Positions 1 to 64,000 of a stretch of 64,000 nucleotides of DNA are shown in pieces. The stretch covers positions 2,746,501 through 2,810,500 of the forward strand of contig NZ_CP045434.1 in the NCBI RefSeq assembly GCF_009363895.1. The letters run 5' to 3'. Each line of letters opens with the position of its first letter. The first letter of the stretch is position 1. The notes under the pieces are model-generated. The model did not search any database. It had not been told where the DNA came from and saw nothing but the letters and a program-made list of their open reading frames with translations. This DNA is from Sphingomonas ginsengisoli An et al. 2013. Its GTDB lineage: Bacteria; Pseudomonadota; Alphaproteobacteria; Sphingomonadales; Sphingomonadaceae. The position numbers and the translations under genes are program-made.

Positions 1-305
1 TTGAGCAGGCTCGGCTGAAGGAGGCGCAGCCCATGTCCCATGAGCGTCGTCAGTTGCAGCCCGGCAGCCCACAATGGCCAGAAGCGGTGAGTGGTCAGCG
101 CGAGCGCCACGAAGAAGGCGAGCATGCCGAGGTCGATCAGCGCGACGCTGACGGCGATCTGGGTCTCGACGTTGATGAGCGCCGTCGAGAGCGCCGATGC
201 ACAGAGGCAGACAATCGCAGCAATGCGGATTTCGCGGTCGCCGCGAACGAGGGCGATCACCACCACCAACAGGACAAGGCCGTAATAGAGAGCGATGTGG
301 ACCAT
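1..305 (-). CDS. Small membrane protein, C-terminus cut by window edge
   Basis: Reading frame open from an ATG at 305 to the left edge with no stop, so the protein is at least 101 residues and incomplete. It begins MVHIALYYGLVLLVVVIALV, a clear first membrane helix, followed by at least two further hydrophobic stretches (about residues 30-45 and 57-75). A good ribosome binding site (GGGAGG, about 7 nt before the ATG) supports this start. I do not recognise the family. It lies just downstream of the hypothetical gene at 382-720 on the same strand, separated by a terminator-like hairpin, so it probably has its own transcription start or depends on readthrough. Confidence 0.6.
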   Translation of the reverse strand, partial: MVHIALYYGLVLLVVVIALVRGDREIRIAAIVCLCASALSTALINVETQIAVSVALIDLGMLAFFVALALTTHRFWPLWAAGLQLTTLMGHGLRLLQPSLL

Positions 306-329
306 GGCGTCGCCTCCCTAAATCAAAAG

Positions 330-357
330 GAGCCGGACCGGGATGCCCGGCCGGCTC
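330..357 (-). terminator. Rho-independent terminator-like hairpin
   Basis: GAGCCGG/CCGGCTC arms enclose CCGGG/CCCGG arms with a single bulged base and an ATG loop. On the minus strand the hairpin is followed by CCTTTTGATTT, the usual T-rich tail. It sits after the gene at 382-720 and just before the ribosome binding site of the gene starting at 305. Confidence 0.6.
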
Positions 358-381
358 GCTTGTGATGAAAGTGGGTCTCGA

Positions 382-720
382 TCAGCCGACCGCGCGCAAG
401 TGCGCCGACGCGGGCGGACATTCCATCCCGTCGCCAAAGGAAACCGTCCGCAGGCCCGGGATCTTGTTCTTGGCGTCGAGCAGGATGACATGCGCCTGCC
501 CCATCCGGCCGCGTGCGGCGACCAGCCCGTTCAGGGCGCCGGCGACTTCCTCGAACGCTTCATGACCCGTGCCGATGGCGACGCCGGTGCAGGAGCGGGC
601 GCGGATCAGCCGCGACTGCAGCTCGGCCAGTTCCATTAGGGCCGCTTCGATGCTGTCCTCGACCGCCCGGATCTGGGTGGCGACGGCGTGGGCGGATTGC
701 TCGATGATTTGCTTTCGCAT
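382..720 (-). CDS. Conserved hypothetical protein, 112 aa
   Basis: Soluble, largely helical small protein with no signal peptide or membrane segment. The N-terminal half (MRKQIIEQSAHAVATQIRAV onward) looks like one long amphipathic helix. A single Cys (about residue 44, RARSCTG) sits at the junction with the C-terminal half. AGAGAGG lies about 3 nt before the ATG at 720, a reasonable binding site. I do not recognise a characterised family and assign no function. Codon use matches the chromosome. Confidence 0.6.
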   Translation of the reverse strand: MRKQIIEQSAHAVATQIRAVEDSIEAALMELAELQSRLIRARSCTGVAIGTGHEAFEEVAGALNGLVAARGRMGQAHVILLDAKNKIPGLRTVSFGDGMECPPASAHLRAVG

Positions 721-785
721 GACCTCTCTGTGCCAGGCGGAGAGCCGCCCGGTCTTATGTGGTCCGCGGTAGAGCTGAACTGGCC

Positions 786-1382
786 TTAGTGTCCGGCGAG
801 CCTGGCGAGACTTTCGAGTCCCGCGAGATACATACCGGCCGAGAAGCTGGCGCCCAGTGCGATCCCGAGGATCCAGAGCAACCGCTGGCCGAAGCTCATC
901 TCATTGCGCGGGTTGCTCCTGGTTGACCACGGCAGAACCAGCGAGGACCGGGGCCGTGTCGCCCCCTGCTCGGTTTCGAGAACTTCACCATCCCCGATCC
1001 CCACTGCACGATCAGCGTGCCGAATCTGAAAACTGATCGCCCCGTCTGGATGGTCGGGGGCCGGGGTCGGGTCGAGATACGGCGCTTGATGTATCAACCG
1101 CTGATATGGCTCGGCCTGGGCGACCAGTCGCGCGGCGTCCTGCCGGCGGGCGACGCCGAGAATGCGGATGGCGGTGCGGATGCGCTGGTCCACGGTGTGC
1201 GGCGAGATGCCGAGGCGTCCGGCAATCTCCTTGCTGCTGAGATGCTGATCGACCAGCCGCAGGACCTCGAGCTGGCCGACGGTGAGGGAAGCGATTCTTT
1301 CTGCTGCCCGGCGCGCCTCTTCGGTTGGCGAGTCGAGCTTGTCCTTGTCCACGACGAATGGGCCCCCGAACTGCTGATACAC
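786..1382 (-). CDS. LuxR-type helix-turn-helix protein with C-terminal membrane helix
   Basis: Predicted 198 aa from a GTG at 1382, chosen because a GGGGGGA binding site lies directly upstream and the frame further upstream does not look coding. Residues about 35-90 form a LuxR/FixJ-type HTH: LTVGQLEVLRLVDQHLSSKE then GRLGISPHTVDQRIRTAIR, the usual scaffold and recognition helices. The C-terminus (LLWILGIALGASFSAGMYLA) is one membrane helix, so this looks like a membrane-tethered DNA-binding protein without a receiver domain. Similar proteins occur in sphingomonads by recollection; target and signal are unknown. Confidence 0.75.
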   Translation of the reverse strand: MYQQFGGPFVVDKDKLDSPTEEARRAAERIASLTVGQLEVLRLVDQHLSSKEIAGRLGISPHTVDQRIRTAIRILGVARRQDAARLVAQAEPYQRLIHQAPYLDPTPAPDHPDGAISFQIRHADRAVGIGDGEVLETEQGATRPRSSLVLPWSTRSNPRNEMSFGQRLLWILGIALGASFSAGMYLAGLESLARLAGH

Positions 1383-1682
1383 GCTAGTTCCCCCCGGCAG
1401 GTTGCCGAATAAAATCAATCTGCCAAGTCGCCGACTCGACGCTGTGCATAAGTGCGGCAGCGATGATGCCGAAGTTTGGAGAAGTAACCTAGGGAAAAGG
1501 CTGCGCAGGTTAATGAGCTTGATATGCCTGTGGCGAAACCATCGTGCGTTCAACCGGCGCGCGATTGGTCGGCAGAACGCATCAACGTCGCAAAATCCCC
1601 GGTCGGCGGTCACGCCACCGATTAATGCTGTTCAAGGAGAAGCGATCGGTCCCGAGGCGCCCGCCAGCGGGGGCGACAATGA
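1383..1682. other. Intergenic region upstream of the HTH gene
   Basis: About 300 bases between the HTH gene start and the tRNA-Tyr 3' end. A possible minus-strand promoter for the HTH gene should lie here, but I find no convincing -35/-10 pair, no RNA gene and no open frame with coding character. Confidence 0.4.
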
Positions 1683-1768
1683 TGGTGGAGAGGGCTGGAT
1701 TCGAACCAGCGTACGCTTGCGCGGGCAGATTTACAGTCTGCTGCCTTTAACCACTCGGCCACCTCTCC
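1683..1768 (-). tRNA. tRNA-Tyr (anticodon GTA)
   Basis: On the minus strand the acceptor arm GGAGAGG (1762-1768) pairs with CCTCTCC (1687-1693), followed by discriminator A and an encoded CCA. The anticodon loop reads ACTGTAAAT, giving GTA. A long variable arm (class II) and a GGTTCGAATCC T-arm are present. A TTGACA at 1809-1814 (minus strand) is suitably placed as a -35 box, but no good -10 follows. Confidence 0.95.
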
Positions 1769-1828
1769 ACGAGGCGCGGGGGCGCTCTTGGCGGTGGGGG
1801 GCCAAGCTGTCAACGCCTTGACGGGCGA

Positions 1829-3445
1829 TTAGCGGCCCTTGAACAGCCCGCCCATGATCCCGCGCAGCAGCTGATTGCCGAGCTGGCGCCCGACCGAGCT
1901 CGACGCCGCGCGCACCGCCGACTGGATCATCTTGTCGGCGACGCTGGGCCGCGCATCCTCGCGCGCCTGCCGGGCCGCCTCCTGCTGCTGGATGCGCTGT
2001 TGCTGCATCTGCAGCTTCTGCTGCTCGAGCTGGGCCCGGGCCTGCTCGCGCGCGGCCTGGGCATCGACCTTGGCCTGCGCCGCGGCATCCTTGGCGGCCT
2101 GGTCCTGCGCCTGCGCCTGCTGCGCGGCGGCCGCGGCTTCGTCGGCCTTGGCCTTGAGCAATTCCTCCGCGCTCTCGCGGTCGACCAGCGTGTCATATTT
2201 GGTGCCGATGGCGTCGGTGGTCATGATGACCCCGCGCTCCTGCGGGGTGAGCGCGCCGACCCGGGTCGAGGGCGGCTTGATCAGCACCCGCTGGACCGGC
2301 TCGGGCGAGCCGTCGGGCTGGAGCAGCGAGACCAGCGCCTCGCCGATCTTGAGTTCGGTGATGGCGCTGGCGACATCGACCTTGGGATTGGGCCGGAAGG
2401 TGTTCGCCGCCGCCTGCACCGCCTGCTGGTCGCGCGGGGTGAAGGCGTTCAATTTGTGCTGAACGCGGTTGTTGAGCTGCGCGGCGACCTTGTCGGGAAT
2501 GTCGATCGGGTTCTGCGTGATGAAATAGACGCCGACGCCCTTGGAGCGGATCAGGCGGACCACCTGCTCGACCTTTTCGAGCAGTGCGTCGGGGGCGTTC
2601 TCGAACAGCAGGTGGGCTTCGTCGAAGAAGAAGCACAGCTTGGGCTTGTCGGGATCGCCGACCTCGGGGAGGTCCTGGAACAGTTCGGAGAGCAGCCACA
2701 GCAGGAAGGTCGCGTAGAGCCGGGGGCTCGCCATCAACTTGTCGGCGGCAAGGATGTTGACGATACCGCGGCCCTGGTCGTCGGCACCGATGAAGTCGCT
2801 GAGCTCGAGCGCCGGCTCACCGAAGAAATGGTCGCCGCCCTGGCTGCGCAGCTGGAGCAGGTTGCGCTGGATCGAGCCGACCGACTGCTTGGTGACATTG
2901 CCATATTGGAGGGTGAGCTGGTCGGCTTCCTCGCCGCAGTGGACGAGCATCGACTGGAGGTCGTCGAGGTCGAGGAGGAGCAGGCCCTCCTTGTCGGCAA
3001 CGGTGAAGGCGATGTTGAGGACGCCTTCCTGGACGTCGTTCAGGTTCATCAGCCGGGCGAGGAGCAGCGGCCCCATCTCGCTGACGGTGGTGCGGATGGG
3101 GTGGCCCTGCTCACCGAACAGGTCCCAGAACTGGACCGGCACGTCGGCATAGGTCCAGTCGGTCATGCCGATGTCCTGCGCGCGTGCGGCGAAGGTCTCG
3201 TGGAGCTTGGACTGTGCCGAGCCGGCCATCGCCAACCCGCTCAGATCGCCCTTCACATCGCTGACGAAGCAGGCGACGCCCTGGCGGCTGAAGCCTTCGA
3301 CAATGCCCTGGAGGGTGACGGTCTTGCCGGTGCCGGTCGCGCCGGCGATCAGCCCGTGGCGGTTGGAGCGCTTGAGCTCGAGCGCCTGCGGGTTGGCGCC
3401 GCCACTCTCGGCGCCGATGAAGATGCTCGTTGAACCGTCGGCCAC
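1829..3445 (-). CDS. HerA/YjgR-like ATPase (DUF853 family)
   Basis: Predicted 538-aa cytoplasmic ATPase of the HerA-like helicase group. Walker A is GATGTGKT (residues 35-42) and Walker B is CFFFDEAHLL (acidic pair D275-E276). RVQHKLNAFTPRDQQAVQAA further on is typical of the DUF853 branch. Residues about 430-500 are extremely rich in Ala, Gln and Arg and should form a coiled coil. Family members are thought to be hexameric ATPases; the physiological role of DUF853 proteins is not settled. It follows the Do protease gene by 56 nt on the same strand, so it may be cotranscribed with hflK-hflC-protease. Confidence 0.85.
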   Translation of the reverse strand: MADGSTSIFIGAESGGANPQALELKRSNRHGLIAGATGTGKTVTLQGIVEGFSRQGVACFVSDVKGDLSGLAMAGSAQSKLHETFAARAQDIGMTDWTYADVPVQFWDLFGEQGHPIRTTVSEMGPLLLARLMNLNDVQEGVLNIAFTVADKEGLLLLDLDDLQSMLVHCGEEADQLTLQYGNVTKQSVGSIQRNLLQLRSQGGDHFFGEPALELSDFIGADDQGRGIVNILAADKLMASPRLYATFLLWLLSELFQDLPEVGDPDKPKLCFFFDEAHLLFENAPDALLEKVEQVVRLIRSKGVGVYFITQNPIDIPDKVAAQLNNRVQHKLNAFTPRDQQAVQAAANTFRPNPKVDVASAITELKIGEALVSLLQPDGSPEPVQRVLIKPPSTRVGALTPQERGVIMTTDAIGTKYDTLVDRESAEELLKAKADEAAAAAQQAQAQDQAAKDAAAQAKVDAQAAREQARAQLEQQKLQMQQQRIQQQEAARQAREDARPSVADKMIQSAVRAASSSVGRQLGNQLLRGIMGGLFKGR

Positions 3446-3501
3446 GCCTTGCTCCCCGTCCTGATCAGGATGGCGAGCCTAGCGTGGCCGAACCGACGAC
3501 G

Positions 3502-5061
3502 CTAGCGGGTCAGGTCGATCCCGAAGAAGGCTTCGGGCGCCGGCCCGCGCTTGACAAGCAACAGCACCGACTTGCGACCGGCCCTGCGCGCCGCATCGAC
3601 CTGCGCCGCCACCTGCGCGGGGGTGGTCACCGGCTGCTGGTTGACCGAGATGATGAGGTCGCCGCGCTGCAGGCCCTTGTCGGCGGCATCGCTGTCGGGA
3701 TCGACCTTGCCGACGATGACGCCGCGCGCACTCGCCGGCAGATTGACGTCGCGCGCGATATCGGGGGTCAGCACCTGCAGCGTCAGCCCGAGCGTGGTGG
3801 CGCCCGGAGCGACGGGCGCAGTGCCGCCATTGTTGTCGTTGAATCCTCCACCACCGGCGCCGGCCTGCTTGGCGAGTTCATCCTCGCTCGGCCGCTGGGC
3901 GACGGTGACCTGAACCGTCTGGCGGCGCCCGCCGCGGACGATCTCGACCGGGACGCGGGTGCCGACCTGGGTGTTGGCGATGAGGAAGCTGACCGTCTCG
4001 TCCGGGGTGACCGCACGGCCGTTAACCGACAGCACGACGTCGCCCTGCTGCAGCCCGGCGCGAGCCGCGGCGCCGCCCGGGACCACCGAGCGGACCAGCT
4101 CGCCGCGGTCCTTCGGCAGCCCGAGGCTGTTGGCGATGCCGTCGTCGAGCGGCTGGAGGCCGACGCCAAGGTAGCCGCGCTGCGGCGCCTGGCCGCGGCG
4201 GAGACTCTCGATCACCGGCTGGGCCAGCTCGGCGGGGATGGCGAGGCCGATGCCGACGTTGGTCCCGGTCGGGCTGATCAGCGCCGAATTGATGCCGATG
4301 ACGTTACCCGACATGTCGAACATCGGGCCGCCGCTGTTGCCCATGTTGATGCTGGCGTCGGTCTGAATGTAGCGGTCGTAGGCGCCGACGCCGGTGATGC
4401 CGCGGTGCAGCGCCGAGACGATGCCGGCGGTGACGGTGCCGCCCAGGCCATAGGGATTGCCGATCGCGATCACCCAGTCGCCGACGCGGGCGCGGGTGCT
4501 GTCTCCCCAGTTGACGTAGGGCAGGCCCGAGCCTTCGATCTTGAGCAGGGCGAGGTCCGAGGGGACGTCGCGGCCGACGATCCGCGCCGGGAACTCACGT
4601 CCGTCGGGCATCTTCACCGACACCTGGTCGACGACGCCCTTGCCGCCTTCGCCCTGGATGAGGTGGTTGTTGGTGACGACATAGCCGTCGGGCGAGATGA
4701 TGAAGCCCGAGCCGAGCGAGCCGGTCTCACGGGTGCGCGCGCCGCCGCTGCCGCCCTGGCCCTGGTCGGGGACCGGCGCGCCGAAGCGGCGGAGCAGCTC
4801 GGCCATCGGGTCGGTCGCCTGCTGGGCGACGGGGACGCGCTGCTTGGTCGAGATGTTGACCACCGCCGGCGCCAGTCGCGCGGTCAGGTCGGCGAACGAG
4901 GTCGGCGCACCCGGCCGCGGCGACATTTGCGAGGGAGCGTTCTGCGCCACCTGGGCGCCGACCGGACCGGTCGCGATCGAAAATGCCGAGCCCCCGATCA
5001 GCAGGGCTGCCGCGACACCATAGGCATAGCGCACTTTGGGAAACTCCTTCGGCGACGTCAT
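3502..5061 (-). CDS. Periplasmic Do/HtrA-family serine protease
   Basis: Predicted 519 aa DegP/DegQ-type protease-chaperone. The hydrophobic segment at residues 12-30 followed by AQVAQ marks a signal peptide. The trypsin-like catalytic triad is complete: H133 (VVTNNHLIQG), D169 (PSDLALLKI) and S243 (NMGNSGGPMF). Two PDZ domains follow, about 285-375 (GYLGVGLQPL) and about 425-515. A Gly-rich loop at 100-108 matches the LA-loop region of Do proteases. It degrades or refolds misfolded envelope proteins. It lies 74 nt downstream of hflC on the same strand, an arrangement common in alphaproteobacteria and consistent with a membrane quality control operon. Confidence 0.93.
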   Translation of the reverse strand: MTSPKEFPKVRYAYGVAAALLIGGSAFSIATGPVGAQVAQNAPSQMSPRPGAPTSFADLTARLAPAVVNISTKQRVPVAQQATDPMAELLRRFGAPVPDQGQGGSGGARTRETGSLGSGFIISPDGYVVTNNHLIQGEGGKGVVDQVSVKMPDGREFPARIVGRDVPSDLALLKIEGSGLPYVNWGDSTRARVGDWVIAIGNPYGLGGTVTAGIVSALHRGITGVGAYDRYIQTDASINMGNSGGPMFDMSGNVIGINSALISPTGTNVGIGLAIPAELAQPVIESLRRGQAPQRGYLGVGLQPLDDGIANSLGLPKDRGELVRSVVPGGAAARAGLQQGDVVLSVNGRAVTPDETVSFLIANTQVGTRVPVEIVRGGRRQTVQVTVAQRPSEDELAKQAGAGGGGFNDNNGGTAPVAPGATTLGLTLQVLTPDIARDVNLPASARGVIVGKVDPDSDAADKGLQRGDLIISVNQQPVTTPAQVAAQVDAARRAGRKSVLLLVKRGPAPEAFFGIDLTR

Positions 5062-5135
5062 TTTACAAACACCTCACGGATTGGCCTTGTTTTCAGCTGC
5101 TAGGTCAAGCGGCTGAACGGCCATTGAACGACGAG

Positions 5136-5975
5136 TTAGCGAGCCGCCCCGCCGCGGAACTGACGCAAGAATTCATTATCGGGCGACATAATGATCTGGG
5201 TTGCGGCCGGCTTGGTCTGGCCGTCCCCGAGGAACGTCGTCTGATAGCTCTGCATCGCGCGGTAGAAGTCGTAGAATTGCGGATCCTTGCCGAAGCTCGC
5301 GGCGTAGGTCTGCGCCGCCTCGGCGTCGGCCTGCGCGCGGATGATCTGCGCCCGTTTGGCGCCCTCGGCGCGGATCGAGCGGGCTTCCTGCTCGCGCGCG
5401 GTGCGCATCCGCTCGAACGCGCTCTCGAGCGGCGATCCTTCGGGTAGGTCGGTCTTCTTGATCCGGACGTCGATGATCTGGACGCCATATTGGGCGGCGA
5501 CGCGGTTGAGGCCGCGCTGGACGTTCTCCATCGCGCCTTCGCGCTCGGGGCTGAGCAACGAGGCGAAGCTGCGCTTGCCAAGCTCGTTCCTGAGTTCGGA
5601 GCCGAGGATCGGGCGGAGCGCCTGGCTGACCCGGTCCTCCGACCGCGCGCGGATGTAAAGCCGCAGCGGATCGATCACGCGGAAGCGGGCGAAGGCGTCG
5701 ACCTGCAGCCGCAGCTGGTCGGTCGACAGCACCTGCTGCTGCTCCATGTCGACATCGCGCACGCGCTTGTCGATCCACACCGTGTTCTCGAAGAAGGGGA
5801 TGCGCCAGTTAATGCCGGCCTGGCTCTGCCCGAGCACGCGGTTGGGCGCGCCAAAGCGGACGATCAGCGCCATCTTGGTTTCGGGCACCACGATGAAGCT
5901 CAGCCGGATCGCGACCAGCACGATGAGGGCGATCATGGCCGCCAGGATCGGGCGGCGGGTGATGGCGCCGATCAC
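5136..5975 (-). CDS. hflC: HflC, SPFH-domain modulator of FtsH
   Basis: Predicted 279 aa. One N-terminal membrane helix (residues about 9-28) precedes an SPFH/band 7 domain, including MALIVRFGAPNRVLGQSQAG and DQLRLQVDAFARFRVIDPLR. The C-terminal half is a charged helix (REQEARSIRAEGAKRAQIIR), as in known HflC. With HflK it forms a periplasmic-facing assembly around the FtsH protease and limits its activity. The start is a GTG whose bases overlap the hflK stop (GTGA), so the pair is translationally coupled. Confidence 0.95.
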   Translation of the reverse strand: MIGAITRRPILAAMIALIVLVAIRLSFIVVPETKMALIVRFGAPNRVLGQSQAGINWRIPFFENTVWIDKRVRDVDMEQQQVLSTDQLRLQVDAFARFRVIDPLRLYIRARSEDRVSQALRPILGSELRNELGKRSFASLLSPEREGAMENVQRGLNRVAAQYGVQIIDVRIKKTDLPEGSPLESAFERMRTAREQEARSIRAEGAKRAQIIRAQADAEAAQTYAASFGKDPQFYDFYRAMQSYQTTFLGDGQTKPAATQIIMSPDNEFLRQFRGGAAR

Positions 5976-7084
5976 TTGGCGGCTCCCTGCTGGACGGCGG
6001 GCGGGGTGGTCGCGCTCCGGCCGGCCGGGGGCAGCGGCAGGTAGGGGGTCACGCCCGGCGCCTCGATGATCGTCTTGTCGACCTTACCCAGAACGTTCTC
6101 CATCGTCTCATAATACATGCGGCGGCGGGTCACCTCGGGAGCGAGCTTGTACTGCGCGTAGATGCGGTCGAACGCGCCCGCCTCACCCAGCGCCTTCTGG
6201 CGCAGCTGCAGCGAGTAGGCGTTGGCCGAGTTGATGTAGCTCGCCGCTTCCTGCTGGGCGGCGGTGACGTCCTTGAACGCCTCATTGACCTTGGCCGGCG
6301 GGTCGGCCTGCTTGATCGCCACGCCCTGGACCAGGACGCCCGCCTGATAATGGTCGAGGATGCGCTGCATATTCTCCTGCACCTGCGCCTCGATCTGACC
6401 GCGGCGCTGGCCGATTGCATCGTTCAGCGTGACGGTGCCGATCACCGCGCGCATCGCGCTTTCGGCGACCTGCTCGATCGTGTCGTCGGGGTTCTGCAGC
6501 TTGAAGATGTAGAGCTCGGGATCGCGGATGTTCCAGCGCACCGAATAAGCGATGTCGATGATGTTCTGGTCGCCGGTCAGCATCAGCGTCTCGGTCCCGG
6601 TCGAGCCCAAATCGACGTTGCGAATATTCTCGACGTCGACCTTCTGCATCCGCTCGAACGGATAAGGGAGGGTCAGACCGATGCCCGAACCGACCGTGCG
6701 GTTGTAGCGCCCCAGCGTAGTCACCACGCCGCGTTCCTCGGGCGCGATCGAGTGGAAGCTGGTGAACACCAGCCAGGCGGCGACGAGCGCCAGCCCGACC
6801 CAAACCATCAGCCCGCCGCTGGGCAGTTCGAAGCCGCCCCCGCCGCCGGAGCGACCGCCACCGCCGCCGAGCCGCTCGCGGCCGCGCCGGAGCAGGTCCT
6901 CGAGGCTGTTGGTCGCCCCGCCGCCGCTCGGCGACTGGCCGCCGCGATCGGGATCCGACCAGGGGCTGCGCGGTCCTTCGCGCGGGGGTTCGTCCTCGCC
7001 CGGGCCGGAGACCGGACCCCACGGGCTCTTGTTGTCAGCAAACAGGCCGCGTGCGCGCGAACCCCACCCGGAGAAAACCGTCAT
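5972..7084 (-). CDS. hflK: HflK, SPFH-domain modulator of FtsH
   Basis: Predicted 370 aa from the ATG at 7084. Residues 1-100 are Gly/Pro/Arg rich, as usual for HflK, then one membrane helix (LMVWVGLALVAAWLVFTSFH) and an SPFH domain beginning SIAPEERGVVTTLGRYNRTV. Much of the C-terminal half is helical. The frame stays open far upstream of this ATG, but that extension runs antisense to the mrp gene and lacks HflK similarity, so it is excluded. hflK is the first gene of hflK-hflC-protease and is divergent from mrp at 7178, leaving a 93-nt shared promoter region. Confidence 0.93.
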   Translation of the reverse strand: MTVFSGWGSRARGLFADNKSPWGPVSGPGEDEPPREGPRSPWSDPDRGGQSPSGGGATNSLEDLLRRGRERLGGGGGRSGGGGGFELPSGGLMVWVGLALVAAWLVFTSFHSIAPEERGVVTTLGRYNRTVGSGIGLTLPYPFERMQKVDVENIRNVDLGSTGTETLMLTGDQNIIDIAYSVRWNIRDPELYIFKLQNPDDTIEQVAESAMRAVIGTVTLNDAIGQRRGQIEAQVQENMQRILDHYQAGVLVQGVAIKQADPPAKVNEAFKDVTAAQQEAASYINSANAYSLQLRQKALGEAGAFDRIYAQYKLAPEVTRRRMYYETMENVLGKVDKTIIEAPGVTPYLPLPPAGRSATTPPAVQQGAAK

Positions 7085-7177
7085 GGCCGCAGATATAGAT
7101 GGGAAAGGGGGATTTAACAGTGGCCTCGTCAATAACCCCGCATTGCGCCGCCCGGCGGCTGTCCCTAGCTGCCCCAC

Positions 7178-8137
7178 ATGTCGCTTGAAGATACCCTCCG
7201 CGCCGCGCCAGACGGCGCCCGTCTCCGTGCCGTACGTCTGGTCGACGGGGTCGCCACGCTGGTCGCCGACGCCACCGGCCTGCCCGCTGGGGAGCGTCCA
7301 GCGCTCGAGCAGCGGCTGCGCGACGCGGCGCTGGCGACAGGTGAGGCGCGCGAGGTCCGGGTCGCGCTGACCGCGTCCAAGCCGTCGGGCCCGATCCTGC
7401 TTGCGGTCGGCAGCGGCAAGGGCGGGGTCGGCAAGTCGACCGTCGCCGCCAACCTCGCGGTCGCGCTGGCGCGGCTGGGCAAGAAGGTCGGGATGATCGA
7501 CGCCGACATCTACGGTCCCTCGCAGCCGACCCTGCTCGGCAGCGGGGCGCGTCCGGAGGCGAAGGACAAGCAGCTCATCCCGGTCCCGACGCCCGCGGGG
7601 GTCGATCTTCTCTCGGTCGGCCAGCTCGTCAGCGCCGGCCATGCGCTCGCCTGGCGGGGGCCGATGGCGTCGGGCGCGCTGATGCAATTGGTCGAGGGCG
7701 ACTGGACGGGGCGCGACATTCTGGTGATCGACCTGCCGCCCGGCACCGGCGACGTGCAATTGAGCCTGGTCCAGAAGGCCAAGCCAACCGGTGCGGTGAT
7801 CGTCTCGACCCCGCAGGATCTGAGCCTGATCGACGCCACCCGCGCGATCGACCTGTTCCGCAAGACCGCGGTGCCGGTGCTCGGGATCATCGAGAATATG
7901 GCGGGTTATGCCTGCCCGCATTGCGGCGAGGCGTCCGATCCGTTCGGCCAGGGCGGCGCCGAGGCCGCGGCGAAGGCGCTCGAGGTGCCGTTCCTCGGCC
8001 GGCTGCCGCTGTCGGCGTCGCTGCGCGAGGCGTCCGATGCGGGCCAGCCGCCCGCCGCCGGCGAGGGGCCCGCCGCCGACGCCTTCACCGCGCTCGCCCA
8101 CGCCGTGCTCGCGGGGCTGGAAACGATTCCCGTCTGA
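7178..8137 (+). CDS. Mrp/ApbC-family Fe-S cluster carrier ATPase
   Basis: Predicted 319 aa P-loop protein of the Mrp/NBP35 group. The deviant Walker A is GSGKGGVGKST (residues 78-88), DLPPGTGDVQLSL is the family's switch region, and the Fe-S ligand pair CPHC is C246/C249. The N-terminal 70 residues form a degenerate DUF59/MIP18-like domain. It is expected to hold and transfer Fe-S clusters to apo-proteins in the cytoplasm. It is followed after 15 nt by a CoA-binding protein on the same strand. Confidence 0.93.
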   Translation: MSLEDTLRAAPDGARLRAVRLVDGVATLVADATGLPAGERPALEQRLRDAALATGEAREVRVALTASKPSGPILLAVGSGKGGVGKSTVAANLAVALARLGKKVGMIDADIYGPSQPTLLGSGARPEAKDKQLIPVPTPAGVDLLSVGQLVSAGHALAWRGPMASGALMQLVEGDWTGRDILVIDLPPGTGDVQLSLVQKAKPTGAVIVSTPQDLSLIDATRAIDLFRKTAVPVLGIIENMAGYACPHCGEASDPFGQGGAEAAAKALEVPFLGRLPLSASLREASDAGQPPAAGEGPAADAFTALAHAVLAGLETIPV

Positions 8138-8152
8138 ACGGTTGAGGGCTCT

Positions 8153-8596
8153 ATGCCCTTGACCAGCGACGAAGACCTGTCCGCCCTGCTGTCGAGCAGC
8201 CGCACCATCGCCGTCATCGGCGCCTCGGACAATCCGGGGCGGCCGAGCTACGGCGTGTCCGGGTGGCTTAGCGACCATGGTTGGCGCGTCATCCCGGTCA
8301 ATCCGCGGATCACCGGCGAGCATGTCCACAACGAATATGTCTGGCACGACCTCAGCCAGGTCGGCGTGCCGATCGACATCGTCGACGTCTTCCGCCGGCC
8401 CGAGGACGCGCTGGACGCGGTCGAGCAGGCGATCGCCGCCAAGGCGAAGGCGGTGTGGTTCCAGCTCGGCGTGGTCAACGAAGCGGCGATCGCCCGCGCC
8501 GAGGAGGCCGGGCTCAAAACCGTGGTCGACCGCTGCATCAAGATAGACGCCGCGCGGCTGCGGGTCAGCCCGCCGCCACCGTCATCTCCGGAATAA
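8153..8596 (+). CDS. CoA-binding (Rossmann) domain protein
   Basis: Predicted 147 aa single-domain protein of the CoA_binding family (YccU type). RTIAVIGASDNPGRPSYGVS is the nucleotide-binding loop and VDVFRRPEDALDAVEQAI follows the usual strand-helix pattern; KAVWFQLGVVNEAAIARAEE and TVVDRCIKID complete the fold. These proteins bind CoA but have no established reaction. The last 32 nt overlap the convergent pmbA gene at 8565. Confidence 0.85.
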   Translation: MPLTSDEDLSALLSSSRTIAVIGASDNPGRPSYGVSGWLSDHGWRVIPVNPRITGEHVHNEYVWHDLSQVGVPIDIVDVFRRPEDALDAVEQAIAAKAKAVWFQLGVVNEAAIARAEEAGLKTVVDRCIKIDAARLRVSPPPPSSPE

Positions 8597-9911
8597 GCAG
8601 GGTCGGCGCGTCGATCCCGCGGCGTAGCTCGAGGTCGCTGCCCGGCTCAAGCGTGCGGAACATCTCGAGCAGGTTGGAGGCGATCGTGATTTCCGCGACC
8701 GGTCCGACGATCTCGCCGCCCTCGACCAGGAAGCCCGCCGCGCCCCGGCTATAGTCGCCGGTCACCCCGTTCACCCCTTGGCCGATGAGCTCTGTCACCA
8801 GGATGGCGCGGGGGTGAGCGCCGAGCAGCTCCTCGCGGCTGCGCGACCCGGCCAGCAGCGTCAGGTTGGACGGCGCGGCACCCGGGGCGCCGCCGACCCC
8901 GCGGCTCGCATGGCCGGTCGGCGCAATGCCGAGCTGGCGCGCCGCGGCGCTGTCGGCGAGCCAGGTCGTCAAGACGCCGTCCGCGACCAGGTCGAGCGCC
9001 CGCGCGGGCAGGCCCTCGCCATCGAACGGCCGCGAGCGCAACCCGCGCAATCGGTGGGGATCGTCGCGGATCGTCACCCCGGATGCGAAGATCGGCTCGC
9101 CGAGCTTGCCGAGCAGGAAGCTCGTCTGCCGGGCGATGGCGCTGCCGTTGATCGCCGCGCTGAAATGGCCGAGCAGCGAGGCGGCGACCCGCGGATCGAA
9201 CAGGATGGCGAAACGGCCCGGCGCCGGCTTGGTCGGGCCGACCCGCGCCACCGCGCGCTCGCCTGCCTTGCGCCCGATCGTCTCGGCATCGTCGAGGTCG
9301 GCGAGATGGCGGACCCCGTGCGAGGCATAGTCGCGTTGCATCGTCGCGCCCTCGCCGGCGACCACGCTCGCCGAACAGGAGAAACCGCTCGAGCGATAGG
9401 CGCCGGCGAAGCCGGCCGAGGTCGCCAGCGCCACCGTCATCGCCGAGCTTCCCGCCGAGCCGCCGCTCGAATTGGTCACGCCAGGTACCGCTAGCGCTGC
9501 TTGCTCGGCCGCCAGCGCGCGGGCTCGCAGCGCCGCGGGGTCGGGGTCGCTCGGGTCGTAGCCGCCGAGATCGGGGGCGTCCTCGCGCATCAGCAGCTCG
9601 GCCGGAGCCAAGCCCGCGAACAGGTCTTCGGGCGCCTCGCGCGCCATCGCCACCGCGCGGGCGACGAGGGCGTCGAGCGACTCGTCACTGAAGTCGGCGC
9701 TCGACACGCTCGCCGAGCGCTGGCCGTCGAATACGCGCAGGCCGATATCGCGGTCGTCCGAGCGCGAGACGTCCTCGAGTTCGCCCAGACGCACCGATAC
9801 CGAGGTCGAGCTGCCCGCCACCATCATCACGTCGGCGGCGGTGGCGCCGGCCTTGGTCGCCCGCTCGACGAGGTCGGCGGCGATGTCGCGGGCATGTTCG
9901 GGGGTCAGCAT
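8565..9911 (-). CDS. pmbA: PmbA/TldE, TldD-partner metalloprotease-family protein
   Basis: Predicted 448 aa member of the TldD/PmbA (U62) family. It has the family's Ser/Gly-rich core and the C-terminal HASRGVGGAPGAAPSNLTLL and GVNGVTGDYSRGAAGFLVEG segments. It lacks the HExxxH zinc motif of TldD, as PmbA/TldE does. In E. coli TldD-TldE degrades unfolded peptides and matures microcin B17. The start follows ubiA by 16 nt on the same strand, so the two are probably cotranscribed although functionally unrelated. Confidence 0.9.
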   Translation of the reverse strand: MLTPEHARDIAADLVERATKAGATAADVMMVAGSSTSVSVRLGELEDVSRSDDRDIGLRVFDGQRSASVSSADFSDESLDALVARAVAMAREAPEDLFAGLAPAELLMREDAPDLGGYDPSDPDPAALRARALAAEQAALAVPGVTNSSGGSAGSSAMTVALATSAGFAGAYRSSGFSCSASVVAGEGATMQRDYASHGVRHLADLDDAETIGRKAGERAVARVGPTKPAPGRFAILFDPRVAASLLGHFSAAINGSAIARQTSFLLGKLGEPIFASGVTIRDDPHRLRGLRSRPFDGEGLPARALDLVADGVLTTWLADSAAARQLGIAPTGHASRGVGGAPGAAPSNLTLLAGSRSREELLGAHPRAILVTELIGQGVNGVTGDYSRGAAGFLVEGGEIVGPVAEITIASNLLEMFRTLEPGSDLELRRGIDAPTLLIPEMTVAAG

Positions 9912-9927
9912 CGCCGCGATGTAGCGG

Positions 9928-10842
9928 CTAGGCGGGCTGGCTCAACCCCACCACCAGCATTGCGCCCAGCACCAGCAGCCCTGCAAAGCGGTTCGAGCGG
10001 AACAGGTGGAGCGCCAATTCGCCGTCGTTGGGGTCGGCCCGGTGCACCTGAGCGGCGACGTGCAACGCCGCCGGCACCAGCGCGACCAGCGCCAGCCAGT
10101 CGGGCCGCACCGTCCACAGCGCACTGCCCCAGCCGAGCACCGCCAGCGCGTAACAGAGGCCGACGCCAAGCCGGACCCGTTCGCCCAGCCGGCGCGCCGA
10201 GCTGCGCACGCCGACCAGCGCATCGTCTTCCTTGTCCTGAATCGCGTAGAGCGTGTCGTAGCCAACCACCCATGCCACGCTGCCGAGCCACAGCAGTACC
10301 GGTGCCCATGCCACCGCCCCGGTCACCGCGGGCCAGCCGACCAGTGCGCCCCAGCTGAAGACAAGTCCGAGCCATGCCTGCGGCCACCAGGTGATCCGCT
10401 TCATGAAGGGATAGGCCGCAACCAGAGCGAGGCTGGCCAACGCGACGAGCTGCGCGGTGCGCTCGAGCTCGAGCAGCACGACGAGCCCGATCAGGCTGAG
10501 CCCCACTAGCAGCATCCATGCGGCCTTAAGCGAGACCCGGCCGCTGGCCAGTGGCCGCAGCCGCGTGCGCGCGACTTGGGCGTCGAGGTCGCGATCGACG
10601 ATATCGTTGTAGACGCACCCGGCCGAGCGCATCGCGAAGGCGCCGAGCGCCAGCCAGGCGAACAGCGCCCAGCGTCCGCCGACGCCGGCCAGCGCCACGC
10701 TCCACGCACACGGCCAGTAAAGCAGCCAGGTACCGATCGGCCGATCGAGCCGCATCAAGCTGGCGAACGGCCGCCAGCTACTGGGCAACGCTCCGATCAG
10801 GCCGTGCCGCTCGCTGTCGGGGACGAGTTCGAGGTCGCTCAT
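9928..10842 (-). CDS. ubiA: 4-hydroxybenzoate polyprenyltransferase
   Basis: Predicted 304 aa integral membrane prenyltransferase with 7-9 hydrophobic helices. The two Asp-rich motifs of the UbiA family are present: NDIVDRDLDAQV (79-90) and DTLYAIQDKEDD (about 196-207). It attaches the polyprenyl tail to 4-hydroxybenzoate in ubiquinone synthesis at the inner membrane. The segment RLDRPIGTWLLYWPCAWSVA is characteristic of the ubiquinone branch. It is divergent from the DUF6481 gene at 10970. Confidence 0.95.
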   Translation of the reverse strand: MSDLELVPDSERHGLIGALPSSWRPFASLMRLDRPIGTWLLYWPCAWSVALAGVGGRWALFAWLALGAFAMRSAGCVYNDIVDRDLDAQVARTRLRPLASGRVSLKAAWMLLVGLSLIGLVVLLELERTAQLVALASLALVAAYPFMKRITWWPQAWLGLVFSWGALVGWPAVTGAVAWAPVLLWLGSVAWVVGYDTLYAIQDKEDDALVGVRSSARRLGERVRLGVGLCYALAVLGWGSALWTVRPDWLALVALVPAALHVAAQVHRADPNDGELALHLFRSNRFAGLLVLGAMLVVGLSQPA

Positions 10843-10969
10843 CGGGCCCGCTTAGCGAAGCCGGACGGACCTTTCGAGGCGTGGCGGACTTTTGACCAAC
10901 CTGTGCTAGGCGCACGCCAAACGAGAGGCCCGCTCCTCCTGAGCCGGGCCGACAGGAGCGACTTTACCG

Positions 10970-11287
10970 ATGGGTTTCAAGAATCCGACCTTCCAGGACC
11001 GCGCCGCGCAGGCCAATGACGCCCGCGCCAAGGCCCTGGAGAAACTGCGCAACAAGCCCGCGGTGGACCCGGCGATCGCCGCCGAGCGGCTGGCGGCGGC
11101 GGAGCGCAAGCAGCAGGCGCAGGCCGAAAAGGCCGCCGCCAAGAAGGCCGAGGCCGAGGCCAGGGTCGCGGCGGCTGCGGAAGCCAAGGCCGCGGCGGCG
11201 GCCAAGAATGCCAAGCCCGAATTGACCGAGGCGGAGAAGAAGGCCGCACGCGACGCTCGCTACGCGGCCCGCAAGGCCCGCCGCTAG
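10970..11287 (+). CDS. DUF6481 family protein, highly charged helix
   Basis: Predicted 105 aa, almost entirely Ala, Lys, Glu and Arg, predicted to be one long helix or coiled coil. The start MGFKNPTFQDRAAQANDARA matches what I remember as DUF6481, common in sphingomonads. Function unknown. It lies 8 nt before rsmE on the same strand. GACAGGAG 10-17 nt before the ATG is a plausible binding site. Confidence 0.75.
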   Translation: MGFKNPTFQDRAAQANDARAKALEKLRNKPAVDPAIAAERLAAAERKQQAQAEKAAAKKAEAEARVAAAAEAKAAAAAKNAKPELTEAEKKAARDARYAARKARR

Positions 11288-11295
11288 CGCCAACG

Positions 11296-12030
11296 GTGGC
11301 CGCGACGCCCGCCTGGCCGCCGCGCAGCCTGCCGCGCCTGTTCGTCCGGTCCCCGCTCGGTGAGGGCGCAACGGTTGAGCTGGAGGGCAGTGCCGCCAAT
11401 TATCTTGGCAATGTGCTGCGGCTCGGGGAAGGCGGCGAGGTGCTGCTGTTCGACGGCGCCTCGGGCGAGTGGCTGGCGCGGATCGTCGCCACGGCGAAGA
11501 AGCGCCTGACCCTGACGGTCGAGCGCCAGACCCGGCCGCTCGAGCAGGTGCCCGACCTCACGCTGGCGTTCGCGCCGGTCAAGCGCGCGCAGACCGACTG
11601 GCTGGTCGAGAAGGCGACCGAATTGGGTGTCCGTCACCTCCAGCCGGTGATGACCCGCCGCACCGTCGCCGAACGGGTCAAGCACGAGCGGCTGGAGCAC
11701 ATTGCGGTCGAAGCGGCTGAGCAGTGCGGTCGCACGCTACTGCCGACGATCGCCGACCCGCTTGCTCTGACTGCACTCCTTCAAACACTCGATCGCCCGC
11801 TTTACTTCGCCGACGAGACCGGCGGCGCGCCGGTGACCGACGTCATCCGGTCAGGCCCCGCCGCCATCCTGATCGGTCCCGAGGGCGGCTTTACGCCCGA
11901 GGAGCGCGAACTGGTCCGCGCCCATCCCAACGCGGTCGCGATCAGCCTCGGCCCGCGGATCCTCCGCGCCGAGACCGCCGCGCTCGCCGCGCTAACGGCC
12001 TATATGGCGCTGGCCGGGGACTGGCGCTAA
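11296..12030 (+). CDS. rsmE: 16S rRNA (uracil-1498-N3)-methyltransferase
   Basis: Predicted 244 aa SPOUT-class RNA methyltransferase. The N-terminal PUA-like domain (RLFVRSPLGEGATVELEGSA) precedes the knotted SAM domain with ILIGPEGGFTPEERELV and ISLGPRILRAETAALAALTA, both hallmark RsmE motifs. It methylates U1498 of 16S rRNA in the assembled 30S subunit. The start is a GTG at 11296. gshA follows after 12 nt on the same strand, suggesting cotranscription. Confidence 0.95.
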   Translation: MAATPAWPPRSLPRLFVRSPLGEGATVELEGSAANYLGNVLRLGEGGEVLLFDGASGEWLARIVATAKKRLTLTVERQTRPLEQVPDLTLAFAPVKRAQTDWLVEKATELGVRHLQPVMTRRTVAERVKHERLEHIAVEAAEQCGRTLLPTIADPLALTALLQTLDRPLYFADETGGAPVTDVIRSGPAAILIGPEGGFTPEERELVRAHPNAVAISLGPRILRAETAALAALTAYMALAGDWR

Positions 12031-12042
12031 GCGCCGCCCACC

Positions 12043-13413
12043 ATGACCACACGCACCGACCTCAGCGAGAGCCCCCTCATCGAGAGTCGGGACGATCTTC
12101 TCTCGGTTTTCTCCAAGGGCGAGAAGCCCGCCGACCGCTGGCGGATCGGTACCGAGCATGAGAAGTTCGTCTATCGCACCGCCGACCATCGCGCGCCGAG
12201 CTGGGACGAGCCCGGCGGCATCCGTGACCTGTTGAATGGCTTGACCGAGTTCGGCTGGGTGCCCGTGGAGGAAAACGGCAAGATCATCGCGCTCGCCGGC
12301 GACGACGGTACCATCAGCCTCGAGCCCGCCGGCCAGTTCGAGCTGTCGGGCGCGCCGCTGGAGAATCTGCACCAGACTTGCGCCGAGGCGGCCCGCCATC
12401 TCCAGCAGTGCAAGACCGTCGGTGATCGCTTGGGCCTTGGCTTCCTCGGGCTCGGCATGTGGCCCGACAAGACCCGCGCCGAACTGCCGATCATGCCCAA
12501 GGGGCGCTACAAGATCATGCTCAGCCACATGCCGCGGGTCGGCACGCTGGGCCTCGACATGATGCTGCGGACCTGCACCATCCAGGTCAATCTCGACTAT
12601 TCGTCCGAGGCCGACATGGCCAAGAAGTTCCGGGTCGGCCTCGCGCTCCAGCCGGTCGCCACCGCGCTGTTCGCCAACTCGCCGCTGACCGAGGGCAAGC
12701 CCAACGGCTTCAAGAGCTTTCGCAGCCACATCTGGACCGACACCGACCCGGCCCGCACCGGCATGCTGCCGTTCGTGTTCGAGGACGGCTTCGGCTACGA
12801 GCGCTACTGCGACTATGCGCTCGATGTGCCGATGTACTTCGTCTACCGCGACGGCCAGTATATCGACGTCGCCGGCGAGAGCTTCCGCGCCTTTCTCGAC
12901 GGCAAGCTGCCGCAACTGCCCGGTGAGCTGCCGCGCAAGAGCGATTTCGTCGACCATCTCTCGACCGCTTTCCCCGAGGTCCGCCTCAAGAGCTTTCTCG
13001 AGATGCGCGGCGCCGATGGCGGGCGCTGGGGGCGGATCTGCGCGTTGCCGGCTTTGTGGGTCGGGCTGCTCTACGACCAATCGACGCTCGACGCCGCCTG
13101 GGACCTGGTCAAGGATTGGACGATCGACGAGCGCGAGCAGCTGCGCAGCGACGTGCCGGCGCAAGCGCTCGAAGCGCGCGTGCCCGGTGGCCGCTCGATG
13201 CAGGAGTTTGCGGGCGAGGTGCTCGACCTTGCCGCCGCCGGCCTGACCGCGCGGGCCCGGTTGAACGGGGCGGGGGACAATGAGGGCGGGTTCCTCGATC
13301 CGTTGCGCGAGGTCGTGGCGACCGGTGTCACCCCCGCCGACCGGCTGCTCGGCTGGTATAATGGCGAGTGGGGCGGGGATGTTAGCCGGGTGTATGACGA
13401 GCTGAGTTTCTAG
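12043..13413 (+). CDS. gshA: Glutamate-cysteine ligase, plant/alphaproteobacterial type
   Basis: Predicted 456 aa, first enzyme of glutathione synthesis (ATP + Glu + Cys to gamma-glutamylcysteine). [12 protein letters not shown] (residues about 34-45) is the Glu-binding start of the GCS2 fold. [20 protein letters not shown] and [20 protein letters not shown] are conserved in the plant-type class rather than the gamma-proteobacterial GshA. Full length for that class. It is convergent with rpoA, with repeat and terminator elements between them. Confidence 0.95.
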
Positions 13414-13424
13414 GTTCGGTAAGA

Positions 13425-13451
13425 CGTCACCCCGGACTTGATCCGGGGTCC
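13425..13451. repeat. Short palindromic repeat element
   Basis: CGTCACCCCGGACTTGATCCGGGGTCC: GGACCCCGGATC-type arms, an intergenic palindrome of the kind scattered in sphingomonad genomes. Related but not identical palindromes occur at 17905-17988 and 38415-38495. Confidence 0.6.
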
Positions 13452-13483
13452 ACCTGCCTTCTGCAACATCAACACAAACGAAA

Positions 13484-13508
13484 ACGGCGCGGAGTAAATC
13501 CGCGCCGT
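13484..13508 (-). terminator. Terminator of the rpsM-rpsK-rpoA cluster
   Basis: Perfect 10-bp stem (ACGGCGCGGA/TCCGCGCCGT) around a 5-nt loop, followed on the minus strand by TTTTCGTTTG. It lies about 100 nt beyond the rpoA stop. The same hairpin could also serve convergent gshA, but the T-rich side favours the minus strand. Confidence 0.7.
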
Positions 13509-13610
13509 CGTCGGTCCTGTCAGCCTGCGGCTGCAGGCCGGCCGGGCTTTCGCCGGCTCTTCGCGCTGGGTCGCGATTGCCTTCGCAATCGCTCCCCTGC
13601 GCACGGCGGC

Positions 13611-14693
13611 TTAGCCCAGCATCTCCTGCTCGAGCTTCTTGGCCATTTCCTCGATGTTCTCCGGCGGCCAGCCGGGGATGTCCATGCCGAGGCGCAGACC
13701 CATCGACGCGAGCACTTCCTTGATCTCGTTCAACGACTTGCGGCCGAAGTTCGGGGTCCGGAGCATCTCGGCCTCGGTCTTCTGGACCAAGTCGCCGATG
13801 TAGATGATGTTGTCGTTCTTGAGGCAGTTGGCCGAACGGACCGACAGCTCGAGTTCGTCGACCTTCTTGAGCAGGTAACGGTTGAGCTGGTTGGTGTCGG
13901 TGGTCGTCTCGGGCATCGCAGAACCACCGGCGCTCGGCGCGGCGGCCTGGCCGATCATCGGCGAGGCCGAGCGGATCTGACCGTCGTCGAAGCCGACGAA
14001 CAGAGCAAGCTGGTCCTGCAGAATGCGCGCGGCATAGCCCAGCGCGTCCTCGGGAGCGACGGTGCCGTCGGTCTCGATGGTCAGCGTGAGCTTGTCGTAG
14101 TCGAGCTCCTGACCGACGCGGGTGTTCTCGACCTTGTAGGCAACCTGGCGAACCGGGCTGTACAGCGCGTCGACCGGGATGAGACCGATCGGCGCGTCGG
14201 CCGGACGGTTGCTGGCGGCCGCGACATAGCCCTTACCGATATCGGCGGTCAGCTCCATGTTGAGCGTCGCACCCTGGTCGAGGTGGCAGATGACCAGCTC
14301 GGGGTTGGTGATCTCGATGTCGCCGCTGGTCTGGATCTGACCCGCGGTGACTTCGCCCGGACCGGTCGCGGTCAGGTGCAGGCGCTTAGCGCCTTCGCCT
14401 TCCATGCGGATGGCGAGCTTCTTGATGTTGAGGATGATGTCGGTGACATCCTCACGCACGCCGGCGAGGCTCGAGAACTCGTGCAGCACGCCTTCGATCT
14501 TGATCGAGGTGACGGCGGCGCCCTGAAGCGAGCTCAGCAGCACCCGGCGCAGCGAGTTGCCCAGCGTCATGCCGAAGCCGCGCTCGAGCGGCTCGGCCAC
14601 GAACACCGCCTTGCGGCGCGCGTCGGTGGTCGGCTTGCGCTCCAGCGCGTTGGGCTTCTTGAGTTCCTGCCAGTTCTTTGCGTTGACGGCCAT
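13611..14693 (-). CDS. rpoA: RNA polymerase alpha subunit
   Basis: Predicted 360 aa. The N-terminal dimerisation domain contains [20 protein letters not shown]. The C-terminal domain carries [14 protein letters not shown] sequence: [20 protein letters not shown], then [20 protein letters not shown], which contact UP elements and activators. Slightly longer than the E. coli protein, as usual in alphaproteobacteria. Upstream is rpsK (95 nt away, with a hairpin between). The usual downstream neighbour rplQ is absent here. Confidence 0.98.
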
Positions 14694-14760
14694 TTTGCTT
14701 CCTTGGCAGCGGGGCTGCGACGTCTCGCGGCACCCATGTTATCTTTTGTTCGTAAACCCT

Positions 14761-14783
14761 TGGCCGAAGTACCACTTCGGCCA
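14761..14783 (-). promoter_or_regulatory. Perfect hairpin between rpsK and rpoA
   Basis: TGGCCGAAGT/ACTTCGGCCA arms of 10 bp with a 3-nt loop directly after the rpsK stop. On the minus strand it is followed by AGGGTTTACG, not a run of T, so it looks like a processing or attenuation hairpin that tunes rpoA rather than a full terminator. Confidence 0.5.
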
Positions 14784-14788
14784 CCCGG

Positions 14789-15178
14789 TCAGACGCGGCG
14801 GCGCTTGCTCGGGCGGACGCCGTTGTGCGGGATCGGGGTCACGTCACGGATGGAGGTGATGGTGAAGCCCACCGCCTGCAAGGCCCGCAGCGCGCTCTCG
14901 CGGCCCGAACCTGGACCCTTGACCTCGACCTCGAGGGTGCGGACCCCGTGGTCGGCGGCCTTGCGGCCCGCGTCCTCGGCGGCGACCTGGGCGGCGTAAG
15001 GGGTCGACTTGCGGCTGCCCTTGAAGCCCATCATGCCGGCCGAGCTCCAGGCAATCGCATTGCCCTGCGCGTCGGTGATCGTGATCATGGTGTTGTTGAA
15101 GCTGGCGTTCACGTGAGCGACGCCGGCGCTGATGTTCTTGCGCTCGCGGCGGCGAAGACGCTGAGGTTCGCGTGCCAT
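14789..15178 (-). CDS. rpsK: 30S ribosomal protein S11
   Basis: Predicted 129 aa. Typical S11 body: [40 protein letters not shown] and the basic C-terminus [14 protein letters not shown]. It binds 16S rRNA at the platform of the 30S subunit. Second gene of the rpsM-rpsK-rpoA cluster. Confidence 0.98.
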
Positions 15179-15251
15179 AATAAGGTGTTCCTACAATCCG
15201 AGTGGTGCGTGTCGCGGCGGAGGCGGGCCTCCGATGAGGAGAAACTGCAGC

Positions 15252-15274
15252 GCGACCATCCCCCGGATGGTCGC
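15252..15274 (-). promoter_or_regulatory. Perfect hairpin between rpsM and rpsK
   Basis: GCGACCATCC/GGATGGTCGC arms of 10 bp around a CCC loop, 8 nt downstream of the rpsM stop. No T tract follows, so it is more likely an mRNA processing or stability element than a terminator. Confidence 0.45.
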
Positions 15275-15282
15275 TGTGCCAG

Positions 15283-15651
15283 TCACTTCTTCTTACCAGC
15301 GATCGGCTTGGCCTTGCCCTTGCGGGTGCGGGCGTTGGTGTGGGTGCGCTGACCGCGGACCGGCAGGCCCTTGCGGTGACGCAGGCCGCGGTAGCAGGCC
15401 AGGTCCATCAGCCGCTTGATGTTCATCGCGGTCTCGCGGCGGAGGTCACCCTCGACCGTGTGATCGGCGTCAATCGTCTCGCGGATCTGGAGGACCTCCT
15501 GGTCCGTCAGGTCCTGGACGCGGCGCTCGGGCGCGATGTTCAGCTTGGCGGCGATTTCCTTGGCCTTGGTCCGACCAATGCCGTGGATGTAGGTAAGCGC
15601 GATCTCGACGCGCTTGTTGGTGGGGATGTTGACCCCGGCAATACGAGCCAT
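15283..15651 (-). CDS. rpsM: 30S ribosomal protein S13
   Basis: Predicted 122 aa from the ATG at 15651 ([20 protein letters not shown]). The frame is open further upstream but that part is leader [16 protein letters not shown] and [20 protein letters not shown] are diagnostic for S13, which sits in the 30S head and contacts tRNA and the 50S subunit. First gene of the cluster, with a good promoter about 180 nt upstream. Confidence 0.98.
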
Positions 15652-15805
15652 GTGCTTTTCGTTCTTCCTTGTTAGCTCCACGGGGCGATCACGAGCGACC
15701 GTCCCATCTCGACGCTTCCTCCCGCTTCCCGGAGCCTCGTGGAGAACACGAAAACGACGCGCGCACGGAATGCGCCGCCGGACACCGGGGTAACGGGATG
15801 AGGGC

Positions 15806-15834
15806 CAGATAGGTTTGGGCGGCCCGAGAGTCAA
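15806..15834 (-). promoter_or_regulatory. Sigma-70-type promoter for rpsM-rpsK-rpoA
   Basis: On the minus strand TTGACT (15829-15834) and TATCTG (15806-15811) are separated by exactly 17 nt. The predicted transcript has a leader of roughly 150 nt before rpsM, long enough for regulatory structure. Confidence 0.6.
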
Positions 15835-15879
15835 CAAAGGCGTGACTTTCCGCCGCGCGGTTGACTACAGCAGCCACCG

Positions 15880-16803
15880 ATGGAGCGCCTTTCCCTAAGC
15901 GCCGGCCTGCCCGATCGGTTCCGGGGCGGCGTCGTCGCCCTCGGCAATTTCGACGGTTTCCACCTCGGCCACCAAGCAGTGGTCGGGCGCGCGGTGGCGC
16001 GTGCCGCGCACGAGGGCCGCCCGGCGCTGGTCGCGACCTTCGATCCCCATCCGGTGCGCTTCTTCAAACCCGACCTGCCGCCGTTCCGGCTGACCAGCCT
16101 CGACCAGCGCCAGACGCTGTTCGGCCACGCCGGTGCCGACGCGATGCTGGTGTTCGATTTCGACGCAGCGCTCGCCGCCACCAGCGCCGAGGATTTCGTG
16201 GGCATGCTGGCCGAAGCGATCGGCGCGGCGGCGGTGGTGACCGGCGACGATTTCACTTTCGGCGCGCGGCGCGGCGGCAACGTCGACGTGCTGCGCGATC
16301 TCGGCGCGGCGCGCGGCATGGCGGCGGAGACCGTCGCCCCGGTGCTGGCCGACGGCGAACCGGTCTCGTCGAGCCGGATCCGCGACGCGCTCGCCGCGGG
16401 TGATCCGGCTACCGCGACGCACCTGCTGACCCGCCCGTTCGCGATCGCCGGGACGGTTCAGCACGGCGACAAGCGCGGGCGCGAGCTTGGCTATCCGACC
16501 GCGAACCTCATCCTCGCCGACTATCAGCGGCCGGCCTATGGCATCTATGCGGTGCGGGTGACGCTGGCCGACGGGAGCGAGCATGCCGGGGTCGCCAACC
16601 TTGGCGTCCGTCCGACCTTCGATCCGCCGGTCGAATTATTGGAAGCTTACCTGTTCGATTTTTCGGGCGACCTCTACGGCCAGCCGATCGAGGTCGCGCT
16701 GCATCATTTCCTCCGCCCCGAGCAGAAGTTCGCCAACATGGAGGCGCTTGCCGCGCAGATGCGGGCCGACGAGGCCGAGGCCCGCCGATTGCTGTTCGCA
16801 TGA
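15880..16803 (+). CDS. ribF: Bifunctional riboflavin kinase/FAD synthetase
   Basis: Predicted 307 aa. N-terminal FAD synthetase domain: ALGNFDGFHLGHQAVVGRAV is the nucleotidylyltransferase motif, with VVTGDDFTFGARRGGNVDVL and the SSSRIRDALAAGD loop. The C-terminal kinase domain begins around residue 186 (GTVQHGDKRGRELGYPTANL) and includes GVANLGVRPTFDPPVELLEA. It makes FMN and FAD from riboflavin and ATP. Its 3' end overlaps the next gene by 4 nt (ATGA). Confidence 0.96.
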   Translation: MERLSLSAGLPDRFRGGVVALGNFDGFHLGHQAVVGRAVARAAHEGRPALVATFDPHPVRFFKPDLPPFRLTSLDQRQTLFGHAGADAMLVFDFDAALAATSAEDFVGMLAEAIGAAAVVTGDDFTFGARRGGNVDVLRDLGAARGMAAETVAPVLADGEPVSSSRIRDALAAGDPATATHLLTRPFAIAGTVQHGDKRGRELGYPTANLILADYQRPAYGIYAVRVTLADGSEHAGVANLGVRPTFDPPVELLEAYLFDFSGDLYGQPIEVALHHFLRPEQKFANMEALAAQMRADEAEARRLLFA

Positions 16804-17894
16804 CCGACGAGGAGGGGGAGCTCGCCGAGAAGCCGCGCTCGCGCGCGATCGTCTGGACGTGGCGCATCCTCGGCACGCTGGCCACCTTGCTGGTCGCGCT
16901 GACCGTCTTCAACGCGAGCTGGCTCGCGCCCGCTCCGCGCGGCAGCCTGCGGCTGATTGCCAGCCGCGGGGTCAGCCAGTTGTTCGATCACCAGGGCCTC
17001 ACCGACGACGGCTGCTCGGCGACGCGGATCGAGCAACCGGTGCACAATGAGCTCGAGAACACCGAGCGCTCGATGGCCGACGCGCAGCGGCTGGGCGCCG
17101 ACATGGTGCAGGTGCAGGTCGTGCCCACCGCCGATGGCAAGATCGCCTTGTTTCACGATTGGAAGCTCGATTGCCGGACCAACGGTCACGGTGACACGCG
17201 CGCCGCGACGCTGGCGCAGTTGCAGGGGCTCGATCCGGGCTATGGCTACAGCGCCGACGGCGGCAAGACCTTCCCGCTGCGCGGCAAGACCGGGGCGCGC
17301 ATCCCCAGCCTCGAGGAAGGGCTGGCGGCGCTCCCGCGGACCTCGATCCTGTTCACGCTCAAGAGCCGCGATCCGGCCGAGGCCGACCGGCTGGTCGCCG
17401 CGCTCAAGGCGGCCGAGCGTGACGTCAAGCAGCGTGGCGACGCCTTCACCGGCGATCCGGCATTGATGGCGCGGGTCAAAGCGGCCTTTCCCGACGCGTG
17501 GACATTCAGCGGGACGAGCGTGCAGGCCTGCACGATCGGCTATCTCAAGACCGGCTGGTTCGGGATCGTCCCCGAGGCCTGCCGGAATGGGACGATGTAT
17601 GTGCCGCTCGATCGCGCCTGGGCGTTCGCCGGCTGGCCGAACCGGCTGCTCGCGCGGATGGCGCGGGTCGGTGGGCGGGTGGTTGTGGTCGGCCCGCAGG
17701 GCTCGCCCGGGCTGGGGATGGGGCTGACCCTGCCCGAACAGCTCGGCCAGGTGCCCGACAGCTTCAAGGGCTTCGTGCTGGTCGACGACATCTGGACGGT
17801 CGGGCCGGCGCTGCACCCCGACCGCGACTTCCGCAACCAGGCGCAGATCGACGCCGCCAATGCGGGGCTCGAGCGGCGGCGGGAGCGCGAGTAG
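16800..17894 (+). CDS. GDPD-like protein with altered metal-binding residues
   Basis: Predicted 364 aa with an N-terminal membrane anchor (residues about 19-40) and a TIM-barrel related to glycerophosphodiester phosphodiesterases. The ENT and T-A-D-G...HDW landmarks are present (HNELENTERSMADAQRLGAD, then PTADGKIALFHDWKLDCRTN). However the first catalytic His (family HRG) is Ser here (ASRG), and the metal ligands of the family's ExD are both Gln (QVQV). It may not hydrolyse glycerophosphodiesters, or may do so differently. Overlap with ribF (ATGA) implies translational coupling. Membrane-anchored, probably with the barrel in the periplasm. Confidence 0.7.
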   Translation: MTDEEGELAEKPRSRAIVWTWRILGTLATLLVALTVFNASWLAPAPRGSLRLIASRGVSQLFDHQGLTDDGCSATRIEQPVHNELENTERSMADAQRLGADMVQVQVVPTADGKIALFHDWKLDCRTNGHGDTRAATLAQLQGLDPGYGYSADGGKTFPLRGKTGARIPSLEEGLAALPRTSILFTLKSRDPAEADRLVAALKAAERDVKQRGDAFTGDPALMARVKAAFPDAWTFSGTSVQACTIGYLKTGWFGIVPEACRNGTMYVPLDRAWAFAGWPNRLLARMARVGGRVVVVGPQGSPGLGMGLTLPEQLGQVPDSFKGFVLVDDIWTVGPALHPDRDFRNQAQIDAANAGLERRRERE

Positions 17895-17904
17895 GTCATC
17901 GCCG

Positions 17905-17988
17905 CGTCATCCTGAACTTGTTTCAGGATCCATCCTCGGGCCGCGGCGCGGGTGGCGGCATGGATGCTGAAACAAGTTCAGCATGACG
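17905..17988. repeat. Inverted pair of palindromic repeats
   Basis: A forward copy (17905-17931, CGTCATCCTGAACTTGTTTC...) and a near-inverted copy (17962-17988) separated by 30 bases. Each is itself a hairpin, and together they can form a longer cruciform. Layout resembles bacterial REP/BIME elements. It lies between the GDPD-like gene and ileS. Confidence 0.65.
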
Positions 17989-18041
17989 AGCGTGGGCGAA
18001 AGGTTCCCTTGCCGCTTTCGCCTCGCTAGAGCCGCCCGCAA

Positions 18042-20948
18042 ATGGCTGACGAACCCACCACCGACGTTTCTGCTACGCGCGATTGGCGCGACACCGTCTT
18101 CCTGCCGAAGACCGCCTTCCCGATGAAGGCCGGGCTGCCGCAGAAGGAGCCGCAGATTCTCAGCCGCTGGCAGGCCGAGCACCTCTACGCTCGCGTCCGG
18201 GAAAGCCGCGCGGGGCGTGAAAAATTCATCCTCCACGATGGCCCGCCTTACGCCAACGGCGACATGCACATCGGCCATGCGCTCAACCACATCCTGAAAG
18301 ACATGGTGGTGCGCACCCAGACTCTGCTCGGCAAGGACGCGCCCTATGTGCCCGGCTGGGACTGCCACGGCCTCCCGATCGAGTGGAAGGTCGAGGAGCA
18401 GTATCGCAAGCAGAAGCGCAACAAGGACGAGGTGCCCCCGGCCGAGTTCCGCGCCGAGTGCCGTGCCTATGCCCAGCAGTGGGTCGACCGCCAGCGCGAG
18501 CAGCTCAAGCGGCTCGGCATCGGCGGCAATTGGGACAAGCCCTACCTCACGATGGACCCCGAGGCGGAGGCGACCATCGTCTCCGAGCTCCTGAAATTCG
18601 CCGCCAACGGCCAGCTCTATCGCGGGGCCAAGCCGGTGATGTGGAGCCCGGTCGAGAAGACCGCGCTGGCCGAGGCCGAGATCGAATATGAGGACGTCAC
18701 CTCGACCCAGATCGACGTGGCGTTCGAGATCGTCGAGAGCCCGATCCCCGAGCTGGTCGGTGCCCATGCGGTGATCTGGACGACCACCCCGTGGACGATC
18801 CCGGTCAATCAGGCGATCGCATATGGGGAAGAGGTCGAGTACCAATTGGTCACTGAGCCAGGTGGTCGTAAGCTTCTAATAGCTACGGAGCTTGAGGACA
18901 GTGTCTTCATGCGGCTGTCCGACGTTCACGACGAATATCGATGGGGCGGCACTTGGCGAGGTAAAGGCTCCGACCTCGCCGGCACCATCGCTCGCCATCC
19001 GATGCATCACCTCGGCGGCTTCTTCGCGACGCCGCGACCGCTGATCCCTGGCCACCACGTCACCACCGACGCCGGCACCGGGCTCGTCCACATGGCGCCC
19101 GACCATGGCGAGGAGGATTTCGAGGTCTGCAAGGCGCACGGCATCGGCCCCGTTTTCGCGGTCGAGGGCGACGGCAAGTATCGCGCCGACTGGCTGTGGC
19201 TGGGCGGGCAGGGGAGCGTCATCAATACGAAGTTCAACGCCCCCGACGGCCCGATCTGCTCGGACCTCAAGGAAGCCGGCGCGCTGCTCAGCGCGAGCGA
19301 TTTCCGCCACAGCTATCCGCACTCTTGGCGCTCGAAGGCGCGGGTCATCTATCGCTGCACGCCGCAATGGTTCGTGCCGATGGACAATCCGCTCGAGCAT
19401 CTGCCCGCGCTCACCCGCTCCGAGCAGCGCTGGGAAGGCGAAGGCGGCAATACGGCGATCGACGACCAGCCCGCGGCCGGCTCGCCGACGCTGCGCGAGC
19501 TGGCGCTGCAGGCGATTGCTGACACCCGCTTCTATCCCGAGAAGGGCCGCAACCGGATTGGCGCGATGGTCGCCGACCGTCCCGACTGGGTGCTCTCGCG
19601 CCAGCGCGCCTGGGGCGTGCCGATCACCCTGTTCGTCGACCGCAAGTCGGGTCAGTATCTGGTCGACCCTGAGGTCAACGCCCGGATCGTCGCTGCGGTC
19701 CGCGAAGGCGGGGTCGATGCCTGGACCGCCGAGGGCGCCGTCGAGCATTTCCTCGGCGCCGACCGCAACCCCGACGACTTCGAGCAGGTTCCCGACATCC
19801 TCGACGTCTGGTTCGACAGCGGCTGCACCCATGTCTTCACGCTCGAGAGCGGGCGCTGGCCCGAGCTGCGCTGGCCCGCCGACCTCTATCTCGAAGGATC
19901 GGACCAGCATCGCGGCTGGTTCCAGTCTTCCCTGCTCGAAAGCTGCGGCACCCGCGGCCGCGCGCCGTACGAAGCGGTGCTGACCCACGGCTTCACCATG
20001 GACCCCAAGGGCATGAAAATGTCCAAGAGCCTGGGGAATACGGTCGATCCCATCAAAGTGATGGAGACCAACGGGGCGGACATCATCCGGCTGTGGGCGC
20101 TGAGCGTCGACTTCACCGAAGACCATCGCATCGGCGACGAGATCCTGCGCGGGGTCGCCGATCAGTATCGCAAGCTCCGCAACACCTTCCGCTACCTGCT
20201 CGGCGCGCTCGACGGATTTGGCGAGGAGGATCGCGTCGCCGACGTCGCGGCGATGCCCGAGCTCGAGCGCTACATGCTCGCGCTGTTGAGCAAGCTCGAC
20301 GCCGAGTTGAAGCGCGCGGTCGTCGACTATGACTTCAACGCCTACACCCGCGCGCTGGGCGACTTCTGCAACAACGACCTGTCGGCCTTCTTCTTCGACA
20401 TCCGCAAGGACAGCCTCTACTGCGATGGCGCGGACGATACGAAGCGGCGGGCGTATCGCACCGTCCTCGACACGCTGTTCCACGCGCTGGTCCGCTACGC
20501 CGCGCCGGTGCTGGTCTTCACCGCCGAGGAAGTTTGGGGGACGCGCTTCCCTGATGGCGACAGCGTTCACCTGCTCGAATGGCCCGAGATCGGCGATTGG
20601 GCCGACCGCCGCCTGACCGAGATCTGGACCGGCTATCGCGCCCTGCGTGAGCAGGTCACCGCCGAGATCGAGCCGATGCGCCGCGAGAAGGAAGTCGGCT
20701 CGAGCCTCGAAGTTCGGGTCGCGCTGGGTTTCCCCGACGACGCCGACCGGCCGATGTTGTCGGCGGCAGAGCTGGCCGAGCTGTTCATCGTGTCGGAAGT
20801 CGTCCTCGACACCGGCCATGTAGTGAGCGGTCCGGCCGTGGCGGTGCAGCGGGTGACCTATGACAAGTGCAACCGCTGCTGGCGGCTGTTGCCCGAGGTC
20901 GAAGCCAATGCGGGCCTGTGCGACCGCTGCAAGGAGGTGGTCGCGTGA
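18042..20948 (+). CDS. ileS: Isoleucyl-tRNA synthetase
   Basis: Predicted 968 aa class I synthetase. HIGH-type motif in GPPYANGDMHIGHALNHILK, the CP1 editing domain including TTPWTIPVNQAIAYGE, and the KMSKS motif in DPKGMKMSKSLGNTVDPIKV. The C-terminal zinc-binding domain is CNRCWRLLPEVEANAGLCDR with a CKE tail. The gene starts at an ATG in the 5' context GCAAATGGC. It is followed by lspA with an overlap. One stretch inside (18841-18900) has clearly lower GC than the rest, see findings. Confidence 0.97.
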   Translation: MADEPTTDVSATRDWRDTVFLPKTAFPMKAGLPQKEPQILSRWQAEHLYARVRESRAGREKFILHDGPPYANGDMHIGHALNHILKDMVVRTQTLLGKDAPYVPGWDCHGLPIEWKVEEQYRKQKRNKDEVPPAEFRAECRAYAQQWVDRQREQLKRLGIGGNWDKPYLTMDPEAEATIVSELLKFAANGQLYRGAKPVMWSPVEKTALAEAEIEYEDVTSTQIDVAFEIVESPIPELVGAHAVIWTTTPWTIPVNQAIAYGEEVEYQLVTEPGGRKLLIATELEDSVFMRLSDVHDEYRWGGTWRGKGSDLAGTIARHPMHHLGGFFATPRPLIPGHHVTTDAGTGLVHMAPDHGEEDFEVCKAHGIGPVFAVEGDGKYRADWLWLGGQGSVINTKFNAPDGPICSDLKEAGALLSASDFRHSYPHSWRSKARVIYRCTPQWFVPMDNPLEHLPALTRSEQRWEGEGGNTAIDDQPAAGSPTLRELALQAIADTRFYPEKGRNRIGAMVADRPDWVLSRQRAWGVPITLFVDRKSGQYLVDPEVNARIVAAVREGGVDAWTAEGAVEHFLGADRNPDDFEQVPDILDVWFDSGCTHVFTLESGRWPELRWPADLYLEGSDQHRGWFQSSLLESCGTRGRAPYEAVLTHGFTMDPKGMKMSKSLGNTVDPIKVMETNGADIIRLWALSVDFTEDHRIGDEILRGVADQYRKLRNTFRYLLGALDGFGEEDRVADVAAMPELERYMLALLSKLDAELKRAVVDYDFNAYTRALGDFCNNDLSAFFFDIRKDSLYCDGADDTKRRAYRTVLDTLFHALVRYAAPVLVFTAEEVWGTRFPDGDSVHLLEWPEIGDWADRRLTEIWTGYRALREQVTAEIEPMRREKEVGSSLEVRVALGFPDDADRPMLSAAELAELFIVSEVVLDTGHVVSGPAVAVQRVTYDKCNRCWRLLPEVEANAGLCDRCKEVVA

Positions 20949-21505
20949 GTGAATTGGTGACCCGCACCCGTCCCACCTTCGGCCTGCTGACGGCGGCCCT
21001 CATCTTCCTCGCCGACCAGCTCAGCAAGTGGCTGGTGGCGGGCCCGCTGGCGCTTCGCGAAGAGGGCGACCGTTTGCTTCTGCTGCCCTTCTTCGACCTG
21101 CTGCGAGTGCATAATCACGGCATCTCGCTCGGGCTGCTGACGGCGTCCAGCAACGCCAGCCGTTGGCTGCTGGTGCTGTTCACCGCTGGTATCGCGGTGT
21201 TGGTCGCAGTGTGGTTGTTCCGCGAGCCGAAGCGTGGCGACCAGCTTGCGCTGGGCATGGTGCTGGGCGGCGCGCTCGGCAACATCATCGACCGTTCGCG
21301 CTATGGCTATGTGCTCGATTTCGCTGACTTTCATCTGCGCGGCGTTCCGCAAGCACTATGCCCCAGCTTCGACAATGGAGTGTGCCGGCCGTTTCTGGTC
21401 TTCAATGTCGCGGACGCAGCGATTAGTATCGGCGTCGTGATCCTGATATTACGGGCTCTGCTGGTGAAAGACCGGCCGCCCAAGGAGAAAGTTCAAAATG
21501 CGTAA
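20945..21505 (+). CDS. lspA: Signal peptidase II (lipoprotein signal peptidase)
   Basis: Predicted 186 aa from a GTG at 20945 that overlaps the ileS stop (GTGA), preceded by GGAGG. Four membrane helices and the conserved motifs DQLSKWLV, NHGISLGLLT, GGALGNIIDRSRYGYVLDFA and FNVADAAISIG (the catalytic Asp pair). It cleaves prolipoproteins at the lipobox Cys in the inner membrane. Between the last two motifs there is a loop, HLRGVPQALCPSFDNGVCRP, which I do not see in the E. coli family consensus. The next gene, a lipoprotein, is itself a likely substrate. Confidence 0.95.
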   Translation: MSELVTRTRPTFGLLTAALIFLADQLSKWLVAGPLALREEGDRLLLLPFFDLLRVHNHGISLGLLTASSNASRWLLVLFTAGIAVLVAVWLFREPKRGDQLALGMVLGGALGNIIDRSRYGYVLDFADFHLRGVPQALCPSFDNGVCRPFLVFNVADAAISIGVVILILRALLVKDRPPKEKVQNA

Positions 21506-21911
21506 GTCGACTCTCGCTTTGGGCCTCGCCGCCGGTGCGGTCCTGCTGTCCGGCTGCTCGAGCTTCGGTGGCGGCAAGACCAAGCGCCTCGACGAGTTCG
21601 CGGTGGCGCGCAACGCGCCGCTGGTGATTCCGCCCGACTATACGCTGACCCCGCCGGCGCCGGGCACCGCTTCGCTGAGCGCGTCGGACGCGCAGCAGCA
21701 GGCGATCCAGGCGCTGTTCGGCGGCGCCGCCCCGCGCTCGGCGAGCGAGACCAGCCTGCTCGACAAGGCTGGCGGCGACCGCGTCGCGCTTGGCATTCGC
21801 AGCAATGTCGGCGACAACGACACCCAGGTGGTCGACAAGGGCGAGACCACGCGTACCCTCCTGGCCGCACCCGCCGCGGACAGCCAGGTGGCCATCGCCT
21901 CGGTTCCGTAA
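21498..21911 (+). CDS. DUF3035 lipoprotein, possible BAM-associated
   Basis: Predicted 137 aa lipoprotein: signal peptide and lipobox LLSGC with C20. The rest is rich in Ala and polar residues and probably extended. I recall DUF3035 (PF11233) being connected with the beta-barrel assembly machine in Caulobacter (BamF); I have not verified this. Overlaps lspA by 8 nt, so it is in the ileS-lspA operon. Confidence 0.75.
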   Translation: MRKSTLALGLAAGAVLLSGCSSFGGGKTKRLDEFAVARNAPLVIPPDYTLTPPAPGTASLSASDAQQQAIQALFGGAAPRSASETSLLDKAGGDRVALGIRSNVGDNDTQVVDKGETTRTLLAAPAADSQVAIASVP

Positions 21912-21941
21912 GCTCGAGCAAGGGAAGGACGCGGGGGACAC

Positions 21942-22490
21942 ATGGCCGACGACAATCTTTCGGGCCGACTGGTCGAGATCGAAGCGATGCTTGACCGTTC
22001 GCGCCGGCGCTTCGAGGAAGGCGCCAAGCTGGTCGAAGAAGCGCACAAGACGATCGCCGAGCTGCAGCAGCAGTTGCTCGGCGCGCCCAATACGGTGCAG
22101 GACGACAGCGACGAGATGGCCTCGCGGCTCTTGTCGACGATCAAGGCGACCGGTGGGGAAATGCCGGCCACCTTGTGCGGCGGCCGCCTGGCGGTCGACC
22201 AGGTCCAGCGGCTGATCCGCATCGACGGCCACCCGATCGCCATCACCGAGATGGAATATCGCGTGCTCGAATTGCTCGCCTTCGCGCGCAACAATGTCGT
22301 CACCCGGACGATGCTGCTGAAGCATCTCTACCGCCGCGCCGACGACCAGCCGCAGCCCAAGATCATCGACGTCTTCATCTCCAAGCTGCGCAAGAAATTG
22401 CGGATGGCGTCGGGCGGGGCAGAGTTCATCGAGACGATTCCTCAGCGCGGCTGGATCCTGCGCGACATCCAGGCCGCCGACGCGGCCTGA
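21942..22490 (+). CDS. CtrA-like winged-helix protein with coiled coil, no receiver
   Basis: Predicted 182 aa. The N-terminal 55 residues form a coiled coil (LEEIEAMLDRSRRR-like: LVEIEAMLDRSRRRFEEGAK). The C-terminal 100 residues form an OmpR/PhoB-type winged helix: ITEMEYRVLELLAFARNNVV, KIIDVFISKLRKKLRM and IETIPQRGWILRD, strikingly similar to the CtrA effector domain. It lacks any Asp-bearing receiver, so it cannot be phosphorylated in the usual way. It could bind CtrA-type DNA sites constitutively or by partner control. Fourth gene of the ileS cluster, followed by a terminator. Confidence 0.75.
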   Translation: MADDNLSGRLVEIEAMLDRSRRRFEEGAKLVEEAHKTIAELQQQLLGAPNTVQDDSDEMASRLLSTIKATGGEMPATLCGGRLAVDQVQRLIRIDGHPIAITEMEYRVLELLAFARNNVVTRTMLLKHLYRRADDQPQPKIIDVFISKLRKKLRMASGGAEFIETIPQRGWILRDIQAADAA

Positions 22491-22499
22491 CCCGGGGGG

Positions 22500-22532
22500 C
22501 GGGCGATCGGCCCGGCGCCGGTGCCCGTTTTT
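22500..22532 (+). terminator. Terminator after the winged-helix gene
   Basis: CGGGC/GCCCG arms (22500-22504 and 22523-22527) enclose the inner palindrome CCGGCGCCGG. TTTTT follows directly at 22528-22532. Confidence 0.6.
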
Positions 22533-22567
22533 ACCATTGATTCACCATTGGCGCGCATGCCCGAGGC

Positions 22568-22906
22568 ATGGCCCAACCGCTTCCCCGCACCGAGTCGCCC
22601 GTCGTATCCGAGGGCGCGCACGCGGCCGCCCACCTCGCCAGCATCCGCCAAGCGCTGCGTACTGCCGACCTCATCGCGGGCAAGACCGCCGCCCAATGCG
22701 CCGAGCCGGTCGATATCACCGAAGTCTGGACCGACCTCCCGCCGCTCCATCGCCAGGCGTTCGCGCGGCGCTCGCAGCGGGTGGCCGACCGCGCGCTGGG
22801 CGGGCTCGAGCTCCTGCTTACGACCCCCAATCCGCATGCCGCCGAGCGGCTGTCGGACGATTTGCGCGCCGGGCTGGCCGAGGTCGAGGCGCTGTTTCGG
22901 CGCTAG
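22568..22906 (+). CDS. Hypothetical protein, 112 aa
   Basis: Predicted soluble helical protein beginning MAQPLPRTESPVVSEG. I do not recognise the family and no motif stands out. Coding codon bias matches the chromosome and the frame ends 4 nt into the convergent sulfurtransferase gene. Weak ribosome binding site (GAGG, 2 nt before the ATG). Confidence 0.5.
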   Translation: MAQPLPRTESPVVSEGAHAAAHLASIRQALRTADLIAGKTAAQCAEPVDITEVWTDLPPLHRQAFARRSQRVADRALGGLELLLTTPNPHAAERLSDDLRAGLAEVEALFRR

Positions 22907-23742
22907 TCGGCCGGGCCGGTGACCTTCGGGGTCGCCGGGTCGCTCCCCCACTCGCTCCAGCTGCCGTCGTAGAGGCGGACTTCGTCGTTGCCGAGCAGGT
23001 GCGCGGCGAAAATGAGGCTGTTGGCGGTGACTCCCGACCCACAACTCGCGACGAACGGCTGCGTCGGATCGACCTGGGCTGAGGCGAAAGCTTCACGCAG
23101 TTCCGCGACCGGACGGAAGGTGCCGTCGGCCCTATACATCCCCGCATAAGGCAGATTGTGCGCGCCCGGCATGTGACCCGGGGCGACGCCCGGTCGCGGG
23201 TCGGCTTCCTCGCCGGTGAAGCGCTTGGCGCCGCGCGCGTCCACGACCGGCAGGCCAAGCCCTCGCAGCAGTTCGTCCTTGTGGACGACGTGATCCTGGC
23301 CCGCGACGGCGTCGAACCGCGCCTCGCGGCGAACCGGATGCCCGCTCTCGAGCGGGCGGCCTTCGGCGACCCATTTGGCCAGCCCGCCGTCGAGGATCGC
23401 CACCTGCGTCGCGCCGAAGTGGCGGAGCATGAACCAGGCCCGCGCCGAGGTCCTGAGGTCGCTGTCGTCGTAGATCACGATGCGGTCGTCGCCGTTGACG
23501 CCCAGGTCGGTCATCGCCGCGCCGAACAGCTCGGCCGAGGGCAGCATGTGCGGAAAGCCCGCGTCATGGTCGCTGTTGGCATCGATGTCGAAGAAGCGGG
23601 CGCCCGGGATGTGTCGCGCCTCATATTCCTCACGCGGGGCGCGGTTGGCGGCGGGCATGTGCCAGCTGGCGTCGAGGACGACGAGGTCGGGCGCGCCGAG
23701 TTCGCCCGCCAGCCATTCGGTGGAAACGAGGTTCTGCATCAT
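22903..23742 (-). CDS. sseA: 3-mercaptopyruvate sulfurtransferase (rhodanese pair)
   Basis: Predicted 279 aa with tandem rhodanese domains. The catalytic loop in the second domain is CGSGVTA ([17 protein letters not shown]), the pattern of mercaptopyruvate rather than thiosulfate sulfurtransferases. Two ATGs occur back to back (23742 and 23739), with GGGAGAGG upstream. The queF stop codon lies within these ATGs, so the two genes are coupled; third gene of the OPT transporter-queF-sseA operon. Confidence 0.88.
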
Positions 23743-24188
23743 CCTCTCCCGCGGTAGCTTGCCACCCCCTGATCGGGCACCCACAGCCCCTCGGGCGGGG
23801 CGGCGGTCTGCCAGAAAACGTCGATCGGAATGCCGCCACGCGGATACCAGTAGCCGCCGATCCGCAGCCAGCGGGGTTTCATCTCTTCGGTGAGGCGCTG
23901 GCCGATCCCGACCGTGATGTCCTCGTGGAAGCCGCAATGATTGCGGAACGAGCCGAGGAACAGCTTGAGGCTCTTCGATTCGACGATCGTTTCACCCGGG
24001 GCATAGTCGATCACCAGATGCGCGAAGTCGGGCTGGCCGGTGACCGGGCAGAGCGAGGTGAATTCGGGCGCGGCGAAACGGACGAGGTAGAGCGATCCGG
24101 CCCGCGGATTGGGGACGTAGTCGAGCTGCGCCTCTTCGGGCGAGCCAGGAAGCGGCGTCGACTGGCCGAGGAAGCGCGGCTCGCTCAT
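23739..24188 (-). CDS. queF: NADPH-dependent preQ0 reductase
   Basis: Predicted 149 aa, the short (YkvM-type) class of QueF. C47 ([12 protein letters not shown]) is the catalytic Cys forming the thioimide and D54 the acid; [20 protein letters not shown] is the NADPH-binding stretch. It reduces the nitrile preQ0 to preQ1 on the queuosine pathway. The start overlaps the OPT transporter stop by 4 nt. Confidence 0.95.
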
Positions 24189-26215
24189 CGGTAGCTTTCC
24201 TGTGGCGGCGCGGCGTCGGCCGGGTCGGCAGCGGGCATGGTAGCGGCCGCGCGGCGGGTAAGCGCGTAGAGCGCACCGACAGTCAGCGCGAACAGCGCGA
24301 TCGCGAGCGGCATTGCCCAGGCCGTGTCCCCCACCAGTGCAAGGACGTTCGCACTATCCTTCGCACCGACCTTGTCGGCGGCGTAGACCACGATCGCATA
24401 AGCGACGCCCATCAGGCTTTCCCCGACGATCAGCCCGGTCGCCATCAGGACGCCCAGCCGCTCGGCGAAGGCCGGGTTGGCGGCGCGCACGGCCCAGCGG
24501 TTGTAGAACCAGCCGAGCAGCGCGCCCAGCGACACGAACAGCGTCAGTTCCATCGGCAGGTAGATGCCCATGCCAACGGCCAGCGGCGGCAGGCTGTATT
24601 TGCCGCCCGACACGCGCTTGAGCACTTCGTCGATCGCCACCACCACCGCGCCGATCAGCGCGCCGTTGCGAAGCAGCGACCAGTCGAGGCTGCCGCCGAG
24701 GATGCCGGTCGTGATCGAGCTGATCAGCGCCGCCTGCGGAGCGTTCAGCGCGTCCTTGCCCGCCCCCGGAACGCCGACGAAGCCGAGCGTCGAGTTAAGC
24801 ACGTTCAGCACCGGCGGAATGACCAGCGCTCCGAAGATCACGCCGATGATCAGCGCGACCTGCTGCCGCCAGGGCGTCGCCCCGACCAGCTGGCCGGTCT
24901 TGAGGTCCTGGAGATTGTCGTTGGCGATGGTCGCGACGCCGAAGATGATGGCGGTGACCAGCAAGGCGAAGGCGATCAGGCTCTTCGACGCCTCCGGTCC
25001 AAGGCCGCTGGCGACGGTCAGCAGGATGAGCGAGATGCCGACCGCGGTGAGGATGCCGACGCCGCTGACCGGGCTGTTGGAGGCACCGATCAGGCCCGCC
25101 ATGTAGCCGGTGATCGAGGCGATGATCAGCCCCGCGACCATGATGTAGGCGAGTGACATGGCGACCAGCGGCAGCGCGTGGCTGGCGAGCGCCCCAGTGC
25201 CGGCGAAGTCCCACAACAGCAGCCCGATCGGCACCATCGAGGCGAGGATCGCGCCGCCGACGATGGTGATCGGCAGATCGCGCTCGGTGAGCTCGAGCTG
25301 CTCGCCCGCGTCGCGCGCGCGGTTGGCGGCGATCGCCTGGGTGATGCCCCGGATGATCGGGCCGATCACCTTGGCCAGCGTCCACACCGCCGCGACCAGC
25401 ATCGTGCCCGCGCCGATGAAGCGCACCTTGTTGCGGAAGACGTCGCCGATGACCGCTTCAAGGTCGGCGCCCGACGCCAGCCCGGCGAGCCCGCTGTAAT
25501 GAGGGACCAGCCACGTCCAGCTGATCAGCACGCCGACGAACATCGCGATTCCGACCGCCATGCCGACGAGGTGCCCGACCCCGATCAGCGCGAAGGACAG
25601 GCTGGCGGTGACGTGACTCGCCCCGGCGCCGACGCGGAACGACTTGGTCGCGGTGTCGACGATCAGCTTGGTCTTGGTCAGCGTGAAGTAGAGCGCCGAA
25701 ACGACCGAGGCCCAGACGATGGCGACCAGCCCGCGTCGATTCTCTTCGGCCCCGCCGACCCCGGCGCCGACCTTGAGCACTTCGGCCGCGGCCAGGCCTT
25801 CGGGGTAGGGAAGGTCGCTCCCGGTCACCAGCGCCCGGCGCAGGGGGACCGAATAGAGCACGCCAAGAATGCCCCCGAGACCGATCACCAGCAGGCTCAG
25901 CCAGTAGGGGAAGTCGCTCCAATAGCCGATCATGATCAGCCCCGGCAGGACGAAGATAATCGCGCTCAGCGTTCCGGCGGAGGAGGCGATCGTCTGGACG
26001 ATGTTGTTTTCCTGGATGGTGCTGTCGCTGAACAGCTTGAGCACCGCCATCGAGATCACCGCGGCCGGGATCGAGGTCGCGAAGGTGATCCCGAGCTTGA
26101 GCCCGAGATAGACGTTGGCGGCGGTGAACACGACCGTCAGCACCGCGCCGAGCAGGATGCCGCGGATCGTCAGTTCGGTGTGCTTGGCCGGGGCCGTGGT
26201 GGGAATATTCGCCAA
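24185..26215 (-). CDS. OPT-family oligopeptide/metal transporter
   Basis: Predicted 676 aa membrane protein with about 14-16 helices. The start is a TTG at 26215 preceded by GAAGGA, chosen because the frame upstream contains a repeat element rather than coding sequence. Family landmarks include [34 protein letters not shown] and [23 protein letters not shown] proteins import oligopeptides or metal chelates; substrate here unknown. First gene of a translationally coupled operon with queF and sseA. Confidence 0.88.
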
Positions 26216-26221
26216 GTCTGA

Positions 26222-26252
26222 TCCTTCGTCATTGCGAGCGGCGCGAAGCAAT
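26222..26252. repeat. Dispersed repeat element upstream of OPT gene
   Basis: TTCGTCATTGCGAGCGGCGC then GAAGCAATCC, the type of motif (CGTCATTGCGAGC...GAAGCAATCC) scattered in many alphaproteobacterial intergenic regions. Single copy seen in this window. Confidence 0.45.
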
Positions 26253-26300
26253 CCACCTCACGCCACACCGTCTGAACCGCCGATTGCCGCGCCGCCGTGT

Positions 26301-27506
26301 CTATTCCCACCCGCTCGCCAGGAAACGCGTCGCGAAGGCGCAGTGGAGCGCGACGCCGCGCTCGAGCCAGTCCTCGTGGATGGTCATCTTGCCATTGTGG
26401 AGCGGGGCGCGCGGGCCCGGCTCTTCGCCTGGCGGGGCGACGCCGAGGAAGGCCATCGCGCCGGGCACCTTCTGCAGCACATAGGCGAAGTCCTCGCCGC
26501 CCATGATCGGGGTCGGCATCTCGGCATATTGGCCTTCCCCGAACAGGTCGGTGGCAATTTCGGCGATCAGCCGGGCACCGCGCGGATCGTTGACGCAGGC
26601 GGGATAGCCGGTGTCGATCTTTACCGTGGCGGTGCATTCGTGAGCGGCGGCGACTTGGGTGATGATCCGCTCGAACGCCGCCTTACCGGCTTCGCGCCGC
26701 TCGTCCGACAGGGTGCGCAGCGTGCCTTTGATCTCCACCGTGTCGGGGACGATGTTGTAGGCGGTGCCGGCGTGGATCTGGGTCACCGACAGGATTGCCG
26801 GATCGAAGAAGGGGGTGCGTCGGGCGATGAAGGCTTGCGCCGCGCCGACCGCCTCGCACGCCACCGGAATCGGGTCGATCGCGTCATAGGGCATCGCCGC
26901 ATGCCCGCCGCGGCCGGTGATGGTGGCGTTGAGCGCATCGGTCGAAGCGAGCAGCGCGCCGGCCCGCGTCGTCACCACCCCGCCGGCGATGTTGGGAAAG
27001 ATGTGCAGCGCGAAGGCGGCGTCGGGCGTCGGATCGTCGAGCAGCCTGTCCTCGATCATGAAGCGTGCGCCGTGGTGACCTTCCTCGCCCGGCTGGAACA
27101 TGAAGACGATCGTCCCCGCGAGACTTGCCTGCTGGGCCGAGAGGATACGGGCGGCGCTCGCCAGCATCGCCGAATGGGTGTCGTGACCGCAGGCATGCAT
27201 GTTGCCCTCGACCTGGCTGGCGAAGGGCAGACCGGTCTCCTCGCGGATCGGCAGCGCGTCCATGTCGCCGCGCAGCAGCACGGTGCGGCCCGGCTGCCCG
27301 CCGCGGAGGATCGCGACGAAGCCGCTGGTTGACTGGCTGTCGCGGATTTCGAGCGGCAGCCCGGCAATCGCCGCTTTCAGCTTCTCGGTCGTCCGCGTGC
27401 AATGCAGGCCGAGCTCGGGATCGGCGTGGATCGCTCGGCGCAGTTCGATCATGGAGTCGAATTCGGCTGCGGCAGCCGCGCGGAAGTCGGTGTTGAGCAG
27501 GGTCAT
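26301..27506 (-). CDS. M20-family amidohydrolase (N-acyl amino acid or hippurate type)
   Basis: Predicted 401 aa metallopeptidase-fold hydrolase. Metal ligands sit in HACGHDTHSAMLASAARIL-type sequence (ACGHDTHSAM), GEEGHHGARFMIEDRLL supplies the Glu base region, and IMGGEDFAYVLQKVPGAMAF supplies the C-terminal ligand. The dimerisation insert GRGGHAAMPYDAIDPIPVAC is that of the amidohydrolase subfamily, which cleaves N-acyl amino acids or aryl amides rather than peptides. Cytoplasmic, with no signal peptide. Lies downstream of the sphingolipid pair on the same strand, with 40 nt between, but no obvious functional link. Confidence 0.9.
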   Translation of the reverse strand: MTLLNTDFRAAAAAEFDSMIELRRAIHADPELGLHCTRTTEKLKAAIAGLPLEIRDSQSTSGFVAILRGGQPGRTVLLRGDMDALPIREETGLPFASQVEGNMHACGHDTHSAMLASAARILSAQQASLAGTIVFMFQPGEEGHHGARFMIEDRLLDDPTPDAAFALHIFPNIAGGVVTTRAGALLASTDALNATITGRGGHAAMPYDAIDPIPVACEAVGAAQAFIARRTPFFDPAILSVTQIHAGTAYNIVPDTVEIKGTLRTLSDERREAGKAAFERIITQVAAAHECTATVKIDTGYPACVNDPRGARLIAEIATDLFGEGQYAEMPTPIMGGEDFAYVLQKVPGAMAFLGVAPPGEEPGPRAPLHNGKMTIHEDWLERGVALHCAFATRFLASGWE

Positions 27507-27546
27507 GGCTTTCTCCTGCGCTTGGCGAACGCAGGAGGCAAGCGCC

Positions 27547-28806
27547 TCAGATCACCCCGACGCGCTTCCCCGCCGCCTCAAACATGCCGAGGATTTCGCC
27601 GACTTGGGCCTCACTATGCTCGGCGCAGAGCGAGCAGCGCAGCAGGGTCATGCCCTGTGGCGTCGCCGGCGGCCGGGCGAGGTTCACGTAGAGGCCTTCG
27701 TGGAGCAGCGCTTCCCACATCGCCGCGCCGCGCTCGAGGTCGGGCATGATGACGGCGATGATCGCCGATTGCGGCTCGTCGGTGCCGAGCTGGAAGCCGA
27801 GCTGCTTCAAGCCGCCGTGCAGGCGCTTGCTGTTCGCCAGCAGATGCTCGCGCTTGCCGGTGTCGCTCATCAGCTTGCGGATCGAGGTGGCGGCGGTGGC
27901 GACCACGCTCGGCGGCAGGCTGGCGGTGAAGACATAGGGCCGGCAGACCAGCCGCAAGATCTCGAACTTGGGATGGTTGGAGACGCAGAAGCCGCCGACC
28001 GTCCCGACGCTCTTCGAGAAGGTGCCGATGATGAAGTCGACGTCGTCGATCACGCCCTGCGCCTCGGCGACACCGCGGCCATGCTCGCCGATGAAGCCCA
28101 TCGAATGCGCCTCGTCGACCAGCACCATTGCGCCATGCGCCTTGGAGATGGCGACCATTTCCTTGAGCGGGGCGACGTCGCCGAGCATCGAATAGACGCC
28201 CTCGAGCACGACCAGCTTGCCGGCCTCGGCGGGAAGGCGCTTCAAGCGCTTCTCGAGCGCCTCGACGTCATTGTGGCGAAAGGCGACGATCTGGGCGTTG
28301 CCGAGCCCGCAGCCGTCGTAGATCGAGGCATGGCTGTCGATGTCGAGGATGACGTAATCGTCCTTCCCCGCCAGCGTCGAGATGATCCCGAGATTGGCCT
28401 GGTAGCCGGTCGAGAAGACCATCGCGCCACTCATGCCGTAGAAGTCGCGCAGCGCGTCCTCGCACTCGCGGTGGCCCTGGTAGGTGCCGTTGAGGACCCG
28501 GCTGCCGGTCGTGCCCGAGCCGAACTCGTCGAGTGCCTGCTTGCCCGCCGCGATCACGTCGGGGTCGAAGGTCATTCCCATGTAATTATAGGTGCCGAGC
28601 AGGATCGTCCGCTTGCCGTTGCAGATGGCGACGGTCGGGCTCTCGACCTTTTCCATCACCAGGTTGAACGGGTCGGTCAGTCCGGTCGACAGCAAGGCTT
28701 CGCGCTGGTCGATCAGCGGCTGGAACTTGTCGAACAGATCAGGCGCGGTGCCGCGCACGCTCGGCCGCGCGGCATCGGCGGTCATCGCCAGGCCGGGATC
28801 GGTCAT
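27547..28806 (-). CDS. spt: Serine palmitoyltransferase
   Basis: Predicted 419 aa PLP enzyme of the alpha-oxoamine synthase family. It condenses L-serine with a long-chain acyl donor to 3-ketodihydrosphingosine, the first step of sphingolipid synthesis. The PLP lysine is K265 (GTFSKSVG), with H159 (DIDSHASIYDG), D231 and H234 (VLVDEAHSMG). These numbers match those I recall for the Sphingomonas paucimobilis enzyme (420 aa), which supports this start. The start overlaps the acyl carrier protein stop (ATGA), so the pair is translationally coupled. Confidence 0.95.
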   Translation of the reverse strand: MTDPGLAMTADAARPSVRGTAPDLFDKFQPLIDQREALLSTGLTDPFNLVMEKVESPTVAICNGKRTILLGTYNYMGMTFDPDVIAAGKQALDEFGSGTTGSRVLNGTYQGHRECEDALRDFYGMSGAMVFSTGYQANLGIISTLAGKDDYVILDIDSHASIYDGCGLGNAQIVAFRHNDVEALEKRLKRLPAEAGKLVVLEGVYSMLGDVAPLKEMVAISKAHGAMVLVDEAHSMGFIGEHGRGVAEAQGVIDDVDFIIGTFSKSVGTVGGFCVSNHPKFEILRLVCRPYVFTASLPPSVVATAATSIRKLMSDTGKREHLLANSKRLHGGLKQLGFQLGTDEPQSAIIAVIMPDLERGAAMWEALLHEGLYVNLARPPATPQGMTLLRCSLCAEHSEAQVGEILGMFEAAGKRVGVI

Positions 28807-29057
28807 GCGTTCCCCGGCTGGCTGAGCTCGCCCACCGCGTCGACCAGCTGGCCGACGGTCTCGATCTCGGCGGCGCGGTTCATGGTGATGATGATGTCGA
28901 ATTCGTCCTCGACCGCGGCGACGAAGTCCATCACGGTGAGGCTGTCCCACTCGAGGTCCTGGGCGAAGCGGGTCGCTTCGGTGACCGCGATCCCCTTCTT
29001 GTTGAACTCGCCGATCAGGCGCTGGATGGTCTCGAGGCGTTCGTCGCGGTCGGTCAT
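28803..29057 (-). CDS. Dedicated acyl carrier protein for sphingolipid synthesis
   Basis: Predicted 84 aa acyl carrier protein. The phosphopantetheine site is Ser39 in LEWDSLTVMDFVAAVEDEFD. Acidic, four-helix, not the fatty acid synthase ACP, whose motif is normally DSLDTVE-like. Being coupled to spt, it most likely supplies the acyl chain as an acyl-ACP or assists the enzyme. Same pairing is known next to spt in Caulobacter. Confidence 0.88.
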   Translation of the reverse strand: MTDRDERLETIQRLIGEFNKKGIAVTEATRFAQDLEWDSLTVMDFVAAVEDEFDIIITMNRAAEIETVGQLVDAVGELSQPGNA

Positions 29058-29132
29058 GGCGGCGTCCTAAAGTGCGCGGGTGCCGGTGGCAACGTTGTGC
29101 GGCGGGAATGCGGCAGCACCGCTAGCTGCCGC

Positions 29133-30209
29133 TCAATCGAGGCAGGCCTGGTTGCCGTTGAGGCCCTGGATGCGGGTCATCCGGTCGGGGTTGGTGCTGA
29201 TGATGATCCCCTCGCTCGAGCAGCGGCGGAGCTGGAAGCGGACCTTGCGCGCCCGAAAGTCGAGCGAGATGCGGCGGAATTTCTCCATCAAGTCGGTGCC
29301 GAGCAACAGCGCCGGCTGGTCGGCGAGCCCGAACAGCTTGAACGGCGGGGCGTCGACGAAGGCGATTGGCACTTCGCGTAGCAGGATCGGCCCGATCTCG
29401 AGTTCGCCGACGATTGCCAGCTCGATCTTCATCGACACGCCCGTCACCCCGATCATGTCGAGGGTCTCGAAGCGGGCGCGCTTGTTGCGGATAAGCTTGT
29501 CGCGCAGCGCGACGTTGCCGATGCTGACCTCACTGCCGGTGTCGATGATCGCGTCGAGCCGCTGGCTGTCGGCGCGGACCCCGGTCATGATCAGCTGGCC
29601 GCGGCGGCGGCGGGCGGTCACCACGATCTCGCCGGGGAAGGAGCGCACCGGGATGCGCGCATCCTCGACCTTGATCAGCCGGCGATCTAAATCCATCAGC
29701 AGCCGCTGCTCAACCAGCGCGTCCAGGCCGATAATCCCCGCACCGCCGAGGTCATTTTCGCTGAGCGCGGGCAGTTGGAGGTCGTGGACGGTGGTCGTGC
29801 CGACGGTGAGGGCGCCGACCCGGACCCGGTCGACCACCGCGCTAGCGGTCATGCCGTGGAGGGTGATCGGGGTGCCCAGCGGCAGCTCGAGCTGGCGGGC
29901 GAGGCCGGCCCCGATAACCGAGCTGTCGGCGCCGCTATCGACGATGAAGCGATAGGGGCCGCGGTCGTTGACCCTGACCTCGACGCTCAGCCGGGTCTCG
30001 ACCTTGCGTGCCTTGATGTCGTTGCCGCCGATCTTGAGCGCGGGGTCGTAGGTCGCCGGGGGCAGCGGCAGGACGTTGCCGGGGATGGTGGGCGTCGGGC
30101 GGGGCTTGCCGATCTGCGGCGGGTCGGCGGCAGCCGCCGGCGCGATCGCTGCCAGCATGGCCATGCCGGCCACCACCCACATCATGCTGAGCCGACCCGT
30201 CACGCGCAT
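29133..30209 (-). CDS. Retropepsin-like periplasmic aspartyl protease, two domains
   Basis: Predicted 358 aa with a cleavable signal peptide (hydrophobic to about residue 28, APAAAADPPQ). Two retropepsin-like active-site motifs: D91 in FIVDSGADSSVIG and D223 in AIIDTGSEVSIG, each followed by a hydrophobic hGLD/hGTD motif (GIIGLDALVE, LLLGTDLMEK). A tandem duplication within one chain replaces the homodimer of retroviral enzymes. Substrate unknown. It is convergent or separate from its neighbours, 42 nt after the Nramp gene. Confidence 0.8.
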   Translation of the reverse strand: MRVTGRLSMMWVVAGMAMLAAIAPAAAADPPQIGKPRPTPTIPGNVLPLPPATYDPALKIGGNDIKARKVETRLSVEVRVNDRGPYRFIVDSGADSSVIGAGLARQLELPLGTPITLHGMTASAVVDRVRVGALTVGTTTVHDLQLPALSENDLGGAGIIGLDALVEQRLLMDLDRRLIKVEDARIPVRSFPGEIVVTARRRRGQLIMTGVRADSQRLDAIIDTGSEVSIGNVALRDKLIRNKRARFETLDMIGVTGVSMKIELAIVGELEIGPILLREVPIAFVDAPPFKLFGLADQPALLLGTDLMEKFRRISLDFRARKVRFQLRRCSSEGIIISTNPDRMTRIQGLNGNQACLD

Positions 30210-30251
30210 CGCCTGCCTCCACCGCGAACAAGACTAGCACGTCAGCGGCGT

Positions 30252-31583
30252 TCAGTCGCCCAGCACGAAGCTCGCGATCAGGCGGAGGTTTAGGGCGATG
30301 ATCAGCGCCGCGCACAAGCTGGCGGCGATGGTCAGCGCGCGGCCGTTGACCAGCGCGCCCATCCGCGCGCGGTTGCTGGTGAACTGGATCAATGGGACGA
30401 TGGCGAACGGCAGCTGGAGGCTCAGGACCACCTGGCTCAACACCAACAGCTTGGCGGTGCCACTCTCGCCGTAGCGCGCGGCGACGATCACCGCCGGGAT
30501 GATCGCCAGCCCGCGGGTCAGCAAGCGCCGCACCCACGGTGCGAGCTTGAGGCCGAGGAAGCCTTCCATCACCACCTGGCCGGCGAGGGTCGCGGTCAAT
30601 GTCGAGCTCTGGCCCGAGGCGAGCAACGCGATCGCGAACAGGGTGCTTGCGGCGGCCACGCCGACGGTCGGGCTGAGCAGTTTGAAGGCGTCCTGAATCT
30701 CGGCGACCCCGGTCTGGCCCGAGGCGTGGAACACCGAGGCGGCGAGGACCAGGATGCCGGCGTTGACGAACAGCGCAAGGAGCAGGGCGATGCTACTGTC
30801 CCACACCGCGAAGCGCACCGCCGTCTTGCGACCCGCCGGGCTGGTGTCGAACGCACGGGTCTGCACCGCCGCCGAATGGAGGTAGAGGTTGTGCGGCATC
30901 ACCGTGGCGCCGATGATCCCGATCGCGATGTAGAGCATCGCCGGATCGTGGACGATGGCGGTCGACGGAAGGAAGCCGCGCAGCATCGGCCCGAGCTGCG
31001 GTTGCGATACCGCCACCTCGTAGCCGATGCAGCCGGCGATCAGCACCAGCAGCGCGATCACGAACGCCTCGAGCTGGCGGAAGCCGCGGCGCTGGAGGGC
31101 GAGCAGCAGCAACACGTCGAGCGCGGTCAGGATTACTCCGACCACGAGGGGCAGGCCGAACAGCAATTGCAGCGCGATCGCCGAGCCGATCACCTCGGCG
31201 AGGTCGCAGGCGACGATCGCCGCCTCGCAGATCAGCCACAGCGCGACCGAGACGGGTTTGCTGTAATGGTCGCGGCAGGCCTGGGCGAGGTCGCGGCCGG
31301 TGGCGATGCCGAGCTTGGCGGTCAGCGCCTGGAGCAGCATCGCCATCAAGTTGGCGAGCAGGATCGTCCACAGCAGCGAGTAGCCATAGGCCGACCCGCC
31401 GGCGAGATCGGTCGCCCAATTGCCCGGGTCCATGTAGCCGACCGCGACGAGATAGCCGGGCCCGGCGAATGCCCCGAACCGGCGCAGCACGCCGCTCGAG
31501 GGGGAAGCCATGGCGATCGAGCGGTGCGCCTCGGCCAGGCTGACATCGCCGGTCGGCAGGGTCTGGGCATCGCGCGCGGTCAC
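30252..31583 (-). CDS. Nramp-family divalent metal transporter
   Basis: Predicted 443 aa with about 11 membrane helices. The metal-site motifs are [20 protein letters not shown] in TM1 and [10 protein letters not shown] in TM6. MntH-type proteins import Mn2+ (and Fe2+) with protons. No regulatory box (MntR or Fur-like) was seen upstream. The start at 31583 sits in a GC-rich stretch without an obvious strong binding site; a later ATG at about 31508 ([20 protein letters not shown]) is an alternative. Confidence 0.92.
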
Positions 31584-31729
31584 CGGCCCTGCATAGTCGG
31601 ACGGCCTCGCCAGTCCAGCGCGGGCGCGTCCGGACCGACCTTGGAATCAGCGGTCGCGCGTCTGTGTCGAATCGGTGCAGCGCCAGATCTGGAGGAACGC
31701 GGCCGCCCGTTTGCCGTTAAAGGCGCTTC

Positions 31730-32281
31730 ATGCCGGTCGGCTTTTCCTTCGCGCTGCGTAGTGGCGGTGCCCTCTTTGCCGCCTGCGTCGCGCTCGCCGG
31801 CGCGCCAGCGGCTGCCGCCTCGAAGCCGCCGGTCGATCATTTGCTCGGCGCGGTCTCCTCGCCCTATCTGCTCGCCCCGGCGCGGATCGGCGCGCTCTAC
31901 GGGACGGTCACCAGCGGGTTCCGCTCGGCCGAGCACAACCGCCGGGTCGGCGGGGTGTTCAATAGCTACCACCTGCAGGGTCGCGCGATCGACGTGCAGC
32001 GGCGCCCGGGCGTGACCCACGCGATGATCGATGCGGCGCTGCGCCGCGCCGGCTTCAATCTGATCGAATCGCTCGACGAGGTCGATCACAGCCACTTCGC
32101 CTTTGGCGATGTGGCGGCGACGCGGTACAGCCGCGCGGTGCCCAGCGTCGCTGCCGTCACCGCTCCGCCTGTCGCGGCGCCCAAGCCGGCCGAGCCGAGC
32201 CTGTTGGCCGACGTCCATGGATCGCTGGTCATCGACGACCGGCACGGGCAGGCGAACGAAGGAAGTGCCGGTGTTCCGTAA
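31730..32281 (+). CDS. Secreted M15-type peptidase (D-Ala-D-Ala or endolysin-like)
   Basis: Predicted 183 aa. Signal peptide through about residue 30 (AGAPAAAASK). The M15-family zinc motif is GFRSAEHNRRVGG, then SYHLQGRAIDVQRR and DEVDHSHFAFGD (His-His pair). Such enzymes cut D-Ala or peptide bonds in peptidoglycan. The last 11 bases overlap the start of the next small gene. Confidence 0.8.
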   Translation: MPVGFSFALRSGGALFAACVALAGAPAAAASKPPVDHLLGAVSSPYLLAPARIGALYGTVTSGFRSAEHNRRVGGVFNSYHLQGRAIDVQRRPGVTHAMIDAALRRAGFNLIESLDEVDHSHFAFGDVAATRYSRAVPSVAAVTAPPVAAPKPAEPSLLADVHGSLVIDDRHGQANEGSAGVP

Positions 32282-32642
32282 GACCCTGTCGACCGCGGCC
32301 GTGATGGGCCTGCTCACCATCTCGGCGCCCGCCGCGGCCGCGCCGACCGCGATGGACGTGCGCTGCTTCATGCTCAGCAACCTGTTCGCGGCCAAGTCCG
32401 ACAAGGAAGAAGGCCGCAAGCTCGCCCAGGTCAGCGGCTTTTACTATCTCGGCAGGCTGCAGGAGATGAGCAACGCCGACCTGCGCCGTCATCTCGCCGA
32501 GCAGCAGAAGCAGATCACGCAGGCGACGGCGTCGGCGCAGATGAGCAGCTGCGCCAAGGGCGTGCAGGCGAGCGGGCTAAGGATGCAGTCGCTCGCGCCG
32601 CCTGCGCCAGCGCCCGCGCCAGCCCCGGCACCGCGCAAGTAA
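32271..32642 (+). CDS. Secreted small protein with Pro/Ala tail
   Basis: Predicted 123 aa from a GTG at 32271 preceded by GAAGGA (7 nt). Signal peptide TLSTAAVMGLLTISAPAAAA, a helical body with two Cys (MDVRCFM and SSCAKG, about residues 24 and 88) and a C-terminal PAPAPAPAPAP tail. Unknown function; coupling to the M15 peptidase suggests an envelope role. Confidence 0.6.
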   Translation: MFRKTLSTAAVMGLLTISAPAAAAPTAMDVRCFMLSNLFAAKSDKEEGRKLAQVSGFYYLGRLQEMSNADLRRHLAEQQKQITQATASAQMSSCAKGVQASGLRMQSLAPPAPAPAPAPAPRK

Positions 32643-32651
32643 GCCTCGGCC

Positions 32652-33521
32652 TCAGCGCGTATTTGCGCGCAGGAAGGCGACACTGTCGGCAAGCGCCGGG
32701 CTCGTTCCGCGGAACGGCACCGACAGCGATTTCACCAAGTCGACGTGGCTCTTGCCCGGATAGAGCTTGAGCGCCACCGGCGCGCCGAGGGCGCGCAGCC
32801 GCGCCGCCAGGCGCTCGCTGTTACCCGGCTTGACCACCGTGTCAGCGGTGCCGGCCATCAGCAGCAATGGCGGCGCGTCCTTCCGGGCGAAGTGGATCGG
32901 CTGGGTTTCGAGCGGGCGCGGCCACGCCCCCAGCGCGTCCTGACCGCGCTGTTCGGTGAACGGGTAGAAATCGTACGGCCCCGCCAGCAGCGCCGCGGCG
33001 CGGACGGTGTGCGGGTCGACTCCGGCGTCGCGCAGGAAATGCGGGTCGAGCGCAAGCATCGCCGCATTGTAGGCGCCGGCCGAATGCCCCGCGAGGGTGA
33101 TCCGGCGGGGGTCGCCGCCAAATTCCGCCGCATGATCGCGCGCCCAGCGGACCGCCAGCGCGCCGTCCTCGACGAAGGTCGGGAAGCGGACCTGCGGCAC
33201 CAGCCGATAGTCGGGCACCACCGCGACAAAGCCGTTGGCGGCGAACGCCCGGCCGGCGAAGGCATAGTCGCCGCGCGCGCCGCCGACCCACCCGCCACCG
33301 TAGAAGAAGACCACCACCGGCAGTCGTGCGCCGCGCGCCGCACGCGGGGGCGCGTAAACGTCGAGCTTGAGGCGCGGGTCGGGACCGAACGCGATCCCGC
33401 TCGCGACGCGGCCTGGCTCGCCGAGCGCGCTGACGTGATCGAGACCGTTGAGCAGACCGGCGGGGGAACAGGCAGTGAGCGCCGCGACAGCGAGGGCGGC
33501 GGCAAAGATGGGACGAATCAT
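32652..33521 (-). CDS. Alpha/beta-hydrolase lipoprotein (esterase-like)
   Basis: Predicted 289 aa. Lipoprotein signal (lipobox LTAC, C18). The oxyanion hole FFYGGGWVGGARGDY replaces the HGGG of hormone-sensitive lipases. The nucleophile is Ser in LAGHSAGAYNAAM, with the Asp in GTADTVVKPGNSERLAARL and the His in GKSHVDLVKSLSV. Probably an outer-membrane or periplasmic esterase. The substrate is unknown. It is divergent from the thioesterase gene at 33605. Confidence 0.82.
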   Translation of the reverse strand: MIRPIFAAALAVAALTACSPAGLLNGLDHVSALGEPGRVASGIAFGPDPRLKLDVYAPPRAARGARLPVVVFFYGGGWVGGARGDYAFAGRAFAANGFVAVVPDYRLVPQVRFPTFVEDGALAVRWARDHAAEFGGDPRRITLAGHSAGAYNAAMLALDPHFLRDAGVDPHTVRAAALLAGPYDFYPFTEQRGQDALGAWPRPLETQPIHFARKDAPPLLLMAGTADTVVKPGNSERLAARLRALGAPVALKLYPGKSHVDLVKSLSVPFRGTSPALADSVAFLRANTR

Positions 33522-33604
33522 CCGTCAGTTACGCTTGAGCGACGACCTTGGACGCATCGACGCTGCGGGTTGCAGTCAGGGCTTGCTTTGCGCAGGACGC
33601 GCGG

Positions 33605-33994
33605 ATGATCGACCTGCCGCCCTACGCCCGCCTGCTCGGGCTCCGCGCCGACGAGACGGCGAACGGCACGCGCTTCGTCATGCCGTGGCACGGCGACGTG
33701 GTGGGCCGTCCTTTATTCCTCCACGGCGGGGCGATCGCCGGCTTGCTCGAGTTCGCCGCCTTCACCAGCCTGCGCGAGGCATTGGCCGAGGCGGACGAGG
33801 TCGCGGCGCAGATGAAGCCGATCACGGTCACGGTCACCTATCTGCTCGGCGGCCGCGACCGCGAGACCTACGCCGAGGCGGTGGTCGAACGGCTCGGGCG
33901 GACGGTCGCCAATGTCGATGCGGTCGCCTGGCAGGAAACGCGCGAGCGGCCGATCGCGACCGCGCGGATCAACTTCCTGCTCGAGCGTCAGTAG
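33605..33994 (+). CDS. PaaI-family hot-dog acyl-CoA thioesterase
   Basis: Predicted 129 aa from the ATG at 33605 (MIDLPPYARLLGL), with AGGA 7 nt upstream. Central motif LFLHGGAIAGLLEFAAFTSL and KPITVTVTYLLGG are standard for the PaaI/YdiI-type fold, which hydrolyses acyl-CoA in the cytoplasm. It neighbours acyl-CoA dehydrogenase genes (convergent with the one at 33988), fitting a lipid-catabolism cluster. Confidence 0.8.
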   Translation: MIDLPPYARLLGLRADETANGTRFVMPWHGDVVGRPLFLHGGAIAGLLEFAAFTSLREALAEADEVAAQMKPITVTVTYLLGGRDRETYAEAVVERLGRTVANVDAVAWQETRERPIATARINFLLERQ

Positions 33995-35118
33995 CCTGCG
34001 AGACGGGCGACTTCGCCGGCGTGGAAGCGCCAGTCGCCGAATAGGCGATCGAGGACGGCCTGGCGCTTTATGTAGAAGCCGATGTCATGCTCGTCGGTCA
34101 TGCCGATGCCACCGTGCATCTGGACGCCTTCCTGGACGGCGAGCGCGGCGGCGCGGCCGGCCTTGGCCTTTGCGACATGGACCATCAGCTCAGCCCGGTC
34201 CGACCCGGCGTCGAGCAGCTCGGCGGCCTTGTAGGCGGCGGCGCGGGCGATCTGGATCTCGCTGAACAAGTGCGCGGCGCGGTGCTGGAGCGCCTGGAAC
34301 TCGCCGATCAGCTTCCCGAACTGCTTGCGCTGCTTGAGGTAGTCGGTGGTCATGTCGGCGGCGCCCGCGGCGACCCCGACCAGCTCGGCCGCCGAGCCAG
34401 CGCGACCGGCGTTGAGTGCGCGCGACAGCGGCGCCCAGCCAGCGTCGACCTCGCCGACCACTGCGTCGGCGTCGACCGCGACATCAGTCAACGTCAGCCG
34501 CGCGGCCTTGCTGTGATCGGTCAGCGCGACGTTCTCGACCTCCATCCCCTTGGCGTCGCGCTCGACCGCGAACAGGGTCAGGCCCTCGCGCTCGCCGGCC
34601 GAACCCCCGGTGCGCGCGGCAACGAGGATCATATCAGCCGAAGCGCCGTGGACGACGAACTGCTTGCCGCCGTTCAGCGTGAAACCGTTGCCTGAGCGGG
34701 TGGCGGTGGTGGCGACGGCATCGGGGCGGTGGTGTTTGCCCTCGTCGACTGCCAGCGCGGCGACCGTCTCGCCCGAGAGGATGCCCGGGAACCAGCGGTC
34801 GCCCTGCGCAGTGCCCTCGAGCGCGCGGACGGCAGCGACGGCGGTGGTGAGAAAGGGCGACGGCGTCAGGTTGCGCCCGACCTCCTCGAGCACCAGCGCC
34901 GCCTCGGTTGCGCCGAGACCAAGCCCGCCCTTATCCTCGGGGATGGCGATACCGGTCAGACCCAGCTCGGCGAATTGCTTCCACAAGCCGTGGCCGAAGC
35001 CGTCCTTGCAGCCGATGTCGCGCCAATGGCGGAGCTGCTGCTTGATCGTCCCTTCCTCGGCGAGGAAGGATTTCGCCATGTCGTGGAGCTGGCGCTGGTC
35101 GTCGGTCAATAACGTCAT
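33988..35118 (-). CDS. Acyl-CoA dehydrogenase, FadE-type
   Basis: Predicted 376 aa flavin-dependent dehydrogenase. FAD/substrate contacts are seen in LTLTDVAVDADAVVGEVDAG and KFGKLIGEFQALQHRAAHLF, then the C-terminal GGIGMTDEHDIGFYIKRQAV. It introduces the alpha-beta double bond in acyl-CoA. Its partner on the same strand (35223-36386) is also an acyl-CoA dehydrogenase, so they could form a heteromeric enzyme as in steroid catabolism, but this is inference. Confidence 0.9.
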   Translation of the reverse strand: MTLLTDDQRQLHDMAKSFLAEEGTIKQQLRHWRDIGCKDGFGHGLWKQFAELGLTGIAIPEDKGGLGLGATEAALVLEEVGRNLTPSPFLTTAVAAVRALEGTAQGDRWFPGILSGETVAALAVDEGKHHRPDAVATTATRSGNGFTLNGGKQFVVHGASADMILVAARTGGSAGEREGLTLFAVERDAKGMEVENVALTDHSKAARLTLTDVAVDADAVVGEVDAGWAPLSRALNAGRAGSAAELVGVAAGAADMTTDYLKQRKQFGKLIGEFQALQHRAAHLFSEIQIARAAAYKAAELLDAGSDRAELMVHVAKAKAGRAAALAVQEGVQMHGGIGMTDEHDIGFYIKRQAVLDRLFGDWRFHAGEVARLAGY

Positions 35119-35129
35119 CTGGTCATCCC

Positions 35130-35212
35130 ATCACCGCTCGTGTCGAGCGACGTCGAGGCGCGCTTTCACGACCGCTCGTTCTGCGCCCCTCGACTTCGCT
35201 CGGGACGAGCGG
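35130..35212. repeat. Repeat-rich gap between two dehydrogenase genes
   Basis: Contains ACCGCTCGTGTCGAGCGACG and the inverted-type CGACCGCTCG...CTCGGGACGAGCGGT, which pair into a long hairpin. A REP-like element in an otherwise co-oriented gene pair. Confidence 0.4.
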
Positions 35213-35222
35213 TGGTTGTTCG

Positions 35223-36386
35223 CTATGCTCCCGGCAGGCGGAGGATGTGCTTGGCGATGATGCCGAGCTGGACCTCGCTGGTCCCACCCTCGATCGAATT
35301 GGCCTTGGTGCGGAGCCATTCGCGCGCGGGCTTGCCCTTGCGGCTGCGCTCGCTCTCCCATTCGAGCGTGTCGGCGCCGCCGGCCGCCATCACCAGTTCG
35401 TGGCGGCGCTTGTTCAGTTCGGTGCCCGAATATTTCATCATGCTGGGCATGGCGGGGTGCGCTTCGCCGGCCTTCAGCTGGTCGATGAAACGCTCGCTCA
35501 TCGCCGCGAAGGCGAGGGCGTCGACGTCGAAGGCGGCGATCTCGGCGCGGAGGACGGGGTCGTCGATCGCGCCGACGCTCTTGCCGAGCAGCGCCGAGCC
35601 GCCGCCGAGCCCCATCCCGCTGATCATCTCGCGCTCGTGGCCGAGGAGGTATTTGGCGACGTCCCAGCCCTTGTTGACCTCGCCGACCACCTGATCCTTG
35701 GGCACCTTCACGTCGTCCATGAAGGTCTCGCAGAATGGCGAATAGCCGCTGATCAGCAGGATCGGCTTGGTCGAGACGCCTTCCGATTCCATGTCGAACA
35801 GCAGGAAGCTGATCCCGCCATGCTTCGATTCGGTCGAGGTGCGGACGAGGCAGAAAATCCAGTCGGCCTTGTCGGCGTAGCTGGTCCACACCTTCTGGCC
35901 GTTGACCAGCCAGTGGTCTCCCTTGTCCTCGGCCTTGGTCTGCAGCCCGGCGAGGTCGCTACCCGCGCCTGGTTCGGAATAGCCCTGGCACCAACGGATT
36001 TCGCCGCGGACGATCGGCGGCAGGAAGCGCTGCTTCTGTTCGTCGGTGCCATATTTGAGCAGCGCAGGCCCGAGCATCGAGATGCCGAAGCTGTTCAAGG
36101 GATTGCGCGCGTTGATCCGGCGCAATTCCTCCTTGAGAATCTTTGCCTCGGCCGGGGAGAGCCCGCCACCGCCGACCTCTTTCGGCCAGTCGGGCGTGGT
36201 CCAGCCGCGCGCCGCCATCGCCTCGAGCCAGCTCTTCTGCGCGGCGGACTGGAACTGGAAGTGACGTCCGCCCCAACAGACGTCTTCCTCGGATTTGACC
36301 GGCTCGCGCATCTCGGGCGGGCAATTCGCCTCGAGCCACGCGCGGGTCTCCTCGCGGAAAGTCGTCAGCTCGGCGGTGTCGGCCAT
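35223..36386 (-). CDS. Acyl-CoA dehydrogenase, FadE-type
   Basis: Predicted 387 aa. FAD-binding WCQGYSEPGAGSDLAGLQTK and the substrate loop VWTSYADKADWIFCLVRTST, with the C-terminal LEWESERSRKGKPAREWLRT then IEGGTSEVQLGIIAKHILRL, the usual FAD-binding closing segment. Probably acts with the neighbouring acyl-CoA dehydrogenase and the thioesterase. Confidence 0.9.
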   Translation of the reverse strand: MADTAELTTFREETRAWLEANCPPEMREPVKSEEDVCWGGRHFQFQSAAQKSWLEAMAARGWTTPDWPKEVGGGGLSPAEAKILKEELRRINARNPLNSFGISMLGPALLKYGTDEQKQRFLPPIVRGEIRWCQGYSEPGAGSDLAGLQTKAEDKGDHWLVNGQKVWTSYADKADWIFCLVRTSTESKHGGISFLLFDMESEGVSTKPILLISGYSPFCETFMDDVKVPKDQVVGEVNKGWDVAKYLLGHEREMISGMGLGGGSALLGKSVGAIDDPVLRAEIAAFDVDALAFAAMSERFIDQLKAGEAHPAMPSMMKYSGTELNKRRHELVMAAGGADTLEWESERSRKGKPAREWLRTKANSIEGGTSEVQLGIIAKHILRLPGA

Positions 36387-36432
36387 GGTGCACTCCTCTT
36401 CGCGCAGCGATGCAACGGCCGGCGCGCGCTCG

Positions 36433-37053
36433 TCAATGCGGGCTGGGGGGCAGGTCGATCTTGGCGATGTGCCAACGGCGCTGCTCGGCGGTCGAGCCGT
36501 CGACGTCGTTGACCCGGCGCAGCGTCACGGTGCCGGGCTCCTCGAACTTCTCGCCTTTCACGGTGACGCCGTACACCCGCACCGGCACCTCGACGTAAAG
36601 CGAGCCGGCGGCGCCTTCGATATCGCCGGGCTTGCCGACCTCGGCATGATATTCGCGATATTGGCGATAGGGCGCGGCGAAGGTCGCGTCGGCGAGGTCG
36701 CTCGACGGCCCCCACAGCTGGTGCGCCTGGGCGTATTTACGGGCCTCGATCAGCGCGAAATAGGTCTGGACGACGTTGGCGGCCCCTTGCGCGCTGGTCG
36801 CGGTGAAGGGCGCTTCGCTGACGACCTCGCGGGCTGGGGCGGGATTGTTGGTCACCGGCACGTCGGTCTTGCTCGGTGAAGTCGCCGGCTCGGGCATGGC
36901 GCGGTTCTCGGCGGCCGTGGACGGCGGCGGCGGTTCGACCGCGTTGGCGGCGGCGACCTCGCCGGTGCGCGGGGTAGCGGCGTTGTCGGTCGTGGGAGCT
37001 TGGGCGGTACAGGCGCCGAGCAGCCCGGCGGCGAGGGGAAGATAGTGTCGCAT
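36433..37053 (-). CDS. Hypothetical lipoprotein, 206 aa
   Basis: Predicted 206 aa with lipobox LLGAC (C15). Low-complexity Pro/Thr/Ala region up to about residue 75, then a compact C-terminal domain (NVVQTYFALIEARKYAQAHQ and YVEVPVRVYGVTVKGEKFEE) that resembles an NTF2-like fold. Start at 37053 chosen because the lipoprotein signal begins there; ribosome binding site is weak. No recognised function. Confidence 0.6.
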   Translation of the reverse strand: MRHYLPLAAGLLGACTAQAPTTDNAATPRTGEVAAANAVEPPPPSTAAENRAMPEPATSPSKTDVPVTNNPAPAREVVSEAPFTATSAQGAANVVQTYFALIEARKYAQAHQLWGPSSDLADATFAAPYRQYREYHAEVGKPGDIEGAAGSLYVEVPVRVYGVTVKGEKFEEPGTVTLRRVNDVDGSTAEQRRWHIAKIDLPPSPH

Positions 37054-37153
37054 CGGGGGCCAACGAGCCGGCCAAGCGCGCCGTTCCGGCAGGCTGGCGC
37101 GGCGCCTGCCTTTCTGACACAGCGAAGCCCAGCGCTTCATCCGAGAGGTCTTC

Positions 37154-38410
37154 ATGGATTTCGACCTTACCGACCGGCAGGCTCATTTTCGCGACCGCGT
37201 TCGCCAGTTCATCGACGATCACGTCCGACCCGCGGTGCCGGGCCTCGCCGCCGAGTTGAACGAGGGCGACCGCTGGCACCATCTCGAGGGGATCGAGCCC
37301 CTGAAGGCGAAGGCCCGCGCGGCCGGCCTGTGGAATCTGTTCATGCCGCCGGGCGGCGCGCTCCAGCATGTCGACGAAAGCTTCGCCTTCGAGGGCGAGC
37401 AACTGACCAACCTTGAATATGCTTTGTGCGCCGAGGAGATGGGCCGGGTCGGTTTCGCCAGCGAAGTGTTCAATTGCTCCGCCCCCGACACCGGCAACAT
37501 GGAAGTGCTCCACCGCTACGGCACGCGGGAGCAGAAGGAGCAGTGGCTCGCGCCCCTGATGCGCGGCGAGATCCGCTCGGCCTTTTTGATGACCGAGCCG
37601 GGGGTCGCCAGCTCGGACGCGACCAACATCCAATGCCGGATCGAAAAGGACGGTGCGGATTACGTCATCAACGGCAAGAAATGGTGGTCTTCGGGCGCGG
37701 GCGATCCGCGCTGCAAGGTCGCGATCCTGATGGGCAAGACCGACACCGAAGCGCGCAAGCACCAGCAGCAGTCGATGATCCTGGTGCCGATGGACGCCGC
37801 CGGCATCACGGTCGAGCGCTACCTCAGCGTCTACGGCTTCGACGATGCGCCGCACGGGCATATGGAAATTCGCCTCGAGAACGTCCGCGTTCCGGCCGAC
37901 AACCTGCTGCTCGGCGAGGGGCGCGGGTTCGAGATCGCGCAGGGCCGGCTGGGGCCGGGACGCATCCACCATTGCATGCGCACCATCGGCGCCGCCGAAG
38001 AGGCCTTGAAGCTGATGGTCACGCGGATCCAGAGCCGCACCGCTTTCGGCAAGCGCATCGCCGAGCATAGCGTGTGGGAGCAGCGCGTCGCCGAGGCGCG
38101 GATCGAGATCGACGCCACCCGGCTGCTCTGCCTGATGGCGGCAGACCGGATGGACAAGGCGGGCAACAAGGCCGCCAAGGCCGAGATCGCGATGATCAAG
38201 GTCAAGGCGCCGCGGATGGCGCTCAAGGTGATCGACGACGCGGTTCAGGCCTTCGGCGGCGCCGGCGTGAGCCAGGACACGCCGCTCGCGCACATGTGGG
38301 CCGGCATTCGTACGCTGCGGCTGGCCGATGGTCCCGACGAGGTCCACAACCGCTCGATCGCGCTGATCGAATATGGCAAGCATCTGCCGGACGACCCGCA
38401 GGTGCCGTAG
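37154..38410 (+). CDS. Acyl-CoA dehydrogenase, ACAD10/11-like
   Basis: Predicted 418 aa. [20 protein letters not shown] and [20 protein letters not shown] with [20 protein letters not shown] match the ACAD10/11 type. FAD contacts include [19 protein letters not shown] and [27 protein letters not shown] closes the fold. Likely oxidises long-chain or hydroxylated acyl-CoA in beta-oxidation. It opens a run of plus-strand lipid genes ending at the FadB/FadJ-type gene. Confidence 0.88.
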
Positions 38411-38414
38411 CAAG

Positions 38415-38495
38415 CGTCATCCCGGCGAAGGCCGGGATCTCAGGGAGAACAGGCGGAGCGCGGCGACCTGAGGTCCCGGCCTCCGCCGGGACGAC
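38415..38495. repeat. Inverted pair of palindromic repeats
   Basis: CGTCATCCCGGCGAAGGCCG... (38415-38443) and CTGAGGTCCCGGCCTCCGCC... (38468-38495) are inverted copies, each able to fold; they lie between two co-directional genes. Same arrangement as the pair at 17905-17988 but with a different core. Confidence 0.65.
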
Positions 38496-38507
38496 GGAGA
38501 CCTTATC

Positions 38508-39284
38508 TTGAACAGCCTCTTCGACCTCACCGGCAAGACCGCCATCGTCACCGGCTCCTCGCGCGGGATCGGGCGGGCGATCGCGGAGGAGATGGCCGCC
38601 CACGGCGCCACCGTCGTCATCTCGAGCCGCAAGCAGGACGCTTGCGAGGAGGTCGCGAACGCGATCAACGAGCGCGGCGCGGGCAGGGCGATCGCGATCG
38701 CCGCGTCGATTTCCGACAAGGAGGCGCTGCAACATCTGGTCGATGAGACGCGCGCACAGCTCGGCCGGATCGACGTGCTCGTCTGCAACGCCGCCTCCAA
38801 TCCCTATTACGGGCCGATGGCGGGGATCAGCGACGACCAGTTTCGCAAGATCATGGACAACAACGTCCTCTCCAACCACTGGCTGACCAGCATGGTCGCG
38901 CCCGAGATGGTCGAGCGTGGCGAGGGCTCGATCGTGATCGTTTCCTCGGTCGGCGGGATTACCAGCTCGACCGTGATCGGCGCCTACAACATCTCCAAGG
39001 CCGCCGACCTCCAGCTTGTCCGCAACCTCGCCGCCGAGTTCGGGCCCAAGGGCGTGCGGGTGAACGCCATCGCCCCCGGCCTCGTCCGCACCGACTTCGC
39101 CCGCGCGCTGTGGGAAAACCCCGAAATCCTTAAGCGCGTCACCGCCATTTCGGCGCTGAAGCGGATCGGTGAACCGCGCGAGATCGCGGGTGCCGCGCTG
39201 TTCCTCGCCAGCCAGGCCGGCAGCTTCGTCACCGGGCAGACGCTGGTGGTCGACGGGGGATCGACGTTCGGAGCGGGGTTTTGA
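38508..39284 (+). CDS. SDR-family oxidoreductase
   Basis: Predicted 258 aa from a TTG with GGAGA 7 nt upstream. Cofactor motif TGSSRGIGRAIAEEMAAHGA, NAAS, and catalytic YNISKAADLQ (YxxxK). NAD(P)-dependent dehydrogenase or reductase acting on an unknown alcohol or ketone, possibly a beta-hydroxyacyl intermediate given the neighbours. Confidence 0.88.
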   Translation: MNSLFDLTGKTAIVTGSSRGIGRAIAEEMAAHGATVVISSRKQDACEEVANAINERGAGRAIAIAASISDKEALQHLVDETRAQLGRIDVLVCNAASNPYYGPMAGISDDQFRKIMDNNVLSNHWLTSMVAPEMVERGEGSIVIVSSVGGITSSTVIGAYNISKAADLQLVRNLAAEFGPKGVRVNAIAPGLVRTDFARALWENPEILKRVTAISALKRIGEPREIAGAALFLASQAGSFVTGQTLVVDGGSTFGAGF

Positions 39285-39291
39285 ATCAACC

Positions 39292-39382
39292 CGCTCATGC
39301 TGAGTAGCCGCGCCAGCGGCGTATCGAAGCACGCATCTACGCCCTTCGATACGCCGATTGCATTGGCTACTCAGGGTGAGCG
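39292..39382. repeat. Long imperfect inverted repeat
   Basis: CGCTCATGCTGAGTAGCC (39292-39309) pairs with GGCTACTCAGGGTGAGCG (39365-39382), and inner arms GGCGTATCGAAG/CTTCGATACGCC (39318-39329, 39344-39355) make a long stem. Intergenic element between two SDR genes. Confidence 0.65.
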
Positions 39383-39400
39383 GAAATAAGCGAGGTCATC

Positions 39401-40180
39401 ATGTCCGTCGAACCCGAACACCGCCACCACCCCCGCCTCGAAGGCAAGGTGATCATCGTCACCGGCGCGGGTTCGGGCATCGGCAAGGCGACCGCGCGGC
39501 TGTTCATCGAGCATGGCGCGAACGTCATCGCCGCGGATTTAAAGGGCGCTCACCACGTCGCCGACGCGGGCAAGGAAGAGGATGTCGTCCGCCTCGTCTC
39601 CATGGCGCGCGAGGAGCATGGCGCGCTCCACGGCTTCTTCGCCAATGCCGGCATCTCGGGCGGGCTCGCCTCAATCTTCGAGCAGACGGTCGCCGACTGG
39701 GAGGAAATCCTGCGGGTCAACCTGATCGGCCCGTTCCTCGCGATCAAGCATGCCGCGCCGGTGATCAAGGAGCAGGGCGGCGGCTCGATCATCTGCACCG
39801 CCAGTGTTGCAGGCTTACGCTCCGGCGCGGGGGGGGCGGCTTATTCGGCGTCCAAGGCGGGGGTGATCAGTCTGATCAAGACCGCCGCCCAGCAGCTCGC
39901 GGGCTCGAACGTCCGGGTCAATGCGATCTGCCCGGGGCTGATCGAAACCGGCATGACCGAGTTCGTCTACGACCGCGCCCGCGCCAAGGGGCAGGAGGAC
40001 CGGCTGGGTCACCTCAATCCGCTCCGTCGCGGCGGGGTGCCGAGCGAGATCGCCCACGCCGCCTTATTCCTCGCTTCGGACGAGTCGAGCTATGTTAACG
40101 GCCATGCGCTGGTCGTCGACGGTGGCCTGTCCTCGTCGCACCCGTTCAATCGCCAGGATTACGGCCGTACGGCCATCTAA
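39401..40180 (+). CDS. SDR-family oxidoreductase
   Basis: Predicted 259 aa. [20 protein letters not shown] cofactor motif and [20 protein letters not shown] containing the catalytic YSASK. Similar to 3-hydroxyacyl-CoA dehydrogenase-like SDRs. It lies 15 nt before the FadB/FadJ-type gene and is probably cotranscribed. Confidence 0.88.
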
Positions 40181-40195
40181 CTTACGGAGACCTCA

Positions 40196-42253
40196 GTGAC
40201 CTCGCCCATCAGCACGCAGAAGCACGGCCACGTCCTCATCGTTACCTCGAACAACCCACCGGTGAACGCACTCGGCGCGGCGGTGCGGCAGGGGCTGGTG
40301 GCGGCGATCGAAGAGGCCGAGGCGGCCGGGGACGTGGCCGCGGTGGTCATCCGCTGTGACGGGCAGACCTTCTTCGCCGGCGCCGACATCACCGAGTTCG
40401 GCAAGCCGCCGGTGATGCCGTGGCTGCCCGAGGTGGTCGACCGGATCGAGAATTGCACCAAGCCGGTGGTCGCCGCGATCCACGGGACGGCGCTCGGCGG
40501 CGGGCTCGAGGTTGCGCTCGGCTGTCATTACCGAGTGGCGGTGCCGACCGCGAAGCTGGGCGTGCCCGAGGTCAAGCTCGGCCTTCTTCCCGGCGCCGGC
40601 GGGACCCAGCGCCTGCCGCGGGTCGCGGGGGTCGAGAAGGCACTGCAGATGACCACCAGCGGCACCCCGATCGGCGCCAAGGAAGCGGCCGACTGCGGGC
40701 TCGTCGACCGCATCGTCGAGGGCGATCTGCTTCAGCACGCGGTGGCCTACGCGACCGAAGTCGCCGACGTCCGTCCACTGCCCAAGACCAGCGAGAAGCA
40801 GGACAAGGTCGACGGCACCGACGCGGCGGTGTTCGATCAGTTCGTCGCTGCCAACGCGCGCACCTTCAAGGGCTTCGAGGCCCCGATGAAGAACCTCGAG
40901 GCAGTCCGCGTCGCGACGCAGAAGCCCTATGCCGAGGGCGTGATGGACGAGCGCCGGCTGTTCATGGAGCTGATGAGCGGCACCCAGGCCAAGGCGCAGC
41001 AATATTTCTTCTTCGCCGAGCGCAAGGCGGGGAAGGTCGAAGGCGTCGCCGAAGACGTGAAGCCGCGCGAAATCCGCAAGGTCGGCGTGATCGGCGCCGG
41101 CACGATGGGCGGCGGCATCTCGATGAATTTCCTCTCGGCCGGAATCCCGGTGACGATCGTCGAGATGGCGCAGGAAGCGCTCGACCGTGGCACCGGCGTG
41201 ATGCTCCGCAATTATGAGGCGAGCGCGAAGAAGGGTCGCTTCACGGAAGGTCAGGTCGGCGAATTCATGGGCCGGCTCACCCCCACCCTCGACTTCGAGG
41301 CGCTCGCCGACTGCGACCTCATCATCGAGGCGGTGTTCGAGCAGATGGAGGTGAAGAAGGAAATCTTCGGTCGCCTCGACAAGATCGCCAAGCCGGGCGC
41401 CATCCTTGCCTCGAACACGAGCTACCTCAATATCGACGAGATCGCGGCGGCTACCAGTCGCCCGCAGGACGTGGTGGGCCTGCATTTCTTCTCGCCCGCC
41501 AACGTGATGAAGCTACTCGAGGTGGTGCGCGGCGCCAAGACCGCCGACGACGTGCTGGTCACCGCGATGGCGCTCGCCAAGAAGATCAAGAAGGTCGCGG
41601 TGGTGGCGGGGGTCTGTTACGGCTTCATCGGCAACCGCATGCTGATCCCGCGCCAGACCGAGGCGACCAAACTTCTGCTCGAAGGCGCGACCCCGGCGCA
41701 GATCGACAAGGTCCACACCGATTTCGGGATGCCGATGGGCCCGTTCCAGATGGCCGACCTCGCCGGGGTCGACATCGGCTGGCATCGCGACCCGACCCGG
41801 ATCGAGAACATCCGCGACGCGCTCGCCGCCGAGGGCCGCTGGGGCCAGAAGAAGCAGGCCGGCTTCTACGATTATGACGAAAAGCGTCGGCCGTCGGAAA
41901 GCGCCCGCGTGGCCGAGATCATCGAGGATTTCCGCGCCAAGGCCGGCGTGCAGAAGCGCGAGATCAGCGACGAGGAGATCGTCGTCCGCACGCTCTACAC
42001 GATGGTCAACGAAGGCGCGAAGATCCTCGAGGAGGGCATGGCTCAGCGCGCGTCGGACATCGATGTGGTCTGGATCTACGGTTACGGCTGGCCGGTCTAT
42101 CGCGGCGGGCCAATGTTCTGGGCCGATACCGAGGGCCTCCAGAAGATCGTCGACGGGCTGAAGGCGCAGGCCGAGCGGATGGGCAAGGATTTCTTCTTCT
42201 CCCAACTGCTCCTCGACAAGGCGGCCGCGAACGAGAAGTTCACCGGCCGCTAG
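40196..42253 (+). CDS. Bifunctional enoyl-CoA hydratase/3-hydroxyacyl-CoA dehydrogenase
   Basis: Predicted 685 aa from a GTG at 40196. N-terminal enoyl-CoA hydratase (crotonase) domain with [20 protein letters not shown] and [22 protein letters not shown]-binding domain [20 protein letters not shown], catalytic region [12 protein letters not shown] and [18 protein letters not shown]. Two C-terminal dimerisation domains complete the FadJ/FadB alpha-subunit layout. It carries out two beta-oxidation steps after the acyl-CoA dehydrogenases; no thiolase is seen in this window. Confidence 0.94.
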
Positions 42254-42329
42254 GGCTTTGGGCGGGGCGACGGACCCGAAACGGTTGCCCAAGCTTTTCC
42301 CCTGCTGAACTTACGCAGGAGAATGGCCC

Positions 42330-42962
42330 GTGGCCGAGACCGACGCCGTCCCGCAGAACCCCATTCGCCGCTATTCCAACGTCGCGGTCACCATTCACTG
42401 GGTGACCGCCGCGCTAGTGCTGTTCCAGATCTGGCTCGGGCTCAGTCTCGACGATCTCAAGGGGGCCGCGAAGGCGAGCACCTTCGACTGGCACAAGACG
42501 ATCGGTATCCTGATCCTGCTTGCGACGCTCGGCCGGCTGACCTATCGGCTCAAGAACCCGCCGCCCGCTTTCTCGCCCGATGTCTCGCACTGGGAGCGGG
42601 TGGCGGCGGTGTGGAATCACCGGTTATTCTACCTGCTGCTGATCGGGCTGCCGATCGGCGGCTATGTCGCGGTGTCGGGGCACAGCCCAAACGGCACGAC
42701 CACGCTGCTTGGCGGGATTACCATTCCGACGATCCCCGGCATTTCACGGCAGATGGGGGAGTTGGCGGGCAATATGCATGGCCTGCTCGCCTGGGTCCTG
42801 ATTGCGCTGATCGCGGTACATTTCCTCGCGGCGCTCAAGCACCAGTTCGTCGACCACGCCCCCGCCGCCGGGCGAATGCCGCCATTCCGCCCGCCCCATG
42901 GCGAGGGCACGGTGATCGGCCAGGGTCACGGCCGGACCAGCGTCGAGGCGGCCGAAGCCTAA
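42330..42962 (+). CDS. Cytochrome b561 family membrane protein
   Basis: Predicted 210 aa, four membrane helices. Haem His candidates lie in VTIHWVTAALVLF, FDWHKTIGILILL, GYVAVSGHSP and NMHGLLAWVLIALIAVHFLA, as in the CybB family. It carries electrons across the inner membrane. GTG start at 42330; the binding site AGGAG lies about 10 nt upstream. Convergent with the MFS gene. Confidence 0.85.
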   Translation: MAETDAVPQNPIRRYSNVAVTIHWVTAALVLFQIWLGLSLDDLKGAAKASTFDWHKTIGILILLATLGRLTYRLKNPPPAFSPDVSHWERVAAVWNHRLFYLLLIGLPIGGYVAVSGHSPNGTTTLLGGITIPTIPGISRQMGELAGNMHGLLAWVLIALIAVHFLAALKHQFVDHAPAAGRMPPFRPPHGEGTVIGQGHGRTSVEAAEA

Positions 42963-44134
42963 GCGGTCGGCGCCGTCTTCGGCAGGGTGAAGATCAGTAG
43001 CCCGGCCAGCAGCGCCATCGCCGCGCTGGTGATGAAGGTCGCCTCCGGCCCCGAGCGATCCCACAGCCAGCCCGCGGCAAGGCTGGCGAGCAGGGTGGCG
43101 ATGCCGGTGGCAAACTGGAACAGGCCGAAGGCGGTCGCGCGGCCGTCGGCCGGCGCCACGTCGGCGACCATCCGCGCGAACAGCCCCTGCGTCAGCGCCA
43201 TATGTCCGCCCCACAGGAACACGCCCAGCGCCAGCCCGGCGAGGCCGTCGGTCCCCGCCAGGACGATATCGCCGATCACCAGCAGCGCGATGCCGCCGGC
43301 GAGGATCGCGCGCGGGTCGCGCCGGTCGCTGAGCGCGCCCGCGGGATAGCTCAGCAGCAAATAGGCGAGGTTGAACAGCACGAGGGTGAGCGGGGCGAGG
43401 GTCAGCGACAGGCCGGCCGCGACGCCCTTGAGGATGAGAAAGCTCTCGGAGAAACGCGCCAGCGTGAAGATGAAGGCGACGAAGATCAGCCGCCGGCAGG
43501 CCGGGCTGACGTGGGTGAGGCCGCGCAGCAAGGGGGGCGCCTTGCCGGGCGAGGCGCGGCGCTGCGGCTCGCGCAGCGCGAGCCAGGCGAGGGTGACGCT
43601 GGCGAGGCCCGGGATCACCGCGATCCAGAAAACTGCACGGACGTCCTGCGCGAATGCCCACATCAGCGCGACCGCCGCGAGCGGGGCGAGAAAGGCACCG
43701 ATCGTGTCGAGGCCCTGGCGCAGACCGTAGGCGGCGCCGCGGATCTCGGGCGGGGTCTCGTCGGCGACCATCGCGTCGCGCGGGGCGCCGCGAATACCTT
43801 TGGCGGTGCGGTCGATCAGCCGGGCGCCGAGCACCGTCAGCGGCGAGCCGGCGAGCGCGAACAACGGCTTGGTCGCGGCGGCGAGGCCGTAGCCCAAGAG
43901 GATCCACGGCTTGCGGCGCTGGTCGCGGTCGCTCAGCCGCCCGGCGGCAAGCTTGGCGAAGGCGGCGGTCGCCTCAGCCACCCCATCGATCGCGCCGAGC
44001 ATCGTCACCGAGGCGCCGAGCGTCACGGTGATGAACAGCGGCAGCAGCGCGTGGATGATCTCGCTCGACAGGTCCATCAGCAGGCTGACGAAGCCGAGCA
44101 CCCAGACGGAGCGGGGGAGGCGGGGACGGGACAT
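42959..44134 (-). CDS. MFS transporter
   Basis: Predicted 391 aa with 12 membrane segments and the MFS loop motif GRLSDRDQRRKPWILLGYGL (residues about 64-83). Start chosen at 44134 (MSRPRLPRSVWV), with GAAGG 5 nt upstream, rather than the earlier ATG at 44170. Substrate unknown. Typical of small-molecule exporters. Confidence 0.85.
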   Translation of the reverse strand: MSRPRLPRSVWVLGFVSLLMDLSSEIIHALLPLFITVTLGASVTMLGAIDGVAEATAAFAKLAAGRLSDRDQRRKPWILLGYGLAAATKPLFALAGSPLTVLGARLIDRTAKGIRGAPRDAMVADETPPEIRGAAYGLRQGLDTIGAFLAPLAAVALMWAFAQDVRAVFWIAVIPGLASVTLAWLALREPQRRASPGKAPPLLRGLTHVSPACRRLIFVAFIFTLARFSESFLILKGVAAGLSLTLAPLTLVLFNLAYLLLSYPAGALSDRRDPRAILAGGIALLVIGDIVLAGTDGLAGLALGVFLWGGHMALTQGLFARMVADVAPADGRATAFGLFQFATGIATLLASLAAGWLWDRSGPEATFITSAAMALLAGLLIFTLPKTAPTA

Positions 44135-44172
44135 CGCCTTCGCCTTCCCGGCAAAAGGCGCGCGTTGCAAGC

Positions 44173-44682
44173 CTAGTGGGTAGTGCCGGTGATCCAGGCG
44201 CCCAGCCGGCGTGTCAGCGACCGCCGCTCGGGCACAAAGCTCACTTGCTCGAGCACGGGCGCGGGCTCGTCGTCGGGCTCGTAGATGGTGAGGTTCTTGG
44301 GCATCCGCGGACGGAGCGTCTCGCGGCCGCGCATCATGTCCTCGGCCATGGCGATGGCGCGGTGGACGTCATCGCCGGTGAACGGCTTCATCAGGCAGCC
44401 GAGCGCGAGGTCGGGCATCGGGAAGCCGGGCGACTTGCCGGTCACGAACAGGCAGGGAATACCCGCCTCGTTGAGGCGTGCGGCGACGGTGAAGCCGGTG
44501 GTCCCGCGGGCGAGGTGGAGGTCGATGAGCGCCAGGTCGGGCTCGTCCTGCTCGGCCACCGCGGCGGCGCCGGCGGCGTCCTCGGCGAGGCCGACCACGC
44601 GGTAGCGCGGATTGTCCTCGACCAGATATTGGAGCGTGGTGGCGAGCTGGCGGTCGTCTTCGACAATCAGGATCTTCAGCAT
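44173..44682 (-). CDS. Single-domain response regulator
   Basis: Predicted 169 aa from the ATG at 44682 (MLKILIVEDDRQLATTLQ). Receiver domain with acidic pocket VEDD, phospho-acceptor Asp in LALIDLHLARG, and TGK near residue 84. No DNA-binding domain; the C-terminal 45 residues are charged. It would pass phosphate onward to a partner protein. No histidine kinase gene is adjacent. Confidence 0.85.
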   Translation of the reverse strand: MLKILIVEDDRQLATTLQYLVEDNPRYRVVGLAEDAAGAAAVAEQDEPDLALIDLHLARGTTGFTVAARLNEAGIPCLFVTGKSPGFPMPDLALGCLMKPFTGDDVHRAIAMAEDMMRGRETLRPRMPKNLTIYEPDDEPAPVLEQVSFVPERRSLTRRLGAWITGTTH

Positions 44683-44855
44683 CTCACCCTCACCGATCAG
44701 CGGCTGTGGATAAGCTTGCGGAAAAAGCTGCGGATGAGAATCCGCCGCCGGCCGATTATCGGCGAACGGACCGGCTGGTGCGCCCGGCACCACCGATCAC
44801 GACCGAAGTATATGGAAAATCAAGGAACCGCCCATCAAGCGGCTCCTCTCGGCGA

Positions 44856-45563
44856 TCAGGCGCGATAGAAGATGTGCGCGCCGATCTTCTCGACCTTGCT
44901 CAGGCGATGGCCCCAGCCCGGCGCGACATAGTCGGCGTGATACCACAGGACGTCGCTCGGCAGCGCCTCGACCAGCTGGCGGCCGGCGATGCGGGCGATC
45001 GACTGGGCATATTGCCAGGCGGCGCTCTGCTCGTTTATCCGCGGGAACTGACCGCGGCGGACGAAGCTGAACTGCGCCGGCTGCTTGACCACGCCGCAAT
45101 AGGTGGTGGGATAGCGGCCCGAGCGGGCGCGGTTGAGGATCACCTCGGCGACCGCGAGCTGGCCGTCGAACGGCTCGCCGCGCGCTTCGAAATAGACGGC
45201 GGTGGCGACGCAGCTCAATTCTTCATCGAGCGCCGGGCCGGTCATGTTGGCCCAGATGAGCGGCCACAGGCTTTCATGGGTGACAGTCGGACGGACCGCG
45301 ACCGCGCCCGAGGGCGGGGTGGTGACGCCCGACGGCGGCAGCGGCGTGGTGGTGGGGAGAATGGCGACGCTGGGCGCGGCCGGACGGGTCAGGCTGGCGT
45401 TCACCGGCTGGAGCGGCCGAGCGATCGAGTAAGCGGTGGTCATCGCCAGCGGCGTCGTGGCCGAGGGGGCAACCTGCGCGGCGGCGGGCGTCGCGCCCGC
45501 AATGGCCAGCAAACAGGCGGTCGCCACGGCCGACACACTGCCGGCCCCGAAGAAACGGGTCAT
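44856..45563 (-). CDS. SleB-family cell wall hydrolase (secreted)
   Basis: Predicted 235 aa from the ATG at 45563. Signal peptide to about residue 24 (TPAAAQV). C-terminal hydrolase_2 (PF07486) domain: AVYFEARGEPFDGQLAVAEV with the catalytic Glu, PTTYCGVVKQPAQFSFVRRG and WYHADYVAPGWGHRLSKVEK. In spore-formers such enzymes cleave cortex; in Gram-negatives they are septal or peptidoglycan-remodelling lytic enzymes. Gap 45564-45862 upstream separates it from typA. Confidence 0.85.
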   Translation of the reverse strand: MTRFFGAGSVSAVATACLLAIAGATPAAAQVAPSATTPLAMTTAYSIARPLQPVNASLTRPAAPSVAILPTTTPLPPSGVTTPPSGAVAVRPTVTHESLWPLIWANMTGPALDEELSCVATAVYFEARGEPFDGQLAVAEVILNRARSGRYPTTYCGVVKQPAQFSFVRRGQFPRINEQSAAWQYAQSIARIAGRQLVEALPSDVLWYHADYVAPGWGHRLSKVEKIGAHIFYRA

Positions 45564-45862
45564 TCTGTCTCGTATCTGTGCGGCTGGCTTCCGACTTCGG
45601 CCAGGCCCTTCTTGCGAAAGGTCCGGCCGCTCTTCGTCCGTCCGACTTGCCCTGGAGCGCGGCCTCGCCGCTCGCTCACTCGCTCTCACATTCAGTAGCG
45701 CCTAGATACCGACAGGTAGGCGCGCGACAACCCAGGGCACGGTGAACCGAGCTCTCGTTCGGACCGGGCGCAGGAACTTTCCCGACTTCGGACAGTGGTT
45801 TGGACGAAGCGAAGCCCCTCGGCGGTGAACCGAGCGAGGGGCTTCGAGCCGAGGCGAATCGC
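45564..45862. other. Intergenic region between hydrolase and typA
   Basis: About 300 bases. Near typA it holds a GC-rich hairpin, AAGCCCCTCG/CGAGGGGCTT at 45812-45844, just after the typA stop on the minus strand; it lacks a T tract, so it is only a possible terminator. CGGTGAACCGAGC occurs twice (about 45739 and 45823). No ORF with coding character. Confidence 0.45.
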
Positions 45863-47686
45863 TTAGGCGGCTTCCATCTTGCGCGCGTGGCGCTTGCGCT
45901 CGTGCGGATCGAGGTAGCGCTTGCGCAGCCGGATCGACGAGGGGGTCACCTCGACCAACTCGTCGTCGTCGATGTAGGCGATCGCCTGCTCGAGCGTCAT
46001 CCGCTTGGGCGGGGTCAGCCGGATGGCGTCGTCCTTGCCCCCGCTGGCGCGGAAGTTGGTGAGCTGCTTGGCCTTCATCGGATTGACCTCGAGGTCGTCC
46101 GTCTTGGCATTCTCGCCGACGATCATGCCCTCGTAGAGCGCTTCCTGGTGCCCGACGAACAGGATGCCACGCTCTTCGAGCGGCCCCAGCGCATAGCTGT
46201 TGGCCTCGCCTGCGCCGTTGGAGATCAGCACGCCGTTCTTGCGGCCTTCGATCTTGCCTTTGTGCGGCCCGTACTTCTCGTAGATCCGGTTCATGATCCC
46301 GGTCCCGCGCGTGTCGCTGAGGAACTCGCCATGGTAGCCGATGAGGCCGCGCGAGGGGGCCGAAAAGGTGATGCGGGTCTTGCCACCGCCCGAGGGACGC
46401 ATGTCGGTCATCTCGGCCTTGCGGATCGCCATCTTGTCGATGACGGTGCCCGAATATTCGTCGTCGACGTCGATCACGACGGTCTCGTACGGTTCGGTCC
46501 GCTGGCCGTTCTCGTCCTCGCGGAACAGCACGCGCGGGCGGCTGATCCCAAGCTCGAAGCCCTCGCGGCGCATCATCTCGATCAGCACGCCGAGCTGGAG
46601 CTCGCCGCGGCCGGCGACTTCGAAGCTGTCCTTGTCCTCGCTCTCGGTGACCTTGATCGCGACGTTGGACTCGGCCTCGCGCAGCAGGCGGTCGCGGATC
46701 ATGCGGCTGGTGACCTTCTTGCCCTCGCGGCCGGCCATCGGCGAATCGTTCACGGCGAAGCGCATCGACAGCGTCGGCGGATCGATCGGCTGGGCGTGCA
46801 GCGGCTCGCTCACCGCCGGGTCGGCGATGGTGTCGGCGACGGTCGCAGTGGTGAGTCCAGCGATCGAGATGATGTCACCCGCCGTGGCACTCTCGACCGG
46901 CACTCGCTCGAGCCCGCGGAAGGCCATGATCTTGGAGGCGCGGCCGGTCTCGACGATCTTGCCGTCGGGATTGAGCGCGTGGATCGGCGCGTTGGTCTTG
47001 ATCGAGCCCGAGAAGACCAGGCCGGTCAGGATGCGGCCGAGGAAGTTGTCGCGGTCAAGCAGGGTGACCAGGAACTTGAAGGGACCGTCGGGGTCGGCCG
47101 ACGGCGGGGGCACGTGGTCGACGATGGTGCTGAACAGCGGCGTCAGGTCTCCCGAGCGGACGTCGTCGCTGGTCCCGGCATAGCCGTTGCGGCCCGAGGC
47201 GTAGAGCACCGGGAAGTCGAGCTGCTCGTCATTGGCGTCGAGCGTCACGAACAGGTCGAACACCTCGTCCAGCACCTCGGCGGCGCGCGCGTCGGGGCGG
47301 TCGATCTTGTTGACGACGACGATCGGCTTGAGGCCGAGGCCGAGCGCCTTGCCGGTGACGAACTTGGTCTGCGGCATCGGGCCTTCGGCGGCGTCGACCA
47401 GCAGGATCACCCCGTCGACCATCGACAGGATACGCTCCACCTCGCCGCCGAAGTCGGCGTGGCCGGGCGTGTCGACGATGTTGATGTGGGTGCCCTGCCA
47501 TTCGACCGAGGTGCACTTGGCGAGGATGGTGATTCCGCGCTCCTTCTCGAGGTCGTTCGAATCCATCGCCCGCTCTTCGACGCGCTGGTTGTCGCGGAAG
47601 GTGCCGGACTGGCGGAAGAGCTGGTCGACGAGCGTCGTTTTGCCGTGATCGACGTGGGCGATGATCGCCACGTTGCGAGAAGTCAT
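45863..47686 (-). CDS. typA: Ribosome-associated GTPase TypA/BipA
   Basis: Predicted 607 aa translational GTPase. G-domain motifs: [35 protein letters not shown], and [20 protein letters not shown]. The BipA-specific C-terminal domain includes [20 protein letters not shown] and [20 protein letters not shown]. It binds the ribosome and supports ribosome assembly and stress or cold growth. Full length for the family. Confidence 0.97.
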
Positions 47687-47796
47687 TGAAAATGTCCTTG
47701 GAAAGTCGCGCGGCCCTTAGCGCAACTGCTGCATTGCAGCAACTCGCATCCGGACGAGGCTGGGCGCGTTGGTCAGGCGGAAGGAGCAGCGACGAC

Positions 47797-48030
47797 ATGC
47801 CGCAGGGAGACAAGAGCGCCTACACCGCCAAGCAGCGCCGTGAGGCGCAGCATATCGCCGATAATTATGTGACAAGCGGGACCAGCCGCAAGGAAGCCGA
47901 GGAGCGCGCCTGGCGCACCGTCAACGCCCACGAGGGCGGCGGCAAGGAAAGCGGCGCGGGGCGCAAATCCAGCCGGTCCGAAGCGGCCAAGAAGGGCTGG
48001 GAGACGCGACGGAAGCAGGCTGGAAAGTAG
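47797..48030 (+). CDS. Small basic protein, plasmid-stabilisation-like
   Basis: Predicted 77 aa from the ATG at 47797 (MPQGDKSAYTAKQRREAQHI), preceded by AGGAG about 10 nt upstream. The sequence is Lys/Arg/Glu rich, and the KQRREAQHIADNY and RKEAEERAWRTVNAHEGGG patterns resemble a short family often labelled plasmid stabilisation. Function not established. It is the last chromosomal gene before the tRNA-Gln island. Confidence 0.65.
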   Translation: MPQGDKSAYTAKQRREAQHIADNYVTSGTSRKEAEERAWRTVNAHEGGGKESGAGRKSSRSEAAKKGWETRRKQAGK

Positions 48031-48041
48031 GCGCGGGGGCC

Positions 48042-48062
48042 GCAGCGGAGTGAATCCGCTGC
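48042..48062 (+). terminator. Hairpin after the plasmid-stabilisation-like gene
   Basis: GCAGCGGA/TCCGCTGC arms of 8 bp around a 5-nt loop, followed by GTCGTCGG with no T tract. A possible terminator, similar in stem to that at 13484. Confidence 0.4.
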
Positions 48063-48167
48063 GTCGTCGGACGGGCTAGCTTGCAGCTACCCGCCGGCCG
48101 CCCTTTCGCATCTCTCGACCAAGCTTGTCCGCGTCGCGGACTGAGCTTGCTCTCGGTGCTTCAGGGT

Positions 48168-48216
48168 TGGATGCCCGACGTGGATTCGAACCACGATTGA
48201 CGGAGTCAGAGTCCGT
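48168..48216. repeat. attL: 49-bp direct repeat, displaced 3' end of tRNA-Gln
   Basis: Identical over 49 bases to 63084-63132. It matches only the 3' part of the tRNA (from the anticodon arm through the T arm to CCA), so it is not a working tRNA. It lies just beyond the integrase stop and marks the left border of the island. Confidence 0.95.
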
Positions 48217-48242
48217 GCCGGGCTATTGAAAATATTCAGGAA

Positions 48243-49400
48243 CTAGGCGCCTTGCTGCATCGGTGTTGCATCAATCTCGCCGAGAACTTCGCGTTCGACG
48301 GCTTGCACGACCGCGGAGTCCGCGTCCGCCTGCTCGAACAAATGGCCGTAGGTGTCGAATGTCACCTGGATCGAACTGTGACCCATCCAGGTCTGAACGC
48401 GCTTAGGGCTCACGCGCTGCTCGATCCACAAGGATGCAGCGCAATGTCGAAAGGCGTGGCTGGAATAGCGAGCGTCTTCCCCATCACACACCCTGGCCGC
48501 CATCTGCACTGGCCAAATGTGTAGGCGATGAAGGGAGGTATGTGAGATGATCGCCTTGCGCTCGGACGGGAACACGAGGTCAAGATTAGTGCGGGGGCAT
48601 TGGAGTTTCCACTTTCGCAGCTCGGAAACGACGAGATCGGGCAAGGGGATGATCCTAAAGCCAGCCGCAGACTTCGGCGCTCCGATCTGACCCTTGGCAT
48701 CGGCACGGCGATCAATCGTCAGTGTCTTTGTTTTCAGGTCGACCTGGGACCATACCATTCCGCGCACTTCGGAGGCTCGGGGGCCACAGAAGATGTCTGT
48801 GACCACAAGGGGCGCATCCATCGGCAAGTCGGACGCCTGTGCCGCTCGGATGATCGCCTTCATCTCCGCCTTGGTGGGAATAACCGGTTTCACCTTCTCA
48901 CGGTTTGCCTTGCGGACGGTCACACCTGAACAAGGGTTTTTCGCGAGATAACCTCGCCGCTCTGCCTCGGCGACAATGGCAGTCAACGAGCGCAACACTC
49001 GCCGCGCCATCGATCGTGAGAGCTTGTCGAGCAAATCGTCCCGAAAGCCTTCAACTATGGGCTTGGTCAGCTGGCTGAGCTTTCGAACGCCACACAGAGG
49101 AACAATATGCAGCCGAACGTGCTGCTCATACGCGGCGACGGTCGTCGGCTCCAAGTTCTCCCGCCTACCTTGATCAAGCCATAGCTGTGCTGCTGCCTCG
49201 ACCGTGATAGACTTGGAATCGGGCGTATGCGTGCCCTGCTTCACCTCCCAGGATGCATTCACAAGCCACGCTTCGGCTTCCTTCTTCCGCGTGAACTGCT
49301 TCGATCTCCGATGCCCACCGGCATCACGATAATCGACTAGCCAAGCTGTCTTTGTCTCTCCTGCCGGGGAGGTCCAGCTGCGTTTACGGATCGAGGACAT
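48243..49400 (-). CDS. Tyrosine-type site-specific integrase
   Basis: Predicted 385 aa. Catalytic residues: R208 (GPRASEV), K243 (PKSAAG), H315 and R318 (HAFRHC), H341 (GHSSI) and Y351 (TYGHL). N-terminal arm-binding region about 1-60 and a core-binding domain about 63-165. It lies next to attL, the far border from the intact tRNA. It starts 3 nt after the stop of the gene at 49404-50027, so both are one transcript. It should catalyse integration into and excision from the tRNA-Gln site. Confidence 0.95.
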   Translation of the reverse strand: MSSIRKRSWTSPAGETKTAWLVDYRDAGGHRRSKQFTRKKEAEAWLVNASWEVKQGTHTPDSKSITVEAAAQLWLDQGRRENLEPTTVAAYEQHVRLHIVPLCGVRKLSQLTKPIVEGFRDDLLDKLSRSMARRVLRSLTAIVAEAERRGYLAKNPCSGVTVRKANREKVKPVIPTKAEMKAIIRAAQASDLPMDAPLVVTDIFCGPRASEVRGMVWSQVDLKTKTLTIDRRADAKGQIGAPKSAAGFRIIPLPDLVVSELRKWKLQCPRTNLDLVFPSERKAIISHTSLHRLHIWPVQMAARVCDGEDARYSSHAFRHCAASLWIEQRVSPKRVQTWMGHSSIQVTFDTYGHLFEQADADSAVVQAVEREVLGEIDATPMQQGA

Positions 49401-49403
49401 GGA

Positions 49404-50027
49404 CTAACTCAGACTATCTTCGTTGGCCCACTCGCTCGACCAACTCATAAGATCGGTCGCTACTTCGATCGGTTCGAGTCCGGCGCATCGGCCAATATGC
49501 TGTCCAACGAGCATAAGTCGCGCGCCGAGATTGATGAGTATGGCAGCAGGCTCCACGGCGGGATCTTTGTTCAACTGCTCCGTGAACTCCCTGCCGGTCT
49601 GGACCATGATCAATGCGCCTTGATCGTCACCTCGCGGGAGAGTCAGTGCGAAAACCGAAGCGACCGCGAACTGCGTAATGCCGAAGGGGCACCGCGCCTT
49701 CATCAATGCCTTCACCAGTGCCTCGGTGCTCCCGAAACCGGTCACTACCATGTGGACTGCTCCGATAAGTCGATCGGAGTTTTGCCTGACACTTCTGGTC
49801 GCCAGGTCAGGTGTGAGACCCAGGTCGATGAGATCGAGCGCGACCATTAGTTGAATGACCTGCACCCACCCGTAGGTCGCTTTCGTGCCTCGCCCGGTGT
49901 TGACGCCTGAAGGGAACTTCAAGCGCTGGAAATGCTGCAAACGACCACGAAAGGCGACTGCCCTTTCGGCCGGTATGTCGAAGCGTGCGGCGAACACCGC
50001 TTCGACTTGGTTGAACGTCAGGTTCAT
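49404..50027 (-). CDS. Unknown protein cotranscribed with the integrase
   Basis: Predicted 207 aa. CTGGAG lies 7 nt before the ATG. A helical segment, YGWVQVIQLMVALDLIDLGL followed by TPDLATRSVRQN, resembles the DNA-binding half of MerR-like regulators but without a confident match. Placed directly before the integrase, it may control integration or excision. No family recognised. Confidence 0.5.
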   Translation of the reverse strand: MNLTFNQVEAVFAARFDIPAERAVAFRGRLQHFQRLKFPSGVNTGRGTKATYGWVQVIQLMVALDLIDLGLTPDLATRSVRQNSDRLIGAVHMVVTGFGSTEALVKALMKARCPFGITQFAVASVFALTLPRGDDQGALIMVQTGREFTEQLNKDPAVEPAAILINLGARLMLVGQHIGRCAGLEPIEVATDLMSWSSEWANEDSLS

Positions 50028-50060
50028 CGATACTCCAGGAAAAGAAAGTTATCGTTCTTA

Positions 50061-50085
50061 TTGACATTGAGTGAGCCGCCGTCAA
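50061..50085. promoter_or_regulatory. Divergent promoter region with inverted TTGAC boxes
   Basis: TTGACA on the plus strand (50061-50066) and TTGACG on the minus strand (50080-50085) are inverted, about 13 nt apart, between the integrase operon and the AlpA-like gene. Suggests paired -35 boxes or an operator. The -10 boxes are poor, so this is tentative. Confidence 0.4.
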
Positions 50086-50137
50086 TGGGCGAATGCCGTC
50101 GAAACAAGAATGCTATTTTTATTATTTGGAGGATGGA

Positions 50138-50317
50138 ATGAACCTGGATTTGATTGAAGGCGCGAATGACGCGGCCGCGTTTACCGGCTTGTCGCGCCGG
50201 AAGATTTATCGGCTCGCAGAGCGGGGGCATGTCCCTGTCATACGCAAGGGCCGGCGGCTCTACTTCCGTAAGTCAGAGCTGGAACGCGCCTTCATGAGCG
50301 CGGGAGAGCTCCTGTGA
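50138..50317 (+). CDS. AlpA/excisionase-like HTH protein
   Basis: Predicted 59 aa from the ATG at 50138 with GGAGG upstream. A compact winged-HTH of the excisionase type: NDAAAFTGLSRRKIYRLAER then GHVPVIRKGRRLYFRKSELE. Such proteins bind DNA and act as regulators or recombination directionality factors. Its stop overlaps the next gene's GTG (GTGA), so the two are coupled. Confidence 0.8.
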   Translation: MNLDLIEGANDAAAFTGLSRRKIYRLAERGHVPVIRKGRRLYFRKSELERAFMSAGELL

Positions 50318-51210
50318 GATCGGCGGTCAAAAAGTCGTCAACTCCCGTCAGACGACCAAGCGCATCGGCACGCAAAATCTCCGCGATGCGCCGACGCGAT
50401 TTTAGCTGCCCACGGCGGTCCATTCCGCGTTTGAACGCCTTGAAACAAGAGCGGGATTCTATCGCCGAGAAAGAACGCGCTTTGTTAGGTGAGCTACTCA
50501 CTGACGACGAGACGCGGCGTCGCATCCGCACCGGCTATGGCGAGGTCAGCCACCCCACATCAGTATGGAACGATTGCGACCAAACATGGGACCACACGAA
50601 GCATGCACCATACGAGCTTCCTGAGTGGAGAAACCTCTCAGAGCGTATGAAGATGTTCCTTGGGTTCGATCTGGGAATGGAGCTCGGCTGGTGCTTTCCG
50701 TTCACAGCAAATCTTTCCCCGACATATGTGGAGACATGGGAGGCCAATGGTTCCGGGTTTATGGCTAACATCGACCAGCGGCTTCGCAGGGAGCTCATGA
50801 AGCTTGAACTTTGTAAGCTCCCTTTTTGTTATGTCGTTGAAAGCCGCACGCGGTCAGGGAAGGCTCGTTGCAAGCCACACCTCCACGGCATTGCTATTTG
50901 TGACGATCCCTTGAAAGCAACGAAGTTCAAGGTCGCGCTGGAACACGCCTTCGTCGGTGACCTAAAGCGCAATGGGCGTCGGCGTTCAGTTAAGGTGGAC
51001 CGCGGCTACCAATGCTCCAAGCTCGGCGTGGAAGGCCGTGTCCGATGGGTCGAATACATCACCAAGAACGTGCATCTCTATGACGAACGGCTTGGGCGAC
51101 GGAGAGTCTACATCAGCCATTCCTACATTGCTCTCGCTCGCGAGGCTTGGGCAATCAGACGTGACGAGTTTGCGCTCGAGCCTTCGGTAAGGGCGCTCGC
51201 TATTCTTTGA
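50314..51210 (+). CDS. Candidate HUH-endonuclease replication protein
   Basis: Predicted 298 aa from a GTG with GGGAGAG upstream. The N-terminal 65 residues are basic. It has a Rep-like order of motifs: FTANLSP (130-136), PHLHGIAIC with the HUH-like H189-L-H191, and VEYITKNVH with candidate catalytic Y248 followed by K251. This matches rolling-circle initiators in general shape. If correct, the island may have a replicative stage, perhaps as an excised circle. Not recognised as a named family, so the call is inference. Confidence 0.55.
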   Translation: MRSAVKKSSTPVRRPSASARKISAMRRRDFSCPRRSIPRLNALKQERDSIAEKERALLGELLTDDETRRRIRTGYGEVSHPTSVWNDCDQTWDHTKHAPYELPEWRNLSERMKMFLGFDLGMELGWCFPFTANLSPTYVETWEANGSGFMANIDQRLRRELMKLELCKLPFCYVVESRTRSGKARCKPHLHGIAICDDPLKATKFKVALEHAFVGDLKRNGRRRSVKVDRGYQCSKLGVEGRVRWVEYITKNVHLYDERLGRRRVYISHSYIALAREAWAIRRDEFALEPSVRALAIL

Positions 51211-51376
51211 TGGTTAGGGAGCCAGATATATCCGCTGGCTCCTCTGACCTCTCGTTCATTCGTCCTGTGCCAAGCTCATTGAGCGGTATCCAAGCTAAGC
51301 CATGCTGAAGCCACCCGCGTCTATCTGAGCACGACGATACCTAACCTCATCAGCAACGAAACATGAGGTTACGGTT

Positions 51377-51682
51377 ATGAGATGCTTCTCGTGTTCCAGC
51401 GTTGATGGATCCTCTGAGTATGTCTTCTGCGAGGACGAGGAGCATGCAAGCCAGCTCTTCGGGGTCTTTATCGTCGTCGCGAAGCTCCGGTGTTCGAGCT
51501 TCTACCTTCAGGAGATCACCGTCAGCACGGTTCCATCATCTGAGCGCAGCTACCTTGAGAAAGCGCTGTCCCACGAAGTCCATGGCTTTGGTTCGTTTGT
51601 CAGAGGCGAGGGCTGGTCGATCCAGCCTTGTGAGCGGCGCTTCGACGAGCTCTCCAGCGTTGATGTAGGGGATGAGCAATGA
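51377..51682 (+). CDS. Small protein, first of tandem paralogue pair
   Basis: Predicted 101 aa. Its start MRCFSCSSVDGSSEYVFC and ...EEHASQLFGVF align with MRLFEFQDHTPIHAYVLA and DDAHELFGEYV of the next gene, including the shared A..LFG. GAGG lies upstream. Its stop overlaps the start of the next gene (ATGA). Function unknown. Confidence 0.55.
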   Translation: MRCFSCSSVDGSSEYVFCEDEEHASQLFGVFIVVAKLRCSSFYLQEITVSTVPSSERSYLEKALSHEVHGFGSFVRGEGWSIQPCERRFDELSSVDVGDEQ

Positions 51683-51954
51683 TGCGATTGTTCGAGTTCC
51701 AGGATCACACCCCTATCCATGCTTACGTGCTCGCAGCGGATAAGGACGACGCGCACGAGCTGTTCGGCGAGTATGTTCTTGCTCAGGGTGGAGACCCCGA
51801 CGATCTCATGTGGCGAGAGCTTGGGATTAGGCATCTAGGCGATGAGGAGCGAGCGGCGATCAGGGAAGCTCGCTCGCTCACCCGCGAGGGCGTCGTAGCT
51901 CGGCGAGGAGGAACCCAGTGGGTCTTTGTTGTGCCTCTGGGCCTTCGCGCCTGA
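51682..51954 (+). CDS. Small protein, second of tandem paralogue pair
   Basis: Predicted 90 aa from the second of two consecutive ATGs (51682), the one that aligns with the preceding paralogue; the first ATG (51679) is an alternative. It ends RGGTQWVFVVPLGLRA. Function unknown; duplicated genes and coupling suggest a two-subunit or variant pair. Confidence 0.55.
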   Translation: MRLFEFQDHTPIHAYVLAADKDDAHELFGEYVLAQGGDPDDLMWRELGIRHLGDEERAAIREARSLTREGVVARRGGTQWVFVVPLGLRA

Positions 51955-52034
51955 AATGACCCGTCTTTGGCTTAGCATGCGAGCGATAGATCGGGGATCG
52001 TGAGTTGGCCCGGGCCAGTTTACGCTGCCGATTT

Positions 52035-52163
52035 GAAAGCTTTCCGAACAAAAAGCTTAAAAGCGGCTTTCTGACCTTCACTAAAGCAATCATTCGTGGC
52101 GCTTTTCAGCGGATCTGAGATGAAAGCTGTTCGGATTGATACCGAACAATCAGGAAAGCTTTC
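52035..52163. promoter_or_regulatory. Operator-like palindrome array before the HTH gene
   Basis: Two perfect copies of GAAAGCTTTC at 52035-52044 and 52154-52163, plus TGTTCGG (52128-52134) and CCGAACA (52142-52148) as a dyad with a 7-nt spacer. A further CCGAACA lies at 52044-52050. A repeated, symmetric site set within 130 bases. Confidence 0.6.
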
Positions 52164-52187
52164 ATACCAAGTCTGACCCATGTGTGC

Positions 52188-52200
52188 TATACTTGAGTAT
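52188..52200 (+). promoter_or_regulatory. Possible -10 box and overlapping palindrome
   Basis: TATACT (52188-52193) is a good -10. The dyad ATACT/AGTAT at 52189-52200 overlaps it. The ATG of the HTH gene begins 6 nt after the box, so transcription would start at or next to the start codon. Confidence 0.45.
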
Positions 52201-52588
52201 GACTACAGAATGTTCGAAGTTCATAGCATCAGAGCGCTGGGATCAGGCAGCTGCCGATTACGAGCTTGGACACAAGCACGCGGTGCAGATTGCGCGAGAG
52301 CTCGGAGTTTCGCCTGCGACCGTATCACGCGAGTTCAAGCGTCGCGGCTGCATCAAGGCGAGCAGAATAGCCGAGACAATCGCGGAGATCGAAGCGCGGC
52401 TTGATGCGGAAGCAGAGGTAAGGGCTAGGAGCAAAGCAGCGCGAAATGAAGCAAGAACACGAGCGCTTAACGCGTTAGTCGACGAGCTCATGGACGTCAT
52501 CGAAGCTGCCGGTAAGCATGGCGACCTGACCACTGCTAATCCGGACATCGCGAGGATCGACAAGGCTCTCCAGCTCGCGATGCGATAA
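52199..52588 (+). CDS. HTH protein, possible leaderless regulator of the cargo
   Basis: Predicted 129 aa from the ATG at 52199. An N-terminal HTH of the Hin/IS30 type: QIARELGVSPATVSREFKRR, then a helical C-terminus with EARTRALNALVDELMDVIEA. A long operator-like array lies upstream, so it may repress itself and perhaps the methylase operon downstream. No strong ribosome binding site, consistent with a leaderless message. Confidence 0.6.
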   Translation: MTTECSKFIASERWDQAAADYELGHKHAVQIARELGVSPATVSREFKRRGCIKASRIAETIAEIEARLDAEAEVRARSKAARNEARTRALNALVDELMDVIEAAGKHGDLTTANPDIARIDKALQLAMR

Positions 52589-52661
52589 GATCGGGTTAGC
52601 CGCTGACAAATCGGCCTGGGGTCGTCTACGGTTGCTTGGAGGGGAGCGGTTGTAGAGTTCC

Positions 52662-55454
52662 ATGAACGCCGTCGAGATCGAAGAAGCCGTATCAGAGCTG
52701 GCTGGCGAGCCGTTCGACAGGGACGAGTTTGCATTCCAGTTCCTGACGGCGTTCGGCATGAAGGACACGACAGTCAGACGGCTGCGGACAGGCTCATCCA
52801 ACAGTTCCGACGTGCCTGGCGGCGTCCTCCAGCGCAGCAACATTCACATTGCGATCTCACCGGCTGGTCAGGTCGGCGAGACATTGGCAGCCCTCCGCGC
52901 CAGCCCCAAAACGGTGGCTAGCAAGGCCAAGTTCATTCTCACGACGGATGGCGGCACCCTAGAGGCAGAAGACTTAGCCTCCGGCGAGGCGATGGCGTGC
53001 GAGTATGCGGATCTGCCGCTGCATTTCGGCTTCTTCCTGCCCTTGGGCGGGATCTCGACCGTCACCGAGATCAAGAACAACCCGATTGACATCAAGGCGA
53101 CCGGACGGCTCAACAAGCTCTACGTCGAGTTACTCAAAGACAACGCCGATTGGGGCGCCAAGGAGAAGCGGCCCGCGCTGAACCAGTTCATGGCGCGGTT
53201 AATCTTCTGCTTCTTTGCAGAGGATACGGGCATTTTCCTGGGAGACGGACTGTTCACCAGCACGGTTGCCCGCATGAGCGCCCCCGGCCATGGCAGCGGC
53301 GAAGAGCGGTGGGGCAATACTCACGAGGTGCTGGCTGAGCTGTTCCGTTCCATGGCGACAGACACGCGACACAACGGCCAGCTCGACAGTCGCCACCGTA
53401 GGAACGCCGGGATTAAGAGCTGGGCCGATGCATTCCCCTATGTGAATGGCGGCCTGTTCAGTGGCAGCGTCGAGTGTCCGAAGTTCAGCCGCATCGCCCG
53501 ATCCTATCTCCTGCGCGCCGGCGAGCTAAGCTGGAAGGAGATAAATCCCGACATCTTCGGTTCGATGATCCAGGCCGTGGCAGATGACGACGAGCGCGGC
53601 GAGCTCGGCATGCACTACACAAGTGTGCCGAACATCCTTAAAGTCTTAAATCCACTTTTCCTCGACGACCTCCGCGAGCAGCTGGAGGCCGCTTCTGATA
53701 ATATCCGAAAGCTCCGTAACCTGCGGAAGCGCATCGCCGGCATTCGTGTGTTCGATCCGGCCTGCGGATCGGGCAACTTCCTCGTAATCGCTTACCTCAA
53801 AATGCGAGAGATCGAGCACGAGGTTGTGCAGCGGACTGGCGATGACCCACGCTCATTGATCCGGCTCACGAACTTCTACGGCATCGAGATCAAGAGCTTC
53901 GCCGTGGAGATTGCCCGCCTGTCGCTCCTCATCGCAGAGTTCCAGGCCGATTGCCGATACATTAGTCAACACGAGGCTCGTGCCATGGTGCTGCCGCTCC
54001 ATCGAACTGGCCAGATCCATGTTGGCAATGCACTGCGCATCAACTGGCAAACTATCTGCCCGGTAGTATCGTCCGAAGTTGTTGAGCACGATCTAGCGGG
54101 GCCGACGGGGCGCCTCTCGCTCGACAGCGATGGGACTGCGGGCGAGGTCTTCCTCTGCGGGAATCCTCCCTATAAGGGCAGCCAAGATCAGACACCCGAA
54201 CAAAAGGCTGATGTCCGGGAAGCTTTTGATGACCCTACAGCTTCGACAGGCACTGCTGACTATGTTCTCGGCTGGTTCGCCAAAGCTTGCAACTTCATCC
54301 GATCGTCAGAGGGCGCATTTGCCTTCGTAACCACAAACAGTGTTCACCAAGGCCGGCAGGTTGCGCGTTTCTGGCCCAAACTTTTGAAAGACGATCTTGA
54401 GGTTTGCTTCGCCGAGCCTTCCTTTCGGTGGTCAAATCTTGCGGCCAATAAAGCTGTCGTCACGGTTTCGATCATCGGCATTGCTCGCAACGGGCTTCGT
54501 CCAAAGGTCATTTTCGACGCTGGTTTGGCAAAGCGAGCAACGGTCATCGGTCCGTATCTTGTCCCGGATCAGCTGACCATAGTTGAGGAGCGGCGCCGAG
54601 TTCTCTCGGAGGTCGCTCCGATGTCGTTTGGGAGCATGCCCAATGACGGGGGTCATCTTCTGCTCTCAAGCGAAGAACGCGAAACTGCGCAAGCTTCTGG
54701 CGTGCCGGAAGCATGGGTCCGACGCTTCTTAGGGACCAATGAGCTGACGAAGGGTCTGCTGAGATACTGCCTCTGGCTCACTGATGCGCCGAGGGAGGAA
54801 TGGGCCGCAGTCCCGTTTGTGAAGCAAAGGGTTTGCGCCGTCTTACGCAACCGAGTGAAAAGCTCGCGAGACGCAACAAGATCACTGGCAAGAGTGCCGC
54901 ATCGCTTTGGCGAGATCCGTCAGACCGGCCGCGAGCTTGTAATCGCGGTGGGCGGAGTCTCCTCGGAAAGGCGAGAATACCTGCCCGTCGATTGCTTCGA
55001 ACGTGGTTCAATCATCTCGAACCTTGCCTTCGGCCTGTTTGATGTGCCGCTCTGGTATCTTGCGATCATCGCGTCGCGACTGCACCTCGTTTGGGTCGCG
55101 ACGGTGTGCGGTAAGCTAGAAACGCGCTATCGCTACTCCAACACGCTAGGGTGGAACACCTTTCCGCTGCCGAGGCTCACGGCTGCACAAAAAGACGAGC
55201 TTACTGCGCGTGCTCAAGGCATCCTGCTAGCTCGCGAAGCGTGTTTCCCCGCGAATATCACAGAGCTTTATGAGTCGGATGACATGCCTGATGACTTGAG
55301 GGCCGCGCACGCCGCAAATGACGACACTTTGGAACGCATCTACATCGGTCGGCGCTTCCGAAACGACACCGAGCGTTTGGAAAAGCTGTTCCAACTTTAC
55401 GGCACCATGATTGCCGCAGAAGCTAAGACCAAAAAAGCGAAACCCGCATCATGA
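52662..55454 (+). CDS. MmeI-like N6-adenine DNA methyltransferase, nuclease motif lost
   Basis: Predicted 930 aa. An MmeI-type N-terminal region (FAFQFLTAFGM, VPGGVL), the helical spacer DIKATGRLNKLYVELLKDNA, SAM motif I DPACGSGNF (365-373), and NPPY catalytic motif (501-504). The C-terminal TRD-like part contains CGKLETRYRYSNTLGWNTFP. MmeI itself carries a D...ExK nuclease site near its N-terminus; here the corresponding stretch reads NIHIAIS with no ExK. So it probably methylates but does not cut, leaving that to downstream proteins. The stop overlaps the helicase start (ATGA). Confidence 0.85.
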   Translation: MNAVEIEEAVSELAGEPFDRDEFAFQFLTAFGMKDTTVRRLRTGSSNSSDVPGGVLQRSNIHIAISPAGQVGETLAALRASPKTVASKAKFILTTDGGTLEAEDLASGEAMACEYADLPLHFGFFLPLGGISTVTEIKNNPIDIKATGRLNKLYVELLKDNADWGAKEKRPALNQFMARLIFCFFAEDTGIFLGDGLFTSTVARMSAPGHGSGEERWGNTHEVLAELFRSMATDTRHNGQLDSRHRRNAGIKSWADAFPYVNGGLFSGSVECPKFSRIARSYLLRAGELSWKEINPDIFGSMIQAVADDDERGELGMHYTSVPNILKVLNPLFLDDLREQLEAASDNIRKLRNLRKRIAGIRVFDPACGSGNFLVIAYLKMREIEHEVVQRTGDDPRSLIRLTNFYGIEIKSFAVEIARLSLLIAEFQADCRYISQHEARAMVLPLHRTGQIHVGNALRINWQTICPVVSSEVVEHDLAGPTGRLSLDSDGTAGEVFLCGNPPYKGSQDQTPEQKADVREAFDDPTASTGTADYVLGWFAKACNFIRSSEGAFAFVTTNSVHQGRQVARFWPKLLKDDLEVCFAEPSFRWSNLAANKAVVTVSIIGIARNGLRPKVIFDAGLAKRATVIGPYLVPDQLTIVEERRRVLSEVAPMSFGSMPNDGGHLLLSSEERETAQASGVPEAWVRRFLGTNELTKGLLRYCLWLTDAPREEWAAVPFVKQRVCAVLRNRVKSSRDATRSLARVPHRFGEIRQTGRELVIAVGGVSSERREYLPVDCFERGSIISNLAFGLFDVPLWYLAIIASRLHLVWVATVCGKLETRYRYSNTLGWNTFPLPRLTAAQKDELTARAQGILLAREACFPANITELYESDDMPDDLRAAHAANDDTLERIYIGRRFRNDTERLEKLFQLYGTMIAAEAKTKKAKPAS

Positions 55455-57511
55455 CTTCGGACCGCACCTTTCCTTCGGTCTCATTCGAGACGGCTAAAAC
55501 AGGCGCTTCGTCAAAGGCTGACGAGTTTGGAATGCGCGTTATGCAACAGCGCGCTTATGCGAAACGCGGCGAGCAGTATTTACTAATCAAGTCGCCGCCA
55601 GCGTCGGGCAAGTCGCGTGCGTTGATGTTCATCGCTCTCGACAAGCTCCAGCATCAGGGGCTCAAGCAGGCGATTATCGTTGTTCCCGAAAAGTCGATAG
55701 GTGGGAGTTTCGCGGACGAGCCGCTGTCGCAACATGGGTTCTGGGCCGACTGGGAGGTAAAACCGCAGTGGAACCTATGCAATGCACCTTCGATCGACGA
55801 GCCAAGGGTTGCGAAGTCGAAGGTCAAGGCCGTCGGTGAGTTTCTGGCCAACGGCGATCAAGTGCTTGTCTGCACGCATGCCACATTTCGATTTGCGGTC
55901 GATGAGCTCGGCGTCGAAGCCTTCGACGATCGGCTGATCGCCATCGATGAGTTCCATCATGTGAGCTCTAACGACGACAATCGGCTGGGAATCCAACTCC
56001 GGCAGTTCATGGCCCGTGATAAGTCGCATCTGGTAGCCATGACCGGCAGCTACTTTCGCGGTGATGCGGAGCCGGTGCTTCTTCCTGACGACGAGGCGAA
56101 GTTCGAGACTGTCACTTACACCTACTACGAACAGTTGAACGGATACGAGCACCTCAAGTCGCTCGACATCGGCTACTTCTTCTACACCGGCCCCTACCTC
56201 GATGCGATCATGAAGGTGCTCGAACCGTCATTGAAGACGATCGTGCACATTCCGAATGTGAATGCGCGAGAGAGCACGAAGGACAAGATCCGCGAGGCCG
56301 AGGAGATCATGGACGGCCTCGGTAAGTGGAAGGGCACCGATCCAACTACGGGCTTTCAGCTGATCGAGACGGCGAACGGCAAGACGCTCAAGGTGGCCGA
56401 TCTCGTCGATGACGATCCCTCGAAGCGCGGCGGAGTTGTCGAGGCGCTCAAAGACCCCGCCCATCGCAACGATCGTGATCATGTAGACATCATCATTGCC
56501 TTGGGCATGGCGAAAGAAGGTTTCGACTGGATCTGGTGCGAGCACGCATTGACGGTCGGCTATCGTAGTAGCCTGACTGAGATCATCCAGATCATCGGCC
56601 GCGCCACCCGCGACGCCCCAGGCAAGGAGCGCGCACGCTTCACGAATCTCATTGCGGAGCCCGATGCTTCGGAAGCAGCGGTGGTAGACGCGATCAACGA
56701 CACGCTTAAGGCAATCGCCGCGAGCCTCCTGATGGAACAGGTGCTGGCGCCGCGCTTCAACTTCACGCCCAAGAATGCTGGTCCGTTGCCAGGCTATGAG
56801 TATGTCGGCGGCTATCAGGAAGGCGAAACTAATGTCGGCGTGAATGAAGAGCACGGTCTCTTCCATTTCGAGATCAAGGATCTCGTCGAGCCGAAGAGCG
56901 CCGAGGCCACTCGCATTTGCCGCGAGGACTTGAACGAGGTGATCACCGCCTTCGTCCAGGACAAAACGGCCCTCGAGAAGGGCATGTTCGATCCCGAAAC
57001 TGCGCCCGAAGAGCTTACTGTCATGCGGATGGGGAAGATCGTCCGCGAGCGCTATCCTGATCTCGACGAAGAGGATCAGGAGGCTATCCGTCAGCACGCA
57101 ATCGCGGCGCTCAACCTGACCCAGCAGGCGAAGAAACTCGCAGCCGGCGACGAAGCGGAAGGTGAGATCAAGGCGAACACGGCGCTGATCGATGGGGTGA
57201 AGAAGTTCGCGTTGAGCGTGACGGAGCTCGATATCGATTTGATCGACCGCATCAATCCCTTCGAGGCGGCCTACGCTATCCTGGCTAAGTCGATGAGCGA
57301 GGGGACGCTCAAACAGGTGGCGGAGACGATCGCTGCTCGAAAGGTCAGCCTCACGCTGGAGGAGGCTCGTGACCTGGCCAAGCGCGCATTGAAGTTCAAG
57401 CAAGAGCGCGGCCGCCTACCGGAGATCGCTTCACAGGATGCCTGGGAGCGGCGCATGGCGGAAGGCGTAGCCTTCCTTGCCCGCAAGGCAGCCGAGGCCG
57501 CGAATGGTTGA
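55451..57511 (+). CDS. SF2-family helicase, DEAD/DEAH-like
   Basis: Predicted 686 aa. Walker A PPASGKS (49-55), Walker B-type box DEFH (166-169), motif III AMTGSYF and motif VI QIIGRATRD (380-388). C-terminal half is helical without a recognised extra domain. It may load or translocate the restriction complex, or unwind target DNA. Coupled at both ends to its neighbours (ATGA with the methylase; 8-nt overlap with the GIY-YIG gene). Confidence 0.85.
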   Translation: MTSDRTFPSVSFETAKTGASSKADEFGMRVMQQRAYAKRGEQYLLIKSPPASGKSRALMFIALDKLQHQGLKQAIIVVPEKSIGGSFADEPLSQHGFWADWEVKPQWNLCNAPSIDEPRVAKSKVKAVGEFLANGDQVLVCTHATFRFAVDELGVEAFDDRLIAIDEFHHVSSNDDNRLGIQLRQFMARDKSHLVAMTGSYFRGDAEPVLLPDDEAKFETVTYTYYEQLNGYEHLKSLDIGYFFYTGPYLDAIMKVLEPSLKTIVHIPNVNARESTKDKIREAEEIMDGLGKWKGTDPTTGFQLIETANGKTLKVADLVDDDPSKRGGVVEALKDPAHRNDRDHVDIIIALGMAKEGFDWIWCEHALTVGYRSSLTEIIQIIGRATRDAPGKERARFTNLIAEPDASEAAVVDAINDTLKAIAASLLMEQVLAPRFNFTPKNAGPLPGYEYVGGYQEGETNVGVNEEHGLFHFEIKDLVEPKSAEATRICREDLNEVITAFVQDKTALEKGMFDPETAPEELTVMRMGKIVRERYPDLDEEDQEAIRQHAIAALNLTQQAKKLAAGDEAEGEIKANTALIDGVKKFALSVTELDIDLIDRINPFEAAYAILAKSMSEGTLKQVAETIAARKVSLTLEEARDLAKRALKFKQERGRLPEIASQDAWERRMAEGVAFLARKAAEAANG

Positions 57512-58691
57512 GCAGTCCGATCGAGACCTTCTCGCTGAGCTTGGCGTCGACTTTCAGACCAAAAGGGTTAGGGCTCGCACTCCGCGTGAGGAGCGGATCA
57601 TTGCCGGCTTCGAGGACATCATGCGCTTTCACGAAGAGCATGGTCGTGTTCCGCAGCATGGTGAGGACAAAGATACATTCGAGCGACTGTTTGCGATTCG
57701 TCTGGATCGACTGCGCGAGCAGGATGACTGTCGCGAGCTGCTCCAGGGCATAGACCGTTTTGGCCTTCTCGATGCGCCGGCCGATGGTCTAGTCCAAGAT
57801 CCCGACGCGCTCGACGACGAGGCGCTACTTGCAGAGCTCGGCGTCGAGATCGGAAGCGAAACAGACATACGCACGTTGAAGAATGTGTCTTCGCAAGCTG
57901 AGAGGCGCGCCTCGGAGGAGATCGCGTCACATACTCCATGCCGCGACTTCGAGACGTTCGAGCCGATGTTCGATGTTGTTCAAAGCCAACTCGTTAATGG
58001 CGAAAGAACTACGAGACCGTTCGGTAAGGATGCGAGCATTTCGAAGGGGGACTTCTTCATCCTCCGAGGACAGTTGGCTTACGTCGCTGAGATAGGTGAG
58101 ACTATCAAGGCACCCAACGGTCAGTTCGATGCGCGTTTGCGAGTGATCTACTCCAATGGAACGGAAAGCAACCTCTTGCGGTGGTCGCTGCAACGAGCGC
58201 TTTACAAAGATGATGCGGCTAGGCGCGTTTCAGAGCCTGCCGCAGGACCGCTGTTTGGCGAAGAGGCTGATAACGCCGACCATGAGAGCGGAACGATATA
58301 TGTGCTGCGAAGCAAGTCCGATCACCCTGCGATCGCTCCACACCGCGAGGTGCTGCACAAGATTGGCGTGACCGGAGGTGAGGTCAGCTCTCGCGTTGCC
58401 GGAGCTTCGCAGAGCCCGACTTTCCTTTTCGCGGATGTTGAGATCGTCGCGACCTATAAGCTCTTCAACATAAATCGTGCGAAGCTAGAACACCTCATTC
58501 ACAGGGTGTTCGCGGGGGCTCGACTACAGGCAAGATTTACTGATCGATTTGGTGCGCCGGTCGAGGCTAAGGAATGGTTCTTCGTCCCGCTGAACGTCAT
58601 AGACGAGGCTGTCGGAAGGATACGCGATCAGACGATCACTCGTTATCGGTATGACCCCTCAACCGCGAAGCTGTCGCCCTCAGACGAGTAG
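57504..58691 (+). CDS. GIY-YIG family nuclease with long N-terminal region
   Basis: Predicted 395 aa from the ATG at 57504. The N-terminal 260 residues are unassigned. The C-terminal domain fits T5orf172/Mug113-type GIY-YIG nucleases: GTIYVL (263-268), KIGVTGG with YIG changed to KIG (286-292), R297, and E329 in KLEHLIHRVF, the usual order of catalytic residues. Probably the cutting subunit of the three-gene operon. Its 3' end overlaps the serine recombinase gene by 49 nt. Confidence 0.75.
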   Translation: MVEQSDRDLLAELGVDFQTKRVRARTPREERIIAGFEDIMRFHEEHGRVPQHGEDKDTFERLFAIRLDRLREQDDCRELLQGIDRFGLLDAPADGLVQDPDALDDEALLAELGVEIGSETDIRTLKNVSSQAERRASEEIASHTPCRDFETFEPMFDVVQSQLVNGERTTRPFGKDASISKGDFFILRGQLAYVAEIGETIKAPNGQFDARLRVIYSNGTESNLLRWSLQRALYKDDAARRVSEPAAGPLFGEEADNADHESGTIYVLRSKSDHPAIAPHREVLHKIGVTGGEVSSRVAGASQSPTFLFADVEIVATYKLFNINRAKLEHLIHRVFAGARLQARFTDRFGAPVEAKEWFFVPLNVIDEAVGRIRDQTITRYRYDPSTAKLSPSDE

Positions 58692-59392
58692 CGCTTTGTG
58701 ACTGTTGTTGATGTCTCCGCCCCCGACAACCGCATGACAGTTCTCACCTGAGCCGCGCTCCAGGCGCCACCGCGTGGCGCAACGATACCGCGTTCGTTCA
58801 ACGCTGTTGCTATCGCTCGCAGGCTAATAGCACCTCGGGCCTGAACCTGCTTTACCTGCGCCATGACCTTCTCGGCGCGCTTTCGGGAAGTCTCGGATCT
58901 TGCGGTTGCACTAGCAGCTGGTCCCTTGAGCAGGTCGGGCATATTCCCGCGAGAGCCACCTAACTTAATCCCGCGTGCCTTCGCTGCAGCCAGTGCTTCT
59001 TTGGTCCGCTTAGAAATGGCCTTGCGCTCCGCTTGCGCGACCGCCGCCATGATATGGATAGTCAGCTCATTGGCCTCAGGCATGTCGACGGCGAGGAAAC
59101 GAGTGCTGCGGTCTTGAAGCGTAGCCAGGAACGCTACGTTGCGACTCAGCCTATCGAGCTTCGCGACAATCAATGTCGCACCGGTGAGCTCGCAGTGGGC
59201 GAGTGCACTTTCCAGCTCAGGTCGCCGATCGATCTTGCCTGATTCGACTTCAACGAACTCACCGATGAGTTCCCAATCTGACGAGCACAAGAACTCTTGC
59301 ACGGCCCGCCGTTGAGCCTCCAATCCCAAGCCGCTCTTCCCCTGCTTGGCGGTGCTCACACGGTAGTAGGTCACTGCCTTCTTCGTTTTCAT
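58643..59392 (-). CDS. Serine recombinase (resolvase/invertase family)
   Basis: Predicted 249 aa from the ATG at 59392 (MKTKKAVTYYRVSTAKQGKS), with Ser13 as nucleophile. Arg and Glu of the family follow in KLDRLSRNVAFLATLQDRST and AEANELTIHIMAAVAQAERK-like sequence (VDMPEANELTIHIMAAVAQA). C-terminal HTH: SLRAIATALNERGIVAPRGG. Convergent with the GIY-YIG gene. A GCAACGGTCGTTGC palindrome lies upstream at 59410-59423, a possible recombination or operator site. Confidence 0.88.
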   Translation of the reverse strand: MKTKKAVTYYRVSTAKQGKSGLGLEAQRRAVQEFLCSSDWELIGEFVEVESGKIDRRPELESALAHCELTGATLIVAKLDRLSRNVAFLATLQDRSTRFLAVDMPEANELTIHIMAAVAQAERKAISKRTKEALAAAKARGIKLGGSRGNMPDLLKGPAASATARSETSRKRAEKVMAQVKQVQARGAISLRAIATALNERGIVAPRGGAWSAAQVRTVMRLSGAETSTTVTKRYSSEGDSFAVEGSYR

Positions 59393-59409
59393 CTGCTGTT
59401 CCATCAGTA

Positions 59410-59423
59410 GCAACGGTCGTTGC
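59410..59423. promoter_or_regulatory. Palindrome upstream of serine recombinase
   Basis: GCAACG/CGTTGC arms of 6 bp with a GT centre, 18 nt before the recombinase start codon. Could be a res-type site or an operator; no second copy seen nearby. Confidence 0.35.
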
Positions 59424-59601
59424 GACTAGTGAAACGCCCCAAAGGAGAAGCCAAGGAAGAGAATCGCAGCGCACGCAGAAATAGGTGCCCTTCTCACGCG
59501 GGAAGATCAGTCAAGAGGAAGTCCTAGAATCACCAAGCGCAGATCACCCGGATGGCGCCTATTTGTGGTGACTTCGGTGCCTTATCCCATCCACAGGCAC
59601 A

Positions 59602-61200
59602 TCAGGCAAAAGCACCTGCCGTGACCTTAGGCCGCAGCTTAGGAAAGCGTGCGCTGAATGACTCCACCATTATCTCGCACGACCGTTCCGTAAGACTTTC
59701 AAAGCCATCTTCGTCAAACTGAAGTAAGACAGCATCGTGCACCGGCAGGAGGATCGCGTCCATTCCAACAGCGTCACTGATCTTCAGAAGGGCTTCTTTG
59801 AAAATAAGAGATGCAGTGGCCTGAACTGGCTGATTCAAAGCCCATCTTTTTTCTTTGGACGTCAAATCTCCATCAGTGACCCGGTAACGTTTGTTGCCTA
59901 CGAGACTACCAACGGAGCCCTCGCTTCGGAGCTTCGACTGCTGATCACTTTTGAACCGCTCTAAGGCTGGGAAGCGCGCGAAAAACGCCGAGATTTGTTG
60001 CGCATAAGCCTCCCGCAAAGATGATTCTTCGTTCTTGCCAGCAAGCAGCAGCGAGATCCGCTCGGGAGTCATTCCGTAGGAGAAAGCAAGAAACACGCGC
60101 TTCGCAACGGAGCGCATTTCCGAGGAGCCAAAGAGCTGCATTGCAAGAGCGGTGTAAAGGTCGCCTTCGTTGTAGGCGGCGATCAGGTCGTCATCGTCAA
60201 CGAGACCAGCGAGCACGCCCGGTTCAAACTGAGCGTAATCGAGATAGATCAGCCTCTTCCGCGGTTCCGCGACAATGAGTGAGCGATAAGCGCGTCGTAA
60301 CTGCTGCAGATAAGGGTCAGACACCAAGATCCGCCCGCTGACGGTGCCTAGAATGCTGAAGAATGGATGCAACCGATCGTCAGCACCTACAGCTCGGCGA
60401 ACGACCGCCTCGTCTCTCGCGGCTTTAACCATAGTGAGGAATGCACCGGCAAACATCGACACAGTGGATGCAATCTCGAATGCGTCCTGCAGCCGCCCAC
60501 CAGGCTCGACATCAGATAGATGGGAAACATCGGTGTTTCTGAGGTGCTCTTGAATGTTCCAAAAGTTTAGCCCCGTAGGGCTCATCTTCAGCGTTTCTGC
60601 GACAACCCGGTAAGCAGAATACTTCTCCTCCGAAAGCGAGGTAAGAAGAGCCGTGGCGCCCGTAGAATCCACCGGCACTCCTCGGAACTGCCGATGTGAG
60701 AAGATCTTCTGTAAAGGCCATTCCACTAGAAAAAGGCGCTCCAACTCGTCGCGACCAAGATGCTTTGCGAGGTCTATCCATAAACGGGAGAGTGCGTCGG
60801 CGGCCAAGCTTAGGAGCGCCGAGAGTTCTTCAGTGTCCGGACGCTCGTGTCTGGCCTGCACGACCGATTGAAAAAGCTTCGCCTGCTCGGTGTCTCGGAA
60901 GTGCCTACTAAGTGCACGCCAAAGGTTCCAACGCTTCTCGCCTCCCTCGTCTCGTGGGAGACCAACCTTGAGCCTGAGGGCTTCGCCTATGTCGACGAGT
61001 CCGGTAGGAGGCGATTGGTTAAGCCTTCGAAGATCATCGATAAGGGCAGGAACGTCGTAGGTGAGTATCGGCCCCCGCACTGAGCCCAGCTCAGATGCTG
61101 ACAGGAAGCGCACTTCACCCTCTGCCGTTTTCAGACAGAAGCGTGACGCCTGCACCGCGAAGGGATCGGGCACATACGTGAGGACAGTGAGGTCAATCAT
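59602..61200 (-). CDS. Family A DNA polymerase domain protein
   Basis: Predicted 532 aa from the ATG at 61200 (AGGGA 5 nt upstream). The C-terminal 360 residues are a PolA-type polymerase: motif A DYAQFEPGVL (D321), motif B AKRVFLAFSYG (K367, Y375), motif C PVHDAVLLQF (H488-D489), and the template/primer loop GTVSGRILVSDPYLQQL. The N-terminal part resembles a degenerate 3'-5' exonuclease (LTYDVPALIDDL, GLVDIGEAL). There is no 5' nuclease. It overlaps the reverse transcriptase by 8 nt. It is not a normal Pol I, and is likely a partner polymerase of the RT. Confidence 0.85.
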   Translation of the reverse strand: MIDLTVLTYVPDPFAVQASRFCLKTAEGEVRFLSASELGSVRGPILTYDVPALIDDLRRLNQSPPTGLVDIGEALRLKVGLPRDEGGEKRWNLWRALSRHFRDTEQAKLFQSVVQARHERPDTEELSALLSLAADALSRLWIDLAKHLGRDELERLFLVEWPLQKIFSHRQFRGVPVDSTGATALLTSLSEEKYSAYRVVAETLKMSPTGLNFWNIQEHLRNTDVSHLSDVEPGGRLQDAFEIASTVSMFAGAFLTMVKAARDEAVVRRAVGADDRLHPFFSILGTVSGRILVSDPYLQQLRRAYRSLIVAEPRKRLIYLDYAQFEPGVLAGLVDDDDLIAAYNEGDLYTALAMQLFGSSEMRSVAKRVFLAFSYGMTPERISLLLAGKNEESSLREAYAQQISAFFARFPALERFKSDQQSKLRSEGSVGSLVGNKRYRVTDGDLTSKEKRWALNQPVQATASLIFKEALLKISDAVGMDAILLPVHDAVLLQFDEDGFESLTERSCEIMVESFSARFPKLRPKVTAGAFA

Positions 61201-62824
61201 AGTCCCTATCCACATCTATTATGCGCGTGATCGACCTGGGTTCAGGAGGCGCCATATACCGTCCTGCGCGGCCCAAGCCTCGATAGACATTCCTTAGGTC
61301 ATCTCTGAGATGGGGCTGAACATGCTCTTCGATGTGCGGCCTAAAATGAAGCTCTTGAACAGCGATCAGTGCAGCTCGCTGTCCGATGAAAGAGTCTAAA
61401 CTCCGGAAACGTTGAGCTATCAACGCGCGCTGCTGATCGTTCCCGAATGCTCCGAGATATAAGGTCGCCCCGCAGCGTGTGGCGTTGTCCGGCTGCTCCT
61501 GCACGACCGTCGCCGCGTAAGCCAGAAGCTCCTCGGTTCTGTGTTCCTTCTGCACGAGCAACTGCCAGAGGCGATAGTTTTGCCAAGTGTAAAAGTTTCG
61601 CCGATCGTCCTGAAGCAGAGCGGCCACTTGGTTGAGGTCGTCCGCGCTCGTTGGGACCGCCCTGATGTATCGCGCTAACTCATCAGTAGCTGCGGGATGC
61701 GCCGTGAGAGCTTCGATGACCAGCGGAGTTATAGCTGCAAAATATGGCGGAGGAACCGCGAACTCTGGACTACTGGCAAGGGTTTCTAGTCGCCGAATAC
61801 AGTAGCGGAACGTGCGACTGCCGACCTCCCCCGCTCTGAGCTTCCTTTGAGTGAGTTCACTTAGCAAAGGGAATGAACGGCTGATTGATCTTAGTGATCT
61901 AGTCTGCCAAATCGCATCAATCTGTTGAAGTTCACCCTGACCGGCATCCAGGCATTCAGCAATCTGCGTTACTTCATGTGAGTTCGGCATCGTTGTCTTG
62001 CCGGAGTTTACCGACAGGCCGCGACTACGAAGATGGAGACTTAGCTGCTTCAAGGCTTGTCTCGCTGTGAAGCGATCGCCGCAAGCGATCTTAATATCAT
62101 CCATATAGCGAAAGTATTGGTAGCCGGACTCGATCATCGCTCGGTCGACCGGGAGCATGTAAACGTTAGCCAGGAAAGACGAGGCGTCCCGGTTTTGTGG
62201 CAAACCGCAGCGTTCAGAGAAACACCACTCGGTCAGACACTCGAACAGGGCTGCAATGTGAGCGCGAATGTGTCCCTTTTCGACGGGCGAAGCGGCAAGC
62301 TCCGGTATGAGCCCCTCTAAAGTTTGACGTAGAATGTTAAGATCGATGTTCTCGAAATAGTTGGTCAAGTCGGTTGAGAGGAGCACCGACCCCTCAACGA
62401 GAGTGTTCCGAACCATGCCGGTGAAGTCCTGCCACGCAGGCACGGGCCGCCGAAACAGATAGCGATCAGCCGCAGAGCCGGAAGCTGCTCGATGGCTGAA
62501 AACATTCCACGGCATCAGCGGATCATAAAAGGGCACCAGATACGAGGTGAGAGCGTGATAGAGAGCTCGATCGGCCAAACCTGTCTCTAGACCGTAGCGA
62601 AGAGTGAAGTTGCCTTTCGGGATGTTAAGTATGGTGCGACGACCCGCTCGAAAGGCGCCATCGTTCCGTTGAAAGTTGTCTGCAATGATCTGCTCTACGT
62701 GACCCCGGTCGAAGAGATCCTCGAATCTGAGAGGGTCCGGAAACCAGTCGTCGGCCAGGTCCCTCCGCAGCTGACGCAACACCTTGGCTTCGTCAAACTG
62801 GATGGGGCCCAGGTCGATGGACAA
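61193..62824 (-). CDS. Reverse transcriptase, UG/Abi-like
   Basis: Predicted 543 aa from a TTG at 62824, chosen because GGGAG lies 5 nt upstream; an upstream TTG at 62848 has no binding site. RT landmarks: NIPKGNFTLRYGLETGLADR (residues about 67-86), motif A LSTDLTNYFENID (Asp152), GLPQNRDASSF (207-217), and YMDD (240-243). The C-terminal 250 residues are all helical (HEAT-like), the layout described for class 1 UG/Abi reverse transcriptases. No maturase domain X or intron sequences. Coupled to the PolA-like gene. Confidence 0.88.
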   Translation of the reverse strand: MSIDLGPIQFDEAKVLRQLRRDLADDWFPDPLRFEDLFDRGHVEQIIADNFQRNDGAFRAGRRTILNIPKGNFTLRYGLETGLADRALYHALTSYLVPFYDPLMPWNVFSHRAASGSAADRYLFRRPVPAWQDFTGMVRNTLVEGSVLLSTDLTNYFENIDLNILRQTLEGLIPELAASPVEKGHIRAHIAALFECLTEWCFSERCGLPQNRDASSFLANVYMLPVDRAMIESGYQYFRYMDDIKIACGDRFTARQALKQLSLHLRSRGLSVNSGKTTMPNSHEVTQIAECLDAGQGELQQIDAIWQTRSLRSISRSFPLLSELTQRKLRAGEVGSRTFRYCIRRLETLASSPEFAVPPPYFAAITPLVIEALTAHPAATDELARYIRAVPTSADDLNQVAALLQDDRRNFYTWQNYRLWQLLVQKEHRTEELLAYAATVVQEQPDNATRCGATLYLGAFGNDQQRALIAQRFRSLDSFIGQRAALIAVQELHFRPHIEEHVQPHLRDDLRNVYRGLGRAGRYMAPPEPRSITRIIDVDRDYD

Positions 62825-62835
62825 GCTAACTCCCG

Positions 62836-62871
62836 CTAGCCGACGCAAAAAGCGTGGGCCTATCCGGCTAG
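62836..62871 (-). promoter_or_regulatory. Hairpin directly before the reverse transcriptase RBS
   Basis: CTAGCCG/CGGCTAG arms (62836-62842, 62865-62871) with inner arms ACGC/GCGT around a 5-base homopolymer loop. On the minus strand it ends immediately before GGGAG and the TTG start. Could control translation or mark the 3' end of an upstream RNA. Confidence 0.5.
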
Positions 62872-63083
62872 GTAAATGTGGTCAGAATGCGAACCTAGTC
62901 CAGAACTAATCCATGTTTCTACGGAAAGTTCGATGCGCGTCTCATCATGATGCATCCATGACGCATGGAAGCGCCGCAACTGGCTTGCAAACCGCGGGAA
63001 TCAGCGGAACACAGCCAAACGCAAAGGTTGTGACCTTTCATGCTCAATAGCCGGCATAACTGACTGAAAAGACCGAGAAAAGC
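62872..63083. other. Noncoding stretch between tRNA-Gln and the RT hairpin
   Basis: About 210 bases without a convincing ORF. It holds the palindrome CATCATGATG (62943-62952) and the inverted repeat TCCATG/CATGGA with a 3-nt spacer (62955-62969). Other RT systems carry a noncoding RNA upstream of the RT, so this is the place to look. Confidence 0.45.
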
Positions 63084-63132
63084 TGGATGCCCGACGTGGA
63101 TTCGAACCACGATTGACGGAGTCAGAGTCCGT
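63084..63132. repeat. attR: 49-bp direct repeat inside tRNA-Gln
   Basis: Perfect 49-base match to 48168-48216. It coincides with the 3' part of the tRNA gene. Recombination between the two copies would excise a 14,916-bp circle. Confidence 0.95.
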
Positions 63133-63157
63133 AGTCTTACCATTAGACGATCGGGCA
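63084..63157 (-). tRNA. tRNA-Gln (anticodon CTG)
   Basis: TGCCCGA acceptor (63151-63157) pairs with TCGGGCA (63088-63094), the discriminator is T and CCA is encoded. The D arm is GTCT...AGAC, the anticodon stem ACGGA/TCCGT encloses CTCTGAC, giving anticodon CTG, and the T arm is GTGGTTCGAATCCAC. This is the intact copy at the right border of the island, its 3' part supplied by the element. Confidence 0.93.
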
Positions 63158-63183
63158 GCGCGCTCGCTTGCGGTGCGGGCGCT

Positions 63184-63212
63184 CACCTAGGTCCGGGCCG
63201 AGTGGCTGTCAA
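63184..63212 (-). promoter_or_regulatory. Possible promoter of tRNA-Gln
   Basis: TTGACA (63207-63212) and TAGGTG (63184-63189) on the minus strand with a 17-nt spacer. The -10 is poor. Confidence 0.35.
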
Positions 63213-63303
63213 CTTGCGGTCGGCGCCGACTTGAGCCTACAACGGTGGCAAGTCAGCCGGTTACCGCAAGGCAGCGCGGCGCAGGAAAGAAGACAGGTCA
63301 CCG

Positions 63304-64000
63304 ATGGCGTCGCACCCGACCGCCAGTGCGCCCCAGCCCCGCCCGTCGGCGGCCGCGGCCAACGCCAAGCTCCCGCCCCCCGGCGCGTCGCGCCACACCT
63401 ACGCCGCGATCGATCTTGGCACCAACAATTGCCGGCTGCTGATCGCCCGCCCCCACGAGGGCAGCTTTGTCGTGGTCGACGCCTTCAGCCGGATCGTCCG
63501 CTTGGGCGAGGGGCTGGCGAGTAGCGGGCGGCTGAGCACGGCGGCGATGGACCGCGCGGTGGAAGCGCTCGGGGTGTGCGCCGACAAGCTCAAGCGGCGC
63601 CGGGTCAGCCTTGCCCGCTCGGTCGCGACCGAGGCCTGCCGCCGCGCCGCCAACGGCCGCGACTTCATCGCCCGGGTCCACGACGAGACCGGGATCGCGC
63701 TCGAGATCATCCCCCCGCAGGAGGAAGCGCGACTTGCGGTGCTCGGCTGCCACAAGTTGCTCGAGCCGGGTGACGGGCCGGCGCTCATCTTCGACATCGG
63801 CGGCGGCTCGACCGAATTGGTGCTGGTCGAGCCCGGCGACGAGGAGGAAGGCGCGCCGCCGCGGATCAAGGCGTGGTGGAGCGCGCCGTGGGGCGTGGTC
63901 AGCCTGACCGAGAGCGAGGGCAAGGAAGCGCTCGAGGGGCCCGACCGCGTCGCCGCCTACCGCCGGATGGTCGAGCGGGCGCGCTACAGCTTCGCGCGCT
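63304..64000 (+). CDS. Ppx/GppA phosphatase, C-terminus cut by window edge
   Basis: Open from an ATG at 63304 to the right edge (232 codons, no stop). After an Ala/Pro-rich N-terminus, YAAIDLGTNNCRLLIARPHE, RSVATEACRRAANGRDFIAR and LIFDIGGGSTELVLVEPGDE are the phosphate-1, family and phosphate-2 motifs of exopolyphosphatase/guanosine pentaphosphate phosphatases. It degrades polyphosphate or pppGpp. First intact chromosomal gene to the right of the island. Confidence 0.88.
   Translation, partial: MASHPTASAPQPRPSAAAANAKLPPPGASRHTYAAIDLGTNNCRLLIARPHEGSFVVVDAFSRIVRLGEGLASSGRLSTAAMDRAVEALGVCADKLKRRRVSLARSVATEACRRAANGRDFIARVHDETGIALEIIPPQEEARLAVLGCHKLLEPGDGPALIFDIGGGSTELVLVEPGDEEEGAPPRIKAWWSAPWGVVSLTESEGKEALEGPDRVAAYRRMVERARYSFAR

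What the first reader, a model, noticed from the sequence alone, without database searches (positions are those of the whole stretch)
59602..62824. Reverse transcriptase coupled to a family A DNA polymerase
Seen: an RT with intact YMDD and helical C-terminus overlaps by 8 nt a PolA-type polymerase that keeps all catalytic carboxylates but has no 5' nuclease. Two polymerases of different origin in one coupled unit suggest the RT makes a cDNA that the second enzyme extends or makes double-stranded. Knowledge: UG/Abi RTs with helical C-termini are anti-phage proteins, and I recall surveys listing some groups next to family A polymerases, unverified here. Inference: a two-polymerase defence system, possibly with an RNA from the upstream gap.
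Basis: partly seen in the sequence, partly recalled or inferred. Interest (0 to 1): 0.88.

Follow-up and report, generated by a model that had tools for sequence, protein, structure and literature searches.

The report
Paired reverse transcriptase and DNA polymerase
A bacterial genomic island carries two overlapping genes, a reverse transcriptase and a stripped-down DNA polymerase, that belong to an already catalogued but unexplained candidate anti-phage system; sequence evidence suggests that the first enzyme may start DNA on its own tail and the second may extend or copy it.

Summary
At 61193-62824 (-) lies a 543-aa RT (D152, YMDD 240-243) that overlaps by 8 nt a 532-aa family A polymerase at 59602-61200 (-). 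It is a catalogued pair: PADLOC RT_UG9_small (690 bits) and RTasPolA (451 bits); a survey gives 94% co-occurrence. My searches listed no functional study. New here: (1) the RT model matches DRT6, DRT4 and AbiK, class 1 RTs, over about 456 of 543 residues. (2) Its poorly ordered C-terminal tail ends in a near-invariant Tyr: 44 of 44 intact DNA loci, 107 of 111 proteins, Ser there in three of the other four. DRT9 and DRT10 prime DNA from such residues. (3) In one integron cassette the pair travels with a 63-nt leader, so a separate upstream ncRNA is unlikely. (4) PolA keeps the polymerase residues checked, is Leu762-type, and lacks the 5' nuclease and two proofreading carboxylates. (5) The pair sits in a 14.9-kb tRNA-Gln island with a type IIG restriction gene; a relative has the empty site. 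Best model: the RT self-primes single-stranded DNA and PolA makes it duplex, as defence. Priming, duplex product and defence are untested; invariant Tyr77 is a competing primer candidate.

The parts
61193..62824 (-). UG9 reverse transcriptase, 543 aa, TTG start; RT core about 1-295, alpha-helical repeats about 297-517, low-confidence tail 531-543
   Evidence: (RT_UG9_small 8.3e-208 on the longer ORF)
59602..61200 (-). RT-associated family A DNA polymerase (RTasPolA), 532 aa, ATG start; no 5' nuclease, degenerate 3'-5' exonuclease region
   Evidence: (RTasPolA 1.1e-135)
61193..61200 (-). 8-nt overlap of the RT end and the polA start; 41 of 44 loci with an intact RT end have the same TAT-G arrangement
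61199..61201 (-). codon of RT Tyr542, penultimate residue, candidate priming residue
62369..62371 (-). RT catalytic Asp152 (motif A)
62096..62107 (-). RT YMDD motif, residues 240-243
60238..60240 (-). PolA catalytic Asp321 (aligned to Taq D610)
59734..59739 (-). PolA His488-Asp489 (aligned to Taq H784-D785)
60088..60090 (-). PolA Leu371, at the position of E. coli Phe762 / Taq Phe667 (Leu762 type)
62825..63083 (-). 259-nt gap between tRNA-Gln and the RT; no conserved or known RNA found
48168..48216 (.). left attachment repeat: 49 nt identical to the 3' end of tRNA-Gln
63084..63132 (.). right attachment repeat inside tRNA-Gln
63084..63157 (-). tRNA-Gln (CTG), integration target
48243..49400 (-). 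tyrosine integrase of the island (PF00589)
52662..55454 (+). MmeI-like type IIG restriction-modification enzyme (island cargo)
55451..57511 (+). helicase-like protein; DEAD and ResIII matches lie just below Pfam's cut-offs (island cargo)
57477..58691 (+). T5orf172 / MUG113 (GIY-YIG-type) domain protein (island cargo)
58643..59413 (-). serine recombinase (resolvase N-terminal domain)

Best explanation
A UG9 defence-associated RT operon carried by a tRNA-Gln genomic island. The RT (class 1 fold: RT core plus helical repeats) attaches the first nucleotide to the hydroxyl of its own C-terminal Tyr542, which lies on a poorly ordered tail, and polymerises single-stranded DNA without a dedicated RNA template. 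The co-encoded family A polymerase, which as such needs a primer and has no 5' nuclease and an incomplete proofreading site, extends or copies that strand into protein-linked double-stranded DNA. Phage infection lets the product build up or releases a brake on it, which blocks the phage or kills the cell. Shown: the genes, their residues, overlap, co-occurrence, conserved tail residue, class 1 fold match, and mobile context with defence-type genes. Inferred: priming at Tyr542, lack of a template RNA, second-strand role of PolA, anti-phage outcome.
Confidence: 0.42

Rival explanations
1. RNA-templated variant: the RT copies a small RNA (its own mRNA leader, a host RNA, or an undetected ncRNA) from the C-terminal Tyr, as DRT9 and DRT10 do, and PolA makes the second strand.
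For: C-terminal priming residues are known from RNA-templated DRT9 and DRT10. The window has a 259-nt gap before the RT, and some leaders are conserved between pairs of loci (L036/L037 220 nt at 71%, L007/L024 61 nt at 84%).
Against: Fold match over most of the length is to class 1; no Rfam family; gap folding z -1.7; poor leader alignment among 8 relatives; a cassette member leaves 63 nt.
Confidence: 0.21
2. The RT primes from another residue (such as the invariant Tyr77) and the conserved C-terminal tail instead docks PolA or regulates the active site; product and outcome otherwise as in the best model.
For: Tyr77 is Tyr in 37 of 37 family-wide sequences and lies in a low-confidence loop of the fingers; the tail codon is tied to the polA start.
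Against: Tyr77 follows the invariant IPK...R segment and may be a general fingers residue; Ser replaces Tyr542 in three homologues, as expected of a hydroxyl donor; a C-terminal Tyr also occurs in most homologues of L051, an RT locus without this PolA.
Confidence: 0.12
3. The RT is a short-primer maker (primase-like) and PolA is the main synthesising enzyme, working on phage or host templates for repair or bypass rather than for making a toxic DNA.
For: Some CRISPR-associated RTs prime DNA synthesis (PMC10415136, start of the abstract seen); G2L4 RT structures are among the matches to the RT core; Leu762-type polymerases are described as slower and more accurate.
Against: Exonuclease carboxylates incomplete; carried on plasmids, integron cassettes and an island, in places beside defence genes; sporadic: no full-length match in the 148 relatives searched besides the genome itself.
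Confidence: 0.13
4. PolA is not an enzyme partner but a sensor, brake or structural subunit of an RT complex, and the RT-linked DNA alone is the effector.
For: DRT4, DRT6 and DRT1 are described as single-gene systems.
Against: PolA's catalytic residues are kept in 37 of 37 family-wide sequences, which is not expected of a catalytically idle subunit.
Confidence: 0.1
5. Passive neighbours: the RT and PolA are unrelated cargo brought together by island traffic.
For: Both lie in a mobile island.
Against: 47 of 50 loci, with the same overlap in 41 of 44; same 5 plasmid records by either query; r=0.988.
Confidence: 0.01

Closest known systems
PADLOC 'DRT' candidate RT_UG9_small + RTasPolA; UG9 of the myRT survey (PMC8934634, passages read)
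   Same: Same RT group by full-length profile, same PolA family, same adjacency (94% with PRK14975 in that survey's Table 4).
   Different: Nothing in kind; in the passages I saw, that survey and the 2014 tree (PMC4244168) list the group without a mechanism or priming residue.
DRT4 (UG15) and DRT6 (UG12)
   Same: Fold over about 456 residues (RT core plus helical repeats); described as working without an ncRNA.
   Different: Single-gene systems; 9-12% identity; no family A polymerase. The label UG12 for DRT6 is recalled.
DRT3 (two RTs making complementary repeat strands)
   Same: Two polymerases in one operon, product reported as double-stranded DNA.
   Different: Both DRT3 enzymes are RTs and one uses an ncRNA; here the second enzyme is a family A polymerase.
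DRT7 (RT fused to primase-polymerase)
   Same: An RT coupled to a second, unrelated DNA polymerising domain.
   Different: Fusion protein with a primase-polymerase; known to me from a review and an introduction only.
DRT9 and DRT10
   Same: Hydroxyl residue at the very C-terminus; SenDRT9's priming peptide ends YDYE, the window's RT ends RDYD.
   Different: They use an ncRNA template; the UG9 model matches DRT9 over only 252-257 residues.
Bacillus Pol I large fragment / KlenTaq
   Same: Fold (TM 0.64-0.76 in the 50 rows shown) and polymerase active site.
   Different: Shorter N-terminal region, Phe762 position is Leu, 19-22% identity.

Membership tests
UG9 RT + RTasPolA candidate DRT system | full-length match of the RT to the UG9 profile, above other UG profiles | tested here: met
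   RT_UG9_small 689.6 bits over 11-551 of the longer ORF; next RT_UG9_large 283, UG21 208
UG9 RT + RTasPolA candidate DRT system | adjacent RT-associated PolA | tested here: met
   RTasPolA 451.2 bits; 8-nt overlap
UG9 RT + RTasPolA candidate DRT system | placement inside UG9 by a phylogenetic tree | not tested
   only profile scores and alignments were used
UG9 RT + RTasPolA candidate DRT system | intact active-site residues in both enzymes | tested here: met
UG/Abi class 1 (AbiK, DRT4, DRT6 type) | RT core followed by alpha-helical repeat domain, matched over most of the length | tested here: met
   456 residues aligned to DRT6 and to DRT4
UG/Abi class 1 (AbiK, DRT4, DRT6 type) | template-free, protein-primed synthesis | not testable with these tools
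   needs biochemistry
Class 2 DRT (DRT2, DRT9, DRT10 type) | conserved ncRNA encoded in cis | tested here: inconclusive
   none found in the window; one cassette-borne relative leaves a 63-nt leader and 19 nt before the attC core
Class 2 DRT (DRT9/DRT10 type) | priming hydroxyl residue at the C-terminus | tested here: inconclusive
   a conserved Tyr/Ser is there but priming was not shown
Defence-associated RT (DRT) | phage resistance that depends on the RT | not testable with these tools
   needs phage assays
Group II intron RT | maturase domain and score above the family cut-off | tested here: not met
   RVT_1 only; group_II_RT_mat 55 bits against a cut-off of 300; no intron RNA in the Rfam scan of 58400-63400
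Retron | retron RT profile above cut-off | tested here: not met
   retron_St85_RT 32.4 bits against 235; the msr-msd RNA was not searched for apart from Rfam

The most novel reading that the evidence does not exclude
UG9-PolA is a two-protein, RNA-free DNA-writing immune system: the RT grows single-stranded DNA on its own C-terminal tyrosine and a dedicated, proofreading-dead family A polymerase turns it into protein-capped duplex DNA. That would be a third way for a DRT to make double-stranded DNA, besides DRT3's two RTs and DRT7's RT-primase-polymerase fusion, with the priming tyrosine codon physically embedded in the partner's start site.
Probability: 0.33. Interest if true: 0.8.

Novelty: new member of a known kind. 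Interest (0 to 1): 0.5.

Why it matters
UG9-PolA is an RT group with a near-obligate polymerase partner and, in the lists my searches returned, no functional study. The tail tyrosine, the class 1 fold and the cassette boundaries turn a catalogue entry into a set of single-residue predictions that can be tested in one laboratory host. If they hold, it would show how a replication-type polymerase was recruited to finish the product of an immune RT, and it might give a self-priming, RNA-free enzyme pair for making protein-linked duplex DNA.

Tried and rejected
Upstream ncRNA: the Rfam scan of 58400-63400 gave only the tRNA and one sub-threshold match; pairwise blastn of the regions upstream of 45 RTs (44 fetched loci, of which L051 is not UG9, plus the window) and downstream of the PolAs found 8 upstream and 5 downstream matching pairs, none with the window; alignment of 8 leaders had 50% mean column identity with only two bases of the start codon invariant; folding of the two window gaps gave z -1.72 and +1.61; no sigma-70-type promoter pattern in 59300-63200.

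AbiK-type and AbiA-type priming residues: judged absent in this protein because no Tyr lies in residues 1-75 or 265-330. The segments were matched by position, not residue by residue; Ser or Thr there were not examined, and Tyr77 lies just outside.

Automatic attC detection: my pattern found no attC in L016-L018; it demanded a strict core consensus and high arm symmetry. The attC claim rests on the 9-nt complement between cassette start and own attC and one folded attC (L017, z -2.2). An integron integrase was not looked for.

Fold lists: retrons, DGRs, LINE and R2 RTs also match the RT core; not informative.

Neighbours were not compared with each other by sequence, so a recurring third gene is not excluded (one search lists positions in 19 loci only).

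Mestre et al. 2022 (UG/Abi classification) is not held, so its class list was not checked.

The notebook still has the older tail limits and an earlier count (43 of 43).
Full report
1. The observation. The two ORFs are present as described. The RT runs 62824 to 61193 on the minus strand from a TTG preceded by GGGAG; near homologues align from this start. PolA runs 61200 to 59602 from an ATG inside the last RT codons; the overlap is 8 nt. RT D152, D242 and D243 are invariant in 31 of 31 near sequences (window included), M241 in 30 of 31, and the three Asp in 37 of 37 across the wider family, where the motif is YMDD in 11 and YVDD in 26. PolA D321, E326, R363, K367, H488 and D489 are 29 of 29 and 37 of 37; Y375 is 29 of 29 and 36 of 37.

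2. Identity. PADLOC profiles name them: RT_UG9_small at 689.6 bits over nearly the whole protein and RTasPolA at 451.2 bits. NCBIfam scores for the group II intron and St85 retron RTs are far below their cut-offs. The pairing is already in print: Table 4 of the myRT survey (PMC8934634, passages read) gives 94% co-occurrence of UG9 with PRK14975 in complete genomes; the 2014 analysis PMC4244168 (passages read) lists UG9 among Abi-related groups whose relationships it calls unclear. Library searches with UG9 or PolA beside RT terms (only the best 25, 40, 4 and 8 rows of 4,274, 93, 4 and 131 matching papers were listed) showed no functional paper on it. Most subscription papers are not held.

3. 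It is one unit. A genome-collection scan gave 54 loci and a viral-contig scan 5. I counted L007-L050, L061 and L062 as UG9 (tblastn identity 30% or more; six of them, L014, L016, L020, L027, L032 and L049, were profiled and all six are RT_UG9_small) and added three plasmid loci (L066-L068) and the window, 50 in all. 13 loci were dropped as other RTs (L051-L060, L063-L065; L051 profiles as UG21, L053 and L054 as UG19, the other ten were not profiled). 47 of 50 have the PolA next to the RT; the 3 without are L045-L047, RT fragments or contig ends. Some copies are broken or incomplete (RT in L013, L024, L025, L026, L042; PolA in L013, L022, L039). None of the 13 dropped loci has this PolA. In the plasmid collection the RT query finds 5 records and the PolA query the same 5, three of them one species; the phage collection has no match to the RT. 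RT and PolA distances correlate at r=0.988 over 36 loci with both proteins long enough, 0 of 2000 permutations reaching it; part of this is shared descent. In 41 of 44 loci with an intact RT end the last Tyr codon and the next base form the same TAT-G with the polA ATG.

4. Setting. In the window a 49-nt repeat of the tRNA-Gln 3' end stands at 48168-48216 and 63084-63132, with a tyrosine integrase next to the left copy. G+C is 0.56-0.59 between them (2-kb steps) against 0.65-0.72 to the left. In relative G008 one contig matches window 48039-48216 and, overlapping by exactly the 49-nt repeat, window 63084-63984 (75-76% identity): an empty site. So the pair lies in a 14.9-kb element next to its right end. 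Other cargo: an MmeI-like type IIG enzyme, a helicase-like protein, a T5orf172 protein and a serine recombinase. Of 149 genomes searched (the own one and 148 relatives), only the own one has a full-length match; five have weak partial RT matches that I did not profile. Elsewhere the pair is on conjugative and mobilizable plasmids. I scanned 10 large neighbouring ORFs picked by hand: 5 of 10 hit PADLOC models at E<=1e-10, namely a type III methyltransferase and a UvrD/GajB-like protein (L048), a full-length HamB (L021), a ZacB (L044) and a DEDDh/PDC-S48 protein (L061); 5 had no hit. This fits a defence role but does not prove it.

5. Integron cassettes. In L016, L017 and L018 (three genera) the pair is preceded by GTTATATCG and followed by CGATATAAC, exact complements; in L017 the second begins a region that folds as an attC-like hairpin. 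In L017 the cassette, by the usual crossover point, runs 1617-4968; taking the GTG at 1680 as RT start and 4881 as PolA end, there are 63 nt before the RT and 19 nt between PolA and the attC core. L017 and L018 share their near flanks inside the cassette and differ outside; downstream of L016 only the core is recognisable. If such a cassette works, two proteins suffice and a separate ncRNA of the usual DRT size has no room. My automatic attC pattern missed these sites, and no integrase was sought.

7. The tail. After a last helix at 513-517 the chain is extended; pLDDT falls to 57 at 531-540 and is under 50 at 539-543. Y542 is Tyr in 30 of 31 near sequences and Ser in the other; R540 and D541 are as conserved there but not in the wider family (7 of 37 each), where the column is Tyr in 36 of 37 and the 37th, L049, has a Tyr one place earlier. 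Among the 120 listed homologues, 111 are at least 530 aa; 107 have Tyr in the last three residues, and of the other four P0013, P0014 and P0052 end ERAS, ERDS and ERVS, i.e. Ser in the place of Tyr (P0014 by alignment, the others by eye), and P0119 ends SHDQS. Among 50 DNA loci, 6 were dropped for broken or cut RT ends (L013, L024, L026, L045-L047); 44 of 44 remaining have the Tyr, although the residues before it vary (RD, SP, SG, SE, NE and others). The codon is part of the polA ATG (TAT-G) in 41; that arrangement would also allow His, Asn or Asp, which never occur, and 3 loci without it (L010, L042, L049) still have Tyr. L051's RT (UG21 by profile), a locus without this PolA, ends SPYY, and 79 of 108 of its listed homologues of at least 515 aa have Tyr in the last three residues; these were not profiled. 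The eight RTs of L053-L060 (two profiled, both UG19) end in ...GL without it. All these counts include shared descent.

8. Why a primer. SenDRT9 primes from two tyrosines in a C-terminal peptide ending YDYE, and DRT10 from its C-terminal Ser, or probably Tyr in another member (PMC12483538 and PMC12632851, passages read). The Tyr/Ser exchange in UG9 is what a priming hydroxyl would allow. The window's RT has no Tyr in residues 1-75 or 265-330, which by position cover the mobile segments that hold the priming Tyr of AbiK (Y44) and AbiA (Y298/Y303). Against this: Tyr77, in a fingers loop of low confidence, is Tyr in 37 of 37 family-wide sequences and is a competing candidate; characterised class 1 enzymes do not prime from the C-terminus; and the tail could instead dock PolA.

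9. PolA. Profile alignment to Taq polymerase maps D321 to D610, E326 to E615, K367 to K663, Y375 to Y671 and D489 to D785, and puts Leu371 at F667 (E. coli F762; Taq and E. coli numbers recalled); Leu is 37 of 37. Leu762-type polymerases are described as slower and more accurate (PMC6302109, passages). The model (mean pLDDT 92.0) resembles Bacillus Pol I large fragment (TM 0.71-0.76). The first 120 residues look to me like a reduced exonuclease domain; the motif III Asp position is never Asp (0 of 29, 0 of 37) and the motif I Glu position is Phe, Tyr, Thr, Ser, Leu or Ala, while D12 (28 of 29, 32 of 37) and D49 (24 of 29, 33 of 37), which may match the other two carboxylates, are mostly kept. 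The motif I and II assignment is mine from sequence and is less sure. The host has its own full-length Pol I elsewhere, so this one is extra.

10. Mechanism. A family A polymerase needs a primer (established knowledge); the RT can supply one. The simplest joint model is self-primed single-stranded DNA by the RT, then extension or copying to duplex by PolA. DRT3 makes duplex DNA with two RTs (PMC13174585) and DRT7 couples an RT to a primase-polymerase (PMC13213688, first of two parts of the text read), so two-polymerase defence has precedent. Probability of this model as a whole: about 0.42; its fully RNA-free, duplex-making form about 0.33.

11. Verdict. A correct observation of an already catalogued, apparently uncharacterised defence candidate. 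The window's copy is a new member of a known kind. The added value is the tail tyrosine, the class 1 fold and the cassette boundary, which make the mechanism testable.

Noticed in passing
window 50314-51210 (+): Island ORF of 298 aa without Pfam or PHROG match; by eye it holds HLHG and YITKN, resembling the HUH and Tyr motifs of rolling-circle replication proteins (recalled motifs, not tested).
   Followed up: partly
window 49404-50027 (-): 207-aa ORF next to the integrase with no Pfam or PHROG match.
   Followed up: partly
L017 1617-4968, L018, L016: RT-PolA pair as an apparent integron gene cassette in Gammaproteobacteria of three genera.
   Followed up: yes
L051 6022-7620: UG21-type RT without this PolA that ends SPYY; 79 of 108 long homologues have Tyr in the last three residues, so C-terminal priming may extend beyond UG9.
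   Followed up: partly
L036/L037, upstream of the RT: About 220 nt upstream of the RT conserved at 71% between two loci; might be a leader or an upstream coding end.
   Followed up: no
L047: UG9-like RT fragment on a contig binned as a Micrarchaeota archaeon; possibly a binning error.
   Followed up: no
L021 1261-4314 (-): Full-length HamB (Hachiman) helicase near the UG9 pair in a Pseudomonas.
   Followed up: no
L066: In Paraburkholderia sprentiae the pair sits directly before a PRTRC gene cluster on a 488-kb conjugative plasmid.
   Followed up: no
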